DNA of 44,611 bases, taken from positions 1 to 44,611 of the forward strand of contig SXHN01000073.1 in assembly GCA_005773635.1 (NCBI GenBank), given 5' to 3'. Position 1 is the stretch's first letter, and each line of letters starts with the position of its first letter. Below the pieces are notes generated by a model, which saw nothing but the letters and a program-made list of their open reading frames with translations, was not told the DNA's origin and did not search any database. A program made the translations under genes and the position numbers. This document shows, one piece after another, positions 1 through 44,611 of the stretch. This DNA is from Actinomycetota bacterium (GTDB lineage Bacteria; Actinomycetota; Acidimicrobiia; IMCC26256; PALSA-610).

Positions 1-76
1 GGTACACCCCCCGGGACTCGAACCCGGAACCTGCGGATTAAGAGTCCGACGCTCTGACCAGTTGAGCTAGAGGTGC
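1..76 (-). tRNA. tRNA-Lys(CTT), 3' CCA cut by window edge
   Basis: On the minus strand the acceptor arm (GCACCTC with GGGGTGT), D arm, anticodon arm and T arm (CCGGG, TTCGAGT, CCCGG) fold into a normal cloverleaf. The anticodon loop reads CTCTTAA, so the anticodon is CTT (lysine). The first acceptor pair is G-U. The discriminator A is at position 3 and CC follows at 2-1, so the CCA tail is probably encoded and its last base lies outside the window. Confidence 0.95.
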
Positions 77-145
77 TAGCAGCGTCGATCGTAGCCAACC
101 TTGCCGTGGGGTGGCGACTCGTTCTTGCTCAGCCTGCGTGCATCC

Positions 146-970
146 TCACAGCGGCCGGATCAACAGTTCTTGGGCCATCGACATGCACAGCTGACCGTGT
201 TGAAAGAAGGTGCCGCGCACGACGGCTCGGCCGCCGTGGTTGATGACCGGCTCGAAGTTCGCCAAGGTCCAATCGTTGACGTTGAAGGGGCGATGGAACC
301 AGACCGCATGATCGATACTTGCGTCGGTGTGCGTTCCCCATGCGTCGAGCGAGTGGGGCCGAAACGACGACCAGGTCGTGTCGGAGAGGAACGCCGCGAA
401 CAGCGGTGCGTGGGCGCTTTCGGGAATTGCATCGACCAGGCGTCGCCACGAACGAGACGTAGCTTCGTAGGTGCCGTCGGGTCGCTGCCGCGTGGGCCCG
501 AGGTCGCGAATATCCCATCCGCCTGGCTCGACGGACTCGGGTTGCGAGTCAGGTTCAGCCACGACTGGTTGCGCAATAGCGTATTGGTCGCCGGGCTCTT
601 CGTTGTGGAACGACACGATCGCGCGGCATCGTTGACGTCCGTCTTGCCAGGAGCTCACCTCACGCGTCGCGAAGCTGCGACCGTCTCGCAGCCGTTCGAC
701 GCGCCACTCGATTTGCCCTGGCAATACAGGAGCAAGGAACGTTGCGTGCAGGGAATGCGCAGCGATGTCGACTGTGGTTGCGATCGCCGCACTGAGCGCC
801 TGCGCGACCACGAACCCTCCAAAAACCCGAGGTCCCCAATGCTCGGGTGTGCTGCCCGAGTATTGGTTTTCGCTGGTTTCAGAGAGTGCAAGATCGTTGA
901 CCAACGATTGCGCCCATCCCTCCGGAGGTCTTGGTACCGGTTCAGCATTGGTCGCAAATTTTGGCGGCAT
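146..970 (-). CDS. Acyl-CoA thioesterase II-like (TesB family, double hotdog)
   Basis: Hydrolyses acyl-CoA thioesters (family knowledge); the substrate here is unknown. The N-terminal hotdog carries VFGGFVVAQAL, which matches the TesB FGGxxxxQAL motif, followed by SLHATFLAPVLPG and a strand-rich core. The C-terminal hotdog carries the typical DHAVWFHRPFNVNDW segment. I prefer the ATG at 970 (274 residues), because a TACTTT -10 box at 979-984 would give a nearly leaderless mRNA. The frame is open to another ATG at 1030 (294 residues). The gene is divergent from the epimerase at 1061, and the shared 90-base gap must hold both promoters. No terminator is seen between its stop and tRNA-Lys. Confidence 0.85.
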   Translation of the reverse strand: MPPKFATNAEPVPRPPEGWAQSLVNDLALSETSENQYSGSTPEHWGPRVFGGFVVAQALSAAIATTVDIAAHSLHATFLAPVLPGQIEWRVERLRDGRSFATREVSSWQDGRQRCRAIVSFHNEEPGDQYAIAQPVVAEPDSQPESVEPGGWDIRDLGPTRQRPDGTYEATSRSWRRLVDAIPESAHAPLFAAFLSDTTWSSFRPHSLDAWGTHTDASIDHAVWFHRPFNVNDWTLANFEPVINHGGRAVVRGTFFQHGQLCMSMAQELLIRPL

Positions 971-978
971 CGGCGTGC

Positions 979-984
979 AAAGTA
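979..984 (-). promoter_or_regulatory. -10 box (TACTTT) for the TesB gene
   Basis: TACTTT on the minus strand fits the actinobacterial TAnnnT pattern and ends 8 bases before the ATG at 970, so transcription would start at or one base before the start codon. No convincing -35 is visible. Confidence 0.4.
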
Positions 985-1060
985 GCGGGCGATGGGTTGC
1001 CGGACCCGAGCATTTGATCGCGGTCTCCATAGCGTGCTGTGTTGAACGAGGAGTTCGGCT

Positions 1061-1942
1061 GTGGACGTATTAATAACCGGGGTTACTGGGCTAGTTGGCT
1101 CGGCATTGCGAATTGCACTTGAGGCCCGCGGCGACCGCGTGGTCGGGCTCGGGCGATCGGGGCAGCCGTGTTGGGATCGGGCGAACAACCGGATCAACGG
1201 CAGCGTTGAAGGTTTTGACGCGGTCGTGCATTTGGCGGGCGAATCGATTGCTTCGGGTCGCATGAGTGAGGCTCGCAAGCAGGAAATTCTCGAGAGTCGC
1301 ACGGAAACGACACGCATACTGGTTGAGGCTTTGAGTGCTTGCGAACGTCAGCCGTCCGTACTCGTGTCGGGCTCTGCGATCGGTTACTACGGCAATCGCG
1401 GTCGTGAGGAGTTGCTCGACGAAGCGTCGACTCCTGGCGACGACTTCTTGGCTCGCGTTGCCAAAGATTGGGAAGCCGCCGCGCTCCCGGTGACCGACGC
1501 CGGAATTCGTCTTGCATTGGCGCGCACCGGGATCGTGCTGAGTAGCGATGGTGGAGCCCTCAAAAAGATGCTCACGCCGTTTCGGTTCGGTGTGGGTGGC
1601 AAGCTCGGCAACGGGCGTCAATATATGAGTTGGATCACGCTGACTGACGAGGTGCGGGCGCTGATGCACATCATTGACACGCCTGCGATTTCTGGCCCCG
1701 TCAACCTCACTGCGCCGCATCCCGTTACGAACGAAGTCTTTTCGAAGTTGTTGGGCGAAGCAGTGCATCGCCCCGCGGTAATTCCGGTTCCGAGCTTCGC
1801 GTTGAAACTGGCGCTTGGTGAAGATTTGGCAACGCTGCTGTTGCTCCAGGGGCAACGGGTGTTCCCGAAAAAGCTCGAATCGAATGGCTTCGCGTTTGAA
1901 CACGTCACGATCGAAGCTGCGTTTCGATCTTTGTTGGCGTAG
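1061..1942 (+). CDS. NAD(P)-dependent epimerase, TIGR01777/YfcH-like
   Basis: Extended short-chain dehydrogenase/reductase fold. The N-terminus begins MDVLITGVTGLVGSAL, a GxxGxxG nucleotide-binding loop, and HLAGESI and GSAIGYYG follow as in YfcH-type proteins. The C-terminal third, from about residue 205 (GPVNLTAPHPVTN), is the DUF1731-like tail of this family. At 293 residues the length is normal. The GTG start is preceded by a GAGGAG ribosome binding site at about 1048-1053. The physiological substrate of the family is not established. The next gene starts 21 bases downstream on the same strand, so the two may be co-transcribed. Confidence 0.85.
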   Translation: MDVLITGVTGLVGSALRIALEARGDRVVGLGRSGQPCWDRANNRINGSVEGFDAVVHLAGESIASGRMSEARKQEILESRTETTRILVEALSACERQPSVLVSGSAIGYYGNRGREELLDEASTPGDDFLARVAKDWEAAALPVTDAGIRLALARTGIVLSSDGGALKKMLTPFRFGVGGKLGNGRQYMSWITLTDEVRALMHIIDTPAISGPVNLTAPHPVTNEVFSKLLGEAVHRPAVIPVPSFALKLALGEDLATLLLLQGQRVFPKKLESNGFAFEHVTIEAAFRSLLA

Positions 1943-1963
1943 TCGGTTTGACCGCGAAGCGTC

Positions 1964-2569
1964 GTGCGTCTTTGGATTGACCTCGCGGTTATCGACGACG
2001 CCGCTTCCATGTGCGCTTTGATCGACGCGGTCGTCGCTCACCCGCTCGTGGAACTCGTCGGCGTGAGTGTCGTCACGCCCGAGGATGCGCTGACGAGCTC
2101 GGTCGTACATCCTGCGTTGCACGCCCGAGGGGTTGGCGACGTGCTGCTCTACAGCGGGACACCGGATCCGCGTGCGCTCGACGCGGTCGAAGCCCTGCTC
2201 GCGGTTGGACCGCTGACCAACCTCGCTCGTCTGGCTCGTCACAGCATTGAACTCCCGCCGTTGGTGGTCGTTGCCGAGCAGTTCGCCGCGGATCCCATTG
2301 CGGCCGCGCTCGTCGTGGCGACCGCCCGCGATGTTCTAGTGCTCCCGAACGCTGATGCTGATGATGAGGTACCGCCCATCGCTGCTGAAATCGTCGCGTT
2401 GTTCGCACTGATGGGTGAACACATCGTGGTGGGAAAACGATTCGTTGGAGTTGGGCTCGACGGTTCGTTGGTGATCGAAACTGCCGATGATGCTGGAGAT
2501 TTGAGCGAACGCGATGTGGTCGTTGACCGGGATGTTCGCGCGATCGCCTTGCGGCTCCTGGAACGGTGA
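1964..2569 (+). CDS. Degenerate inosine-uridine nucleoside hydrolase-like protein
   Basis: A protein of 201 residues with a GTG start. The segment LLAVGPLTNLARLARH strongly resembles the GPLTNLA motif of inosine-uridine-preferring nucleoside hydrolases, and the C-terminal VVDRDVRAIALRLLER resembles their final helix. Normal members are about 300-320 residues and open with an Asp-rich calcium site (DxDPGxDD). Here the N-terminus reads MRLWIDLAVIDDAASM, keeping only part of that pattern, and the protein is a third shorter. Catalysis is therefore doubtful; it may be a divergent or non-catalytic relative. A hairpin terminator follows directly. Confidence 0.6.
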   Translation: MRLWIDLAVIDDAASMCALIDAVVAHPLVELVGVSVVTPEDALTSSVVHPALHARGVGDVLLYSGTPDPRALDAVEALLAVGPLTNLARLARHSIELPPLVVVAEQFAADPIAAALVVATARDVLVLPNADADDEVPPIAAEIVALFALMGEHIVVGKRFVGVGLDGSLVIETADDAGDLSERDVVVDRDVRAIALRLLER

Positions 2570-2573
2570 CGCG

Positions 2574-2603
2574 ATACGGCACCGGACGAATCCGGTGCCG
2601 TAT
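2574..2603. terminator. Bidirectional hairpin terminator
   Basis: A perfect 13-bp stem, ATACGGCACCGGA, closes on a CGAA tetraloop. It sits between the stop of the nucleoside-hydrolase-like gene (plus) and the 3' end of tRNA-His (minus) and could serve both. There is no U-tract on either side. Confidence 0.8.
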
Positions 2604-2681
2604 TGGGGTGACTGACGGGACTTGAACCCGCGGCCCTCGCGACCACAACGCGATGCTCTACCGGACTGAGCTACAGCCACC
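2604..2681 (-). tRNA. tRNA-His(GTG) with encoded CCA
   Basis: The minus-strand cloverleaf has anticodon loop TTGTGGT, anticodon GTG (histidine). The extra 5' base G-1 (position 2681) pairs with discriminator C73, the identity element of tRNA-His. The acceptor pairs GTGGCTG with CAGTCAC (one G-U). CCA is encoded at 2606-2604. Confidence 0.95.
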
Positions 2682-2707
2682 ATGTGTGTTGCGACGGGAA
2701 GTCTAGA

Positions 2708-2726
2708 GGAAACGGCAGCCGTTTCC
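2708..2726. promoter_or_regulatory. 19-base palindrome, possible operator
   Basis: Two perfect 9-base arms, GGAAACGGC and GCCGTTTCC, flank a single A. The site lies between the divergent tRNA-His and the LpqC-like gene. The one-base centre cannot form a hairpin loop without opening the stem, so a protein-binding site is more likely than a terminator. The binding protein is unknown. Confidence 0.4.
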
Positions 2727-2768
2727 CGCTTCGAAATTGGGCCGGCTCAGCGCGTCCTGAGATGTGGC

Positions 2769-2774
2769 TAGCTT
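2769..2774 (+). promoter_or_regulatory. -10 box (TAGCTT), leaderless start of the LpqC-like gene
   Basis: TAGCTT ends 6 bases before the ATG at 2781, so the transcript would begin at the start codon. No Shine-Dalgarno sequence precedes this ATG, which supports a leaderless mRNA. Confidence 0.5.
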
Positions 2775-2780
2775 GCACCA

Positions 2781-3857
2781 ATGTCGACTTCTCGGGTAGT
2801 TCGTTTCGGTTCGTTGGTAATTGCGACAGCGATAGCTGTTGGATGCGGTGGCGATCGGGACGACGCTTCGAGCTCCACAACCCAGCTAACAGCATCGAGT
2901 ACGACGCTGGCTGCGCCCACCTCGACGACCGCGGCAGCTCCGGTAAGCGCGAATTCGTCGGGCTGCAAAAGCCTGGAGCCAGTGCCGGCGGGAAATTCAC
3001 AGGTCGATCTCACCTCGGGAGGCGACGCTCGTTACTACCTCCGTCATGTGCCGGCCGCCTACGTCGTGGGAACAGCAATGCCTGTAGTTGTCGACTTGCA
3101 CGGGTACCAGGAGGGTGCGTCGATACATACTGTCATGAGTTCCCTTGGCGCTTATGGTGAACAGCAAGGCTTCATCACGATCACTCCGCAGGGTACGAGC
3201 AACCCGGTGCCAAGATGGGACACCGATCTCGCGTCGCCCGATGTGGCGTTTATCGGTGACATGCTTGACAACGTCGAAACGACGCTCTGTGTTGATGTGC
3301 GTCGGATATTCGTCACTGGACTGTCGAATGGTGCGTTCATGACGTCGTCGATGGCCTGCGCGTATGCCGACCGTTTCGCCGCTGCAGCACCGGTGGCGGG
3401 TGTGGTGTCGAACGTGAAGAATTGCAAGCCCGCTCGTGCGGTGCCGCTCATCACATTTCACGGAACCGACGACGGGTTCGTTGCGTTTGATGGCGGCTTA
3501 GGCAAAGACGCCCTTGAACTTCCTTTGCCCGACGGCAAAGGCAAGATCGGCGACAATCCTGAGGCGCTCAAAGGACTGCGAGGGCCTTCGGTTCCTGAAC
3601 ATGTGGCGGGGTGGGCGAAGCGAAATGGGTGTGATGCCACAGCAACCGAAACGAAAATCGCCGATGATGTGACGCTTGTTGCCTACTCCTGTCCGAGCGG
3701 CGCTGATGTGAATTTCTATCGCGTTGAAGGCGGCGGTCACACGTGGCCCGGCAGCGAGTTCTCAAAAACAATCGCGAACGTGGTTGGTGTGACCACATCG
3801 TCAATCAATGCGAATGAATTGATGTGGAAGTTCTTCTCGGAACACTCACTGCCGTAG
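2781..3857 (+). CDS. Secreted lipoprotein esterase, LpqC / PHB-depolymerase / feruloyl-esterase type
   Basis: An alpha/beta-hydrolase of 358 residues exported as a lipoprotein. Residues 1-22 form a signal peptide ending in AVGC (lipidated Cys22). A Ser/Thr/Ala-rich linker (about 29-60) would hold the domain away from the membrane. The catalytic triad is visible: Ser182 in GLSNG, Asp230 or Asp231 in HGTDDG and His320 in GGGHTWPG. VVVDLHGY around 102-109 supplies the oxyanion-hole strand. The family cleaves short polyhydroxyalkanoates or aromatic esters; the true substrate cannot be read from sequence. It is a single-gene unit with its own leaderless promoter. Confidence 0.85.
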   Translation: MSTSRVVRFGSLVIATAIAVGCGGDRDDASSSTTQLTASSTTLAAPTSTTAAAPVSANSSGCKSLEPVPAGNSQVDLTSGGDARYYLRHVPAAYVVGTAMPVVVDLHGYQEGASIHTVMSSLGAYGEQQGFITITPQGTSNPVPRWDTDLASPDVAFIGDMLDNVETTLCVDVRRIFVTGLSNGAFMTSSMACAYADRFAAAAPVAGVVSNVKNCKPARAVPLITFHGTDDGFVAFDGGLGKDALELPLPDGKGKIGDNPEALKGLRGPSVPEHVAGWAKRNGCDATATETKIADDVTLVAYSCPSGADVNFYRVEGGGHTWPGSEFSKTIANVVGVTTSSINANELMWKFFSEHSLP

Positions 3858-3862
3858 CTGGT

Positions 3863-4021
3863 TCAGTCGGCATCAACGACGACGCGTGCCCAATCCGGCG
3901 TGGCCGGGATTTCGGAATCGCTGTTGAACAGAGCGATGAACAACTGTGCGCGCGGCTTCCGTTCCGGCCATGGCGTGTATCCGTCGGTATCGAAGGTTTC
4001 TGGCTCAAGGATCGCTCGCAC
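3863..4021 (-). CDS. Possible 52-residue small protein or gene remnant
   Basis: This frame opens at a GTG (4021) and ends 5 bases from the stop of the convergent esterase gene. The product (VRAILEPETFDTDGYTPWPE at its start) has protein-like composition, with aromatic and hydrophobic segments such as AQLFIALFNSD, unlike the other frames of this gap. The frame is closed by a TAG at 4055-4057, so it could be the surviving C-terminus of a longer lost gene. I recognise no family. The rest of the 310-base gap (4022-4168) shows nothing I can support. Confidence 0.3.
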   Translation of the reverse strand: MRAILEPETFDTDGYTPWPERKPRAQLFIALFNSDSEIPATPDWARVVVDAD

Positions 4022-4168
4022 GTTCCCATCCTGAATTCCTCCCCGGCCGTCGCGCTACACCTCGCGTCGTGTCTCAATGGAATGTTGTTGATTCGGTGTC
4101 TTTGGCGATGGTGCTCGACCATGCGAACAAGTGTCGCGTTCCGGATGAATCACTTGCCTTTTACAAAG

Positions 4169-4241
4169 TGCCCCCGGCAGGAGTCGAACCTGCGACCTTG
4201 TCATTAGAAGGGACTCGCTCTATCCACTGAGCTACGGAGGC
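4169..4241 (-). tRNA. tRNA-Arg(TCT)
   Basis: The minus-strand cloverleaf has acceptor GCCTCCG/CGGGGGC, D arm GCTC/GAGC and T arm GCAGG/CCTGC. The anticodon loop is CTTCTAA, anticodon TCT (arginine). CCA is not encoded. The anticodon stem is unusual: AGTCC against TGACA leaves A-A at 27:43 and C-U at 31:39, so only three Watson-Crick pairs remain. Confidence 0.85.
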
Positions 4242-4297
4242 GTAACCCCCACAGGATAGGGGCTGGTGTCTCAGAGCTCGGTTCCTCATTGGCGGCC

Positions 4298-5818
4298 CTA
4301 CGGGAGGATGCCTCGATGCAGCGTTGGCTGATAGGTCGCGGTGGCGCGACGGCCTTCGAGCAGTAGCAGCGCGTCGAGCAGCTTGTTGCGCAGCTCCGCG
4401 GGGTTGATGACATCGTCGTATCCCATGCCGTGGGCCTGGGGCCAGGGCCCACCACGTTGTTCGGCGCTGACCGTGGCTTGTGTAGCGTCGTCGAGTTTCG
4501 CAGCGGCGCCTCCAGAAGCAGCTGGCATCGCACCGAGGGTCACCCCAGGAAACGCGTAGAGCAGTGTTTGGTTGTCCCACGGGTTCATCGCCATGACCGA
4601 CGAACCGAACCCAAATGCTTTGCGCAACGTTACGTGGATCTTCGGCACTTGCAGACGGTGCTGAGCTGCGAACATGCGTGCCCCGGCGCGCAGCGCGCCT
4701 TCGCGTTCAGCTTTGGTGCCCGCGAGCACTCCAGGGTTGTCAGCGAGGAAGATCACCGGCACGTGAAACGCGTCGCAAACACTGAGAAAGTGGGCAGTTT
4801 TATTGGCGCAATCGCTGTCGATGGCTCCAGTTCGTACGCCGGGATCGTTCGCAACGACCGCAACGACGTGCCCGCCGAGTCTTGCAAACGCGGTGATCAT
4901 TGGCTTGCCGAAACGCGATTGGAGTTCCAGCATGGAGCCTTCATCGAACGTCAGCGCAACAACCTTTCGCATCGAGTATGCCTTGCGGTCATCGGGTGGA
5001 ATCAGCGCAAGCAGTTGTGGAACTTCGCGCCGGCCGTCGACAGGCTCAATTGACAGTGGCGCGCCCCAGGCACTGGCCGGAAGATACGACAAATAGGCGC
5101 GGGCGCGCTCAATAGCTGCAGCATCATCGGCAACCACATCGTGAGCGACACCCGCGAGGTCGACTGCGATCTGCGGCCCACCGAGTTCTTCTTTGGTGAC
5201 CACTTCTCCAGTCGCAGCTTTCACAAGCGGCGGCCCAGCTGTGAACATCGCGGCTTGTTCGGTCATGACGCAGTAATCGGCGAGTGGGCCACACAAAGCT
5301 GAGTGCCCTGCGGCCGGGCCAAGTACGAGCGTGACGATCGGGACGGTTCCCGAGAGCGCGGCCAGCGTTTGAAGATCGTTTGGGCGACGGCCGCTCGATT
5401 TGTTGGTAAGTCGGTGGCCGGCGCCGTCAAGCATAAATACAAGCGGTATTCGTTCCTGTTCGGCAAGCTGACACAAACGCACACGCTTGTCGGTAGCTGC
5501 GGATCCGATTGAGCCGCCGAGCACGGTGAAATCCTCGCAGCCTGCAAGCGCAGGGCGACCGTTGATGCGGCCCATGCCCGCGACGAAACCGTCGGCTGGG
5601 ATTGTGGGCGTGTCGGGGCGAGGCGAAGTGCCGACGAGCGCACCGAGTTCGGCGAACGACTGCGGGTCGAAGAGCTGTTCGATACGTTCACGAGCTGTGA
5701 GTTTGCCGAGCGCATGTTGTTTGGCGATCTTTTCAGCGCCGCCCATTGTGCGCGCATCGGCTTGTCGGGTTTGCAGCTCGTCGAGATACGGCTGCCAATC
5801 TTGGGTGTAATCGGCCAC
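4298..5818 (-). CDS. Acyl-CoA (acetyl/propionyl-type) carboxylase carboxyltransferase subunit
   Basis: Crotonase-fold biotin-dependent carboxyltransferase of about 506 residues, the usual length of AccD/PccB-type beta subunits. The N-terminal motif GGAEKIAKQHALGKLTARER is diagnostic. DGAGHRL and GPAAGHSAL belong to the N half. The C half has NDPGVRTGAID, FLADNPGVLAGT and FGSSVMAMNP, the CoA/biotin-site segments. No biotin carboxylase or carrier gene lies nearby, so the partner is encoded elsewhere. I chose the GTG at 5818 because a TAGCGT -10 box ends 7 bases upstream and MADYTQDW fits family N-termini. An upstream GTG at 5839 is also in frame. Confidence 0.88.
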   Translation of the reverse strand: MADYTQDWQPYLDELQTRQADARTMGGAEKIAKQHALGKLTARERIEQLFDPQSFAELGALVGTSPRPDTPTIPADGFVAGMGRINGRPALAGCEDFTVLGGSIGSAATDKRVRLCQLAEQERIPLVFMLDGAGHRLTNKSSGRRPNDLQTLAALSGTVPIVTLVLGPAAGHSALCGPLADYCVMTEQAAMFTAGPPLVKAATGEVVTKEELGGPQIAVDLAGVAHDVVADDAAAIERARAYLSYLPASAWGAPLSIEPVDGRREVPQLLALIPPDDRKAYSMRKVVALTFDEGSMLELQSRFGKPMITAFARLGGHVVAVVANDPGVRTGAIDSDCANKTAHFLSVCDAFHVPVIFLADNPGVLAGTKAEREGALRAGARMFAAQHRLQVPKIHVTLRKAFGFGSSVMAMNPWDNQTLLYAFPGVTLGAMPAASGGAAAKLDDATQATVSAEQRGGPWPQAHGMGYDDVINPAELRNKLLDALLLLEGRRATATYQPTLHRGILP

Positions 5819-5825
5819 GGTGCGC

Positions 5826-5849
5826 ACGCTACCGATCACTCGATAGGTT
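5826..5849. promoter_or_regulatory. Divergent -10 boxes for carboxyltransferase (-) and LLM operon (+)
   Basis: Minus strand: TAGCGT at 5831-5826, 7 bases before the GTG at 5818. Plus strand: TAGGTT at 5844-5849, 7 bases before the ATG at 5857. Both give leaderless transcripts. If both are used the two promoters nearly abut, so polymerases would compete for the site. Confidence 0.45.
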
Positions 5850-5856
5850 CAGGGTT

Positions 5857-6903
5857 ATGAAGCTTGGATTGGGTCTTGATCTTTGGGCTGGCGCGGGCAT
5901 GCGCGTGCCCGTTGAGTTGGTGCAGCGCGCCGAATTACTGGGGTACGACTCGGTGTGGACGGCCGAAGCGTACGGCTCGGATGCGATCTCACCGTTGGCG
6001 TACTTGGCGGCGCATACGAAACGGATCAAACTCGCGACCGGAATCATTCAGATCAGTGCTCGCACCCCAACGGCAACTGCTATGGCTATGGCGACGGTCG
6101 ACGCGTTGGCGGGTGGTAATCGCACCATCATCGGGCTTGGGCTTTCGGGCCCGCAAGTAGTGGAGGGCTGGTATGGCCAACCGTGGGCGCGTCCAGGCGC
6201 GCGGATGCGCGACACCATTGAAATCATCCGAAAAGTGTTGCGGCGTGACGGGCCGTTGGTGCACGAAGGCGCGGTGCTGTCAGCTCCCTATCGCGGCGCG
6301 GACGCAACCGAAATGGCGAAACCGTTGCGATCGATTCTTCACACGAATGACCTACCGATTTGGATCGCGGCGGGCGGGCCGCGCAACGTTGCATTGGCTG
6401 GTGAACTGTGCGACGGGTGGATTCCCATGGGGTTTCGTCCCGACATGATGCCGTCGTATCTCGAACAACTTGCGGTTGGCTGGAACCGCCGTGCAGACGG
6501 ACGCCCGGCCCGCTTCGAGCTCGCTCCGAGTGTGACCGTCAATATCACTGACGACGTGAAATCTGTGATCGAAGCTGCGAAGCCGCGTATTGCGTTGTAC
6601 GTGGGCGGTATGGGGCATCCGGAAATGAATTTCCATAATCAATCAATGGCGCGGGTTGGATATCCCGAAGCCGCGGCGCGAATTCAGGAACTGTTTTTAG
6701 CCGGGCGTCGCGATGAAATGGCTGCCGCAGTTCCTGATGAATTCGTGGATGATGGCGGGTTGTTCGGTTCGCCTGAGCGCATCAAGCAACGGTTGCAACC
6801 GTGGGTCGATTGTGGGGCGACGACCCTCGTGGTACGGACCGGTTCAGCACCCGACGCGGCACTGGAATTGATGGCAGATCTAGCGGGAACGAGGGAAACA
6901 TGA
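5857..6903 (+). CDS. LLM-class F420/flavin-dependent oxidoreductase
   Basis: A luciferase-like TIM barrel of 348 residues. The start MKLGLGLDLWAG is the first beta strand. GYDSVWTAEAYGSDAISPLAYLAA, RIKLATGIIQISARTP and IGLGLSGPQVVEGWYGQPW are the classical conserved blocks of F420-dependent LLM enzymes, and IWIAAGGPRNVALAGELCDGWIPMG is the C-terminal one. Such enzymes move hydride between F420 and an organic substrate; the substrate here is unknown. It is the first gene of an operon: its TGA overlaps the ATG of the enoyl-CoA hydratase (ATGA). A long in-frame extension to 5746 was discarded because it crosses the promoter and lacks family similarity. Confidence 0.85.
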   Translation: MKLGLGLDLWAGAGMRVPVELVQRAELLGYDSVWTAEAYGSDAISPLAYLAAHTKRIKLATGIIQISARTPTATAMAMATVDALAGGNRTIIGLGLSGPQVVEGWYGQPWARPGARMRDTIEIIRKVLRRDGPLVHEGAVLSAPYRGADATEMAKPLRSILHTNDLPIWIAAGGPRNVALAGELCDGWIPMGFRPDMMPSYLEQLAVGWNRRADGRPARFELAPSVTVNITDDVKSVIEAAKPRIALYVGGMGHPEMNFHNQSMARVGYPEAAARIQELFLAGRRDEMAAAVPDEFVDDGGLFGSPERIKQRLQPWVDCGATTLVVRTGSAPDAALELMADLAGTRET

Positions 6904-7706
6904 GCGCGGTTGAGTACGACACGATTGTTGTTGATACGCCTGCAGAATTCGTGGCGCGCATTACATTGAATCGGCCGGAAAAGCGCAACGCGATCAGTGG
7001 TGAACTGCGCGCCGAACTGTTTGATGCATTGCATTGCCACGATGACGACGCCTCGGTGCGCGTGACTATCGTGCGCGGCGCGGGCAAATGTTTTTCCAGT
7101 GGCTACGACTTGGGATCGTCGTTGTGGGAAGACAAACCCGCGTGGAGCGCAAGCGGCGACGGAAAGTGGTCGCGTCATGCGAGTGATTCGTGGTTTGGAA
7201 TGTGGGATCTTGCCAAGCCGGTGATCGCGCAAGTGCATGGGTATGCGTTGGCGGGCGGTACAGAGCTCATGGCCGCGTGCGACCTTGCCTATTGTGCTGT
7301 CGACGCCCAAATTGGATATCCGGTGACGCGAGTGCTCAGCCCGCCCGACATGCAGTTTCATCCGTACTTTGTAGGCATACGTCATTCAATGGAATTGTTG
7401 TTGACGGGCGACTCGATCTCCGGAGACGAGGCCGCGCGGATGGGCTTAGTGAACCGTGCTTACCCTGGTGATGAGCTGGAGGCGTCGGTCCTCGATATTG
7501 CGGTTCGAGTCGCTCGGACCGCGAGCGATTTGCAGCAAATCAACAAACGTTCCGTGCATCGGGCGATGGAGATCATGGGCATCCGGGCTGCGATTCGAGC
7601 CGGGAGTGAACTGCAGGCGTTGGCCGGCCATCAAGCATCGGTTCGCGATCGCATGACGACAGCGTTGAGTTCGGTGAAGGGCGCAGTCGACAAACCTGGG
7701 TCGTAA
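6900..7706 (+). CDS. Enoyl-CoA hydratase/isomerase family protein
   Basis: A crotonase-fold protein of 268 residues. LNRPEKRNAISGEL is the N-terminal signature, GAGKCFSSGYDLGS the first oxyanion-hole loop and HGYALAGGTELMAACDLAYC the second. The Glu of GGTEL could serve as the general base of this fold. IGYPVTRVLSPPDMQF replaces the usual glycine-rich segment, so the precise reaction (hydration, isomerisation or thioester hydrolysis) is open. The start overlaps the previous stop by four bases, indicating translational coupling, and the nitroreductase follows after 15 bases. Confidence 0.85.
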   Translation: MSAVEYDTIVVDTPAEFVARITLNRPEKRNAISGELRAELFDALHCHDDDASVRVTIVRGAGKCFSSGYDLGSSLWEDKPAWSASGDGKWSRHASDSWFGMWDLAKPVIAQVHGYALAGGTELMAACDLAYCAVDAQIGYPVTRVLSPPDMQFHPYFVGIRHSMELLLTGDSISGDEAARMGLVNRAYPGDELEASVLDIAVRVARTASDLQQINKRSVHRAMEIMGIRAAIRAGSELQALAGHQASVRDRMTTALSSVKGAVDKPGS

Positions 7707-7721
7707 GTGCGAGGCTGCGGC

Positions 7722-8384
7722 ATGGATATTTACGAAGCTCTGTACACCACTCGCGCAATGCGCCGTGTGAAACCTGATCCGATTCCTTCCGATGTGCAGC
7801 AGCGCATCCTTGATGCTGCAGTGCGAGCACCGAGTGGTGGCAACACGCAGAATTGGCGCTTTCTTGTTGTTGACGACCCCGATGTTCGTGGGAAGCTCGG
7901 CCCGATTTACCGGCGCTGTTTGGGGATGTTGTGGGAGACGATTTACAAAGATCGCATGGAAGCGGCGCGCGCCAACCCCGACGACCCAGACAACAAACAG
8001 TCGCTCATCATGCAACGCAGCGCGCAACACCTAGCCGACAACTTTGAGGTCTACCCGATGCTGCTGTTCAGTTTCGTGCAGTACGACCCGACTGGCGGTT
8101 CGATATTTCCGGCCACGTGGTCGGCGATGCTGGCTGCGCGCGCCGAAGGTGTTGGCACGGCGTTGACATCGGTGTTCATGTTCGAGATGGATCCCGTGTT
8201 GGAGATTCTTGGCGTGCCGAAAGATCAAGGTTGGTTGTTTTCGTCGTGTGTCACGTTCGGATACCCGACTGGTCGTTGGGGTGTAGCGCCGCGCACACCG
8301 GTACATGAAGTGTCATACCGCAATAGTTGGGGCGCGCCACTCGGATTCGAAATCCCCAAGCCACTCTGGCCACCGAACGCCTAG
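7722..8384 (+). CDS. Nitroreductase family FMN-dependent oxidoreductase
   Basis: A protein of 220 residues of the nitroreductase fold. YEALYTTRAMRRVKPDPIP contains the N-terminal arginines that bind FMN phosphate, RAPSGGNTQNWRF is the canonical second FMN-binding segment, and GVGTALTSVFMFE near residue 148 is the third. Members reduce nitro groups, quinones or flavins, or act as dehydrogenases; here it is the third gene of an acyl-CoA-linked operon, so a dedicated redox step is plausible. I chose the ATG at 7722, with GAGG seven bases upstream, over a GTG at 7707. A pair of palindromic repeats begins 18 bases after its stop. Confidence 0.85.
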   Translation: MDIYEALYTTRAMRRVKPDPIPSDVQQRILDAAVRAPSGGNTQNWRFLVVDDPDVRGKLGPIYRRCLGMLWETIYKDRMEAARANPDDPDNKQSLIMQRSAQHLADNFEVYPMLLFSFVQYDPTGGSIFPATWSAMLAARAEGVGTALTSVFMFEMDPVLEILGVPKDQGWLFSSCVTFGYPTGRWGVAPRTPVHEVSYRNSWGAPLGFEIPKPLWPPNA

Positions 8385-8401
8385 CTCCCCAACACACCCC
8401 A

Positions 8402-8514
8402 CCGTGGTCTGGCTTTTGTAACGTCGCCGTTAGAGGATCGCGACCACGGGCGTTACCCGGGGCCCGTCGTGGTCTTGGTTTCGTAACGTCGCCGTTAGAG
8501 GATCGCGACCACGG
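8402..8514. repeat. Palindromic repeat pair A (two units)
   Basis: Unit A1 is 8402-8450 and unit A2 is 8468-8514, about 65 bases apart. Each has outer arms (C)CGTGGTC ... GACCACGG and an inner hairpin TAACG-TCGC-CGTTA. From the inner hairpin to the right arm both units are identical. The same architecture recurs at 9649-9760 and 37594-37704 with different inner loops. The pair lies between the nitroreductase and AbiEi-like genes. No CRISPR-type spacers or cas genes are present. Confidence 0.85.
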
Positions 8515-8635
8515 GCGTGTCGACAGCCCTGCTGTTGTGTGTGACGACTTGCGAGCGCGAGACTTGCCTAGTTCAACCGAGCTTGTTTCGAACTTCCCCG
8601 CGTTGTGATTTTTTCGTCGCGCCTGGAGGTACAGA

Positions 8636-9607
8636 GTGGATCCGATTGAACCTGAAATTTCTCGAACGAAACGTCCTCCCGCCGGGTACGTCAACTTTGA
8701 ACGACTGCGTCGCGTCGCTGTCCGACGCGAACAGCGGGGCTATTTCACCGCAGCCCAAGCTCAAAATGCCGGAATTTCTGCGCCGATGCTGGCCCGAATG
8801 AACGCTCGCGGTCTCGTAATTCGCGAACGGCCGGGTATCTACCGGTTCCGCGTGACGACGGCACAAACTTGGCAAGACGCGCTTGCGGGCCAGCTACTCG
8901 AAACTGGTGGGGTTGCCTGCGGTGTGACCGCCGCTGCACTATTTGGGCTTGCCAAGTCTAAGAATCGTCGCGGAACGTTCGACATCATGATGCCGCGCGG
9001 CTCTCATTTCGCGAAAAACCCTCGACATACCACGCGCGACTTGAAACCGAACGAGATCGTCACCGTCGACGGGTTGCCGACGTTGCATCCAGTGAGAGCA
9101 ATTATCGACGCTGCTCATCGCATGACGCGCAAGGCCGCCACTGAGATGATCGAAGCCGCGGTTGTTCGCAGACTTGTACGCCCAGATGAACTTGAGCAAC
9201 GAGCGAAAGAACTCCGAAACTCGAAGCGCCCAGGCACATACGTCGTGCTCGAAATCCTTCGCGAACTTCACCCCGAATTACAACGATCGCGCAACGAATG
9301 GGAGGCGCTACTCGTGCGACGGATGCGTGAATTCGGCTTGCCCGAACCGTCACTCGAGTTTGTCGTGAAGATCCACGACCGTCGTTACCTGCTGGACGCT
9401 GCGTGGCCGGGTGCACTTGTCGCCCTGGAGTTCGACGGTCGCGATCCTCACATGCGGCGGGCTGTTTTCGACAATGACATCATGCGTCGTAATGATTTTG
9501 TCGATGCGGGTTGGCAACGATTCTCGATCGCTGCGAGGGAGCTCGAGGCGGGCGACGCGCGCACGTTGCAGCTCGTTGCGAGAGCTATCCGACGCGTTGC
9601 CGCGTAA
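8636..9607 (+). CDS. AbiEi-antitoxin-like protein with C-terminal nuclease-like domain
   Basis: A protein of 323 residues with GTG start and a GGAGGT ribosome binding site 5 bases upstream. Residues about 20-75 (RREQRGYFTAAQAQNAGISAPM onward) form the winged-helix AbiEi N-terminal domain, and the centre has the antitoxin-like core with LPTLHPVRAIIDAAHRM. The C-terminus (YLLDAAWPGALVALEFDG, then HMRRAVFDNDIMRRNDFVDAGW) matches the DUF559/Vsr-like PD-(D/E)xK pattern with D...E-x-D acidic residues. No AbiEii-type nucleotidyltransferase toxin is adjacent, so it is an orphan. Such stand-alone fusions are common in actinobacteria; their role is unproven. It is flanked on both sides by palindromic repeat pairs. 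Confidence 0.75.
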   Translation: MDPIEPEISRTKRPPAGYVNFERLRRVAVRREQRGYFTAAQAQNAGISAPMLARMNARGLVIRERPGIYRFRVTTAQTWQDALAGQLLETGGVACGVTAAALFGLAKSKNRRGTFDIMMPRGSHFAKNPRHTTRDLKPNEIVTVDGLPTLHPVRAIIDAAHRMTRKAATEMIEAAVVRRLVRPDELEQRAKELRNSKRPGTYVVLEILRELHPELQRSRNEWEALLVRRMREFGLPEPSLEFVVKIHDRRYLLDAAWPGALVALEFDGRDPHMRRAVFDNDIMRRNDFVDAGWQRFSIAARELEAGDARTLQLVARAIRRVAA

Positions 9608-9648
9608 TCCGGCCGTTGCCGTGTTGCCCCGGTGCTGCGCCGAGTCGG

Positions 9649-9760
9649 TCGTGGTAGTGGTGGAGTAACGCGGGCGTTAGAGGATCGCGACCACGGTTGG
9701 TGGGCGCGCCGGTCGTGGTAGTGGTGGAGTAACGCGGGCGTTAGAGGATCGCGACCACGG
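9649..9760. repeat. Palindromic repeat pair B (two units)
   Basis: Units 9649-9696 and 9713-9760, 64 bases apart and identical to each other. The outer arms are CGTGGT/ACCACG and the inner hairpin is TAACG-CGGG-CGTTA. The pair lies between the convergent ends of the AbiEi-like gene and the amidohydrolase gene and may end transcription from both sides. Confidence 0.85.
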
Positions 9761-9764
9761 GTGG

Positions 9765-10997
9765 CTAGGCGTTGGTGGGGCGCAGACTTGCGGCGAAGGG
9801 TGAGCCGATTGTTGGCAGCGGGTGGCGGAACAGCTTGGCTGCGTTTTCGTGGCTGATCATGCGTTGTTCTTCGACAGGCAGCGTTCCGTAGAACTGGTCG
9901 AATACGGCCTGTGTATCGGGCCACGTGCCGTCGCCATGGGGATAATCCGATTCGAAACAAATGTTCTCGACGCCGATGGTGTGGCGAGTCGTAATCGTCG
10001 ACGGATCATCGATCGTGGCGAACCAAAAGTTGCGTCGCAGCACGTCCGCAGGGCGCAAGTCGCCGGGGAAATACGTGCCATAGCCAGAGCGGTCTACGAG
10101 GTTCTCAAGCCGATCGATCAACATCGCAACCCAGCCGATGCCGCCTTCACTCATGATGATTTTGAGATTGGGAAACTCGGATGGCCACGGTGACCACAGC
10201 CATTCAGCGCAGGCACCCAACGAAAGTTGTCCGAACAAAGTTGCACCGAGTGCCACCATCGGCGCGCCCGGCGGCATCGGCGCGATGCCGGTGGAGCCAA
10301 CGTGCAGACAGATGACGGTCTCAGTCTCGGCGCACGCGCGAACTATCGGCTCCCACCATCGTGAAAATATTGGTTCCATTCCAACCCGATGCGGTTGCTC
10401 GGGCAGGGTTACTGCCGTGAACCCCCGCTCGGCGTTGCGGCGAATTTCGCGGGCGCCTTCTTCGGGATCTCCAAGGTACGTGATACCCATTGGAATTTGT
10501 CGTGTCGGATACGGCTGCCACCATTCATCGTGAAACCAGTCGTTCCACGCCCGAGTGACTTCAACCCCGAGTTCGCGATCTGCGCACTGCGAAAAGACGC
10601 GACCACAAAAGCCGGTGATTTGCGACGGGAAGTTGCACGACGCCCAAATGCCGTTGATGTCTTGGTCTTTGATGCGGGCGTCGATGTCCCAACACCCTGG
10701 CCGCATTTCGTTAAACCGAGTTGGCTCCACGAGCCAGTCTTCGCGAGGCCGCCCAACCACTGCGTTGAGTCCCACCTGAAAAAACACTTGACCGTCGAAT
10801 TGCCATACTTCATGGCCTTCTTCGGTCTCGATCACGCGCGGCGCGGCATCTTGCAGATGGTGGGGCAGTCGCCCGTCGAACATACCTGGGGGTTCAACCA
10901 AATGATCATCGACCGAGATCAGCGTGTGGCGAATCGCACGCGCTACGGGATCGGGAAGCAATTCATGAAGTTCGGTCTTGCGGAGATTGAGTTTCAC
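9765..10997 (-). CDS. Amidohydrolase family 2 (metal-dependent TIM-barrel hydrolase/decarboxylase)
   Basis: About 410 residues. LISVDDHLVEPPGMF carries the N-terminal metal segment seen in amidohydrolase-2 proteins (DxH variant), CLHVGSTG gives the barrel His, and ICFESDYPHGDGTWPDT supplies the C-terminal Asp and the SDYPH signature. IKIIMSEGGIGW-like residues (LKIIMSEGGIGW) are the conserved seventh-strand region. Relatives are decarboxylases and hydrolases of aromatic or heterocyclic acids; the substrate is unknown. The start is uncertain: the GTG at 10997 is the first usable codon after the terminator at 11072-11118, with no clear ribosome binding site. A longer open frame to 11423 is rejected because it crosses that terminator and another gene. 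Confidence 0.78.
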   Translation of the reverse strand: MKLNLRKTELHELLPDPVARAIRHTLISVDDHLVEPPGMFDGRLPHHLQDAAPRVIETEEGHEVWQFDGQVFFQVGLNAVVGRPREDWLVEPTRFNEMRPGCWDIDARIKDQDINGIWASCNFPSQITGFCGRVFSQCADRELGVEVTRAWNDWFHDEWWQPYPTRQIPMGITYLGDPEEGAREIRRNAERGFTAVTLPEQPHRVGMEPIFSRWWEPIVRACAETETVICLHVGSTGIAPMPPGAPMVALGATLFGQLSLGACAEWLWSPWPSEFPNLKIIMSEGGIGWVAMLIDRLENLVDRSGYGTYFPGDLRPADVLRRNFWFATIDDPSTITTRHTIGVENICFESDYPHGDGTWPDTQAVFDQFYGTLPVEEQRMISHENAAKLFRHPLPTIGSPFAASLRPTNA

Positions 10998-11071
10998 GAA
11001 ATCTGCTGTCGGAAGATGACGGGCGTCGTGTTGATCCCGTTCCGGCCGAATAGAACTTCGGTGAGGCGTGT

Positions 11072-11118
11072 GCCGGGTCGGTTCACACGCGCAGTTTTGC
11101 ACATGTGACCGACCCGGC
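11072..11118 (-). terminator. Long hairpin terminator after the small membrane protein
   Basis: A near-perfect 15-bp stem with one bulged base: GCCGGGTCGGTTCACA (11072-11087) pairs with TGTGACCGACCCGGC (11104-11118). It begins 7 bases downstream of the stop of the membrane protein gene on the minus strand. It separates that gene from the amidohydrolase, which therefore probably has its own promoter. Confidence 0.75.
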
Positions 11119-11125
11119 GCAGGTG

Positions 11126-11482
11126 TTAGTTCGAAGTGACTGGAGGTGTGTAACGAGCGTTGCCGAAACCGAGAATCGGGAAGTAGATGAACGAAAATAT
11201 CGCGAGAATCCCAAAGCTCCGCTCTTTGCCAAATCGTTCTGCCACGCCCATGTTGACGATCACCCAGCCGACAAAGTTCACACACGGAATCAGGCACAAA
11301 ATGAGGTGCAGGACTTCCTTGTCTTTGCCAGGTTGCTCGATCTTTGTGATCATGATCCAGATGTTGTAGATCGGAATGATCGCTTCCCAACCCGGGCGCC
11401 CTGCTTTCACAAAAGTCTGCCACATGCCTGCGATCGTGCCGATTGCTACGGCCAGGTAGATGATGACGATGATGCTTTCCAA
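11126..11482 (-). CDS. Small integral membrane protein, DUF5684-like
   Basis: A protein of 118 residues with about four hydrophobic segments: residues 2-22 (LESIIVIIYLAVAIGTIAG), a short one around GWEAIIPIYNIWIMI, LHLILCLIPCVNFVGWVIVNM and FGILAIFSFIYFPILGF. The motif KAGRPGWEAIIPIYN is typical of DUF5684-type membrane proteins in actinobacteria. The TTG start at 11482 is supported by AGAGGGG a few bases upstream; the frame above it to 11740 runs into the hydantoinase gene and is not used. A 20-base palindrome lies 17 bases upstream. The function is unknown. Confidence 0.75.
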   Translation of the reverse strand: MESIIVIIYLAVAIGTIAGMWQTFVKAGRPGWEAIIPIYNIWIMITKIEQPGKDKEVLHLILCLIPCVNFVGWVIVNMGVAERFGKERSFGILAIFSFIYFPILGFGNARYTPPVTSN

Positions 11483-11498
11483 AGTGACCCCTCTAATG

Positions 11499-11518
11499 TT
11501 CAGTGAGTACTGACTGAA
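11499..11518. promoter_or_regulatory. 20-base near-perfect palindrome, possible operator
   Basis: TTCAGTGAGTACTGACTGAA has nine of ten symmetrical positions and a central AGTACT. It lies between the hydantoinase stop (11542) and the TTG start of the membrane protein (11482). With no loop it suits a dimeric regulator better than a terminator. It differs from the operator found three times in the purine cluster. Confidence 0.4.
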
Positions 11519-11541
11519 GAACGCTACGGGTCCATTGGTGG

Positions 11542-12921
11542 CTATAGGTGGATAGCTGTTCGTTCGAGATAGCGACCGCTTGCTGGTTCGCCGGTGAAAT
11601 ATCCGTCGTTCGCGACGACGCGTCCGCGGCTGATGGTGGTTGCTGGCCAACCCGAGATGGTCCGGCCCTCGTACGGCGAGTGGTCGACGCTCATATGCAG
11701 CGCCGCAGCATCCAATGACTGGCGACGGTTGGGATCCCACACAACGATGTCGGCGTCAGAACCAACTCGAAGATTCCCTTTGCGGGGCCACAATCCGAAT
11801 GTTTTTGCGGGTGCCTCAGCACAGAGTCGTACCCAATCAGCACGCGTGATTTTACCGGCGGCTACGCCGTCCCACACCAGCGCGAGTCGGGTTTCGATGC
11901 CGGGCAGACCGCCAGGAATCTCGGTGAAGTCCGTGTAGCCGTCCGCGCGATTTTGCATGCCCGCAGCGCGATCGTGCATCCAAAACGGGCAATGATCGGT
12001 GGCGACTGTGTGTATCCACCCGCGGGCCATGCCTTCCCACAGTTCTTCAGAATGCCAACGGTCGCGCAACGGTGGCGTGCACACGAAGTTGTCACCGTCG
12101 GCCCGCCGCAACGCTTCAATGTCGAGATGTAGATACTGCGGACACGTCTCGGCCATCATTGCAACGCCGCGCGCTTGTGCTTCTCGCACTGCGGCCAATG
12201 CCGGCGCGCTCGACAAGTGGACCACGTAGACCCCGCACTCGGCAATCTCGGCGAGCTGCGCGGCTCGCCGTGTCGCTTGCGCTTCGAGTTCTGCGGGCCG
12301 CGTGTTGGCATGCTCGATGACGCCTCCGTGGCCTGCGGCGATGGCCTGTGCTCGCAAGAGTTCTATTGCACCACCACTTTCGCAGTGCAACGTGACCAGG
12401 CCGCCATGTTTCTTGGTGTCGCGCATGATTTGCAAGATCGTGTCATCGTCGACTTGCAGCAGATCGGGATACGCCATGTAGAGCTTGAAACTTGTCACTC
12501 CTGCTTCAACACATTGTGCGATCGTTCGTTCCGAAACCACCTCAGTAAACGTCATGTGCAGCCCGTAGTCGACAACCGCCGGTTCGGCCCACGAACGCCA
12601 TGTACGCAGTGCGTCGAGTGGATCCTCGCCCCGGTACGCCGTGACGTAATCGATCACGGTTGTCGTGCCACCAATTGCCGCCGCTCGTGTTCCGGTATCG
12701 AAATCGTCGGAGACGCGTACATTGCCAACCGGCAGATGCATGTGGGTATGCGCGTCAATACCGCCCGGAATTACGAAACAATTTGACGCATCGACGACGA
12801 TCTCGTCGGGGGATGTGACGAGCGTAACTGCTACTTCCGAGATTCGTCCCGTGGCGTCACATCGGACATCTGCGACTCGTTCTCCGTCGACATCGATCAG
12901 CGTGCCGTTTCGAATCAACAT
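11542..12921 (-). CDS. hyuA: D-hydantoinase / dihydropyrimidinase (HyuA-like)
   Basis: A cyclic-amidohydrolase TIM barrel of 459 residues. It opens cyclic ureides (hydantoins, dihydropyrimidines, possibly a urate-derived ring) to N-carbamoyl amino acids. All metal ligands are visible: His58 and His60 (DAHTH), carboxylated Lys146 (FKLYMAY), His179 (LHCESGG), His235 (VHLSSAP) and Asp309 (ATDHCPF). The length equals family members. It is the last gene of the minus operon, 9 bases after dpaL. In E. coli hyuA also lies beside the dpaL homologue ygeX. The exact ring substrate is inferred from context only. The carbamoyl products would suit the two carbamoylases at the head of this operon. Confidence 0.9.
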   Translation of the reverse strand: MLIRNGTLIDVDGERVADVRCDATGRISEVAVTLVTSPDEIVVDASNCFVIPGGIDAHTHMHLPVGNVRVSDDFDTGTRAAAIGGTTTVIDYVTAYRGEDPLDALRTWRSWAEPAVVDYGLHMTFTEVVSERTIAQCVEAGVTSFKLYMAYPDLLQVDDDTILQIMRDTKKHGGLVTLHCESGGAIELLRAQAIAAGHGGVIEHANTRPAELEAQATRRAAQLAEIAECGVYVVHLSSAPALAAVREAQARGVAMMAETCPQYLHLDIEALRRADGDNFVCTPPLRDRWHSEELWEGMARGWIHTVATDHCPFWMHDRAAGMQNRADGYTDFTEIPGGLPGIETRLALVWDGVAAGKITRADWVRLCAEAPAKTFGLWPRKGNLRVGSDADIVVWDPNRRQSLDAAALHMSVDHSPYEGRTISGWPATTISRGRVVANDGYFTGEPASGRYLERTAIHL

Positions 12922-12930
12922 TGCAAGCGC

Positions 12931-14061
12931 CTACGGCGCGTGTCCGACGATGCGCTCGTAGTTGCTTGGATCCGTAGCGCCCTCGGTGACGATGCAGAGC
13001 ACTGTGGCATCAGCATCGAATCCCACCAACGGCCCACCTCCAAGCTCAAGCACGCCGAGCGCGCCTGCCAGCGATGCGGCTCCGGTTTCGCCTGACTCGA
13101 TGCCTTCGGCGTCGAGTAGTCGCATCGCTTTCGCAGCGCGGTCGTCGCCAATCGCAACTGCGTAATCGAGACCCTGTTGCAAAACGGGAAACGCAATCAG
13201 CGACGCGTTGCCGCAATTGAGACCCACCATCATCGATCGGTGTGGCCCCGGAACTTCGACCATCTCGCTTTTGCGAATCGATTCCAACACGCAGGCCGCG
13301 TCCGCGGGCTCAACGGTTATCAATGTTGTTCCGTGTCCCGCGTTGCGGTAGTACGCAACGCCAGCTGCCGCGAAAGCTCCGACTCCACAGGGCAAGAACA
13401 CCACAGTGGGTTGTGCGCTATTAGTGGCCGCGAGCTGATCGTCGATCTCTGCAAAAATTGTGGCGTACCCCTCGATCACTTGGCGCGGTGGGTCGATGTA
13501 TCCCGGCCAACTAGTATCGGAAATTACGAGACACCGATCGTTCGCCGCTGTGGCGCTTTGTGCGACCGCATCGTCATACGTGCCTTCCACGATCGTGACC
13601 TCCGCGCCCTCGCTCTTGATCGCATCGATGCGCGCTTGAGTCATGTCGTCGGGCACGAAAATATGCGCCCCAAATCCAAGCAGCTTCGCCATGCGGGCAA
13701 CGGCGCGACCGTGATTACCGTCCGTGGCGGCTGCGAGTGACAATGGCCGCAATGGATCGATGGCCACATTGAGTTCCTGCAACGTGGACCATTCGGGCTC
13801 GAAACCAAGGCGCCCACAGAGCGTTTGGTAGATCGCCCAACTCGCGCCCAGCATCTTGAATGCTGGAAGCCCAAGCCTTGACGATTCGACTTTCAACAGC
13901 ACGCGGCCTACGCCCAAGAGCTTCGCCAGCGGTGCCGATTCCACGAGTGGAGTTAGCTCATAGCCCGGCAGTTTGCGGTGAAAGGCCAACGGCTCTCGGT
14001 TGGATTCGAATGGGATGGCACCTTCGGAGCGCCGCGAATTACGAATCAGCTCTTCGTTCAT
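12931..14061 (-). CDS. dpaL: 2,3-diaminopropionate ammonia-lyase (YgeX/DpaL-like)
   Basis: A fold-type II PLP enzyme of 376 residues converting 2,3-diaminopropionate to pyruvate and ammonia (family knowledge). FHRKLPGYELTPLVE and VLLKVESSRLGLPAFKMLG match E. coli YgeX closely, with the PLP lysine at residue 69. ATDGNHGRAVARMAKLLG is the substrate loop, LPCGVGAFAAAGVAYY the phosphate-binding region, and IVTEGATDPSNY the C-terminal signature. E. coli YgeX is about 400 residues, so this copy is slightly short but complete. An AAGGAT ribosome binding site precedes the ATG. It lies between hyuA and the LLM gene in one minus-strand operon. Threonine synthase or serine dehydratase identity is less likely given the YgeX-specific blocks. 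Confidence 0.88.
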   Translation of the reverse strand: MNEELIRNSRRSEGAIPFESNREPLAFHRKLPGYELTPLVESAPLAKLLGVGRVLLKVESSRLGLPAFKMLGASWAIYQTLCGRLGFEPEWSTLQELNVAIDPLRPLSLAAATDGNHGRAVARMAKLLGFGAHIFVPDDMTQARIDAIKSEGAEVTIVEGTYDDAVAQSATAANDRCLVISDTSWPGYIDPPRQVIEGYATIFAEIDDQLAATNSAQPTVVFLPCGVGAFAAAGVAYYRNAGHGTTLITVEPADAACVLESIRKSEMVEVPGPHRSMMVGLNCGNASLIAFPVLQQGLDYAVAIGDDRAAKAMRLLDAEGIESGETGAASLAGALGVLELGGGPLVGFDADATVLCIVTEGATDPSNYERIVGHAP

Positions 14062-14075
14062 CGTCGGATCCTTAC

Positions 14076-15074
14076 CTATGCAACCGCAAACGCGTCGATT
14101 GTGGCTTGCACATCGCCGAGCGGATACAAGATTGGGCAGGTGCAGCCATCCGCAACGTACTGATCCACTCGGGCTCGAGCTTCAGCCGGCGTACCGGACG
14201 CGGTGATCATCTGCACGATCTCATCGGGCACCAATTTGCTCGCGGCTTCCACTTGTTCGTGGGTCGCAGGCCACGTCATAACCTCACCCACCGCGTCAAG
14301 CAAGCTCTGCGGAACACCGCTCGCTTTCATGATGTGCGGTTGCTGTCCGAGGTATTGAGTAACCATTAACCGAGCCATTTCGATGGCAGTGTCGTGATCT
14401 TCATGAACCGAACACACCACGAGTTGTGGGCGATCTATGTCGTCAATGGAACGTCCGGCTTTGGCTGCACCGATGGCGAGGTGTTCCATCGCTCGGCGGT
14501 TGTAGTCGGGGGCGACGAGATAGTTCAGCACAACGCCATCGGCGATCTCTCCTGTGAGCTCCATCATTTGCATACCGGTAGCGCCGATGTATATCGGAAC
14601 GTCTTTAGCACGCCGATCTTGGTACACGTAGTCGAGTTCGATGCCATCGAGATGTACGTATTGTCCGTCGAAGGTCACGGTTTCGTTGTGCAGCAGGGCG
14701 CGTACAACGGTCACGATTTCTCGCATCGTGGTGAGTGGCTTTGACCGCGTGATCCCAACCTTGGCGGCGAGCGGATCCCACCATGCGCCGATGCCAAGAA
14801 TCATGCGACCGGGTGCGAGATCGTCGAGCGTGGAAAACGTTGCGGCAAGACGGGCAGGATTACGGCTCCAACAGTCGACGACACCCGAACCGATCTTGAT
14901 GTGATCAGTCACCGAAGCGAACGCGGCCATGGGAACAGTTGCCTCGCGGACGAGGCGGCTTTCGGCTTGCCAGACCGCTGCGAATCCAGCGGCCTCAGCT
15001 GCTTGTGCAAACTCCATGCCCTCTCGAATTGGATGGGCATCTTGGAGATATAGGGCAACGGGATAGTTCATCAA
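14076..15074 (-). CDS. LLM-class F420/flavin-dependent oxidoreductase in the purine operon
   Basis: A luciferase-like TIM barrel of 332 residues. [20 protein letters not shown] is the first strand and helix, [26 protein letters not shown] the conserved second block, [20 protein letters not shown] the third, and [20 protein letters not shown] the fourth. These resemble methylenetetrahydromethanopterin-reductase-like F420 enzymes. It sits between ssnA and dpaL in a tight operon with an AAGGA site before the tandem ATGATG start. No LLM enzyme belongs to the E. coli uric-acid cluster. Two roles are conceivable: an F420H2-driven reduction of a purine intermediate, or an RutA-like oxidative ring opening. 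I cannot decide between them. Confidence 0.85.
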
Positions 15075-15080
15075 CAGTCC

Positions 15081-16142
15081 TTAAAGTCGTGCGAACAAGC
15101 GTTGCGATTGTTCGTGGGCAACGCGACGAATTTCGATTGGGTCGACACGCGTGGGGGAGCCGTCGCGCAATACCGTTTCTCCATCGATGACGACCTGCAG
15201 CGGCCGGATGTCGGTCGTGAATGCACTGCTCCACGGGTCGTTGGCGCGGTCGTAGTTCCATTCGATGATGTCGTTGGCGGCGTCAGGCACGAGATCTCGT
15301 CCCGTCGCCAACCAAGACCATGCGGTGTCGGGCGTAGCCGTGACGTCGACGCATCGTTGCAGTACGTACGCCAGACGGAACTCTTCGAACATATTGGCAC
15401 CGATGCCGTCGGTGCCGAGCGCGATCGGGTTCTGGAATCGGGCTGGATTGCAGTAGCCAACTGCATTATTGAGGTTGCTGCGTGGGTTGTGCACAATCGT
15501 TCCCCGCACGTTGGCCGCCTCGTCGAGATGTACTGCGTGTATGACCAGCCATTGGTGGTTGCTGAGCGATGCAATCTTCGACGAGGCATCGGCGTCGTCG
15601 AGTGATTCGGCCACGTGAATATGCACACCAACGTCATGGCGTTCCGCGAGATCTGCAGCTGCTTCGAGAGTGCCTTGCTCACACGTGAAGGCTGCGTGTA
15701 CTCCTACGTAGCCGCGACCCCCGGCGCGAAGGAATCGCTCGTTCTCCGCGAGACCGCGTTGCGCGCCCTGTGCGCCGTGACGATCGGTGACCCCATAGGC
15801 GCACACCACACGTACGCCGACTTCGGCGCACGCTTCGGCGATGACGTCGAGGCTGCCTTCGATCGCGTTTGGGGATTCGTGGTGATCGATAATCGTCGTG
15901 GTGCCACACTCAAGTGCTTCGAGCGCACCGAGCTTTGCTGACCACCGAATCATTTCAAGGTCGATCGCGCAGTCGAGCCGCCACCAAATTTGTTCGAGAA
16001 TTTCACGGAACGATGTCGGAGTGGAGGGTGGCGCAGGCATGCCGCGCGCGAGCGACGAATACAGGTGATGGTGCGCGCAAACCAAACCGGGTGTTGTTGT
16101 ACCCACGCCTATGCCCGTCGCATCGGTAGCGAGTTGCGCCAT
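15081..16142 (-). CDS. ssnA: SsnA-like aminohydrolase, shortened at both ends
   Basis: An amidohydrolase TIM barrel of 353 residues. TPGLVCAHHHLYSSLARGM, WWRLDCAID, IIDHHESPNAIEGSLD, VHNPRSNLNNAVGY and LGTDGIGANMFEE match E. coli SsnA block by block. Metal and catalytic residues are present: His24/His26, His174 or 176, His202 or 205 and Asp245. SsnA is about 440 residues. Here only 20 residues precede the HxH motif instead of about 55-60, and the segment after the barrel (the usual GxxADLxxxD region) is also missing, so the beta-sandwich is largely lost. The start overlaps the xdhD-like gene by 34 bases; a GTG at 16106 is an alternative start. SsnA belongs to the E. coli uric-acid cluster; its precise reaction is not settled. 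Confidence 0.8.
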   Translation of the reverse strand: MAQLATDATGIGVGTTTPGLVCAHHHLYSSLARGMPAPPSTPTSFREILEQIWWRLDCAIDLEMIRWSAKLGALEALECGTTTIIDHHESPNAIEGSLDVIAEACAEVGVRVVCAYGVTDRHGAQGAQRGLAENERFLRAGGRGYVGVHAAFTCEQGTLEAAADLAERHDVGVHIHVAESLDDADASSKIASLSNHQWLVIHAVHLDEAANVRGTIVHNPRSNLNNAVGYCNPARFQNPIALGTDGIGANMFEEFRLAYVLQRCVDVTATPDTAWSWLATGRDLVPDAANDIIEWNYDRANDPWSSAFTTDIRPLQVVIDGETVLRDGSPTRVDPIEIRRVAHEQSQRLFARL

Positions 16143-18676
16143 TCGCCGTCGAATTCATGTAATGCGGCGGCGACTGCGCCCGCGGTGGGAACCAATCCGA
16201 TTTCGCCGACGCCTTTGATGCCGTACGGCGCTCGCGGCTGCGGCACTTCAACCATGATGACGTCGATCGGCGGCACATCTTTGGCTCGCAATATGCCGAG
16301 GCTGCGTAGCGTCATGTTGGTTGGGCGGCCGTCTGCGTCGGCCGGGAAGTCTTCAGTGAGCGCGTAACCAAGACCCATGTGGACCGCGCCTTCGATTTGG
16401 CCCTCACACAGCAAGGGATTCATCGCTCGCCCTACATCGTGCGCTGCGACCACCTTGTTGATTGCTCCCGAGTCTCGGTCGATCGTCACTATCTGAGCGG
16501 CGTAACCAAATGCCGAGTGAATGATCGGCGATGCGAGGCCTTCAGACAGTGCATTTGTCCATTCCACGCGCCATTCGCCTTCGTAGTCGACGCCAATCTG
16601 GCAACCGTCTGCGAGCGCGGCCCGACATGCTTCTGCAACTGAGCCCGCGCCCATGAGCGTGCCGCGCGAACCAGTGGTTTGGCCCGCTCCGAGTTCACGC
16701 GTCGTGTCGACGACCACACGGATGCGCGCAGGATCGATCGCCAATTCTTCGGCAGCCACTTGCATCGCGACGGTATGAATGCCCTGACCCATCTCTGTCC
16801 AACAATGACGCACCTCAACGTTGCCATCAGCCCGAAATTGAACGACAGCCTTTGCGAGTTCTTTGAAGCCGTTGCCTAAGCCGCTGTTCTTTAGTCCTAG
16901 CCCAAGCCCTACCGCGTGTCCGGCTGCGCGAGCCTCGTCATACGCAGGTTTGATCGCATCGAGGCACGCCTTCGCTCCCGCGCAGCCGTCGTCCATGATC
17001 TGACCAGGACCCCACACTTCGCCGGGGTTAATCACATTGCGGTTGCGAATTTCCCAGCCTGAGATGCCGACGAGTTCCGCAAGCCGGTCGAGGGCACCTT
17101 CCATTGCGAACTGCGCTTGGTTCGCGCCGAAGCCGCGAAACGCTCCGCACACTGGATTGTTCGTGCGCGCGGCAACGGCCTCAACGTCGATTGAGGGAGT
17201 GTGATAAGGGCCGCTGGCATGCCCCGCGGCGCGTTCTAGCACCTTCATTCCGACGCTTGCGTAGGCGCCCGAGTCGCCGAGCATGCGGGCCCGCACGGCG
17301 GTGAGCATCCCAGCATCGTCGCACCCGACCTCGTAGTGCATCGTGATCGGATGACGCTTCGGGTGCATGATCAAACTCTCTTCGCGCGAGAGCGTGCATT
17401 TCACCGGTTGTTTTAGATGCCAAGCCGCGAGTGCCGCATGGGCCTGATTGCTCATGTCTTCCTTGCCGCCAAACGCCCCACCATTGCTCACCAGCTCGAC
17501 GGTCACTCGATCGCGGTCGACATTCAGCATTGACGCGATTTGATTGCGGTCGTCCCATACTCCTTGGCCACCCGAGTACACATGCAATGTTCCGTCGGGT
17601 TGCGGGACTGCAAGCGTCGATTCGGGTTCGAGAAACGCGTGCTCGATCCGTTGGGTTGAGAAGGTCTCGCGCACGACGTGCGTGCTCGCAGCCAAAGCGG
17701 CTTCCACATCCCCTCGGGCGTAGACCGAACGGGAAAGTACGTTGTTCTCCGTGCCCCACACCGCGATGTCGTCGCTTGCGACTGCAGCAATGGGGTTGGT
17801 CATTGGTGGAAGGACGTTGTATTGCACGTTGACGAGTTGCGCGGCGCGCCGTGCGGTTTCGCGATCGTCGGCTACGACAATTGCCATCACGTCACCGAGG
17901 TAGCTCGTACGCCCACCGACTGGAATCATCACCGGCCAATCGGTGTAGATGATGCCCACGCGTAATTCGCCGGGGATGTCGGCGGCAGTGAAGACACGCG
18001 TGACGCCGTCGATCGATTCGGCAGCCGAGGTTTCGATAGCGACGACCTCTGCGCGAGCATGCTGGGCCAACACGAGAGCGGCGTGCAGCATGCCAGGGAT
18101 ACGAATGTCGTCGACGTAACCGCGGTCGCCGAGCGCAAGTGATTCAGACTCGTATTTCTTGCCGCGATCGCCGATAGCGGCACCCAATGCGAGCGGTGTC
18201 ACATCGTCGCGTGCGACCATTTCGATGGCATCGAGGATTTTTACGTATCCGGTGCATCGGCACAGGTGCGATCCCAGTAGGCGCGCAACATCTTCGCGTT
18301 TGTCGGCTTTGCCTCTATCCACGAGTGACTTGGCTCGCATCACGATGCCAGGAGTACAAAACCCGCATTGCAACGCGCCGCAGGTTGCGAAGGCTTCGGC
18401 GTACTTTGCTCGCTCAGTATCCGCGACACCTTCGAGGGTTGTGATGGATCGGTTCTCGGCTTTGGCGAGCGAAACCTGACAGGCGACCACTGCCTTGTCG
18501 TCTAACAGCACCGTGCAGCATCCGCACTGACCGGTGGGTGAACAACCGTCTTTCGGCGACGTGATGTCGAGTTCGTCGCGGAGTGCAGCGAGGAGGTGTG
18601 GATGGTCGTCGCGGACCGAAACCTCGACTCCGTTGACTGTGAATGCCACCGAAGTGACCTCGGACGCTGTGCTCAT
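16109..18676 (-). CDS. xdhD: XdhD-type molybdenum hydroxylase (2Fe-2S plus Mo domains fused, no FAD domain)
   Basis: A protein of 855 residues in one chain. Residues 1-155 hold two [2Fe-2S] clusters (C45/C51/C54/C66 and C104/C107/C139/C141, in CGFCTPG and CRCTGY). The remainder is the molybdopterin domain: NGGAFGGKEDMSNQ, GAFRGFGANQAQFAMEG, EMGQGIHTVAMQ and, at the end, YGIKGVGEIGLVPTAGAV with the catalytic Glu. The FAD domain is absent, as in E. coli XdhD, and the C-terminus (EFDGEWRNSLPMRRA) resembles XdhD. XdhD-like proteins are tied to urate or selenium-linked purine breakdown; direction and substrate here are inferred. Its ATG overlaps the upstream stop (ATGA). Electrons could pass to the separate FAD subunit at 21577 or to an unknown partner. 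Confidence 0.87.
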   Translation of the reverse strand: MSTASEVTSVAFTVNGVEVSVRDDHPHLLAALRDELDITSPKDGCSPTGQCGCCTVLLDDKAVVACQVSLAKAENRSITTLEGVADTERAKYAEAFATCGALQCGFCTPGIVMRAKSLVDRGKADKREDVARLLGSHLCRCTGYVKILDAIEMVARDDVTPLALGAAIGDRGKKYESESLALGDRGYVDDIRIPGMLHAALVLAQHARAEVVAIETSAAESIDGVTRVFTAADIPGELRVGIIYTDWPVMIPVGGRTSYLGDVMAIVVADDRETARRAAQLVNVQYNVLPPMTNPIAAVASDDIAVWGTENNVLSRSVYARGDVEAALAASTHVVRETFSTQRIEHAFLEPESTLAVPQPDGTLHVYSGGQGVWDDRNQIASMLNVDRDRVTVELVSNGGAFGGKEDMSNQAHAALAAWHLKQPVKCTLSREESLIMHPKRHPITMHYEVGCDDAGMLTAVRARMLGDSGAYASVGMKVLERAAGHASGPYHTPSIDVEAVAARTNNPVCGAFRGFGANQAQFAMEGALDRLAELVGISGWEIRNRNVINPGEVWGPGQIMDDGCAGAKACLDAIKPAYDEARAAGHAVGLGLGLKNSGLGNGFKELAKAVVQFRADGNVEVRHCWTEMGQGIHTVAMQVAAEELAIDPARIRVVVDTTRELGAGQTTGSRGTLMGAGSVAEACRAALADGCQIGVDYEGEWRVEWTNALSEGLASPIIHSAFGYAAQIVTIDRDSGAINKVVAAHDVGRAMNPLLCEGQIEGAVHMGLGYALTEDFPADADGRPTNMTLRSLGILRAKDVPPIDVIMVEVPQPRAPYGIKGVGEIGLVPTAGAVAAALHEFDGEWRNSLPMRRA

Positions 18677-19584
18677 GGCGCGCCCTTTCGTTCAGTAATG
18701 AGGCCGTAAGCCTCTGGGCGTCGATAGCGGTCGAAATCGAAGAGTGTCTTGGTGTAGTGCGCGCCGCGGTCGAGGTCACAGTCAGCGACGATTACCTCGT
18801 CTTCGGTTGTAACGCATTGCGCAACGATCTCCCCAGAGGGCGCGATAATCGCGGATTGCGCAAGCGAGTCGACCCCTTCTTCGACGCCACCTTTTGCGAC
18901 TCCCACAACCCACATCCCGTTTTGGTATGCCCCCGCTTGCATGACGAGGTGGTTGTGGAACCCCGCGAGTGCGTCCTGCGATGGGTCGGGTGCGTAATGG
19001 ATTGGGGTGTTGTAGCCGATGAACGCAAGTTCGCAGCCTTGGAGAGCAAGTACTCGATACGTTTCCGGCCAGCGGCGATCGTTGCATAACGCCATTCCGA
19101 CCGTTCCGCCGAACGCATTCCACACATCGAAACGGTCTCCTGCTTCGAAATAGCGCCGTTCGAGGTGCTGAAACTTACGCCACGGTTCATGATCTTCGTG
19201 ACCAGGAACATGGACTTTTCGGTACTTCCCGATGATCTGGCCGTCGGCCGCAACGAGAATGGAGGTGTTGTAGTGGTGGCCATCGCTGAGCTCCGCATAG
19301 CCGAGATAGAACGCGATGCCCAGTTCTTTTGCAGTATCGAACAACGGTTGTGTATCCGCCGAAGGCATGGTGGTTTCGAAAAACGCGTCGATGTCGTTGG
19401 TGTGTTCGAAGTACCACCGTGGAAAAAATGTTGTGAGTGCCAGCTCAGGAAACACGACAACGTCAGCGCCGTCGGCGTGAGCCTCACGCATCATGGCGAC
19501 CAGGCGTGCCACGACGGCGGGCCGTTGCGACTCGCGCGCTATCGGCCCAAGCTGCGCAGCTGCTACGCGTACTACGCGACTCAT
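18673..19584 (-). CDS. N-carbamoyl-D-amino acid hydrolase-like nitrilase-fold enzyme
   Basis: A carbon-nitrogen hydrolase of 303 residues, the same length as Agrobacterium D-carbamoylase (304). It shares long blocks with that enzyme, such as VFPELALTTFFPRW, GYAELSDGHHYNTSIL, KYRKVHVPGHE, FQHLERRYFEAGD and CNDRRWPETYRVLALQG. The catalytic triad is Glu47, Lys123 and Cys167. It would release ammonia and CO2 from an N-carbamoyl amino acid, the product of the hydantoinase at 11542. Both ends overlap neighbours by ATGA, showing tight coupling. The frame is open up to 19725, but that extension overlaps the preceding gene and lacks similarity. Confidence 0.88.
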   Translation of the reverse strand: MSRVVRVAAAQLGPIARESQRPAVVARLVAMMREAHADGADVVVFPELALTTFFPRWYFEHTNDIDAFFETTMPSADTQPLFDTAKELGIAFYLGYAELSDGHHYNTSILVAADGQIIGKYRKVHVPGHEDHEPWRKFQHLERRYFEAGDRFDVWNAFGGTVGMALCNDRRWPETYRVLALQGCELAFIGYNTPIHYAPDPSQDALAGFHNHLVMQAGAYQNGMWVVGVAKGGVEEGVDSLAQSAIIAPSGEIVAQCVTTEDEVIVADCDLDRGAHYTKTLFDFDRYRRPEAYGLITERKGAP

Positions 19585-20834
19585 GGGCTGCTCTCGTTCG
19601 CCAGAGTGAAAAGGACGTGCAATAACACATTCGCTCCCGCTTCGAGATCCGCGGCTTCGGTGAACTCGGCGACGTTGTGGGAAAGACCCTTGACGCTCGG
19701 TACGAAAATCATTGCCGCCGGGCACGTGCGAGCAATCATTTGTGCGTCGTGTCCTGCCCCTGACGGCATGCGCCGAAGCGTGTTGCCTTGATCGTGAGCA
19801 ACAACCTCAACGAGGTTGATGATGCGTGGATCAAACTCGACGGGCTCAAAACGCGCCGTTGAACGCGACGTAATTGTGACGCCTTCGGCTTCTGCGATTT
19901 CTTGCATTGCGGTTGCGACATCTCGTTCTACGCGGGAAAGGGCGTCGTTATCGGTGTTGCGGAGATCCATTGTGAGTACTGCGCGCGCGGCCACAACATT
20001 TACAAGGTCCGGGTGCAGCTGGATCGAACCAACTGTGCCAACCTGATCGCCGCCCGCGGAGCCAACGATTTCGCGGACTCGCACAGCGAGGAGTGCTGCC
20101 GCGTAACCCGCGTCATGGCGCAACCGCATGGGAGTCGTACCGGCGTGATTCGATTGCCCAGTGACTATGACCTCCTGCCACGAAATGCCCTGTACCCGTT
20201 CAACAACGCCGATAGTTATGCCCTCAGCCTCGAGCACCGGACCCTGTTCGACATGAAGTTCTACGAACGCGTGGGGCACAATGCCGGGGCATGGCGAGGG
20301 TCCTGCGTAGCCGATGCGGTTGAGCTCGTCGCCGAGTCGAGTACCGTCGATCCCGGGCAAGTCGAGGGCCTCTTCCACGCTCATTCCGCCCGCGTATACG
20401 AGCGAACCCATCATGTCGGGGTGGAATCGTGCGCCTTCTTCGTCGGTGAAGAACGCCACCGCGATTGAACGTTCGGTCGTGATGTTCGCCGCGGCAAGCG
20501 TTTCGAGCACTTCCAGGCCCGCCAGGACTCCGTAGTTGCCGTCGTATTTTCCACCGGTGCGCACGGTGTCGATATGGGAGCCCGTCATTACGGGGGCAAG
20601 TGCAGGGTCGCGGCCTTCACGCACCGCGATGACATTGCCGATCGCATCGATCTGGACATCGAGACTTAGATCTCGCATCCATGCAACCACGAGGTCCCGC
20701 CCGGCTTTGTCTTCGTCGGTTAAGGCGAGGCGACACACGCCGCCGCCTTCGATCGCTCCTACTTCCGCGAGGCTAAAGATCCGGTCGAGCAGCCGCGCGC
20801 GGTCAACGCGCAACGACGCGTGCTCATTGGTCAC
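19581..20834 (-). CDS. M20-family N-carbamoyl-L-amino acid / allantoate-type amidohydrolase
   Basis: A binuclear-metal hydrolase of 417 residues of the hydantoinase/carbamoylase group. The ligands are His87 (TGSHIDT), Asp98 (YDGNYG), Glu132/133 (FTDEEGARF), His194 (VELHVEQGPV) and a C-terminal His in GLSHNVAEF. NHAGTTPMRLRHDAG is the small-domain dimerisation motif. Relatives cleave N-carbamoyl-L-amino acids, ureidopropionate, allantoate or ureidoglycine; sequence alone does not choose. E. coli's cluster holds another M20 protein, YgeY, in the comparable place. This is the first gene of the minus operon. Its GTG start lies 7 bases after a -10 box, so the operon mRNA appears to be leaderless. 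Confidence 0.85.
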   Translation of the reverse strand: MTNEHASLRVDRARLLDRIFSLAEVGAIEGGGVCRLALTDEDKAGRDLVVAWMRDLSLDVQIDAIGNVIAVREGRDPALAPVMTGSHIDTVRTGGKYDGNYGVLAGLEVLETLAAANITTERSIAVAFFTDEEGARFHPDMMGSLVYAGGMSVEEALDLPGIDGTRLGDELNRIGYAGPSPCPGIVPHAFVELHVEQGPVLEAEGITIGVVERVQGISWQEVIVTGQSNHAGTTPMRLRHDAGYAAALLAVRVREIVGSAGGDQVGTVGSIQLHPDLVNVVAARAVLTMDLRNTDNDALSRVERDVATAMQEIAEAEGVTITSRSTARFEPVEFDPRIINLVEVVAHDQGNTLRRMPSGAGHDAQMIARTCPAAMIFVPSVKGLSHNVAEFTEAADLEAGANVLLHVLFTLANESSP

Positions 20835-20840
20835 GAGAGC

Positions 20841-20869
20841 ATCATCGGCATTTTTTTACAAAATGTCAA
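20841..20869 (-). promoter_or_regulatory. Promoter of the minus-strand catabolic operon (leaderless)
   Basis: Read on the minus strand: a perfect -35 TTGACA (20869-20864), a 17-base spacer and -10 GATGAT (20846-20841), then the GTG start of the carbamoylase seven bases on at 20834. Transcription would begin at the start codon. The -35 lies inside the operator at 20854-20870, so a bound regulator should block polymerase. Confidence 0.6.
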
Positions 20870-20870
20870 G
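20854..20870. promoter_or_regulatory. Operator copy 1 in the divergent promoter
   Basis: TTTTACA-AAA-TGTCAAG, a 17-base interrupted palindrome. The right half is the full consensus half-site (extended TGTCAAGCA). It shares 16 bases exactly, in reverse orientation, with copy 2 at 21539-21555, and its TTTACA-N3-TGTCAAG pattern with copy 3 at 26443-26459. Confidence 0.7.
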
Positions 20871-20899
20871 CACTGAGTGCGACCCTGCGAACATCTGTC

Positions 20900-20905
20900 T
20901 ACACT
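20900..20905 (+). promoter_or_regulatory. -10 box (TACACT) for the small thiamine-binding-like gene
   Basis: TACACT ends 7 bases before the ATG at 20913, again implying a leaderless transcript. The -35 region is weak. Operator copy 1 lies 30 bases upstream and could affect this promoter too. Confidence 0.45.
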
Positions 20906-20912
20906 CGCAACG

Positions 20913-21152
20913 ATGGCGAGAGTTGAAATTGAGTTCACGGTTGAGCCGTTTGCTGTGGGCGAACCGGGGCCCCATGTTCAGGCGGCGATTGCCGCGGCCC
21001 GTACTGCGGGATTTGACCCCGAGATCGGCCCGTTTGGCACGATGTTGCGGGCCGAAATGAAACCAGGTGCAGACGTCGTGAGCGCGGTGGTTGCGGCGGC
21101 GATGGCGGCGGGCGCCGAACGGCTTTCGGTGACGATTACGGCGATCGACTGA
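20913..21152 (+). CDS. Thiamine-binding-like small protein (MTH1187/YqgV family)
   Basis: A protein of 79 residues. MARVEIEFTVEPFAVGEPGPHVQAAI, EIGPFGTMLRAE and the closing alanine-rich helix plus strand (RLSVTITAID) fit the ferredoxin-like MTH1187/YqgV fold (DUF77, thiamine-binding). The start at 20913 excludes an N-terminal extension to 20877 that would cover the promoter. It is the first gene of the plus side and lies 3 bases before the regulator gene. Why a putative thiamine or pyrimidine binder leads a purine-type cluster is unclear; it might sense a heterocyclic ligand. Confidence 0.75.
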   Translation: MARVEIEFTVEPFAVGEPGPHVQAAIAAARTAGFDPEIGPFGTMLRAEMKPGADVVSAVVAAAMAAGAERLSVTITAID

Positions 21153-21155
21153 GTC

Positions 21156-21518
21156 GTGGCCGCTAAACACCCGCTGATCGTTGCGCTCGAGCCACTCGCG
21201 GAGGTACTAGGAGCCGACTTGGTATCACTCTCCAAACTGCACGAAGGCGACATACCGCTGCACTGGGAGGGTGAGTTGGTGGGCGCGCTGCGGCTCCCCG
21301 GACTGGCAGTTGCACTCGATCGGTTGATTCGCCAGGTTGAAGCGGAATTGGGTGGGACGCTCAGCAAGCTGTCACGTGAAGACAAACAAAGTGCAGTCAA
21401 AATTCTCGAAGAGCGCGGGGCGTTTACCTTGCGTAAGAGCATTGAAGACGTCGCCGATGCGATGGGCGTGAGTCGAATTACGATCTACAACTACCTCAAT
21501 GCGATCCGTACTCAATAG
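21156..21518 (+). CDS. Compact YheO/DauR-type HTH transcriptional regulator
   Basis: A protein of 120 residues with a GTG start. Residues about 68-118 (LSREDKQSAVKILEERGAF, then VADAMGVSRITIYNYLNAIR) match the C-terminal HTH of YheO/DauR regulators (HTH_22). Full-length members are over 200 residues and carry an N-terminal PAS-like YheO domain; here only about 65 residues precede the HTH, so the sensor is reduced or replaced. It is the only DNA-binding protein in the cluster. Copies of a shared palindrome lie about 300 bases upstream and 20 bases downstream, so it is the natural candidate regulator (inference). It may autoregulate through copy 1. Confidence 0.72.
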   Translation: MAAKHPLIVALEPLAEVLGADLVSLSKLHEGDIPLHWEGELVGALRLPGLAVALDRLIRQVEAELGGTLSKLSREDKQSAVKILEERGAFTLRKSIEDVADAMGVSRITIYNYLNAIRTQ

Positions 21519-21538
21519 TGGCCGACCGACTCATGGTG

Positions 21539-21569
21539 CTTGACATTTTGTTAAGCAGCGTGTTTGCTA
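21539..21569 (+). promoter_or_regulatory. Operator copy 2 and promoter of the xanthine dehydrogenase operon
   Basis: CTTGACA-TTT-TGTTAAG at 21539-21555 is a palindrome with one mismatch, extendable by two matching bases each side (TG...CA). Its TTGACA (21540-21545) is a perfect -35. A weak -10 (TTTGCT or TTGCTA, 21563-21569) with 17-18 base spacing ends 7-8 bases before the ATG at 21577, so this mRNA too looks leaderless. Confidence 0.65.
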
Positions 21570-21576
21570 CGGCCCC

Positions 21577-22413
21577 ATGATTGCAGCCGCACCTTTGTCA
21601 CTTGCCGACGCGCTGCGCGCGATCGCCGATGATCCCTTCGCCACGGTCATCGCCGGTGGAACAGACCTCATGGTGCAGATCAACGCAGGGCGGCGACCAG
21701 TGACTTCGTTGGTATCACTGCGAAATGTGGCGGAATTGAAGGGTTGGTCCACCGAGTCCGGCAACCTACGGATTGGCGCGGGATGCAGCTACTCAGAGCT
21801 GGAACGGCCCGACTTCGCGGCGATCATGCCAGCATTAGCCCAGGCGGCGCGAACGGTTGGTTCGCCACAGATTCGCAACGCTGGAACGATTGGCGGCAAC
21901 CTAGCGACGGCGTCGCCCGCGGGTGACACCTTGCCTGTCCTCGTGGCGCTCGATGCACAACTCGAGATTGCCTCGTCCTCGGCCACACGATCGATTGCGA
22001 TCAGCGATTTTCTCGTCGGGCCGAAGCAAACCGATTTGCGCCAGGGCGAACTGATCGTCGCGATTTCGGTGCCGGTGTTGCGCGGCGCACAGGAGTTTTT
22101 GAAAGTAGGCACCCGCAACGCGATGGTGATTTCGGTCGCGAGTGTTGCCGTGCTCGCGGATCTTGATGCACAAGGTGTTCGTATCGGGCTCGGGACAGTC
22201 GGCCCGACGGTGCTGCGCGGCGCGCGGGCAGAAGCCTGGACCCGGTCCAATATCGACTGGGATTCAAATCGCGTTGTTGGCAACCTCGACGAATTCGTTG
22301 CACTCGTTCGCAGCGATTCTCATCCCATCGATGATCATCGTTCTACGAAACGCTACCGATCGCACGCGATAGGTATTTGTGCGCGTCGCGCGCTGCAACG
22401 AGTGTTTCCATGA
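21577..22413 (+). CDS. Xanthine dehydrogenase-family FAD-binding subunit (CoxM-like)
   Basis: A protein of 278 residues of the vanillyl-alcohol-oxidase-type FAD fold. TVIAGGTDLMVQINAGRR is the first FAD pyrophosphate motif and IRNAGTIGGNLATASPAGDTLP the second. IGAGCSYSELE is the conserved strand between them. It passes electrons from the iron-sulfur subunit to NAD or another acceptor. The C-terminal end (after about residue 250, rich in Arg, Ser and His) is divergent and overlaps the next gene, so the tail may be drifting. It is the first gene of a three-subunit set; its TGA overlaps the ATG at 22410. It could also serve the XdhD-type fusion, which lacks FAD. Confidence 0.88.
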   Translation: MIAAAPLSLADALRAIADDPFATVIAGGTDLMVQINAGRRPVTSLVSLRNVAELKGWSTESGNLRIGAGCSYSELERPDFAAIMPALAQAARTVGSPQIRNAGTIGGNLATASPAGDTLPVLVALDAQLEIASSSATRSIAISDFLVGPKQTDLRQGELIVAISVPVLRGAQEFLKVGTRNAMVISVASVAVLADLDAQGVRIGLGTVGPTVLRGARAEAWTRSNIDWDSNRVVGNLDEFVALVRSDSHPIDDHRSTKRYRSHAIGICARRALQRVFP

Positions 22414-22916
22414 CCGATTCGTATTCGCCGCATCCGGCGTATCGGCTCATGGTTAACGGTGAGCCGCACGATGTTTCGGACGCGTGGATCGGTGAGAGCC
22501 TGTTGCACGTCTTGCGTGAGCGGTTGGAGCTGCCGGGAGCAAAAAGTGCGTGCGAGCAAGGCGAATGTGGATCGTGTTCGGTACTTGTCGACGGCGTGTT
22601 GGTGTGTGCGTGTCTTGTGGCCGCGGTGACTGTGGCTGACGCCGATATTCGGACTGTTGAATCATGCGGGTCGTCGCAGTCGCTGTCGGTAGTGCAGCAG
22701 GCATTTGTTGACGCCGGCGCAGTGCAATGCGGTTTCTGTACACCAGGGCTCATCATGGCTGTGCAAGATCTGATCGACCGCGGCATCCAATTGCCACACG
22801 CATCACCATTCGATGAATTAGCGACGAGAGAAGCGTTGTCGGGAAACTTGTGCCGGTGCACTGGATACGGACGCGTCCTCGACGCCGTCGCGCGAGCCGT
22901 GGAGGCGTCACGATGA
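22410..22916 (+). CDS. Xanthine dehydrogenase-family 2Fe-2S subunit (CoxS-like)
   Basis: A protein of 168 residues. The plant-type cluster is bound by Cys48, Cys53, Cys56 and Cys68 (CEQGECGSCSVLVDG) and the second by Cys107, Cys110, Cys148 and Cys150 (QCGFCTPG and CRCTGY). The length is standard for separate small subunits. ATGA overlaps at both ends link it to the FAD subunit and the large subunit. The start at 22410 rather than 22377 is chosen from this overlap and from MTDSYSPHPAYRLMVNG resembling family N-termini. Confidence 0.9.
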   Translation: MTDSYSPHPAYRLMVNGEPHDVSDAWIGESLLHVLRERLELPGAKSACEQGECGSCSVLVDGVLVCACLVAAVTVADADIRTVESCGSSQSLSVVQQAFVDAGAVQCGFCTPGLIMAVQDLIDRGIQLPHASPFDELATREALSGNLCRCTGYGRVLDAVARAVEASR

Positions 22917-25087
22917 CCGCGGGGGGATTGAAAACGAGATCGCCGCGGCTTGGTGAATCGGCGCCTCGCCCCGACGGCATTCCCAAAGTGCTCGGCGAAT
23001 TCGCGTTTGGGAACGATCTTTGGGCCGACGGCATGTTGTGGGGTAAGACACTGCGCGCACCGCATCCGTCGGCGCGCATTGTGTCTGTTGACATCGGGCC
23101 TGCGCTTGCGATCGATGGAGTAGCCGCAGTGCTGACTGCCGCTGATGTTGCTGGCAAGAAAACGTACGGCTTGGAAACTCCGGATCAGCCGGTGTTTGCC
23201 AGCGAAGTTGTGCGGTACATGGGTGAACCCATCGCCGTAGTTGCCGCAGATCATCCCGAGACAGCTCGCCGTGCTGTCGCGGCGATCGAAGTGGTGTACG
23301 AACTCACGACGCCGCTCGTCGATGCGGATCTCGCGGCCGAGGGCACGCCGATTCACCCCGACGGCAATGTGTTTCGCCATCTCGTTATCCGCCATGGCGA
23401 TCCGACCGTACAAGGCGAGGTCATTGTTGAAGGTACCTATGAAGTTGGTATGCAAGACCAAGCGTTTATGGGCCCCGAGAGCGGCCTTGCTATTCCCGAC
23501 GATGATGGTGGCGTAGAACTCTTCATCTCAACGCAGTTCCTGCATGTAGACCGTGATCAGACTGCGGCTTGCCTAGGCCTCGCACCCGAAAAAGTGCGGG
23601 CAACCGTTGCAGGGACCGGCGGTGCGTTCGGCGGTCGAGAAGACATCTGCCTTCAAGTGCATGTGTGTATGTTGGCGTTGCACACCGGACGTCCGGTGAA
23701 GATGCTGTACAGCCGCGAGGAATCGTTTCTTGGCCACGTGCATCGACACCCGGCCAAGCTCTGGTATCGCCATCACGCCAAGCGGGACGGCACATTGGTC
23801 AACGTCGAAGCCAAGCTGGTCTTCGATGGTGGCGCGTACGCATCGACCAGCAGCGCGGTACTTGCGAATGCGTCGTGTTTCGCCGGAGGCCCGTACCTGA
23901 TCCCGAATGCGTTCATCGACGGTTGGGCTGTTCGCACGAACAATCCACCCTGCGGAGCCATGCGCGGCTTCGGCGCGGTGCAAACGTGCTTCGCTCACGA
24001 AGCCCAAATGGACAAACTGGCCGCCGCGCTTGGCATGGATGCGGTTGAGCTACGGCTGCGCAATGTGCTGAAAACGGGCGACGCGATTCTCACTGGCCAG
24101 GTGCTCACCGGCGCGGTTCCAGTTGAGGAAGTCATTCGTGCGTGTGTGGAATCGCCGTTGCCCCCGAAAGCGACAGGCGCAATGCTGGAACGTCCCGGAG
24201 GTGCCGGCCGAACCGCAGATGCCCATCACGTGCGACGCGGCGTGGGATTTGCGGTCGGGTTTAAAAACCTCATGTTTTCAGAGGGTTTTGACGATTATTC
24301 CACTGCTCGCGTGCGTCTCCAAGATGGTGTGGCCACGGTGCACTGTGCTTGCGCAGAAGTAGGTCAAGGCTTCGTTACCTTGGTGCAACAAATTGCGCGT
24401 GAAGTACTCAACGTTGACGATGTGATTGTTGCACCGGCCGATACGTCGGTGGGGTCCGCGGGGTCGACCAGCGCAAGCCGCCAAACCTGGATGAGTGGAG
24501 GTGCGGTCGAAGGCGCGTGTCGAATGGTGAGCGAGCAAATGGAGCGCAATCCAGGTGCGTCGTACTACGAGGCGACGTTTGAGCACCATCACGCACCCAC
24601 CGAACAACTCGACGAAAACGGGCAGGGCAATGCGCACGTTTCGTTCGCGTTCGTAGCACATCGCGCGGTCGTCGATGTCGATGTCGAACTTGGGCTCGTG
24701 AAAGTGATCGAAGTTGCTACGGCGCAGGATGTAGGGCGAGTGCTCAACCCGTTGCAGGCACTGGGCCAAATCGAAGGCGGAATTGCGCAGGGGGTGGGGC
24801 TTGCGGTGATGGAAGAAATGTTGGTGATTGACGGAGTTGTTCGCAACGCGAACTTCACCGATTACCTGATTCCCACCACACTCGATATGCCGAACGTGCT
24901 CGTTGCGTCCTTGATCGAACAGCCCGAACCGGGTGCACCGTTTGGAGCGAAAGGTATCGGCGAACCGCCAACTATTTCGTCGACTGCCGCGGTCGCGGCA
25001 GCAATTCGTGACGCGACCGGTGCCCCAGTGATCAGGGTTCCGGTGCGCCCCGAACACCTTGTGTTCGCCGCAGACCTGGTGTCGTGA
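22913..25087 (+). CDS. Xanthine dehydrogenase-family molybdopterin-binding large subunit (CoxL-like)
   Basis: A protein of 724 residues. RPDGIPKVLGEFAFGNDLW opens the aldehyde-oxidase a/b hammerhead domain. GTGGAFGGREDICLQVH, RTNNPPCGAMRGFGAVQTCF, EVGQGFVTLVQQIAREV and GSAGSTSASRQTWMSGGAV are molybdopterin and active-site loops. GAPFGAKGIGEPPTISSTAAV holds the catalytic glutamate. Glutamine and Arg positions resemble purine-oxidising rather than CO-oxidising enzymes, and no CO-dehydrogenase active-site loop is visible. It probably hydroxylates hypoxanthine or xanthine to urate (context-based). It overlaps the small-subunit stop by ATGA. Its last base, the A of TGA, starts the next ATG. Confidence 0.88.
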   Translation: MTAGGLKTRSPRLGESAPRPDGIPKVLGEFAFGNDLWADGMLWGKTLRAPHPSARIVSVDIGPALAIDGVAAVLTAADVAGKKTYGLETPDQPVFASEVVRYMGEPIAVVAADHPETARRAVAAIEVVYELTTPLVDADLAAEGTPIHPDGNVFRHLVIRHGDPTVQGEVIVEGTYEVGMQDQAFMGPESGLAIPDDDGGVELFISTQFLHVDRDQTAACLGLAPEKVRATVAGTGGAFGGREDICLQVHVCMLALHTGRPVKMLYSREESFLGHVHRHPAKLWYRHHAKRDGTLVNVEAKLVFDGGAYASTSSAVLANASCFAGGPYLIPNAFIDGWAVRTNNPPCGAMRGFGAVQTCFAHEAQMDKLAAALGMDAVELRLRNVLKTGDAILTGQVLTGAVPVEEVIRACVESPLPPKATGAMLERPGGAGRTADAHHVRRGVGFAVGFKNLMFSEGFDDYSTARVRLQDGVATVHCACAEVGQGFVTLVQQIAREVLNVDDVIVAPADTSVGSAGSTSASRQTWMSGGAVEGACRMVSEQMERNPGASYYEATFEHHHAPTEQLDENGQGNAHVSFAFVAHRAVVDVDVELGLVKVIEVATAQDVGRVLNPLQALGQIEGGIAQGVGLAVMEEMLVIDGVVRNANFTDYLIPTTLDMPNVLVASLIEQPEPGAPFGAKGIGEPPTISSTAAVAAAIRDATGAPVIRVPVRPEHLVFAADLVS

Positions 25088-26382
25088 TGTCGTCGCGGAT
25101 GGTGCTGCGCGGAGCTCGGTATCCCGGAGACATCGCATTCCGCGATGGCTATATCGAAGCGGTTGGTGAGATCTCAGCTCAACCCGACGACGTGGTCGTG
25201 AACTGTGAGCAGACAGTTGTAACTGCGGGATTCGTCAATACGCATCATCACTTGTATCAATGGATGACGCGCGGGCGGGCCACAGGTTGTGATCTTTTTG
25301 GTTGGTTGCAAACCTTGTATCCGGTGTGGGGTCGCCTCGACGTGGACGATGTGTACGCGGCTGCGCTGGTTGGGCTCGGCGAACTTGCACTGACGGGGTG
25401 CACAACCGCAGCCGACCATCACTATCTCGTGCCGCGCGGCGATGATTCGGTGTTCGACGCGATTGTGCAAGCTGCGAAGGTTGTAGGCATTCGCCTCCAT
25501 CTATCTCGCGGATCGATGGATCTTTCGAACAAGGATGGTGGCCTGCCACCCGACCACGTGGTGGAAGATCTCGATGCGATTCTCGCTTCGACGCAACGAG
25601 TCATCGACACGCATCACGACGGTGTCATGGTGACCGTTGTTGTTGCGCCGTGCAGCCCGTTCAGCGTTTCCGAACAACTCATGGTGGAGTCGGCCGCCTT
25701 AGCGCGTCGCCATGGTCTGCATCTTCATACGCATCTTGTCGAGACGATTGAAGAGGAACATCACTGTCTCGAACGCTTTGGACGGCGGCCCGTTGATGTA
25801 TTGGATGAGTGGAACTGGATTGGCCCTGATGTATGGGTCGCGCATGGCATTCATCTCAACGACGCAGAGGTTGCTCGGCTCGGTCAACAGGGCACAGGCG
25901 TGGCGCACTGTCCGAGTAGCAACGGGCGACTGGGTGCCGGAATGTGTCGCGTCGTCGACCTTCGCCTCGCCGGGGCACCAGTCGGCCTTGGCGTCGACGG
26001 TGTTGCAAGCAACGAGGTGGGTGGGCTCTTTCCTGAGCTCCGTCAAAGCCTCATAACGGCACGACTTCGGGCAAACGACCCGGCGTGCTTCATGCCAGGA
26101 GACGCCATTTACGTTGCGTCGCGAGGTGGTGCGCAATGCCTGGGCCGCGCAGACATAGGGGCAATTGCTCCAGGCCAGCGAGCAGATTTTTCCATCTGGG
26201 ATGTCGGGGATCTTGACGACATGCAAGATGTCGTGGCGGGGCTTGTGCTTGGCCCGGATCGGCGCGCGCGCGATGTGTACGTCGGGGGAAATGCGATAGT
26301 TCGCGACGGTCTACTGACGGCGAGCGATCACGTGGCCGCTCGTCGTGCACTTGCACTACGCGCGAAGCGCCTCTGGGAGTAG
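25087..26382 (+). CDS. 8-oxoguanine deaminase-like amidohydrolase
   Basis: A TIM-barrel aminohydrolase of 431 residues. VTAGFVNTHHHLYQWMTRG, DLFGWLQTLYPVWGRL, GCTTAADHHYLVP, LSRGSMDLSNKDGGLPPD, APCSPFSVSEQLM and GVAHCPSSNGRLGAGM follow 8-oxoguanine deaminase proteins closely. Metal ligands include His53/His55, His in LHLHTHLVE, His in VAHGIHLND and Asp in GLGVDGVASNE. The reaction in the family is 8-oxoguanine to urate plus ammonia, which feeds urate into the neighbouring pathway. Related guanine- or triazine-type deaminases are the main alternatives. ATG 25087 overlaps the previous stop by one base (TGATG); a GTG three bases earlier is also possible. Confidence 0.8.
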   Translation: MSSRMVLRGARYPGDIAFRDGYIEAVGEISAQPDDVVVNCEQTVVTAGFVNTHHHLYQWMTRGRATGCDLFGWLQTLYPVWGRLDVDDVYAAALVGLGELALTGCTTAADHHYLVPRGDDSVFDAIVQAAKVVGIRLHLSRGSMDLSNKDGGLPPDHVVEDLDAILASTQRVIDTHHDGVMVTVVVAPCSPFSVSEQLMVESAALARRHGLHLHTHLVETIEEEHHCLERFGRRPVDVLDEWNWIGPDVWVAHGIHLNDAEVARLGQQGTGVAHCPSSNGRLGAGMCRVVDLRLAGAPVGLGVDGVASNEVGGLFPELRQSLITARLRANDPACFMPGDAIYVASRGGAQCLGRADIGAIAPGQRADFSIWDVGDLDDMQDVVAGLVLGPDRRARDVYVGGNAIVRDGLLTASDHVAARRALALRAKRLWE

Positions 26383-26601
26383 CCAGCTGTGGGAAGAGTG
26401 GTAGATGAGGTTTGAAACTTGGCTCGCGGGCTGGACAAGCTTGTTTACAGTTTGTCAAGATAAGAATTCAGACGTGTGAAATCACGTGCTGTACTCGTTT
26501 GGCTTTCGAAAAACCGAGTAGAACTCGCGGCACAGAAATTGTAAGAACTTGCATGGGCCTCGCCTGCGTAAGAAAACCAGCCCATCCTGAAGGGGGATGT
26601 A
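26383..26601 (+). promoter_or_regulatory. Leader region of the BMP transporter operon
   Basis: This 219-base gap holds operator copy 3 (26443-26459), an imperfect hairpin with TACTCG and CGAGTA arms (26492-26520) and an AGGGGG ribosome binding site at about 26591. Unlike other starts here, the transporter mRNA appears to have a long leader. I find no match to known purine riboswitch consensus and no confident -10 box. Confidence 0.4.
26443..26459. promoter_or_regulatory. Operator copy 3 upstream of the nucleoside importer
   Basis: GTTTACA-GTT-TGTCAAG has the same spacing and half-sites as copies 1 and 2 (consensus nTTkACA-N3-TGTyAAG). It lies 143 bases before the lipoprotein start, in the only long gap of the plus-strand gene run. 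Confidence 0.65.
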
Positions 26602-27741
26602 GTGAAACGAACTGCAAAGATTGGTGCTGCGGCACTAGCGCTCACACTCGGCCTTGCCGCGTGTGGGAGCGACAAAGAGAAGGTCGACGCTGGTGGCGGC
26701 GACAAGACGACCACCACGGCTGGTGAGAAGCCAGCCGGCGCACTCAAGGTGGCGTTCGTCTACATCGGCCCAGTTGGTGATGGCGGCTGGACTGATCGTC
26801 ACGACAAGGGCCGTGAGGAGATGGTCGCGAAGCTCGGCGACAAAGTTGAAGTCACCGTTCTCGAAAACATCTTGGACAACGCTGCATCAGAAGCAACATT
26901 TCAAAAGCTCGCCCGCGACGGCAACAAGCTGATCTTCGCAACCTCGTTCGGTTACGGCGACCCGATGTTGAAAATCGCTGGTGACTTCCCCGACACCTGC
27001 TTCCAATGGGCAACCGGCTTCAAGACTGCTGACAACCTCGGCACGTATTTCGGTGCAGCTGAAGAAGCCCGGTACTTGTCGGGAATTGCTGCGGCGCACG
27101 CCAGCAAGAACGGCAAGATTGGGTACGTTGCGGCGTTCCCGATCCCCGAAGTGCTGCGTGGCATTAATGCGTTTACGCTCGGTGCCCGTTCGGTGAACCC
27201 CGCGGCGACCGTCCAGGTCGTGTGGACGTCTACCTGGTTCGACCCCAAGGTTGAAAAGGAAGCGGCCGAAAGTCTGCTCGCGGAGGGCGTCGATCTCCTC
27301 GCTCAACACCAAGACTCGACTGCAGTTGGCGAGGCAGCGAAAGAAAAGGGTGCGAAGTGGGTTGGCTACAACGACGATCAGTCGAAAGTGGCTCCCGAAG
27401 CATGGCTGACGGCTCCAATTTGGAACTGGGGCGGCTACTACACCAAAGCTGCAGAGTCGGTGCTTGGTGGCAAGTGCGATAACAGCCAGTACTACGGAAC
27501 GATGGCAGACGGGCTGGTTGGGCTCGCTGATTTCGGTTCGTCGGTGGATCAGGCAACGAAGGACCACATCGAAGCGGTGAAGAAGACCATTCTCGATGGT
27601 TCGTTCAAGCCGTTTACTGGCCCGATCAACGACCAAAGTGGTAAAGAAATCTTGAAGAAAGACGAAGTCGCGGAGTTGGGAGCATTGCTCGGCACCGACT
27701 ACTTCGTTGAAGGCGTGATCGGCGAGATTCCGAAGCAGTAG
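26602..27741 (+). CDS. BMP-family ABC transporter substrate-binding lipoprotein
   Basis: A lipoprotein of 379 residues: a signal peptide with lipobox LAAC (lipidated Cys21) and a short Lys/Gly/Thr linker. The periplasmic-binding fold opens with KVAFVYIGPVGDGGWTDRHDKGRE, a classic basic-membrane-protein (BMP/PnrA/Med) motif. FATSFGYGDP, GYVAAFPIPEVLRGINAF and AQHQDSTAVGEAAKEKG follow. BMP proteins bind purine nucleosides in characterised cases, which fits the cluster. The GTG start has AGGGGG about five bases upstream. A strong hairpin after its stop suggests it is made in excess over the ATPase and permeases. Confidence 0.9.
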   Translation: MKRTAKIGAAALALTLGLAACGSDKEKVDAGGGDKTTTTAGEKPAGALKVAFVYIGPVGDGGWTDRHDKGREEMVAKLGDKVEVTVLENILDNAASEATFQKLARDGNKLIFATSFGYGDPMLKIAGDFPDTCFQWATGFKTADNLGTYFGAAEEARYLSGIAAAHASKNGKIGYVAAFPIPEVLRGINAFTLGARSVNPAATVQVVWTSTWFDPKVEKEAAESLLAEGVDLLAQHQDSTAVGEAAKEKGAKWVGYNDDQSKVAPEAWLTAPIWNWGGYYTKAAESVLGGKCDNSQYYGTMADGLVGLADFGSSVDQATKDHIEAVKKTILDGSFKPFTGPINDQSGKEILKKDEVAELGALLGTDYFVEGVIGEIPKQ

Positions 27742-27787
27742 TGCTTTGACCGATCCACAACCTTCACATCTTCAATATGAGAAGGAT

Positions 27788-27815
27788 GGTCGCCCGGGCA
27801 TGAGCCCGGGCGACC
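27788..27815 (+). terminator. Intercistronic hairpin (attenuator or mRNA stabiliser)
   Basis: A perfect 12-bp GC-rich stem, GGTCGCCCGGGC, with an ATGA loop, 46 bases after the lipoprotein stop. No U-tract follows. Such hairpins between binding-protein and ATPase genes commonly terminate part of the transcripts or protect the upstream mRNA. Confidence 0.7.
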
Positions 27816-27832
27816 TCGCGTCTGCGCTGCCA

Positions 27833-29347
27833 ATGTTGCGCATCCGAGGAGTTACCAAATCGTTCCCTGGCGTCGTCGCGAATGATTCGGTGGATCTAGA
27901 TATTCGCCGCGGCGAAGTGCATACCCTGCTCGGAGAAAACGGTGCGGGTAAGAGCACGCTCGCGGCCATGTTGGCTGGCTTGTATCGGCCGGATTCAGGC
28001 ACGATGGTGCTCGACGGCAAACCGGTGAATTTCGCCAATCCGCGAGAGGCTCAGTCTCGCGGCATCGGGATGGTTCACCAACACTTCCGATTGGTCGAAC
28101 GCTTCACAGTCGCCGAAAATATTGCTTTGGGCGACACATCGCAGCCATGGAAATTGGATACCCGCGCGCTGGAATCCGACGTGCAACGCATTGGCGAGGA
28201 GTTTGGGTTACCAGTGCGCCCGGACGCTCGTATCTCGGATCTCTCGGTTGGCGAACGACAGCGGGTTGAGATTGTCAAGACCTTGTATCGTGGCGCAGAG
28301 GTGCTGCTGCTCGACGAACCAACTGCAGTGCTCACTCCTCAAGAAGTTGACGCGCTCTTCGTGACAGTTCGTGCCATGCGCGAAAGCGGTAAAGCCGTGG
28401 TGTTTATCAGTCATAAGTTGGTTGAGGTGATGGCGATTTCTGATGTCGTCACTGTGTTGCGTGCCGGCAAAGTGACGGGCACGGTGCAGACTCGCGACAC
28501 AAATCAAGCCGAACTCGCTCGGTTGATGGTGGGGCGCGAGGTCGAACTTTCGTCGCTGCGGGCGATGGGTGTACGCGGCTCGGCGTTGTTGTCGGTGTCG
28601 TGTGTCGGTCTCGTTGCATCGAAGCGGCACGTGTTGCGTGACATTTCCTTCGATGTTCACGGCGGTGAGATTGTCGGTATTGCTGGGGTGTCGGGCAACG
28701 GCCAACGCGAACTCGCGGAAACCATCGCGGGAATCCGCGCGCCATCGACGGGTTCCATTTCTGTCGCGTCGCAGTCGGTGGGCGGCAAAGGGCCGCGCAA
28801 GACTCGCGCTGCGGGATTGTCGTTCGTCCCCGAAGATCGCTTGGGCACCGGGCTCGCACCCTCAATGTCGATTGCCGAAAACCTCTTGCTGACCCGGCCG
28901 CGATCCCTTTTTATTTCAAAGCGCAAAGTGCAAGCCGAAGCAGCGCAGATCATTGCCGACTACGACGTGAAAGCGCCTGGTCCTGACGCGGTGACGAGCT
29001 TGCTGAGCGGAGGGAATTCACAAAAGGTTCTGCTGGCTCGCGAGCTTGCCGCGAGCGGCGACGGTGCCACGTCGAATCACGTGCTCGTTGTGGCATCGCC
29101 CACCCGAGGTCTCGACATTGGTGCAACCGAATCAATACGTAAACGACTTGACGACCTGCGGCAACGTGGGGGAGCGGTCCTACTCATTTCCGAAGACCTT
29201 GAGGAAGTGTTGGCCTTGTCGGATCGGGTTTTGGTGATCTATGACGGTGCGATGGTGTATGAGTGCGACGGTGCTTCCGCCGACCGAACCACGATCGGTT
29301 TAGCGATGGCCGGAGCAATCGCGACCGAGAATTCGGGTCACGTGTGA
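27833..29347 (+). CDS. BMP-type sugar/nucleoside ABC transporter ATP-binding protein (two nucleotide-binding domains)
   Basis: About 504 residues with two ABC domains in tandem, as in RbsA/YufO-like ATPases. Domain 1 has GENGAGKST (Walker A), LSVGERQRVEI (signature) and LLLDEPTAVL (Walker B). Domain 2 has a degenerate P-loop (GVSGNGQREL), LSGGNSQKVLLAREL and LVVASPTRGLD. The latter lacks the usual Asp-Glu, so domain 2 is probably catalytically weak, as is typical here. I prefer the ATG at 27833 (MLRIRGVTKSFPG) because the open frame upstream (TTG at 27746, 533 residues) reads through the hairpin. Neither start has a good ribosome binding site. Its TGA overlaps the GTG of permease 1. Confidence 0.87.
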   Translation: MLRIRGVTKSFPGVVANDSVDLDIRRGEVHTLLGENGAGKSTLAAMLAGLYRPDSGTMVLDGKPVNFANPREAQSRGIGMVHQHFRLVERFTVAENIALGDTSQPWKLDTRALESDVQRIGEEFGLPVRPDARISDLSVGERQRVEIVKTLYRGAEVLLLDEPTAVLTPQEVDALFVTVRAMRESGKAVVFISHKLVEVMAISDVVTVLRAGKVTGTVQTRDTNQAELARLMVGREVELSSLRAMGVRGSALLSVSCVGLVASKRHVLRDISFDVHGGEIVGIAGVSGNGQRELAETIAGIRAPSTGSISVASQSVGGKGPRKTRAAGLSFVPEDRLGTGLAPSMSIAENLLLTRPRSLFISKRKVQAEAAQIIADYDVKAPGPDAVTSLLSGGNSQKVLLARELAASGDGATSNHVLVVASPTRGLDIGATESIRKRLDDLRQRGGAVLLISEDLEEVLALSDRVLVIYDGAMVYECDGASADRTTIGLAMAGAIATENSGHV

Positions 29348-30543
29348 GGGTCGCATCGATTGACGTTCGTCTTGAGCGGCGACTTGCGGTCTGGCGCGGA
29401 ACAGCGCTGCTCGTCACCTCGGGTTCGTTGTTATTGGCGTTGGTCGTCGGTGGCATTTTCTTGAAGCTGACTGGTCACCCACCCCTCGACGTGTATCGGG
29501 AATTGGCGAAGACCGCATATTTCAACTGGTACGGCTTCACCGATACCTTGGGAGCGTCAACGCCGCTCGTGCTCACCGGCCTCGCTGCAGCGGTGGGTTT
29601 CAAAATGAATCTGTACAACATTGGAGCCGAAGGTCAATTGTTTCTTGGCGGTATTGCTTCAGCGTGGGCCGGTATTGCAATTGTTCCAGGGATGCCTGGG
29701 CCTCTAGCGGTGTTGACAGTGATGTTCGCTGGTGCGTTGGGAGGAGCAGCGTGGGCCTTCATTCCTGCCCTAACCCGCGCGTATTTCAATACCTCCGAAA
29801 TCGTAACGACCCTGATGTTCAATTTCATTGGGTTGTATCTGATGCAGTACCTCATACAAGGGTCGTATTCCTATTGGCGCGACCCTAAGATTGTTGGCTT
29901 TCCGCAAGGTAAAGAGATCGTCGACGCTGCGCGGTTGCCACATTGGAATTTTCCTGCTGATTCAATGTTCGGTATCGCATTCCCGCCTGGGCGTACGCAG
30001 GTTCATTTGGGGTTGGCGTTTGGAGTGATTGCCGCGCTGGGGTTGTGGGTCTTGATTGAGCGGACCCGGTTTGGGTATGGCGTTCGTGTTACCGGCGACT
30101 CGCCCGCCGCTGCTCGCTACGCGGGAATTTCAATTCGTGGCAGCATCATTGTTGTCATGTTGATCTCCGGTGCGCTGGCTGGCCTCGCGGGCGCGGGCAT
30201 CGTCGCGGGTCAGGGCTACAAACTTGACCCCGGCGGTCTAGCTGTCGCCCTTGGATACACAGGGATTGTTGTGGCGGCCCTGGCGCGGTCGAATCCCTTC
30301 GCAGTGGTGGTTGTGGCTGTCTTGCTCGGTGGATTGCGAACTGGTGCCGACAACATGCAAAGCGCACCCGACAATCTCAAGATTCCGGTGGCGATCGCTG
30401 GCATGTTGGAAGGTGCGGTATTGATCTGCGCCCTCGGTGGCGAACTGTTTCGCACCCACCGAATCTCGGTGCGTCGAGTGCCCTCAAACTCCGATCGTGA
30501 AGAGCACCTCAGCGGCGCAGTCGGCGTGGGGGTGTCGCCGTGA
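29344..30543 (+). CDS. BMP-type ABC transporter permease 1
   Basis: A polytopic membrane protein of 399 residues in the branched-chain/ribose permease superfamily, NupP/YufP-like. Hydrophobic segments run from residue 20 (TALLVTSGSLLLALVVGGIFL) onward. GLAAAVGFKMNLYNIGAEGQLFLGG is the family's cytoplasmic-loop signature and GDSPAAARYAGIS a second conserved loop. The GTG start is overlapped by the ATPase stop (GTGA). The C-terminal 25 residues are charged and cytoplasmic. It should pair with the permease at 30540 to form the translocation pore. Confidence 0.88.
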   Translation: MRVASIDVRLERRLAVWRGTALLVTSGSLLLALVVGGIFLKLTGHPPLDVYRELAKTAYFNWYGFTDTLGASTPLVLTGLAAAVGFKMNLYNIGAEGQLFLGGIASAWAGIAIVPGMPGPLAVLTVMFAGALGGAAWAFIPALTRAYFNTSEIVTTLMFNFIGLYLMQYLIQGSYSYWRDPKIVGFPQGKEIVDAARLPHWNFPADSMFGIAFPPGRTQVHLGLAFGVIAALGLWVLIERTRFGYGVRVTGDSPAAARYAGISIRGSIIVVMLISGALAGLAGAGIVAGQGYKLDPGGLAVALGYTGIVVAALARSNPFAVVVVAVLLGGLRTGADNMQSAPDNLKIPVAIAGMLEGAVLICALGGELFRTHRISVRRVPSNSDREEHLSGAVGVGVSP

Positions 30544-31517
30544 TCGGTTCCTTCGCTTCGTTCCTTGCGACTTCGGGCATCAATACCAACGTCTGGGTGG
30601 TGGGTTTGGCGTCGGCGGTGAGCTTCGCGATGCCGATCTTGTTCGCTGCGGTCGGGGAAATCCTCTGCGAACGATCTGGGATTGTCAATCTTGGCGTGGA
30701 AGGGATGCTGCTGTGCGGAGTCGTCGCCGCCTTTCTTGCCTACGACGCATCGGATAGTGCTGCGCTTTCGATGGTGTGCGGACTTCTTGCCGCCGGCGCA
30801 CTTGCGCTTGTCCATGCGTTCTTGTGCATCACCTTGCGATCCAACCAAACAGTAAGTGGTTTGGCGCTGGTGATCTTCGGTGCTGGCGTATCAAACTTCG
30901 TTGGTGAACCCGTCGAAGGCAAACAGATCGAAGCTGCGTTCACAGATTTGCGAATTCCTGGGCTGCATGACTTGCCTGTCGTAGGGCCTGTGTTGTTTCA
31001 CCAAAATGTGTTGGTGTATGTCTCGGTGCTCGTCGTCATTTCGGTCGCGTTCTATATCAACCGCACCCGACCGGGTTTGGCCCTTCGTGCAGTTGGCGAG
31101 TCGCCTGCCACGGCCGACGCGCAGGGAATCTCGGTATCCAAGGTCCGTTACGCGCACGTTGTAATTGGGGGAATGTTTGCGGGCCTTGGTGGCGCCTACA
31201 TCGTGCTTGTGGATGGACCGGCTTGGAATCAAGAGAACACGACGGGGGGCATCGGTTGGATCGCGCTCGCGTTAGTGGTGTTTGCTTCATGGCGCCCCGG
31301 CCGAGTGATGTTCGGAGCCATTGCGTTCGGTTTCGCGTTGCGCGCGAATTTCACGTTGCAAGGCGCGCAGATCACGTGGTTCCCAGCTGAGGTATTGCGC
31401 ATGATGCCTTACGTGCTGACGGTGGTGATGCTCATCGCGGTTTCGATCACTGATGTGGGCAACAAACTTGGCGCTCCCGCTGCCCTCGGTCGTCCGTTCG
31501 TGCGCGACGAACGTTAG
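30540..31517 (+). CDS. BMP-type ABC transporter permease 2
   Basis: A membrane protein of 325 residues, NupQ/YufQ-like. ILFAAVGEILCERSGIVNLGVEGMLL is the hallmark sequence, and LALRAVGESPATADAQGISV is the EAA-like ATPase-contact loop. About eight to nine hydrophobic segments are visible. A GTGA overlap joins it to permease 1. With 26602, 27833 and 29344 it completes a four-component importer. Confidence 0.88.
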   Translation: MIGSFASFLATSGINTNVWVVGLASAVSFAMPILFAAVGEILCERSGIVNLGVEGMLLCGVVAAFLAYDASDSAALSMVCGLLAAGALALVHAFLCITLRSNQTVSGLALVIFGAGVSNFVGEPVEGKQIEAAFTDLRIPGLHDLPVVGPVLFHQNVLVYVSVLVVISVAFYINRTRPGLALRAVGESPATADAQGISVSKVRYAHVVIGGMFAGLGGAYIVLVDGPAWNQENTTGGIGWIALALVVFASWRPGRVMFGAIAFGFALRANFTLQGAQITWFPAEVLRMMPYVLTVVMLIAVSITDVGNKLGAPAALGRPFVRDER

Positions 31518-31545
31518 ATTTTGAATTGGTGACAAGGAGTAGGTC

Positions 31546-32049
31546 ATGACAGAAGTTGTGGATGTGCGTGAACGTGAAATTCTCAGCTACGACGGATTCG
31601 GAGATGCCATACGCGAACTCGCACGGCACGTCGTCGATTCTGGGTACGAACCCGATTGGATTGTTGCGATTGCTCGCGGCGGTTTGATCATCGGTGGCGC
31701 GTTGGCGTACGCGCTGGGACACAAGAACGTCGTGACCGTCAACGTCGAGTTCTATACCGGCGTCGATGCGCGCCTCGATGTGCCAGTCGAATTGCCACCC
31801 GTGTTGAATCTCGACGACATCAAGAATCGCAAAGTGCTGATTGCCGACGATGTCGCCGACACCGGTGAAACTCTGAAGCTCGTGATCGATAAATGCTCGA
31901 CCGCATGCGAGGAAGTGCGCTCCGCGGTGCTGTACGAGAAGTCGCATTCGATCGTGCGTGCTGACTACGTCTGGAAACAGACCGACCAATGGATCGACTT
32001 TCCGTGGTCGTGCCTCCCGATCATCGGTACAGGAGCCGAAGCGTCATGA
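31546..32049 (+). CDS. Purine-type phosphoribosyltransferase-like protein
   Basis: A type I phosphoribosyltransferase of 167 residues. VLIADDVADTGETLKLV is the PRPP-binding loop (acidic pair then TG-T), and DWIVAIARGGLIIGGALAYALG carries the pyrophosphate loop. It resembles small xanthine/hypoxanthine-guanine-type transferases (COG2236-like). It could salvage purine bases to nucleotides and so share the imported pool with the catabolic branch. It follows the importer by 28 bases with an AAGGAG ribosome binding site, and its stop overlaps the next ATG. Base specificity cannot be read from sequence. Confidence 0.82.
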   Translation: MTEVVDVREREILSYDGFGDAIRELARHVVDSGYEPDWIVAIARGGLIIGGALAYALGHKNVVTVNVEFYTGVDARLDVPVELPPVLNLDDIKNRKVLIADDVADTGETLKLVIDKCSTACEEVRSAVLYEKSHSIVRADYVWKQTDQWIDFPWSCLPIIGTGAEAS

Positions 32050-32534
32050 CCCCTGAAGACCTCGTTGAAATAGAGCTGATCAAACAGCTCAAGTACAAAT
32101 ACGCCCGTTGTTTGGACTTGAAGCTGTGGGACGAACTTGGCGAAACTCTGACTGAAGATGCAGTGTGCGACTACAGCAACGGCAAGTATCACCATGAAGG
32201 CCGCGAGGCGATTGTGGCGTGGATCAAAAAGGGCATGGGCGCAGAGACCTTCTTGTCGAGCCACAAGATGCACCACCCCGAAATTGCCATTACCTCCGCG
32301 ACGACGGCCACGGGTACCTGGGCTCTTGATGACCGCGTCATCATGACCGACATGGGCCTCGACGTGCGCGGCTGCTGCTTCTATACCGACCAATACGTGA
32401 AAGAAGCCAACGGGTGGAAGATTCAACACACCGGCTACAAACGCGTATACGAAGAAATCGAACCTCGCAGCGACAAGATCACGCTGACGGCGAGCTACTG
32501 GGCCACCAACGGCCAAAGCTCGCTACCAGCATGA
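32046..32534 (+). CDS. SnoaL-like (NTF2-fold) protein ending the importer operon
   Basis: A protein of 162 residues. LIKQLKYKYARCLDLKLWDEL is the N-terminal helix pair typical of SnoaL_4-type proteins (usually xxxLKARYxRxLDxxDW). LTEDAVCDY, SSHKMHHPEIAI and GWKIQHTGYKRVYE are the conserved sheet segments. Such proteins may be dehydratase-, isomerase- or hydrolase-like, or non-catalytic. The ATGA overlap with the phosphoribosyltransferase shows it belongs to the purine operon, where no such component is commonly described. The function is unknown. Confidence 0.75.
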   Translation: MTPEDLVEIELIKQLKYKYARCLDLKLWDELGETLTEDAVCDYSNGKYHHEGREAIVAWIKKGMGAETFLSSHKMHHPEIAITSATTATGTWALDDRVIMTDMGLDVRGCCFYTDQYVKEANGWKIQHTGYKRVYEEIEPRSDKITLTASYWATNGQSSLPA

Positions 32535-32539
32535 CGGTG

Positions 32540-32564
32540 GCGCTTGTGTATAGCGCTTGTGTAT
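32540..32564. repeat. Short tandem repeat (two 13-base copies)
   Basis: GCGCTTGTGTAT occurs twice in a row with one spacer base (32540-32551 and 32553-32564), followed by GCGC. It begins six bases after the stop of the SnoaL-like gene. No strong hairpin forms; its role is unknown. Confidence 0.5.
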
Positions 32565-32577
32565 TGCGCCTCGTCGG

Positions 32578-32583
32578 TAAACT
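32578..32583 (+). promoter_or_regulatory. -10 box (TAAACT) deciding the RDD gene start
   Basis: TAAACT ends 6 bases before the GTG at 32590. The alternative TTG at 32584 would abut the -10 box and could not be on the transcript, so the leaderless GTG is preferred. Confidence 0.5.
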
Positions 32584-32589
32584 TTGGGC

Positions 32590-33216
32590 GTGGAGACTCG
32601 TTGGTGTGGGGATTGTGGCTCGGAATTCGTTGCCGGTTACACGGTTTGCAGCGACTGTGGCACCCTCCTGACCGATGTGGCTCCGATACCTGGAGTGGTT
32701 GCGAGCGGAAATTCGTCTGATGGCTGCACGCTTGTGGAAATTGCGGATGCCGATGATGACGTGCCCCGAGAACTTGTGTCTACGTCCGCGTCGCACTTCC
32801 GCCGTATTGCCGCGTCGCTGATCGACGGATTTGTGGTCGGAACGGCGAGAGCACTGATCTATTTGGTAGCTGGTTCCGCGACTGGATTTGTGGTGAGTGC
32901 CATAATGGCGATCGCGTATGAAACGGTAAGTGTTGCTCGATACCAGCGCGGTATAGGGAAGGCGCTCATGGGCCTTCGAATCGTCGATGTTCGCAGCGGT
33001 CAGGCGCTCTCTTGGTCGCGTGCATTTGTACGGGCGATCGTCCCCGGCGCAGCCCTTGTAACTTCATTCGCTGGACCGCACGTCGAACTCGTGTCGTGGG
33101 CTTCATGGTCTGTTGCCATGTACTTACCAGTATTGATCAACGTCGATCGGCGTGGTTTGCACGACTTCGCGGCACGGAGTCAGGTAACGATGCTGGTCGA
33201 CCGCAACATCAGGTAG
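32590..33216 (+). CDS. Zinc-ribbon plus RDD-family membrane protein
   Basis: About 208 residues. The N-terminus has two CxxC pairs (WCGDCGSEF and VCSDCGTLL) forming a small zinc ribbon, followed by an acidic linker to about residue 65. The RDD domain follows: FRRIAASLIDGFVVG contains its Arg and Asp positions, GIGKALMGLRIVDVRSG is the central signature, and hydrophobic helices lie around 77-98 and 125-170. The function of RDD proteins is mostly unknown (some are transporters). It is convergent with the next gene, with 4 bases between stops. Confidence 0.8.
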   Translation: METRWCGDCGSEFVAGYTVCSDCGTLLTDVAPIPGVVASGNSSDGCTLVEIADADDDVPRELVSTSASHFRRIAASLIDGFVVGTARALIYLVAGSATGFVVSAIMAIAYETVSVARYQRGIGKALMGLRIVDVRSGQALSWSRAFVRAIVPGAALVTSFAGPHVELVSWASWSVAMYLPVLINVDRRGLHDFAARSQVTMLVDRNIR

Positions 33217-33220
33217 CCGA

Positions 33221-33826
33221 TTATTTCTTCCGCTTTTTGCGGCGCTTTGCTTCTTGTGCGATGCGTGCGTCTCGCTCTTTTCGGGCGCGCTCAAGGCCTC
33301 GTTCATCAATCGCAGGGCCCGCGGTATGTGCCCCGCCGAGCGACTCGACTCCGGCGGTGACCGCTTCAAACGCGGCGACTGGGATTGCGAATCTCTCGTC
33401 GGAATCAAGAATCTCGATGAAGACTGGGCCGCACGGAGCGTCCATGGCCGGGTAGGCCGCAAGCATCAATGTGACCATTTGCGCACCCCAACGTTCGACC
33501 AAGCCGTCGAGCACGTCGTTCATATCGTCTCGGGTCGGTTCGTCGGCAGCCTCTCCCAGCACATCAATGCAATCATCGGAACAGGGCCCGGCGACGCTCA
33601 GTGCCGCGAGCACTCGACGCCCTGGGGGGCCGATGTAGACACGGGGTCGGACCAACTCGCACTGATTCGGGTGCGCGAGTAGCGCCGGTCGTTTGACGTT
33701 GAGTGCCTGAGCCAATGAAACGAGGTGTTCACCCTCGCCGAGCGCGTGAATCGCATCATTGAGATCGGCATCGCTAAAGCTTGCGAATGCCGCAGACACC
33801 CGGTCGAGAATCGTAGTTTCAGTCAT
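33221..33826 (-). CDS. Hypothetical protein with basic C-terminal tail
   Basis: A protein of 201 residues I do not recognise. It is mostly helical, with an acidic first half (FSDADLNDAIHALGEGEHL), a central CSDDCIDVLGEAADEPTRDDM segment and a very basic end (ERARKERDARIAQEAKRRKKRKK-type, from about 179). The tail suggests nucleic acid or ribosome contact, which is inference only. A TAGACT -10 box at 33841-33836 lies 9 bases before the ATG. It is divergent from the ABC exporter gene, 64 bases away. Confidence 0.65.
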   Translation of the reverse strand: MTETTILDRVSAAFASFSDADLNDAIHALGEGEHLVSLAQALNVKRPALLAHPNQCELVRPRVYIGPPGRRVLAALSVAGPCSDDCIDVLGEAADEPTRDDMNDVLDGLVERWGAQMVTLMLAAYPAMDAPCGPVFIEILDSDERFAIPVAAFEAVTAGVESLGGAHTAGPAIDERGLERARKERDARIAQEAKRRKKRKK

Positions 33827-33878
33827 TGGGGCGAGAGTCTACGAAGACAATTCAGTGCAACCACCACCGACCGCCCGG

Positions 33879-33884
33879 TACTCT
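33879..33884 (+). promoter_or_regulatory. -10 box (TACTCT), leaderless start of ABC exporter
   Basis: TACTCT ends 6 bases before the GTG at 33891 and there is no Shine-Dalgarno sequence. It rejects the long in-frame extension back to 33759. Confidence 0.5.
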
Positions 33885-33890
33885 CGCTCA

Positions 33891-35660
33891 GTGACTGAAG
33901 ATCCGCGCCGCCGCACTGCTGCCCGCGCCTTGCTTCGTCACCACCTTTGGCTGCGCCGTCGCACTCTGGGGGCCGCCTTCGCGGGCGCCGCCGTATACAC
34001 AACCGTGGTGCTCATTATTCCGTTGGTCGCTCGCCGCGCCATCGATGATGTGGTTGAGGCGGGCCACACGGACAACGTTCGAAGCTATGTGTTCGTATTG
34101 CTTGGGCTTGCGGTGTTCCGGGCGATTGGCGGAGGCGTGCGGAAGTATCAGGCAACCAAGAACCCTGCGATGGTCGCCAACGACATACGCGATCGGCTGT
34201 TTGCGCACGTGCAACGGATGTCGTTTTCGTTTCATGATCGCATCGGCGCCGGGCAGCTCATGGCGCGGGCGTCTACCGACGTTTCGATGGTTGAACAAGC
34301 CATTAGCCCGCTTCCTTGGTTTACACAGTCAGTCGTGATGTTTTTCGCTGGCGTGGCTTTGTTGTTCTTCGTGCAGCCGCTGCTTGCCTCGGTGGTTGGG
34401 CTGGTTGTTGTCATCGCGATGATTGTTGCGTTGCGGCGCGCTCGAGCGTTGTATCCCGCCGCGGCGGAGGTCCAGGCTCGGCTTGGCTTTTACGCGCAAT
34501 TCATCGAACAACAAGTACAGGGCATTCGAGTGGTGAAGGGTCACGGCTTTGAGCGGGTCTTCGGGGCGCAAGGCGCGGCCTTGGCCGACGATGTGCGACG
34601 GGCCGGCACGGAACGCGCGCGAGTGCGGGCACGTTTTTCGGCGTCGATGCTTGCTGCGCCTGGTTTGGCGATGCTGGTGGTGGTGGGTGTCGGGGGCTGG
34701 CTCGGCGCGACAGGTCGAATGACGGCTGGCGATTTGTTGGCGTTTTTGCAATATCTCGCGCTGCTGGTTGCGCCAGTGGCAGCAGGTGCAGAGCTCTTGG
34801 CGATGTGGCCGCAAGGTATGGCTGCGGCGGAACGAATTACCGACGTGTTGTCGACGGAAAGTGATGTGATTGAACGCGTGCGTCCGGAACGGCTTCATGC
34901 TGGTGGCGGCGCAATTGAGTTTCGAAATATTGATTTTGGGTATCGAGATGACGTTCCAGTCATCCATGATTTGTCGTTGTCGATAGCAGCGGGCGAATCG
35001 GTTGCACTGGTTGGCTCTAGCGGTTCGGGGAAGTCGACGTTGGCCTATTTACTCTGTCGTTTCTATGACCCTGATGCCGGATCAGTGGCGCTTGATGGCG
35101 TAGATGTGTGCACCGTGGCGCTGCAAGAACTGCGGCGAGCCGTATCGGTTGTATTCGAAGATACGGTGGTATTCACTGCGTCGATTCGTGCGAATCTTGC
35201 GATTGGATTCGCAGGCGCACATGATGACCAGCTGCGCAGAGCCGCCGAACTCTCAGAGGCCGACGAATTCATTCGAGCGCTCCCCGACGGATACGCAACG
35301 ATCGTCGGCCCGCAGGGTTACAGCTTGTCTGGTGGCCAACGTCAGCGGCTGGCAATCGCGCGCGCGATTCTTCGCGACTCTCGAGTGCTAATTCTCGACG
35401 ATGCAATGAGTGCTGTTGACCCGCCAACGGAAGCAGCGATTCGGCGGGGCCTCGTGACCGCAATGCGCGGGCGGACGACGTTGATTATTGCGCATCGAGT
35501 GGAAACGATTGCGTTGGCTTCGCGTGTCGTGTTACTCGACAAGGGCCGAATCGTGGCTGATGGCACGCACGAACAGTTGCTGAAAAACCCGGCCTACAGA
35601 GCAGCGTTAGCTCTCGACGAATTCGCGACCGCTTCACCAACGGGCAGAGACCAACGATGA
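33891..35660 (+). CDS. ABC exporter half-transporter 1, degenerate catalytic site
   Basis: A protein of 589 residues: an N-terminal six-helix exporter domain (about 25-320) and a C-terminal ATPase. Walker A is GSSGSGKST, the signature LSGGQRQRLAIARAI, and Walker B reads LILDDAMSAVD, with Asp where catalytic Glu is expected. An H-loop follows in IIAHRVETI. The Glu-to-Asp change is the mark of the degenerate half in heterodimeric exporters of the TM287/288 and BmrCD type. The partner at 35752 carries an intact site. The cargo is unknown; lipids or drugs are typical. Confidence 0.87.
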   Translation: MTEDPRRRTAARALLRHHLWLRRRTLGAAFAGAAVYTTVVLIIPLVARRAIDDVVEAGHTDNVRSYVFVLLGLAVFRAIGGGVRKYQATKNPAMVANDIRDRLFAHVQRMSFSFHDRIGAGQLMARASTDVSMVEQAISPLPWFTQSVVMFFAGVALLFFVQPLLASVVGLVVVIAMIVALRRARALYPAAAEVQARLGFYAQFIEQQVQGIRVVKGHGFERVFGAQGAALADDVRRAGTERARVRARFSASMLAAPGLAMLVVVGVGGWLGATGRMTAGDLLAFLQYLALLVAPVAAGAELLAMWPQGMAAAERITDVLSTESDVIERVRPERLHAGGGAIEFRNIDFGYRDDVPVIHDLSLSIAAGESVALVGSSGSGKSTLAYLLCRFYDPDAGSVALDGVDVCTVALQELRRAVSVVFEDTVVFTASIRANLAIGFAGAHDDQLRRAAELSEADEFIRALPDGYATIVGPQGYSLSGGQRQRLAIARAILRDSRVLILDDAMSAVDPPTEAAIRRGLVTAMRGRTTLIIAHRVETIALASRVVLLDKGRIVADGTHEQLLKNPAYRAALALDEFATASPTGRDQR

Positions 35661-35701
35661 GCGATATGGGGCGCGTACTTCTCGCCGCGCCGGGTGGAGG
35701 G

Positions 35702-35720
35702 AGCGTCCCGTTAGGGCGCT
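35702..35720 (+). other. Small hairpin between the two exporter genes
   Basis: AGCG-T-CCC, loop GTTA, GGG-CGCT: seven pairs with one bulge. It lies in the 91-base gap between the two ABC genes. It may adjust the relative amount of the two halves. An overlapping 37-codon frame (ATG 35657) is probably not a gene. Confidence 0.35.
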
Positions 35721-35751
35721 GCAGCGGAGCAAGGCGAGTCGACCGACCAAT

Positions 35752-37548
35752 ATGCAAGCAGGCGCAATAGTCATGCGTATCCACGTTGCCCACGATGCTC
35801 CAGCGACCCGACCTTCGTTGCGGTTGGTGATTGCGGAATTTCGCCCGCATCGGCGCGTGGCATTGCTGGCGTGCTCGGGCGTGGCGCTGATGACGCTGTC
35901 GCTGGTGCTGATTCCAATCGTTGTGAAATTGGTGATTGACCGTGGGGTGCAGGGGAGGTCAACCGGCTGGGTGTTCGGTTGTACTGCTGTGGGCGCGCTG
36001 TTGGTGGCGGGACAAGTCTTGGGGCATTGGATTGAAGTCGCGAATATGGGAAAGTTCGCGGAACGGTATTTGCGCGATCTACGCGGCTCGTTGATGGATC
36101 ATCTCTATGAGCTTGATCTCGACTATTTCACCCATGAACCCGCGGGCCGGCTCGTGTCTCGCATGACGAATGATGTTGAGAATTTGCAACAGTTCGTACA
36201 GGCTGGCATGTCGCTGGTGCTACGGGCTGCGTTGGTATTGACGTTCACGATTGCGTTGATGCTGACACAGTCGGTGAAGCTGACCTTGGCGGTGTTGCTC
36301 ATCCTGCCGTTTCTGGTCGCTGCGAGCGTGTGGTATCGACCTCGCGCGTTCGCAGTACAAATGAAAATTCGCGAAACGATGGCGACGTTGTTGACGCATG
36401 TCAACGAGTCGTTGGTAGGGATGCGGGTAGTCCAGGCATTTGCGATCGAATCAGAGCAGCATGAAGTGTTCCAGGACGTGAGCTTTGATGCCTTCGACAC
36501 AAAGCGGCGTAGCGGCGTTGTTGCAGCTGCGTATTACTCGGCTATCGAATTTCTTGTACCTATTTCTCTTGCAATCCTTGTTGGTTTCGGTTCACATCTT
36601 GTTGAAAACGACGGTTTGAGCGTTGGTGTCGTGATCGCGTTCAGTTTGTACATCAACCGACTCTTTGAGCCGATTCAGCAGTTCACGGAGCTCACGAGTT
36701 TGCTCCAGTCGGCCGGAGCCTCGTTCGCTCGAGTGTTTGAATTCCGTGCGTTGCAGCCGAAGGTGCTTGATCGTCCGGGAGCGTTTGATTTTGTGGCCGG
36801 CACAGGTGAAATTCGTTTCGATCAAGTGTCGTTTCGCTATGAGGATGGCGCGCCGAACGCGTTGGAGTCTGTGGATCTGGTTATTCCATCGTGCCAACGA
36901 ATTGCGGTGGTGGGCACGAGTGGCGCCGGAAAGAGCACGTTTGCCAAGTTGGTTGCCCGCTTCTACGACGCAACTGAAGGTCGTGTGTGTATCGACAATC
37001 AGAATTTGCGCGATGTCGCCGGACCTTCGTTGCGCAGGCATGTAATTGTGGTTCCGCAGGAGGGATTCTTGTTCGACGGCACCGTGGCAGACAATGTTGG
37101 CGTGTCGCGGCCGAATGCGTCCCGCGCCGAGATTGAGCAGGCATGTGACGCAATGGGGCTGGCCGGACGCATTGCCGCGATTCCAGATGGGCTTGACGCG
37201 GTCGTTGCAAACCGCGGGTTGACATTGTCGTCGGGGCAACGTCAGTTGGTCGCACTCGCGCGTGCGTTTCTGGCCGAGCCGTTGGTGATCGTGCTCGATG
37301 AGGCAACGTCGAATCTCGATCCTGCAACCGACGTACTGGTGGAAGAATCGATGCACACTCTGTTAGCAGGGCGTACTTCGATCGTGATCGCGCATCGCAT
37401 CAACACTGCGGTTCGCGCTGATCGCGTGCTGGTGTTCGAACACGGGGTCATCGTTGAAGATGGTCCGCCGTCGGTGCTCGAATTGATCGAAGGTGGTGCG
37501 TTTGCCCGTTGGGTTGCGGCCACTCGCGACGCCGCAAGCCTCACCTGA
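35752..37548 (+). CDS. ABC exporter half-transporter 2, intact catalytic site
   Basis: A protein of 598 residues with the same layout. The membrane domain includes GKFAERYLRDLRGSLMDHLY and RMTNDVENLQQFVQAGMS, the first coupling-helix regions. Walker A is GTSGAGKST, the signature LSSGQRQLVALARAF, Walker B IVLDEATSNLD (Glu present), and the H-loop IVIAHRINT. The signature has SSGQ rather than SGGQ, a small deviation. Starts at 35752 (ATG) and 35773 (ATG) are both possible. Neither has a clear ribosome binding site. With 33891 it should form one heterodimer. A palindromic repeat pair follows. Confidence 0.87.
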   Translation: MQAGAIVMRIHVAHDAPATRPSLRLVIAEFRPHRRVALLACSGVALMTLSLVLIPIVVKLVIDRGVQGRSTGWVFGCTAVGALLVAGQVLGHWIEVANMGKFAERYLRDLRGSLMDHLYELDLDYFTHEPAGRLVSRMTNDVENLQQFVQAGMSLVLRAALVLTFTIALMLTQSVKLTLAVLLILPFLVAASVWYRPRAFAVQMKIRETMATLLTHVNESLVGMRVVQAFAIESEQHEVFQDVSFDAFDTKRRSGVVAAAYYSAIEFLVPISLAILVGFGSHLVENDGLSVGVVIAFSLYINRLFEPIQQFTELTSLLQSAGASFARVFEFRALQPKVLDRPGAFDFVAGTGEIRFDQVSFRYEDGAPNALESVDLVIPSCQRIAVVGTSGAGKSTFAKLVARFYDATEGRVCIDNQNLRDVAGPSLRRHVIVVPQEGFLFDGTVADNVGVSRPNASRAEIEQACDAMGLAGRIAAIPDGLDAVVANRGLTLSSGQRQLVALARAFLAEPLVIVLDEATSNLDPATDVLVEESMHTLLAGRTSIVIAHRINTAVRADRVLVFEHGVIVEDGPPSVLELIEGGAFARWVAATRDAASLT

Positions 37549-37593
37549 TTGGCCGCCACTCCACCAACCCGTACCGTCGCGGCGGCGGGCGTT

Positions 37594-37704
37594 CCGTGGT
37601 CGGGTTTGGGTAACGCCGACGTTAGTGAATCGCGACCACGGGAGATAGCGACTTGGGCGTGGTCGGGTTTGGGTAACGCCGACGTTAGTGAATCGCGACC
37701 ACGG
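37594..37704. repeat. Palindromic repeat pair C (two units)
   Basis: Units 37594-37641 and 37658-37704, 63 bases apart. The outer arms are CGTGGTC/GACCACG, the inner hairpin TAACG-CCGA-CGTTA, and the spacer differs from pairs A and B by TTAGTGAATCGC instead of TTAGAGGATCGC. The units are identical over their length. The pair lies between the convergent ends of the exporter gene and the CrtC/AttH-like gene. Confidence 0.85.
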
Positions 37705-37746
37705 GGGGTGGGGGTGGGCGCGTTTGGGTGGTTGGTTGGTCGACGA

Positions 37747-38940
37747 TTACACAAACGTGTTGTGAAGTGTTGTACCTAAGTTTTCGAATTCGCCGATGAC
37801 GACGGTTTGCAAAATGCCGGTGCCGTGATTTCCGCGGTCGTCGGATACTCGAACGACGCAATCGCGAAGTTGATGGATTCGTTGCGAGACTTCGCGAGTG
37901 TCGCAGCCGGTGTAGTGATCGCCGTCGATATGTAGTTCACCGCGCCATTGACCATGGCGGGCGCCATCGAGCCCGAAGTACAGACCGGTGCCAAGGTGAA
38001 AACCGGTTCCTGCGGTGACGGGTTCGTATCGCCAGCTGCGACGGGTGCCGTCGGCAAGCGTCGCGTTGAACGTTCCGCCAAGGAAGCGGCGAGTGGTGTC
38101 TTCAAAAGCGATGTCTGTCCATAGCGCTGCAACAAATCGTTCGACAGTCCCGTCAAGGTGTTCAATGCCGCCCGAGAGTTTCATTGCTGGTTGGCCGGGA
38201 ATATTTGATTCCATGAAATAGTGAAACAACACTGAAGGTGAACCGTCGCCGTCAGACATCGCAACCGGCGACCAGCTCGTGAACGACCGCGGGTCGCGTG
38301 GGTAAGCGGCTGGCGCGAGGTCTTTTGGTGGTGTTCCGACGGTGTTGCGAACTCCCCATGAGTGATCCCGAGCCGATGACCATTGGAAATCGCCAAACTC
38401 GTGGCGCTCGCCATCAAGCATGACCCAGCCATGCGCGGTACCCGCTTGGTGGTAGCGCACCACGTCGTTGACGGTCCGTGATGAACTGGCCGCGCGCAGA
38501 ATTTCGCGGTCTTCCATATGCGGCGCGACTTCGCTGGTCAAGTTGATATCGAATGAGATTGGTTGTAGTTCGTTGGCCTCAAGCATGATCCGCACCTCAC
38601 GCAGCGGCCGCACGACTTCATAGTGAATTGGCCCGGCTGACGCGGTTTCTGGATCGAGGTACAAGGCCCGAGAAGCCCGCACGGTCCATTGTTCGGTCCC
38701 TCGACTTACGCCGGCGTAGGCGTCGACGACGCCGCGATTGAGATACTTGCCCAGACCGAAACTGACTTGTAACTCGCCGTCATTTGAACAGGCGATTGCC
38801 CAAATCTTTTCGGTCCAGTTCGAATCAGTCGATGCGACGGCGCCGAACGTGTTGACGACTTGGTGATGCAGCGATTCGTCGGCCGCAACCAAAGGTCCGA
38901 TTGACATGTCATCGTTGAATGGTTGCAGATGCTCGGCCAC
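37747..38940 (-). CDS. Hypothetical beta-rich protein, CrtC/AttH-like (DUF7064/7065-type)
   Basis: A protein of 397 residues. ADESLHHQVVNTFGAVASTDSNWTEKIWA near the N-terminus and SARDHSWGVRN in the middle are the recognisable blocks. The DHSWG-R motif recurs in uncharacterised actinobacterial and proteobacterial proteins of the hydroxyneurosporene-synthase/AttH-like beta-barrel type. The rest is predicted beta strands with conserved Gly/Trp. There is no signal peptide. It is divergent from acetoacetyl-CoA synthetase with 82 bases between, and the start is GTG. A link to lipid or isoprenoid metabolism is conceivable but not shown. Confidence 0.65.
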   Translation of the reverse strand: MAEHLQPFNDDMSIGPLVAADESLHHQVVNTFGAVASTDSNWTEKIWAIACSNDGELQVSFGLGKYLNRGVVDAYAGVSRGTEQWTVRASRALYLDPETASAGPIHYEVVRPLREVRIMLEANELQPISFDINLTSEVAPHMEDREILRAASSSRTVNDVVRYHQAGTAHGWVMLDGERHEFGDFQWSSARDHSWGVRNTVGTPPKDLAPAAYPRDPRSFTSWSPVAMSDGDGSPSVLFHYFMESNIPGQPAMKLSGGIEHLDGTVERFVAALWTDIAFEDTTRRFLGGTFNATLADGTRRSWRYEPVTAGTGFHLGTGLYFGLDGARHGQWRGELHIDGDHYTGCDTREVSQRIHQLRDCVVRVSDDRGNHGTGILQTVVIGEFENLGTTLHNTFV

Positions 38941-38948
38941 GAAACATC

Positions 38949-39016
38949 AAGGTACTGCACCTGATGACGCCGTGGCGTGGCAAACTCTGAAGCCTGGAGG
39001 TCGAGGTCGGTAAGGT
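38949..39016. promoter_or_regulatory. Divergent -10 boxes (38949-38954 minus; 39011-39016 plus)
   Basis: Minus strand: TACCTT, 8 bases before the GTG at 38940. Plus strand: TAAGGT, 6 bases before the GTG at 39023. Both transcripts would be essentially leaderless. Confidence 0.4.
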
Positions 39017-39022
39017 GGCATT

Positions 39023-40993
39023 GTGACTGACGAACCGCTGTGGACTCCAAGCCATGATCGGGTTGCGGCCGCGAATCTGACGGGTTTCGGTGCTCGGTTA
39101 GGTGCATCGAACTTCGCAGAACTGCACGAGATCTCGACGCAGCAACCGGATACGTTTTGGAGTGCGGTGTGGGATGATTCGGGCGTCATTGGCGACCGCG
39201 GTGCGCGTGCACTGGACCGAAACGACGGCACGATGCGTGGCGCCAGGTTCTTTCCCGATGCCCGCTTGAACTTCGCTGAGAATCTGATGCGGTCTTCCAA
39301 TGAGGACATCGCGATCGTCTCTACCGATGAAACGTCGCAAACGAGAACGATGACTCGAGCACGGCTCCACACGCTTGTCGGACAAATTGTCGAAGCCATG
39401 CGACGCGAGCGCGTGCAGCCAGGGGATCGTGTAGCGGCTTGGATGGCCAACATTCCCGAGACCGTCGCCATCATGCTGGCTGCGTCCAGCATTGGTGCGG
39501 TGTTCAGCTCGACCTCACCAGATTTCGGCGTAGCGGGGGTCGTCGATCGATTCGGCCAAATTGAGCCTGTGCTGTTGTTTGCTGTGGACGGTTATCACTA
39601 CGGCGGGAAACGCCATGAGTGTCTGAACCGCTTGCGCGAAGTCAGCTCTCAGCTCGCGACGGTGCGCCGCGTGGTGGTAGTTCGCAACCTCAATGAAGGA
39701 GCGTTACCGGAGAACGCGGTCGAGTTCAACGATTGGCTGGGCGCCGATCCTGCCGTGGGCGCGCCGACTGCGAGGCCGACGTTCGTGCCGTTGCCGTTTG
39801 ATCATCCTTTGGCGATTCTGTACAGCAGTGGCACGACCGGACCCCCGAAGTGCATCGTGCACCGCGCCGGCGGATTGCTGTTGAAGCATCTCGCGGAACA
39901 GCGTTTGCAGTGCGATGTGAGGCCCGGCGATCGTGTCTTTTACTTCACGACATGTGGCTGGATGATGTGGAACTGGTTGGTGAGTGCGCTGGCCAGCGAC
40001 GCGACGATTGTGTTGTTTGATGGGTCGCCATTTCATCGGTCGCCCAACGCGCTGTTCGATCTCGTCGATGAGCACAAGATCACCCACTTCGGTATCAGCG
40101 CGAAGTTCATCGACTCATTACGCAACGAAAGTGTCGCTCCGAACACGACACACGATCTGGGCAGTATCCGCGCCCTGTGTTCGACAGGATCGCCCTTGGT
40201 CGCTGAAGGGTTTGATTACATTTACGACCACATCGCCGTCCAACCCGATCGCGACCTCCACGTGGCTTCAATCAGTGGCGGAACAGATTTGTGTGGGTGT
40301 TTACTGATGGGCGACCCAACCCGACCCGTGTTTCGCGGTGAAATCCAGGGCCCGGCGCTCGGGATCGCTTCGGCGGTATGGGACGACGACGCGCTGCCTG
40401 TGGTCAGCGGCGAAACCGGAGAGCTCGTATGCACCGTCGCGTTTCCGAGCATGCCCTTAGGGTTTTGGAACGATCCTGACGGATCGAAGTATCGAAGCGC
40501 GTACTTTGACCGGTATGTGGAACAGGGGGCTGATGTTTGGGCCCACGGTGATTTTGTGGCGGAAACCGAACACGGTGGTTATGTGATCTATGGCCGGTCC
40601 GATGCGACCCTCAATCCCGGTGGGGTCAGGATAGGGACCGCCGAGTTGTACCGCCAGGTGGAGGCACTCGACGAGGTCACCGAGGCGTTGGCGATCGGGC
40701 AGCCGTGGGGCGGAGATGTACGGATCGTGCTGTTTGTGAGGCTTGCAATACCAAAACCGCTGTCGGATGAGTTGCAAGCCAAGATTCGCGGCTGGGTTCG
40801 GTCACAGTGTTCGCCTCGTCATGTTCCGGCGGTCATTGTGGCCGTCGACGACCTCCCCCGAACCAGATCGGGCAAGTTGGCCGAGCTTGCCGTTGCTGAC
40901 GTCGTGGCTGGTCGGGTCGTTCGCAACCGTGAGTCGCTGGCAAATCCAGAGGCACTCGACGGGTTCATCAACCGGGTTGAATTACAAACCTGA
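39023..40993 (+). CDS. Acetoacetyl-CoA synthetase
   Basis: An adenylate-forming enzyme of 656 residues, the usual length for AacS. It activates acetoacetate (or a related 3-oxo acid) with ATP and CoA. LYSSGTTGPPKCIVHRAGG is the P-loop, FFPDARLNFAENLMR near residue 75 is characteristic of AacS, and TTCGWMMWNWLVSAL and SISGGTDLCGCLLMGDPTRPV are substrate-site blocks. GRSDATLNPGGVRIGTAELYR is the hinge and RTRSGKLAELAV carries the catalytic Lys. It has a GTG start with a leaderless-type promoter. No other ketone-body genes adjoin it. Confidence 0.9.
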   Translation: MTDEPLWTPSHDRVAAANLTGFGARLGASNFAELHEISTQQPDTFWSAVWDDSGVIGDRGARALDRNDGTMRGARFFPDARLNFAENLMRSSNEDIAIVSTDETSQTRTMTRARLHTLVGQIVEAMRRERVQPGDRVAAWMANIPETVAIMLAASSIGAVFSSTSPDFGVAGVVDRFGQIEPVLLFAVDGYHYGGKRHECLNRLREVSSQLATVRRVVVVRNLNEGALPENAVEFNDWLGADPAVGAPTARPTFVPLPFDHPLAILYSSGTTGPPKCIVHRAGGLLLKHLAEQRLQCDVRPGDRVFYFTTCGWMMWNWLVSALASDATIVLFDGSPFHRSPNALFDLVDEHKITHFGISAKFIDSLRNESVAPNTTHDLGSIRALCSTGSPLVAEGFDYIYDHIAVQPDRDLHVASISGGTDLCGCLLMGDPTRPVFRGEIQGPALGIASAVWDDDALPVVSGETGELVCTVAFPSMPLGFWNDPDGSKYRSAYFDRYVEQGADVWAHGDFVAETEHGGYVIYGRSDATLNPGGVRIGTAELYRQVEALDEVTEALAIGQPWGGDVRIVLFVRLAIPKPLSDELQAKIRGWVRSQCSPRHVPAVIVAVDDLPRTRSGKLAELAVADVVAGRVVRNRESLANPEALDGFINRVELQT

Positions 40994-41267
40994 AGCTTTG
41001 CTGAACCAAGGACGCGCCAATCCTGTGCCCAACAGCTCAATTCGAGGGACAAAAAGGACGATCTTTGTAACTCTGTGGAAAATCTTCACCCTTTCGCCTC
41101 GACTTTTACCCCCGAAATCTGGGACAATCTCGGCTTCAGAGGGAATTCCCTGCAAAGTGCCGCCGTTCCTGTCATGCTCTACGCATTCAGAACCGGAACT
41201 GCGCCGGGCTCAACTCGAAACTCAAGCAATGACCTGGCCGCCCCGGCCGGGCGCATAAAAGGAAACT
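40994..41267 (+). other. Leader region of the sigma factor gene
   Basis: A 274-base gap with no credible reading frame. It ends with AAAAGGAAAC as ribosome binding site and contains a GC-rich inverted repeat (GGCC...GGCC around 41233). I found no confident -10 box; the promoter of the sigma gene is presumably here. Confidence 0.4.
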
Positions 41268-42206
41268 GTGGCTGACGACCGTCTCGACCGAAGTGAAGAC
41301 CAAGATCTTGTCAGGTTGTACCTGCAAGACATCGGCAGGTATGACCTGCTGACCAAAGACGACGAGGTTCGCCTCGCGCAGCGCATTGATGGAGGTAAAG
41401 AAGCCGTCGAAGCGCTGGCAAATAATCCTAAAGTCACACCAGCTGAGAAGCGCAAATTGCGCCGTCAGTTGCGCGACGGAGAAGACGCCAAACGGGAGTT
41501 CGTCAACGCGAACTTGCGGCTCGTGGTGTCGATCGCAAAGAAGTACCAGGCCAGCGGCTTGCCGTTGCTGGATCTCATCCAAGAGGGCAACCTCGGGTTG
41601 ATTCACGCCGTCGAGAAATTCGATTGGCGAAAGGGCTTCAAATTCTCTACCTACGCCACATGGTGGATCCGTCAGGCCTTGCAACGCGGTATTGCAAACT
41701 CGTCGCGCGTGATCCGTCTCCCAGTGCACGCTGGCGACACGTTGGCTCGGGTGATGAAGGTGCGAGCGCAGCTTGAAAGCGAGTTGGGTCGCACTCCGAC
41801 GATTGCAGAAGTTGCAGCCGAAGCTGGCCTGCCACTTGAAAAGGTTGTTGAAGTGCATAGCTACGCGAGCGACCCCGTGTCGCTTGATGAGCCATTGCGC
41901 GACGATGGCGACGCCGAGCGTGGCGACTTTGTGGCCGACGCGAGTGCCACGTCTCCGTTCGAGGCCGCCGCGACTGCGTTGTTGCCTCGCGAAGTTGAGC
42001 GGATTCTCAGTGTGCTCGACGAGCGTGAACGTACGATCCTGCGGTTGCGCTTCGGTCTTGACGGCCAGGAGCGTTCGCTCGAAGAAATCGCGGAGCACTT
42101 CGGTCTCACTCGAGAGCGGATCCGTCAGCTCGAAGCCCGTGCGTTGTCGAAGCTTCGCCACCCGGCGAGCGACGTCGGTGCCCGCGCGCTGCTCGAAGCT
42201 GTCTAG
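41268..42206 (+). CDS. RpoD/SigA-family RNA polymerase sigma factor
   Basis: A sigma-70 protein of 312 residues lacking region 1.1. Region 1.2 is DLVRLYLQDIGRYDLLTKDDE. Region 2 is REFVNANLRLVVSIAKKY through DLIQEGNLGLIHAVEKFDWRKG and FSTYATWWIRQALQR, which includes the -10 recognition helix. Region 3 includes RLPVHAGDTLARV. Region 4 ends in LEEIAEHFGLTRERIRQLEARAL, the -35 helix. Compared with most principal factors the non-conserved stretch between regions 1.2 and 2.1 is short (PKVTPAEKRKLRRQLRDG). The length is like group 2 (SigB/Hrd) or short principal factors. Which of these it is needs the rest of the genome. Confidence 0.9.
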   Translation: MADDRLDRSEDQDLVRLYLQDIGRYDLLTKDDEVRLAQRIDGGKEAVEALANNPKVTPAEKRKLRRQLRDGEDAKREFVNANLRLVVSIAKKYQASGLPLLDLIQEGNLGLIHAVEKFDWRKGFKFSTYATWWIRQALQRGIANSSRVIRLPVHAGDTLARVMKVRAQLESELGRTPTIAEVAAEAGLPLEKVVEVHSYASDPVSLDEPLRDDGDAERGDFVADASATSPFEAAATALLPREVERILSVLDERERTILRLRFGLDGQERSLEEIAEHFGLTRERIRQLEARALSKLRHPASDVGARALLEAV

Positions 42207-42227
42207 AACACTGCCAGCAAGTTTCGG

Positions 42228-42260
42228 CGAAGGGGGCGCTCCATTGGAGCGCCCCCTTCG
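42228..42260. terminator. Strong bidirectional terminator
   Basis: A perfect 15-bp stem, CGAAGGGGGCGCTCC, with an ATT loop. It lies between the convergent ends of the sigma factor and beta-galactosidase genes, 21 and 6 bases from their stops. Confidence 0.88.
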
Positions 42261-42266
42261 TCGCGC

Positions 42267-44611
42267 TCACGTCGATGAGAGCGACCACGACCAGCGATAG
42301 GTGCCGGGTTTGATTTTGTAGCGATCGAGCGTGTCGGGGCCGCAGCTTGCGGTGCCGAGACCTCGGTGCCTGTGGTCTATGTGTACCGTCGTGGTGGCGT
42401 TTGCGGCGAGTTCGACATCGTGCAGCGCCGCGGTGAGTTGTTCGGGCGTGTGATGCAGCGCCGAAAACATGAACGGCGTCGGTGCATCGATACGGAGTCG
42501 AACACGACTGTCGGAGTTGGTCAACGTCGCCCATCTGGTGTTGGTGTGAAGTCCGTGTTCTTGGGGCATCACGTACGGAACGTACTGATCAGACACCGTC
42601 GAAACATGCTGGGCCACCAGTGCACTTCGGTTTCGATCTGGATAGCACTCGTGCGGCCCGTCGCCATACCACTGCAACATTTCAAAGCCTGGTGCAAGAT
42701 CGAATGTCGTTCCGAGGCGCGGGATATCACCAAAACGGTCAGGAATGGTGACGGTATGGTCGAACTTCAATGCGCCATTGTCTGCAACGGTGATTCGCTG
42801 AGTGTGTAACACTTTGGTTTCGGCATCCGCGCCGACGATTTCGTGGGTGGAATGCAGCACGAATGTTGATCCGCGTCGCGTCACCCGAGCGGATTTGCAG
42901 GTTGAGGTTAAATCTTCGAGCCCCCACCCACGCCAGCGACCGAACGGCGTGAGCGCGCCGAGGGACAACTTCAATCCGTCGTTGTCGACCGGTGCTCGCC
43001 AGAGCGCTAGTCGTGGGGCGGTTGTAAGTATCGGCTGCTCCTTGTGGGTGACCCCAATCAACGCGCCGCAGTCTCGGTTGAATGAAACGGCAATTGACTG
43101 AGCGGTGATAGTGGTTACTGAGCCATTGTCGTGGCGAGCAGGCACCGCGATTGCGCGGTCGCGCGCGGGCGGTGATTTGGCTTGATTGCGAGAGCCGCGA
43201 TCAAGAATCACTTGGTCGTGGCCAACTTCGAAATCGCGGTCGCACCACGACATCGCTCGTGCGGCCACATATGTGAATGTGGCGATGGTTTCTCCGGATG
43301 GGAGCGACGACCAGTTCACCGGCAAATCGATGCTCGCCGTTGCCCGAGGTTCTATCGCTGCGCACTTGAGGGTGCCCGTCGCTTTCGATACCCCGTCGAC
43401 TGTGATCTGATAGCGAATCTTTAACCAAGACGAAGTGGTAAAGAACAGTCGGTTTGTGATGCGCACTTTGGAGTGGCGCGGGCCGACTATTTCTGTCGAC
43501 AGCGGGCGGGCGAGAAATTTGTGTTCCCACATGGCAGGTTTGGGTAAGCGGTCGGGCCAGACCAGGCCGTCGCAGACGAAGTTCGCGTCGTGGCGTCGCT
43601 CGCCGAAGTCGCCGCCGTACGCCCAGCGCCAACGATCGGTGATGACTCCAGTGGTTGGCACCGGTACGCCGTCGTTGTCCAGATATTGACGCAAGCCGTG
43701 ATCCCAGAATTCCCAGATGAATCCGCCTTGCAAACCGTGGTTGTTGTGAAACGCGTCGAAGTACTCGCCGAGACAGCCATTGCTGTTGCCCATCGCGTGT
43801 GAATACTCACACAAAATTATGGGTCGGTCTGCCGTGCGGGCCGCGTGTTCGATCGCCCAAATTTCAGGATACATCGGGCAAAGTACGTCTGTGGCCGCGT
43901 GGCCGGCGTTCCAGTCCATCATGATCGCACCCTCATAGTGCAGCGGCCGCGACGGGTCGTAGTGACGAATCCACCCGGCAAGCGCGTCGTGGTGTGCGCC
44001 GTAGCCGGCTTCGTTGCCGAGTGACCACATGATGATTGACGGATGGTGCTTGTCTCGTTGCACCATTCGGCGGCCTCGTTGCAATACTGCTTCGAGATAC
44101 CGACCGTCGTGGCAGAGTGAAAAATTCAGCGCATGGCTTTCGACATTGGCTTCGTCGATTACCAGCATGCCCAACTCATCGCAGAGATCCAAGAGCACCG
44201 GATCATTGGGGGAGTGTGCGGTGCGCACGGCGTTGAATCCAAACTGTTTCATCAACACAAGATCGGCGCGGATCTGCGCGGCAGTGACGACGCGCCCAGT
44301 GTGTTGATCGAAATCATGGCGATTGACGCCGTAGATCAGCACCGGAGCTCCATTGACCAGTAGCTCCTTGCCGCGAATTTCGACACGACGAAAACCAACA
44401 CGTAGAGCGCTGACTTCTCTCGTAACGCCTTGAGGGTCTATCAGCGTCACGACAACCCGGTAAAGGTTTGGGCTCTCATGTGACCACGACGCGACCGCCT
44501 TGAGCTCTTGATGCAGCAACACATGATGACCTTCGAAGCTGTAAGGCACCGCTTCGTGGGGCACGACCGCCCGCATCTCGGTTCCGATTGCTTTGCCTGC
44601 GAGTGTGTGCA
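42267..44611 (-). CDS. Beta-galactosidase, glycoside hydrolase family 2 (5' end outside window)
   Basis: At least 781 residues of a LacZ-like enzyme; the frame stays open to the right edge, so the N-terminal sugar-binding domain is cut. LLVNGAPVLIYGVNRHDFD begins the TIM barrel. WSLGNEAGYG contains the acid/base Glu and ILCEYSHAMGNSNG the nucleophile Glu. GGFIWEFWDHGLRQ is the conserved barrel end. The C-terminal beta-galactosidase small-chain domain follows (WYGDGPHECYPDRN, HTNTRWATL). It hydrolyses terminal beta-galactosides. No sugar transporter or regulator is visible on this side. Confidence 0.9.
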   Translation of the reverse strand, partial: HTLAGKAIGTEMRAVVPHEAVPYSFEGHHVLLHQELKAVASWSHESPNLYRVVVTLIDPQGVTREVSALRVGFRRVEIRGKELLVNGAPVLIYGVNRHDFDQHTGRVVTAAQIRADLVLMKQFGFNAVRTAHSPNDPVLLDLCDELGMLVIDEANVESHALNFSLCHDGRYLEAVLQRGRRMVQRDKHHPSIIMWSLGNEAGYGAHHDALAGWIRHYDPSRPLHYEGAIMMDWNAGHAATDVLCPMYPEIWAIEHAARTADRPIILCEYSHAMGNSNGCLGEYFDAFHNNHGLQGGFIWEFWDHGLRQYLDNDGVPVPTTGVITDRWRWAYGGDFGERRHDANFVCDGLVWPDRLPKPAMWEHKFLARPLSTEIVGPRHSKVRITNRLFFTTSSWLKIRYQITVDGVSKATGTLKCAAIEPRATASIDLPVNWSSLPSGETIATFTYVAARAMSWCDRDFEVGHDQVILDRGSRNQAKSPPARDRAIAVPARHDNGSVTTITAQSIAVSFNRDCGALIGVTHKEQPILTTAPRLALWRAPVDNDGLKLSLGALTPFGRWRGWGLEDLTSTCKSARVTRRGSTFVLHSTHEIVGADAETKVLHTQRITVADNGALKFDHTVTIPDRFGDIPRLGTTFDLAPGFEMLQWYGDGPHECYPDRNRSALVAQHVSTVSDQYVPYVMPQEHGLHTNTRWATLTNSDSRVRLRIDAPTPFMFSALHHTPEQLTAALHDVELAANATTTVHIDHRHRGLGTASCGPDTLDRYKIKPGTYRWSWSLSST

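Follow-up and report, generated by a model that had tools for sequence, protein, structure and literature searches.

A small HTH_22 protein and its Thiamine_BP-fold neighbor as a proposed two-part regulator of purine catabolism in Acidimicrobiia

Introduction

What could a DNA-binding protein of only 120 residues sense, and which genes would it control? The question is raised by a 44,611-nucleotide stretch of an Acidimicrobiia genome (assembly GCA_005773635.1, contig SXHN01000073.1; called the window here, at its full length), in which a helix-turn-helix protein is encoded amid purine genes, as an earlier note on this DNA had recognized. That note took the protein for a YheO/DauR-type regulator with a PAS-like sensor shrunk to about 65 residues, and suggested in an aside that the thiamine-binding-like protein next door might sense a ligand. 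Purine-responsive regulators of catabolism are known, namely HucR/PecS-type MarR proteins, PucR and AllR, and their domains are unrelated to those of the two proteins considered here.

Results

Two adjacent genes

The two genes lie in the same orientation, and the stop codon of the first ends 3 nt before the GTG of the second.

20913..21152 (+): 79-aa Thiamine_BP-fold protein, proposed sensor half (PF01910, 30.2 bits, cut-off 24.9)
21156..21518 (+): 120-aa HTH_22 protein, proposed DNA-binding half (GTG start; PF13309)

The HTH_22 domain of the 120-aa protein is complete and C-terminal, as the earlier note had read it: PF13309 matches residues 54-115 over profile positions 2-63 of 63 (E 2e-20; 73 bits, cut-off 29.6), and this is the sole PF13309 match at E <= 0.001 in the source genome (3.56 Mb, 95% complete). 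Structure prediction, proposed in that note as a check in which a fold lacking a helix-turn-helix would count against that reading, returned helices at residues 50-65, 74-86, 91-103 and 107-119 that are in line with an HTH. PDB sequence searches with the protein or its profile gave nothing convincing (best E 0.32 and 0.077), Foldseek found no PDB chain at E <= 0.001 for the model (best 0.54), and VIA-align 2 reached only Z <= 3.5, so the HTH assignment rests on Pfam and the predicted helices.

The N-terminal part is a different matter. The roughly 46-53 residues ahead of HTH_22, fewer than the earlier note had allotted to a PAS-like sensor, have zero Pfam matches at E <= 10. The PAS_6 domain (PF08348) that defines YheO/DauR-type regulators was found neither in the protein nor in the source genome, in a search whose E. 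coli control was positive, and profile-profile alignment (hhalign) of the 120-aa family with PAS_6+HTH_22 proteins is confined to the HTH part. On a profile built from the pair family itself, 17 pair-type loci score 1e-42 to 1e-55 and L082 and L085 score 1e-26 to 1e-28, whereas seven PAS_6-type proteins of the phylum sample, Pfam-checked as such for L093 only, score 1e-7 to 1e-12. The N-terminal module is predicted to form a helix (6-18) and strands (21-23, 33-37, 40-46) and conserves W37, G39 and R46; it may be a docking element for a separate sensor.

The 79-aa protein is likewise the sole match to its family, PF01910, at E <= 0.001 in the source genome, and this Thiamine_BP type carries a conserved signature, E-F-x-x-E-P-F...H-V...G-P-F. 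We modelled the homologous domain of a relative in which it is fused to HTH_22 (L062; pLDDT 89, pTM 0.52). All 14 of the best Foldseek matches of this model are chains of the DUF77/Thiamine_BP type, and 8 reach E <= 0.001 (among the matches, 1yqh has 1.5e-4, 1lxn 2.6e-4 and 1vk8 1.2e-3), and the Thiamine_BP half is accordingly predicted to adopt the ferredoxin-like fold of the MTH1187/TM0486 type. A caveat is that the fold match is by itself unspecific, because the Z scores that VIA-align 2 gives DUF77 chains (8.4-8.6) are matched by those of ferredoxin-like folds unrelated to them (best 9.1).

Pairing and fusion in relatives

We searched genome contigs with the 120-aa protein and kept the best 80 of 100 loci encoding a relative (L001-L080), whose titles are mostly those of Acidimicrobiia or other Actinomycetota MAGs. 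Within these best 80, L001-L045 encode a stand-alone HTH_22 protein of 113-136 aa, and all 35 of L046-L080 carry a Thiamine_BP-like domain and HTH_22 in one ORF, with the Thiamine_BP domain N-terminal. (In later scoring L019, one of the former, was taken as a single open frame together with its Thiamine_BP.) A Pfam scan of four fused proteins put both domains over the cut-off in three, L062, L047 and L072; the fourth, L050, reached 19.8 bits with Thiamine_BP, which is below that cut-off. The stand-alone proteins tell the same story: with a profile made from the fused domains and the window's 79-aa protein, a Thiamine_BP ORF was found upstream, on the same strand and at most 177 nt away, in 44 of the 45 loci. 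The exception is L007, which has no Thiamine_BP gene within the fetched stretch and whose HTH_22 gene, in the region 7000-8400, adjoins a carbamoylase. Two subsets were set apart, A2 (the window plus 40 of L001-L045) and A3 (26 of the 35 fused relatives). Since fused relatives carry both domains, the aside that the thiamine-binding-like neighbor could be a ligand sensor gains ground from sequence comparison.

Because this search is biased to close relatives, we drew an independent sample of 198 genomes of the class. HTH_22 exceeds its cut-off in 47 of them, this Thiamine_BP type occurs in 47 at E < 1e-20, a limit chosen after the search result had been seen (51 at the looser E <= 0.001), and 46 have both (Fisher p 8e-43, with the relatedness of the genomes left uncorrected). 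The protein of the one genome with HTH_22 only (L114) reads as the PAS_6 type. At the 46 HTH_22 loci that were fetched, the window excluded, a Thiamine_BP gene is present in the same stretch in 40: upstream in 30, fused in 2 and downstream or nearby in 8 (directly downstream in L113, L122, L124 and L139, further along in L115, L118 and L134, and on the opposite strand in L125). In L112, L127, L140, L145 and L150, it is placed on a different contig or at a distance above 8 kb.

Split, fused and reordered forms thus all exist among relatives. A tree of 131 rows comprises 84 with Thiamine_BP upstream, 38 fused, 5 downstream and 4 apart, for which parsimony counts 11 changes; this is a quick tree of 150 columns in which 29 of 117 inner branches are starred, and the starred branches alone force 1 or 2 changes per group. 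A link that persists over several gene orders favors function over chance neighborhood, and from this near-obligate association of sequences the 79-aa and 120-aa genes are almost certainly a functional pair.

Purine gene context

The pair stands between a divergent operon on the minus strand and genes for a xanthine dehydrogenase (XDH) and an importer on the plus strand.

11542..12921 (-): dihydropyrimidinase/hydantoinase, HyuA-like (TIGR02033, 480 bits, cut-off 393)
12931..14061 (-): diaminopropionate ammonia-lyase, YgeX-like (NF006058, 320 bits, cut-off 276)
14076..15074 (-): luciferase-like (LLM) oxidoreductase, probably F420-dependent (PF00296; F420 subfamilies below cut-off)
15081..16142 (-): SsnA-like amidohydrolase (best NCBIfam models SsnA, below cut-off)
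16109..18676 (-): XdhD-type (selenium-dependent XDH-like) molybdoenzyme (TIGR03311, 846 bits, cut-off 830)
18673..19725 (-): carbon-nitrogen hydrolase of the nitrilase superfamily (PF00795; ORF overlaps its neighbor, start approximate)
19581..20834 (-): hydantoinase/carbamoylase-family amidohydrolase, allantoate amidohydrolase-like, first in the divergent operon (TIGR01879, 398.5 bits, cut-off 204)
21577..25087 (+): three-subunit xanthine dehydrogenase, FAD, 2Fe-2S and Mo (Mo subunit TIGR03196, 816 bits, cut-off 784; FAD and 2Fe-2S subunits match XdhB/XdhC models below cut-off)
25084..26382 (+): amidohydrolase, deaminase-like (PF01979)
26602..31517 (+): Bmp-type ABC importer with binding protein, ATPase and two permeases (PF02608, PF00005, PF02653 twice)

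The amidohydrolase at 25084..26382 shares 77.5% identity with its counterpart in L129; its label as a deaminase is based on Streptomyces-type matches of 47-51% identity and on one record in which the gene at the same place is annotated as 8-oxoguanine deaminase. In the source genome, uricase has no match and YgfK none over its cut-off (best 179 bits, cut-off 835). A reductive urate-degradation cluster has been described that comprises XdhD, YgfK/UacX or an F420-LLM, SsnA, HyuA and YgeX (PMC12507026, text available in part). With its XdhD-type, SsnA-like, HyuA-like, YgeX-like and LLM genes, the window's gene set resembles that pathway; the difference is that the available text uses no word that starts with 'regulator', and a regulator pair is added here.

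The same source, as far as its text was available, reports replacement of YgfK by F420-LLM for Chloroflexota (PMC12507026). In the Acidimicrobiia window, an F420-type LLM lies beside SsnA- and YgeX-like genes with no YgfK over cut-off, and LLM genes also occur in L122, L129, L137, L142 and L143.

This context is shared by many relatives. Of the 46 class loci, 28 have at least two purine marker genes, as do 13 of the 14 phylum loci. None of 20 control stretches, placed arbitrarily in six of the class-sample genomes, has two, and one of them had a single hit. 'Two or more' can here be one gene, as the markers overlap in homology (XdhD/XdhMo, SsnA/Deaminase). The 16 class loci with no purine marker gene are L114, L139 and 14 loci of one family, f4 (L116, L117, L119-L121, L123, L126, L128, L130-L133, L140 and L147), which groups with Ilumatobacter in the tree and whose upstream sites all differ from the operator core described below at 2 or more positions. 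Without purine markers or a close operator, the f4 pair indicates that such a pair can serve something else, and by sequence the f4 branch may have changed its regulatory target. Loci of the f4 type have an M20 peptidase-family gene divergent to the pair, a single sequence cluster in L003, L004, L006, L010 and L011 whose M20 assignment was Pfam-checked in L006 only; a HAD-family gene follows the pair in L006 and apparently also in L003.

Two further HTH_22 proteins, L169 and L170, are encoded near xanthine dehydrogenase genes. Their N-terminal part looks different, no Thiamine_BP was found with them, and they possibly represent a third sensor type on HTH_22.

Candidate operators

A palindrome with the consensus TTNACA-N3-TGTNAA recurs in the gaps of the purine cluster.

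20854..20870: operator 1, separating the divergent carbamoylase operon (-) from the sensor/HTH operon (+); 1 mismatch to CTTNACANNNTGTNAAG
21539..21555: operator 2, ahead of the XDH FAD-subunit gene at 21577; 0 mismatches to CTTNACANNNTGTNAAG
26443..26459: operator 3, in the gap that precedes the Bmp-type transporter gene (26602); copy of CTTNACANNNTGTNAAG

The first two flank the 120-aa gene, which bears out the earlier observation that it lies between two operator copies. Within the window alone the count is weak, with 3 palindromes against 0.87 expected and 9 of 100 shuffles reaching 3. Genome-wide the case is stronger: 4 copies of the core TTNACANNNTGTNAA are present in 3.56 Mb, and 3 of these fall within gaps of the purine cluster, compared with 1 occurrence of the reversed pattern and about 1 expected from base composition. 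For 3 of the 4 sites to fall within a given 5.6 kb, P is 1.6e-8, the stretch having been picked afterwards. The fourth core site, TTGACATCATGTCAA (C122:111800-111814; L081:4001-4015), precedes an unrelated-looking ORF for a 223-aa membrane-protein-like product.

Between 20700 and 21700 there is a single sigma-70-like promoter match (0.3 expected from shuffles), on the minus strand, and its -35 is the TTGACA half-site of operator 1. On the other side, the operator core lies 44-58 bp ahead of the start codon of the sensor/HTH genes. By sequence statistics, then, the palindrome is found at what would be the pair's own and its target promoters. 

Relatives carry the palindrome at the same place. 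The 250 bp that precede the module contain it, with at most 2 mismatches, in 52 of 80 sequences (79 relatives plus the window; L034 was dropped for too little upstream sequence), compared with 2.3% of 250-bp stretches drawn at random from these loci; the other 28 sequences have no good operator within those 250 bp. Counting from the first base of the operator, a candidate divergent start codon is reached after 25 nt in L055, L056 and L059, and one lies 38 nt from the operator in L048, L049 and L051-L053. In a close relative, L129, a site occupies the gap between the deaminase-like and Bmp genes, as operator 3 does in the window.

Across 12 relatives scanned genome-wide we counted 24 sites, 13 of them beside the pair, against 1 for the reversed pattern; these relatives had been chosen for an operator beside the pair, so that only rarity elsewhere and second sites are informative. 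Of the 11 sites away from the pair, one is that of L129 just mentioned and five are one conserved site, TTTACAGTTTGTAAA (on either strand), in L192-L196 near 3283-4079. It is flanked by a match to the window's carbon-nitrogen hydrolase in L193-L195 and by another carbon-nitrogen hydrolase-like ORF in L192, L194 and L196, and this gene is likely a second regulon member in five related genomes, as far as sequence conservation tells. Five sites away from the pair remain, and no marker gene was seen at the four that were fetched (L197-L200). We conclude that the palindrome is very probably the operator of the HTH_22 pair, as its distribution in sequence suggests.

The pair at a second urate pathway

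The pair also accompanies a urate pathway of another kind. In L045 (Wenjunlia, Streptomycetaceae), it lies ahead of HIUase and uricase genes identified by Pfam. A family that groups with L045 in the arrangement tree, f32, has the pair with HIUase/uricase genes in 7 of 8 loci by tblastn (L158-L160 and L162-L165; not L161). In annotated records, the pair occurs with uraD, uraH and pucL in Streptomyces angustmyceticus (NZ_CP104320) and in Tsukamurella tyrosinosolvens (NZ_LR134452), where the partner is annotated 'thiamine-binding protein'.

The Acidimicrobiia operator pattern was not found upstream of the pair in Streptomyces-type loci. A related palindrome, TCAACA-N3-TGTTGA, is present in 10 of 12 Streptomyces/Tsukamurella-type loci, none being found in the scanned stretches of L161 and L203. 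In 9 of the 12 it follows the HTH gene at a distance of at most 200 bp, a downstream location recognized only after all dyads had been listed, and in Tsukamurella it lies in the upstream region. Each of eight f32 genomes has 2 to 5 copies (21 in total; control 0), and hybrid sites, TCAACA-N3-TGTCAA, occur in L115, L124, L145 and L150 of the class sample.

Some second copies of TCAACA-N3-TGTTGA lie just past the 3' end of glxR (L159, L160, L206, L208) and, in L163, about 500 nt past gcl. We considered control of glxR and gcl by these copies and dropped the idea, as each lies beyond the 3' end of the gene concerned. In L204, L207 and L211, the TCAACAGCCTGTTGA copies are inside a 158-aa ORF and probably coincidental.

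Discussion

Overlaying gene order, fusion, operators and purine context, we propose that the pair is probably a bipartite one-component regulator of purine (urate) catabolism, composed of a Thiamine_BP-fold sensor and an HTH_22 DNA binder and probably acting as a repressor, a reading that comes from comparing sequences. The 79-aa protein would act as the sensor and form a complex with the HTH_22 protein, which would dimerize on TTNACA-N3-TGTNAA. When no inducer is present, the complex would cover the promoters of the divergent catabolic operon, of XDH and of the importer, causing repression, and would also autoregulate its own genes. Binding of a purine intermediate, most likely urate or xanthine, to the Thiamine_BP-fold protein would then release the complex from DNA. 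The physical complex and its binding to DNA are our inference.

As to the sign of control, we consider repression reasonably likely. Occlusion is the simplest reading because the divergent promoter match has an operator half-site as its -35 and sites lie near candidate divergent start codons. The same parts with the opposite sign, an activating pair, would be compatible with the core 44-58 bp before the sensor/HTH start codon, a position that activators also use, but would have to accommodate that overlap with the -35 and the divergent start candidates 25 nt away in three relatives; we regard activation as somewhat unlikely.

For the ligand, we lean toward urate or xanthine, because one and the same pair is used at two urate pathways with only the first metabolites in common. 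Another candidate is suggested by the family itself, whose members bind thiamine or the pyrimidine precursor HMP. If the Thiamine_BP protein sensed thiamine, TPP or HMP, it would couple purine breakdown to thiamine status, as the Pfam name might imply and as might the presence of TM0486 (1vk8), titled a putative thiamine biosynthesis/salvage protein, among the structural matches. A glyoxylate carboligase, partly annotated as thiamine pyrophosphate-dependent, is encoded near the pair in the two Streptomyces and Tsukamurella records, which slightly raises this possibility. However, no thiamine gene is among the window genes scanned or the named shared neighbors, and Rfam gave zero matches at gathering scores in 10-33 kb and hence no TPP riboswitch there. 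The pair adjoins urate genes of two different pathways, and in an alignment the conserved E-P-F, H-V and G-P-F of this Thiamine_BP type differ from the MTH1187 residues. Sensing of thiamine or its relatives therefore seems unlikely.

The roles within the pair could also be reversed, with the HTH_22 protein sensing the ligand through its own N-terminal module and the Thiamine_BP protein as an accessory subunit. The conserved W37, G39 and R46 would fit this arrangement, as would the HTH_22 genes with no Thiamine_BP found near them (L007, L140, L145, L150), but a Thiamine_BP gene is present elsewhere in the genomes of L140, L145 and L150 and is found in 46 of 47 HTH_22 genomes overall. Moreover, among the best 80 of 100 loci encoding relatives, the match to 26 of the 35 fused proteins starts at query residue 39 or beyond, so that these lack the module yet keep Thiamine_BP; a remnant of the module may persist, by sequence, in others such as L048 and L052. 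We judge this role for the HTH_22 protein quite unlikely. A degenerate YheO/DauR regulator with a shrunken PAS domain, finally, has the HTH_22 domain in common with our protein and is very improbable, and we rejected it: PF08348 is absent from protein and genome, hhalign aligns the HTH part alone, and the PAS_6-type proteins score far lower on the pair-family profile.

The proposed Thiamine_BP/HTH_22 regulator can be placed among known systems. It shares the C-terminal HTH_22 DNA-binding domain with YheO/DauR-type regulators (PAS_6 + HTH_22), whereas the window protein is without PAS_6 and has as its proposed sensor a domain of Thiamine_BP fold, either fused to it or on a chain of its own. With Thiamine_BP/DUF77/UPF0045 proteins (MTH1187, MJ1052, TM0486, YkoF), it has in common the profile and the predicted fold of the fused relative's domain; unlike them, the window type is paired or fused with a DNA-binding domain, has its own signature and stands in a purine context. 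To HucR/PecS-type MarR proteins, PucR and AllR it is probably alike in controlling local urate/purine genes by a pathway metabolite, and it differs in that sensor and DNA binder may here be separate genes. Among the open-access matches listed, no Thiamine_BP + HTH regulator was found, which leaves its absence from print unproven, and a Streptomyces PAS-domain regulator, in the part of its description available, is different from the Thiamine_BP/HTH_22 pair (PMC10717218).

Taken together, these observations give a modest edge to the idea of a new class of switch, in which a DUF77/Thiamine_BP fold would serve as urate/xanthine sensor of HTH_22, covalently or as a separate chain, with one operator grammar, YYNACA-N3-TGTNRR, across Acidimicrobiia and Streptomyces, governing two chemically different urate-degradation pathways. 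A domain known mainly as 'thiamine-binding' is thereby tied to a DNA-binding partner and a defined operator, so that its function can be tested. With its split, fused and reordered forms, the pair offers a natural series in which to follow ligand signal transfer between separate chains, and a small urate-responsive pair with a known palindrome, if true, could serve as a biosensor. For the organisms themselves, the pair is a candidate for the control of urate breakdown both in Streptomyces and in uncultured Acidimicrobiia, also at clusters like that of the reductive urate pathway.
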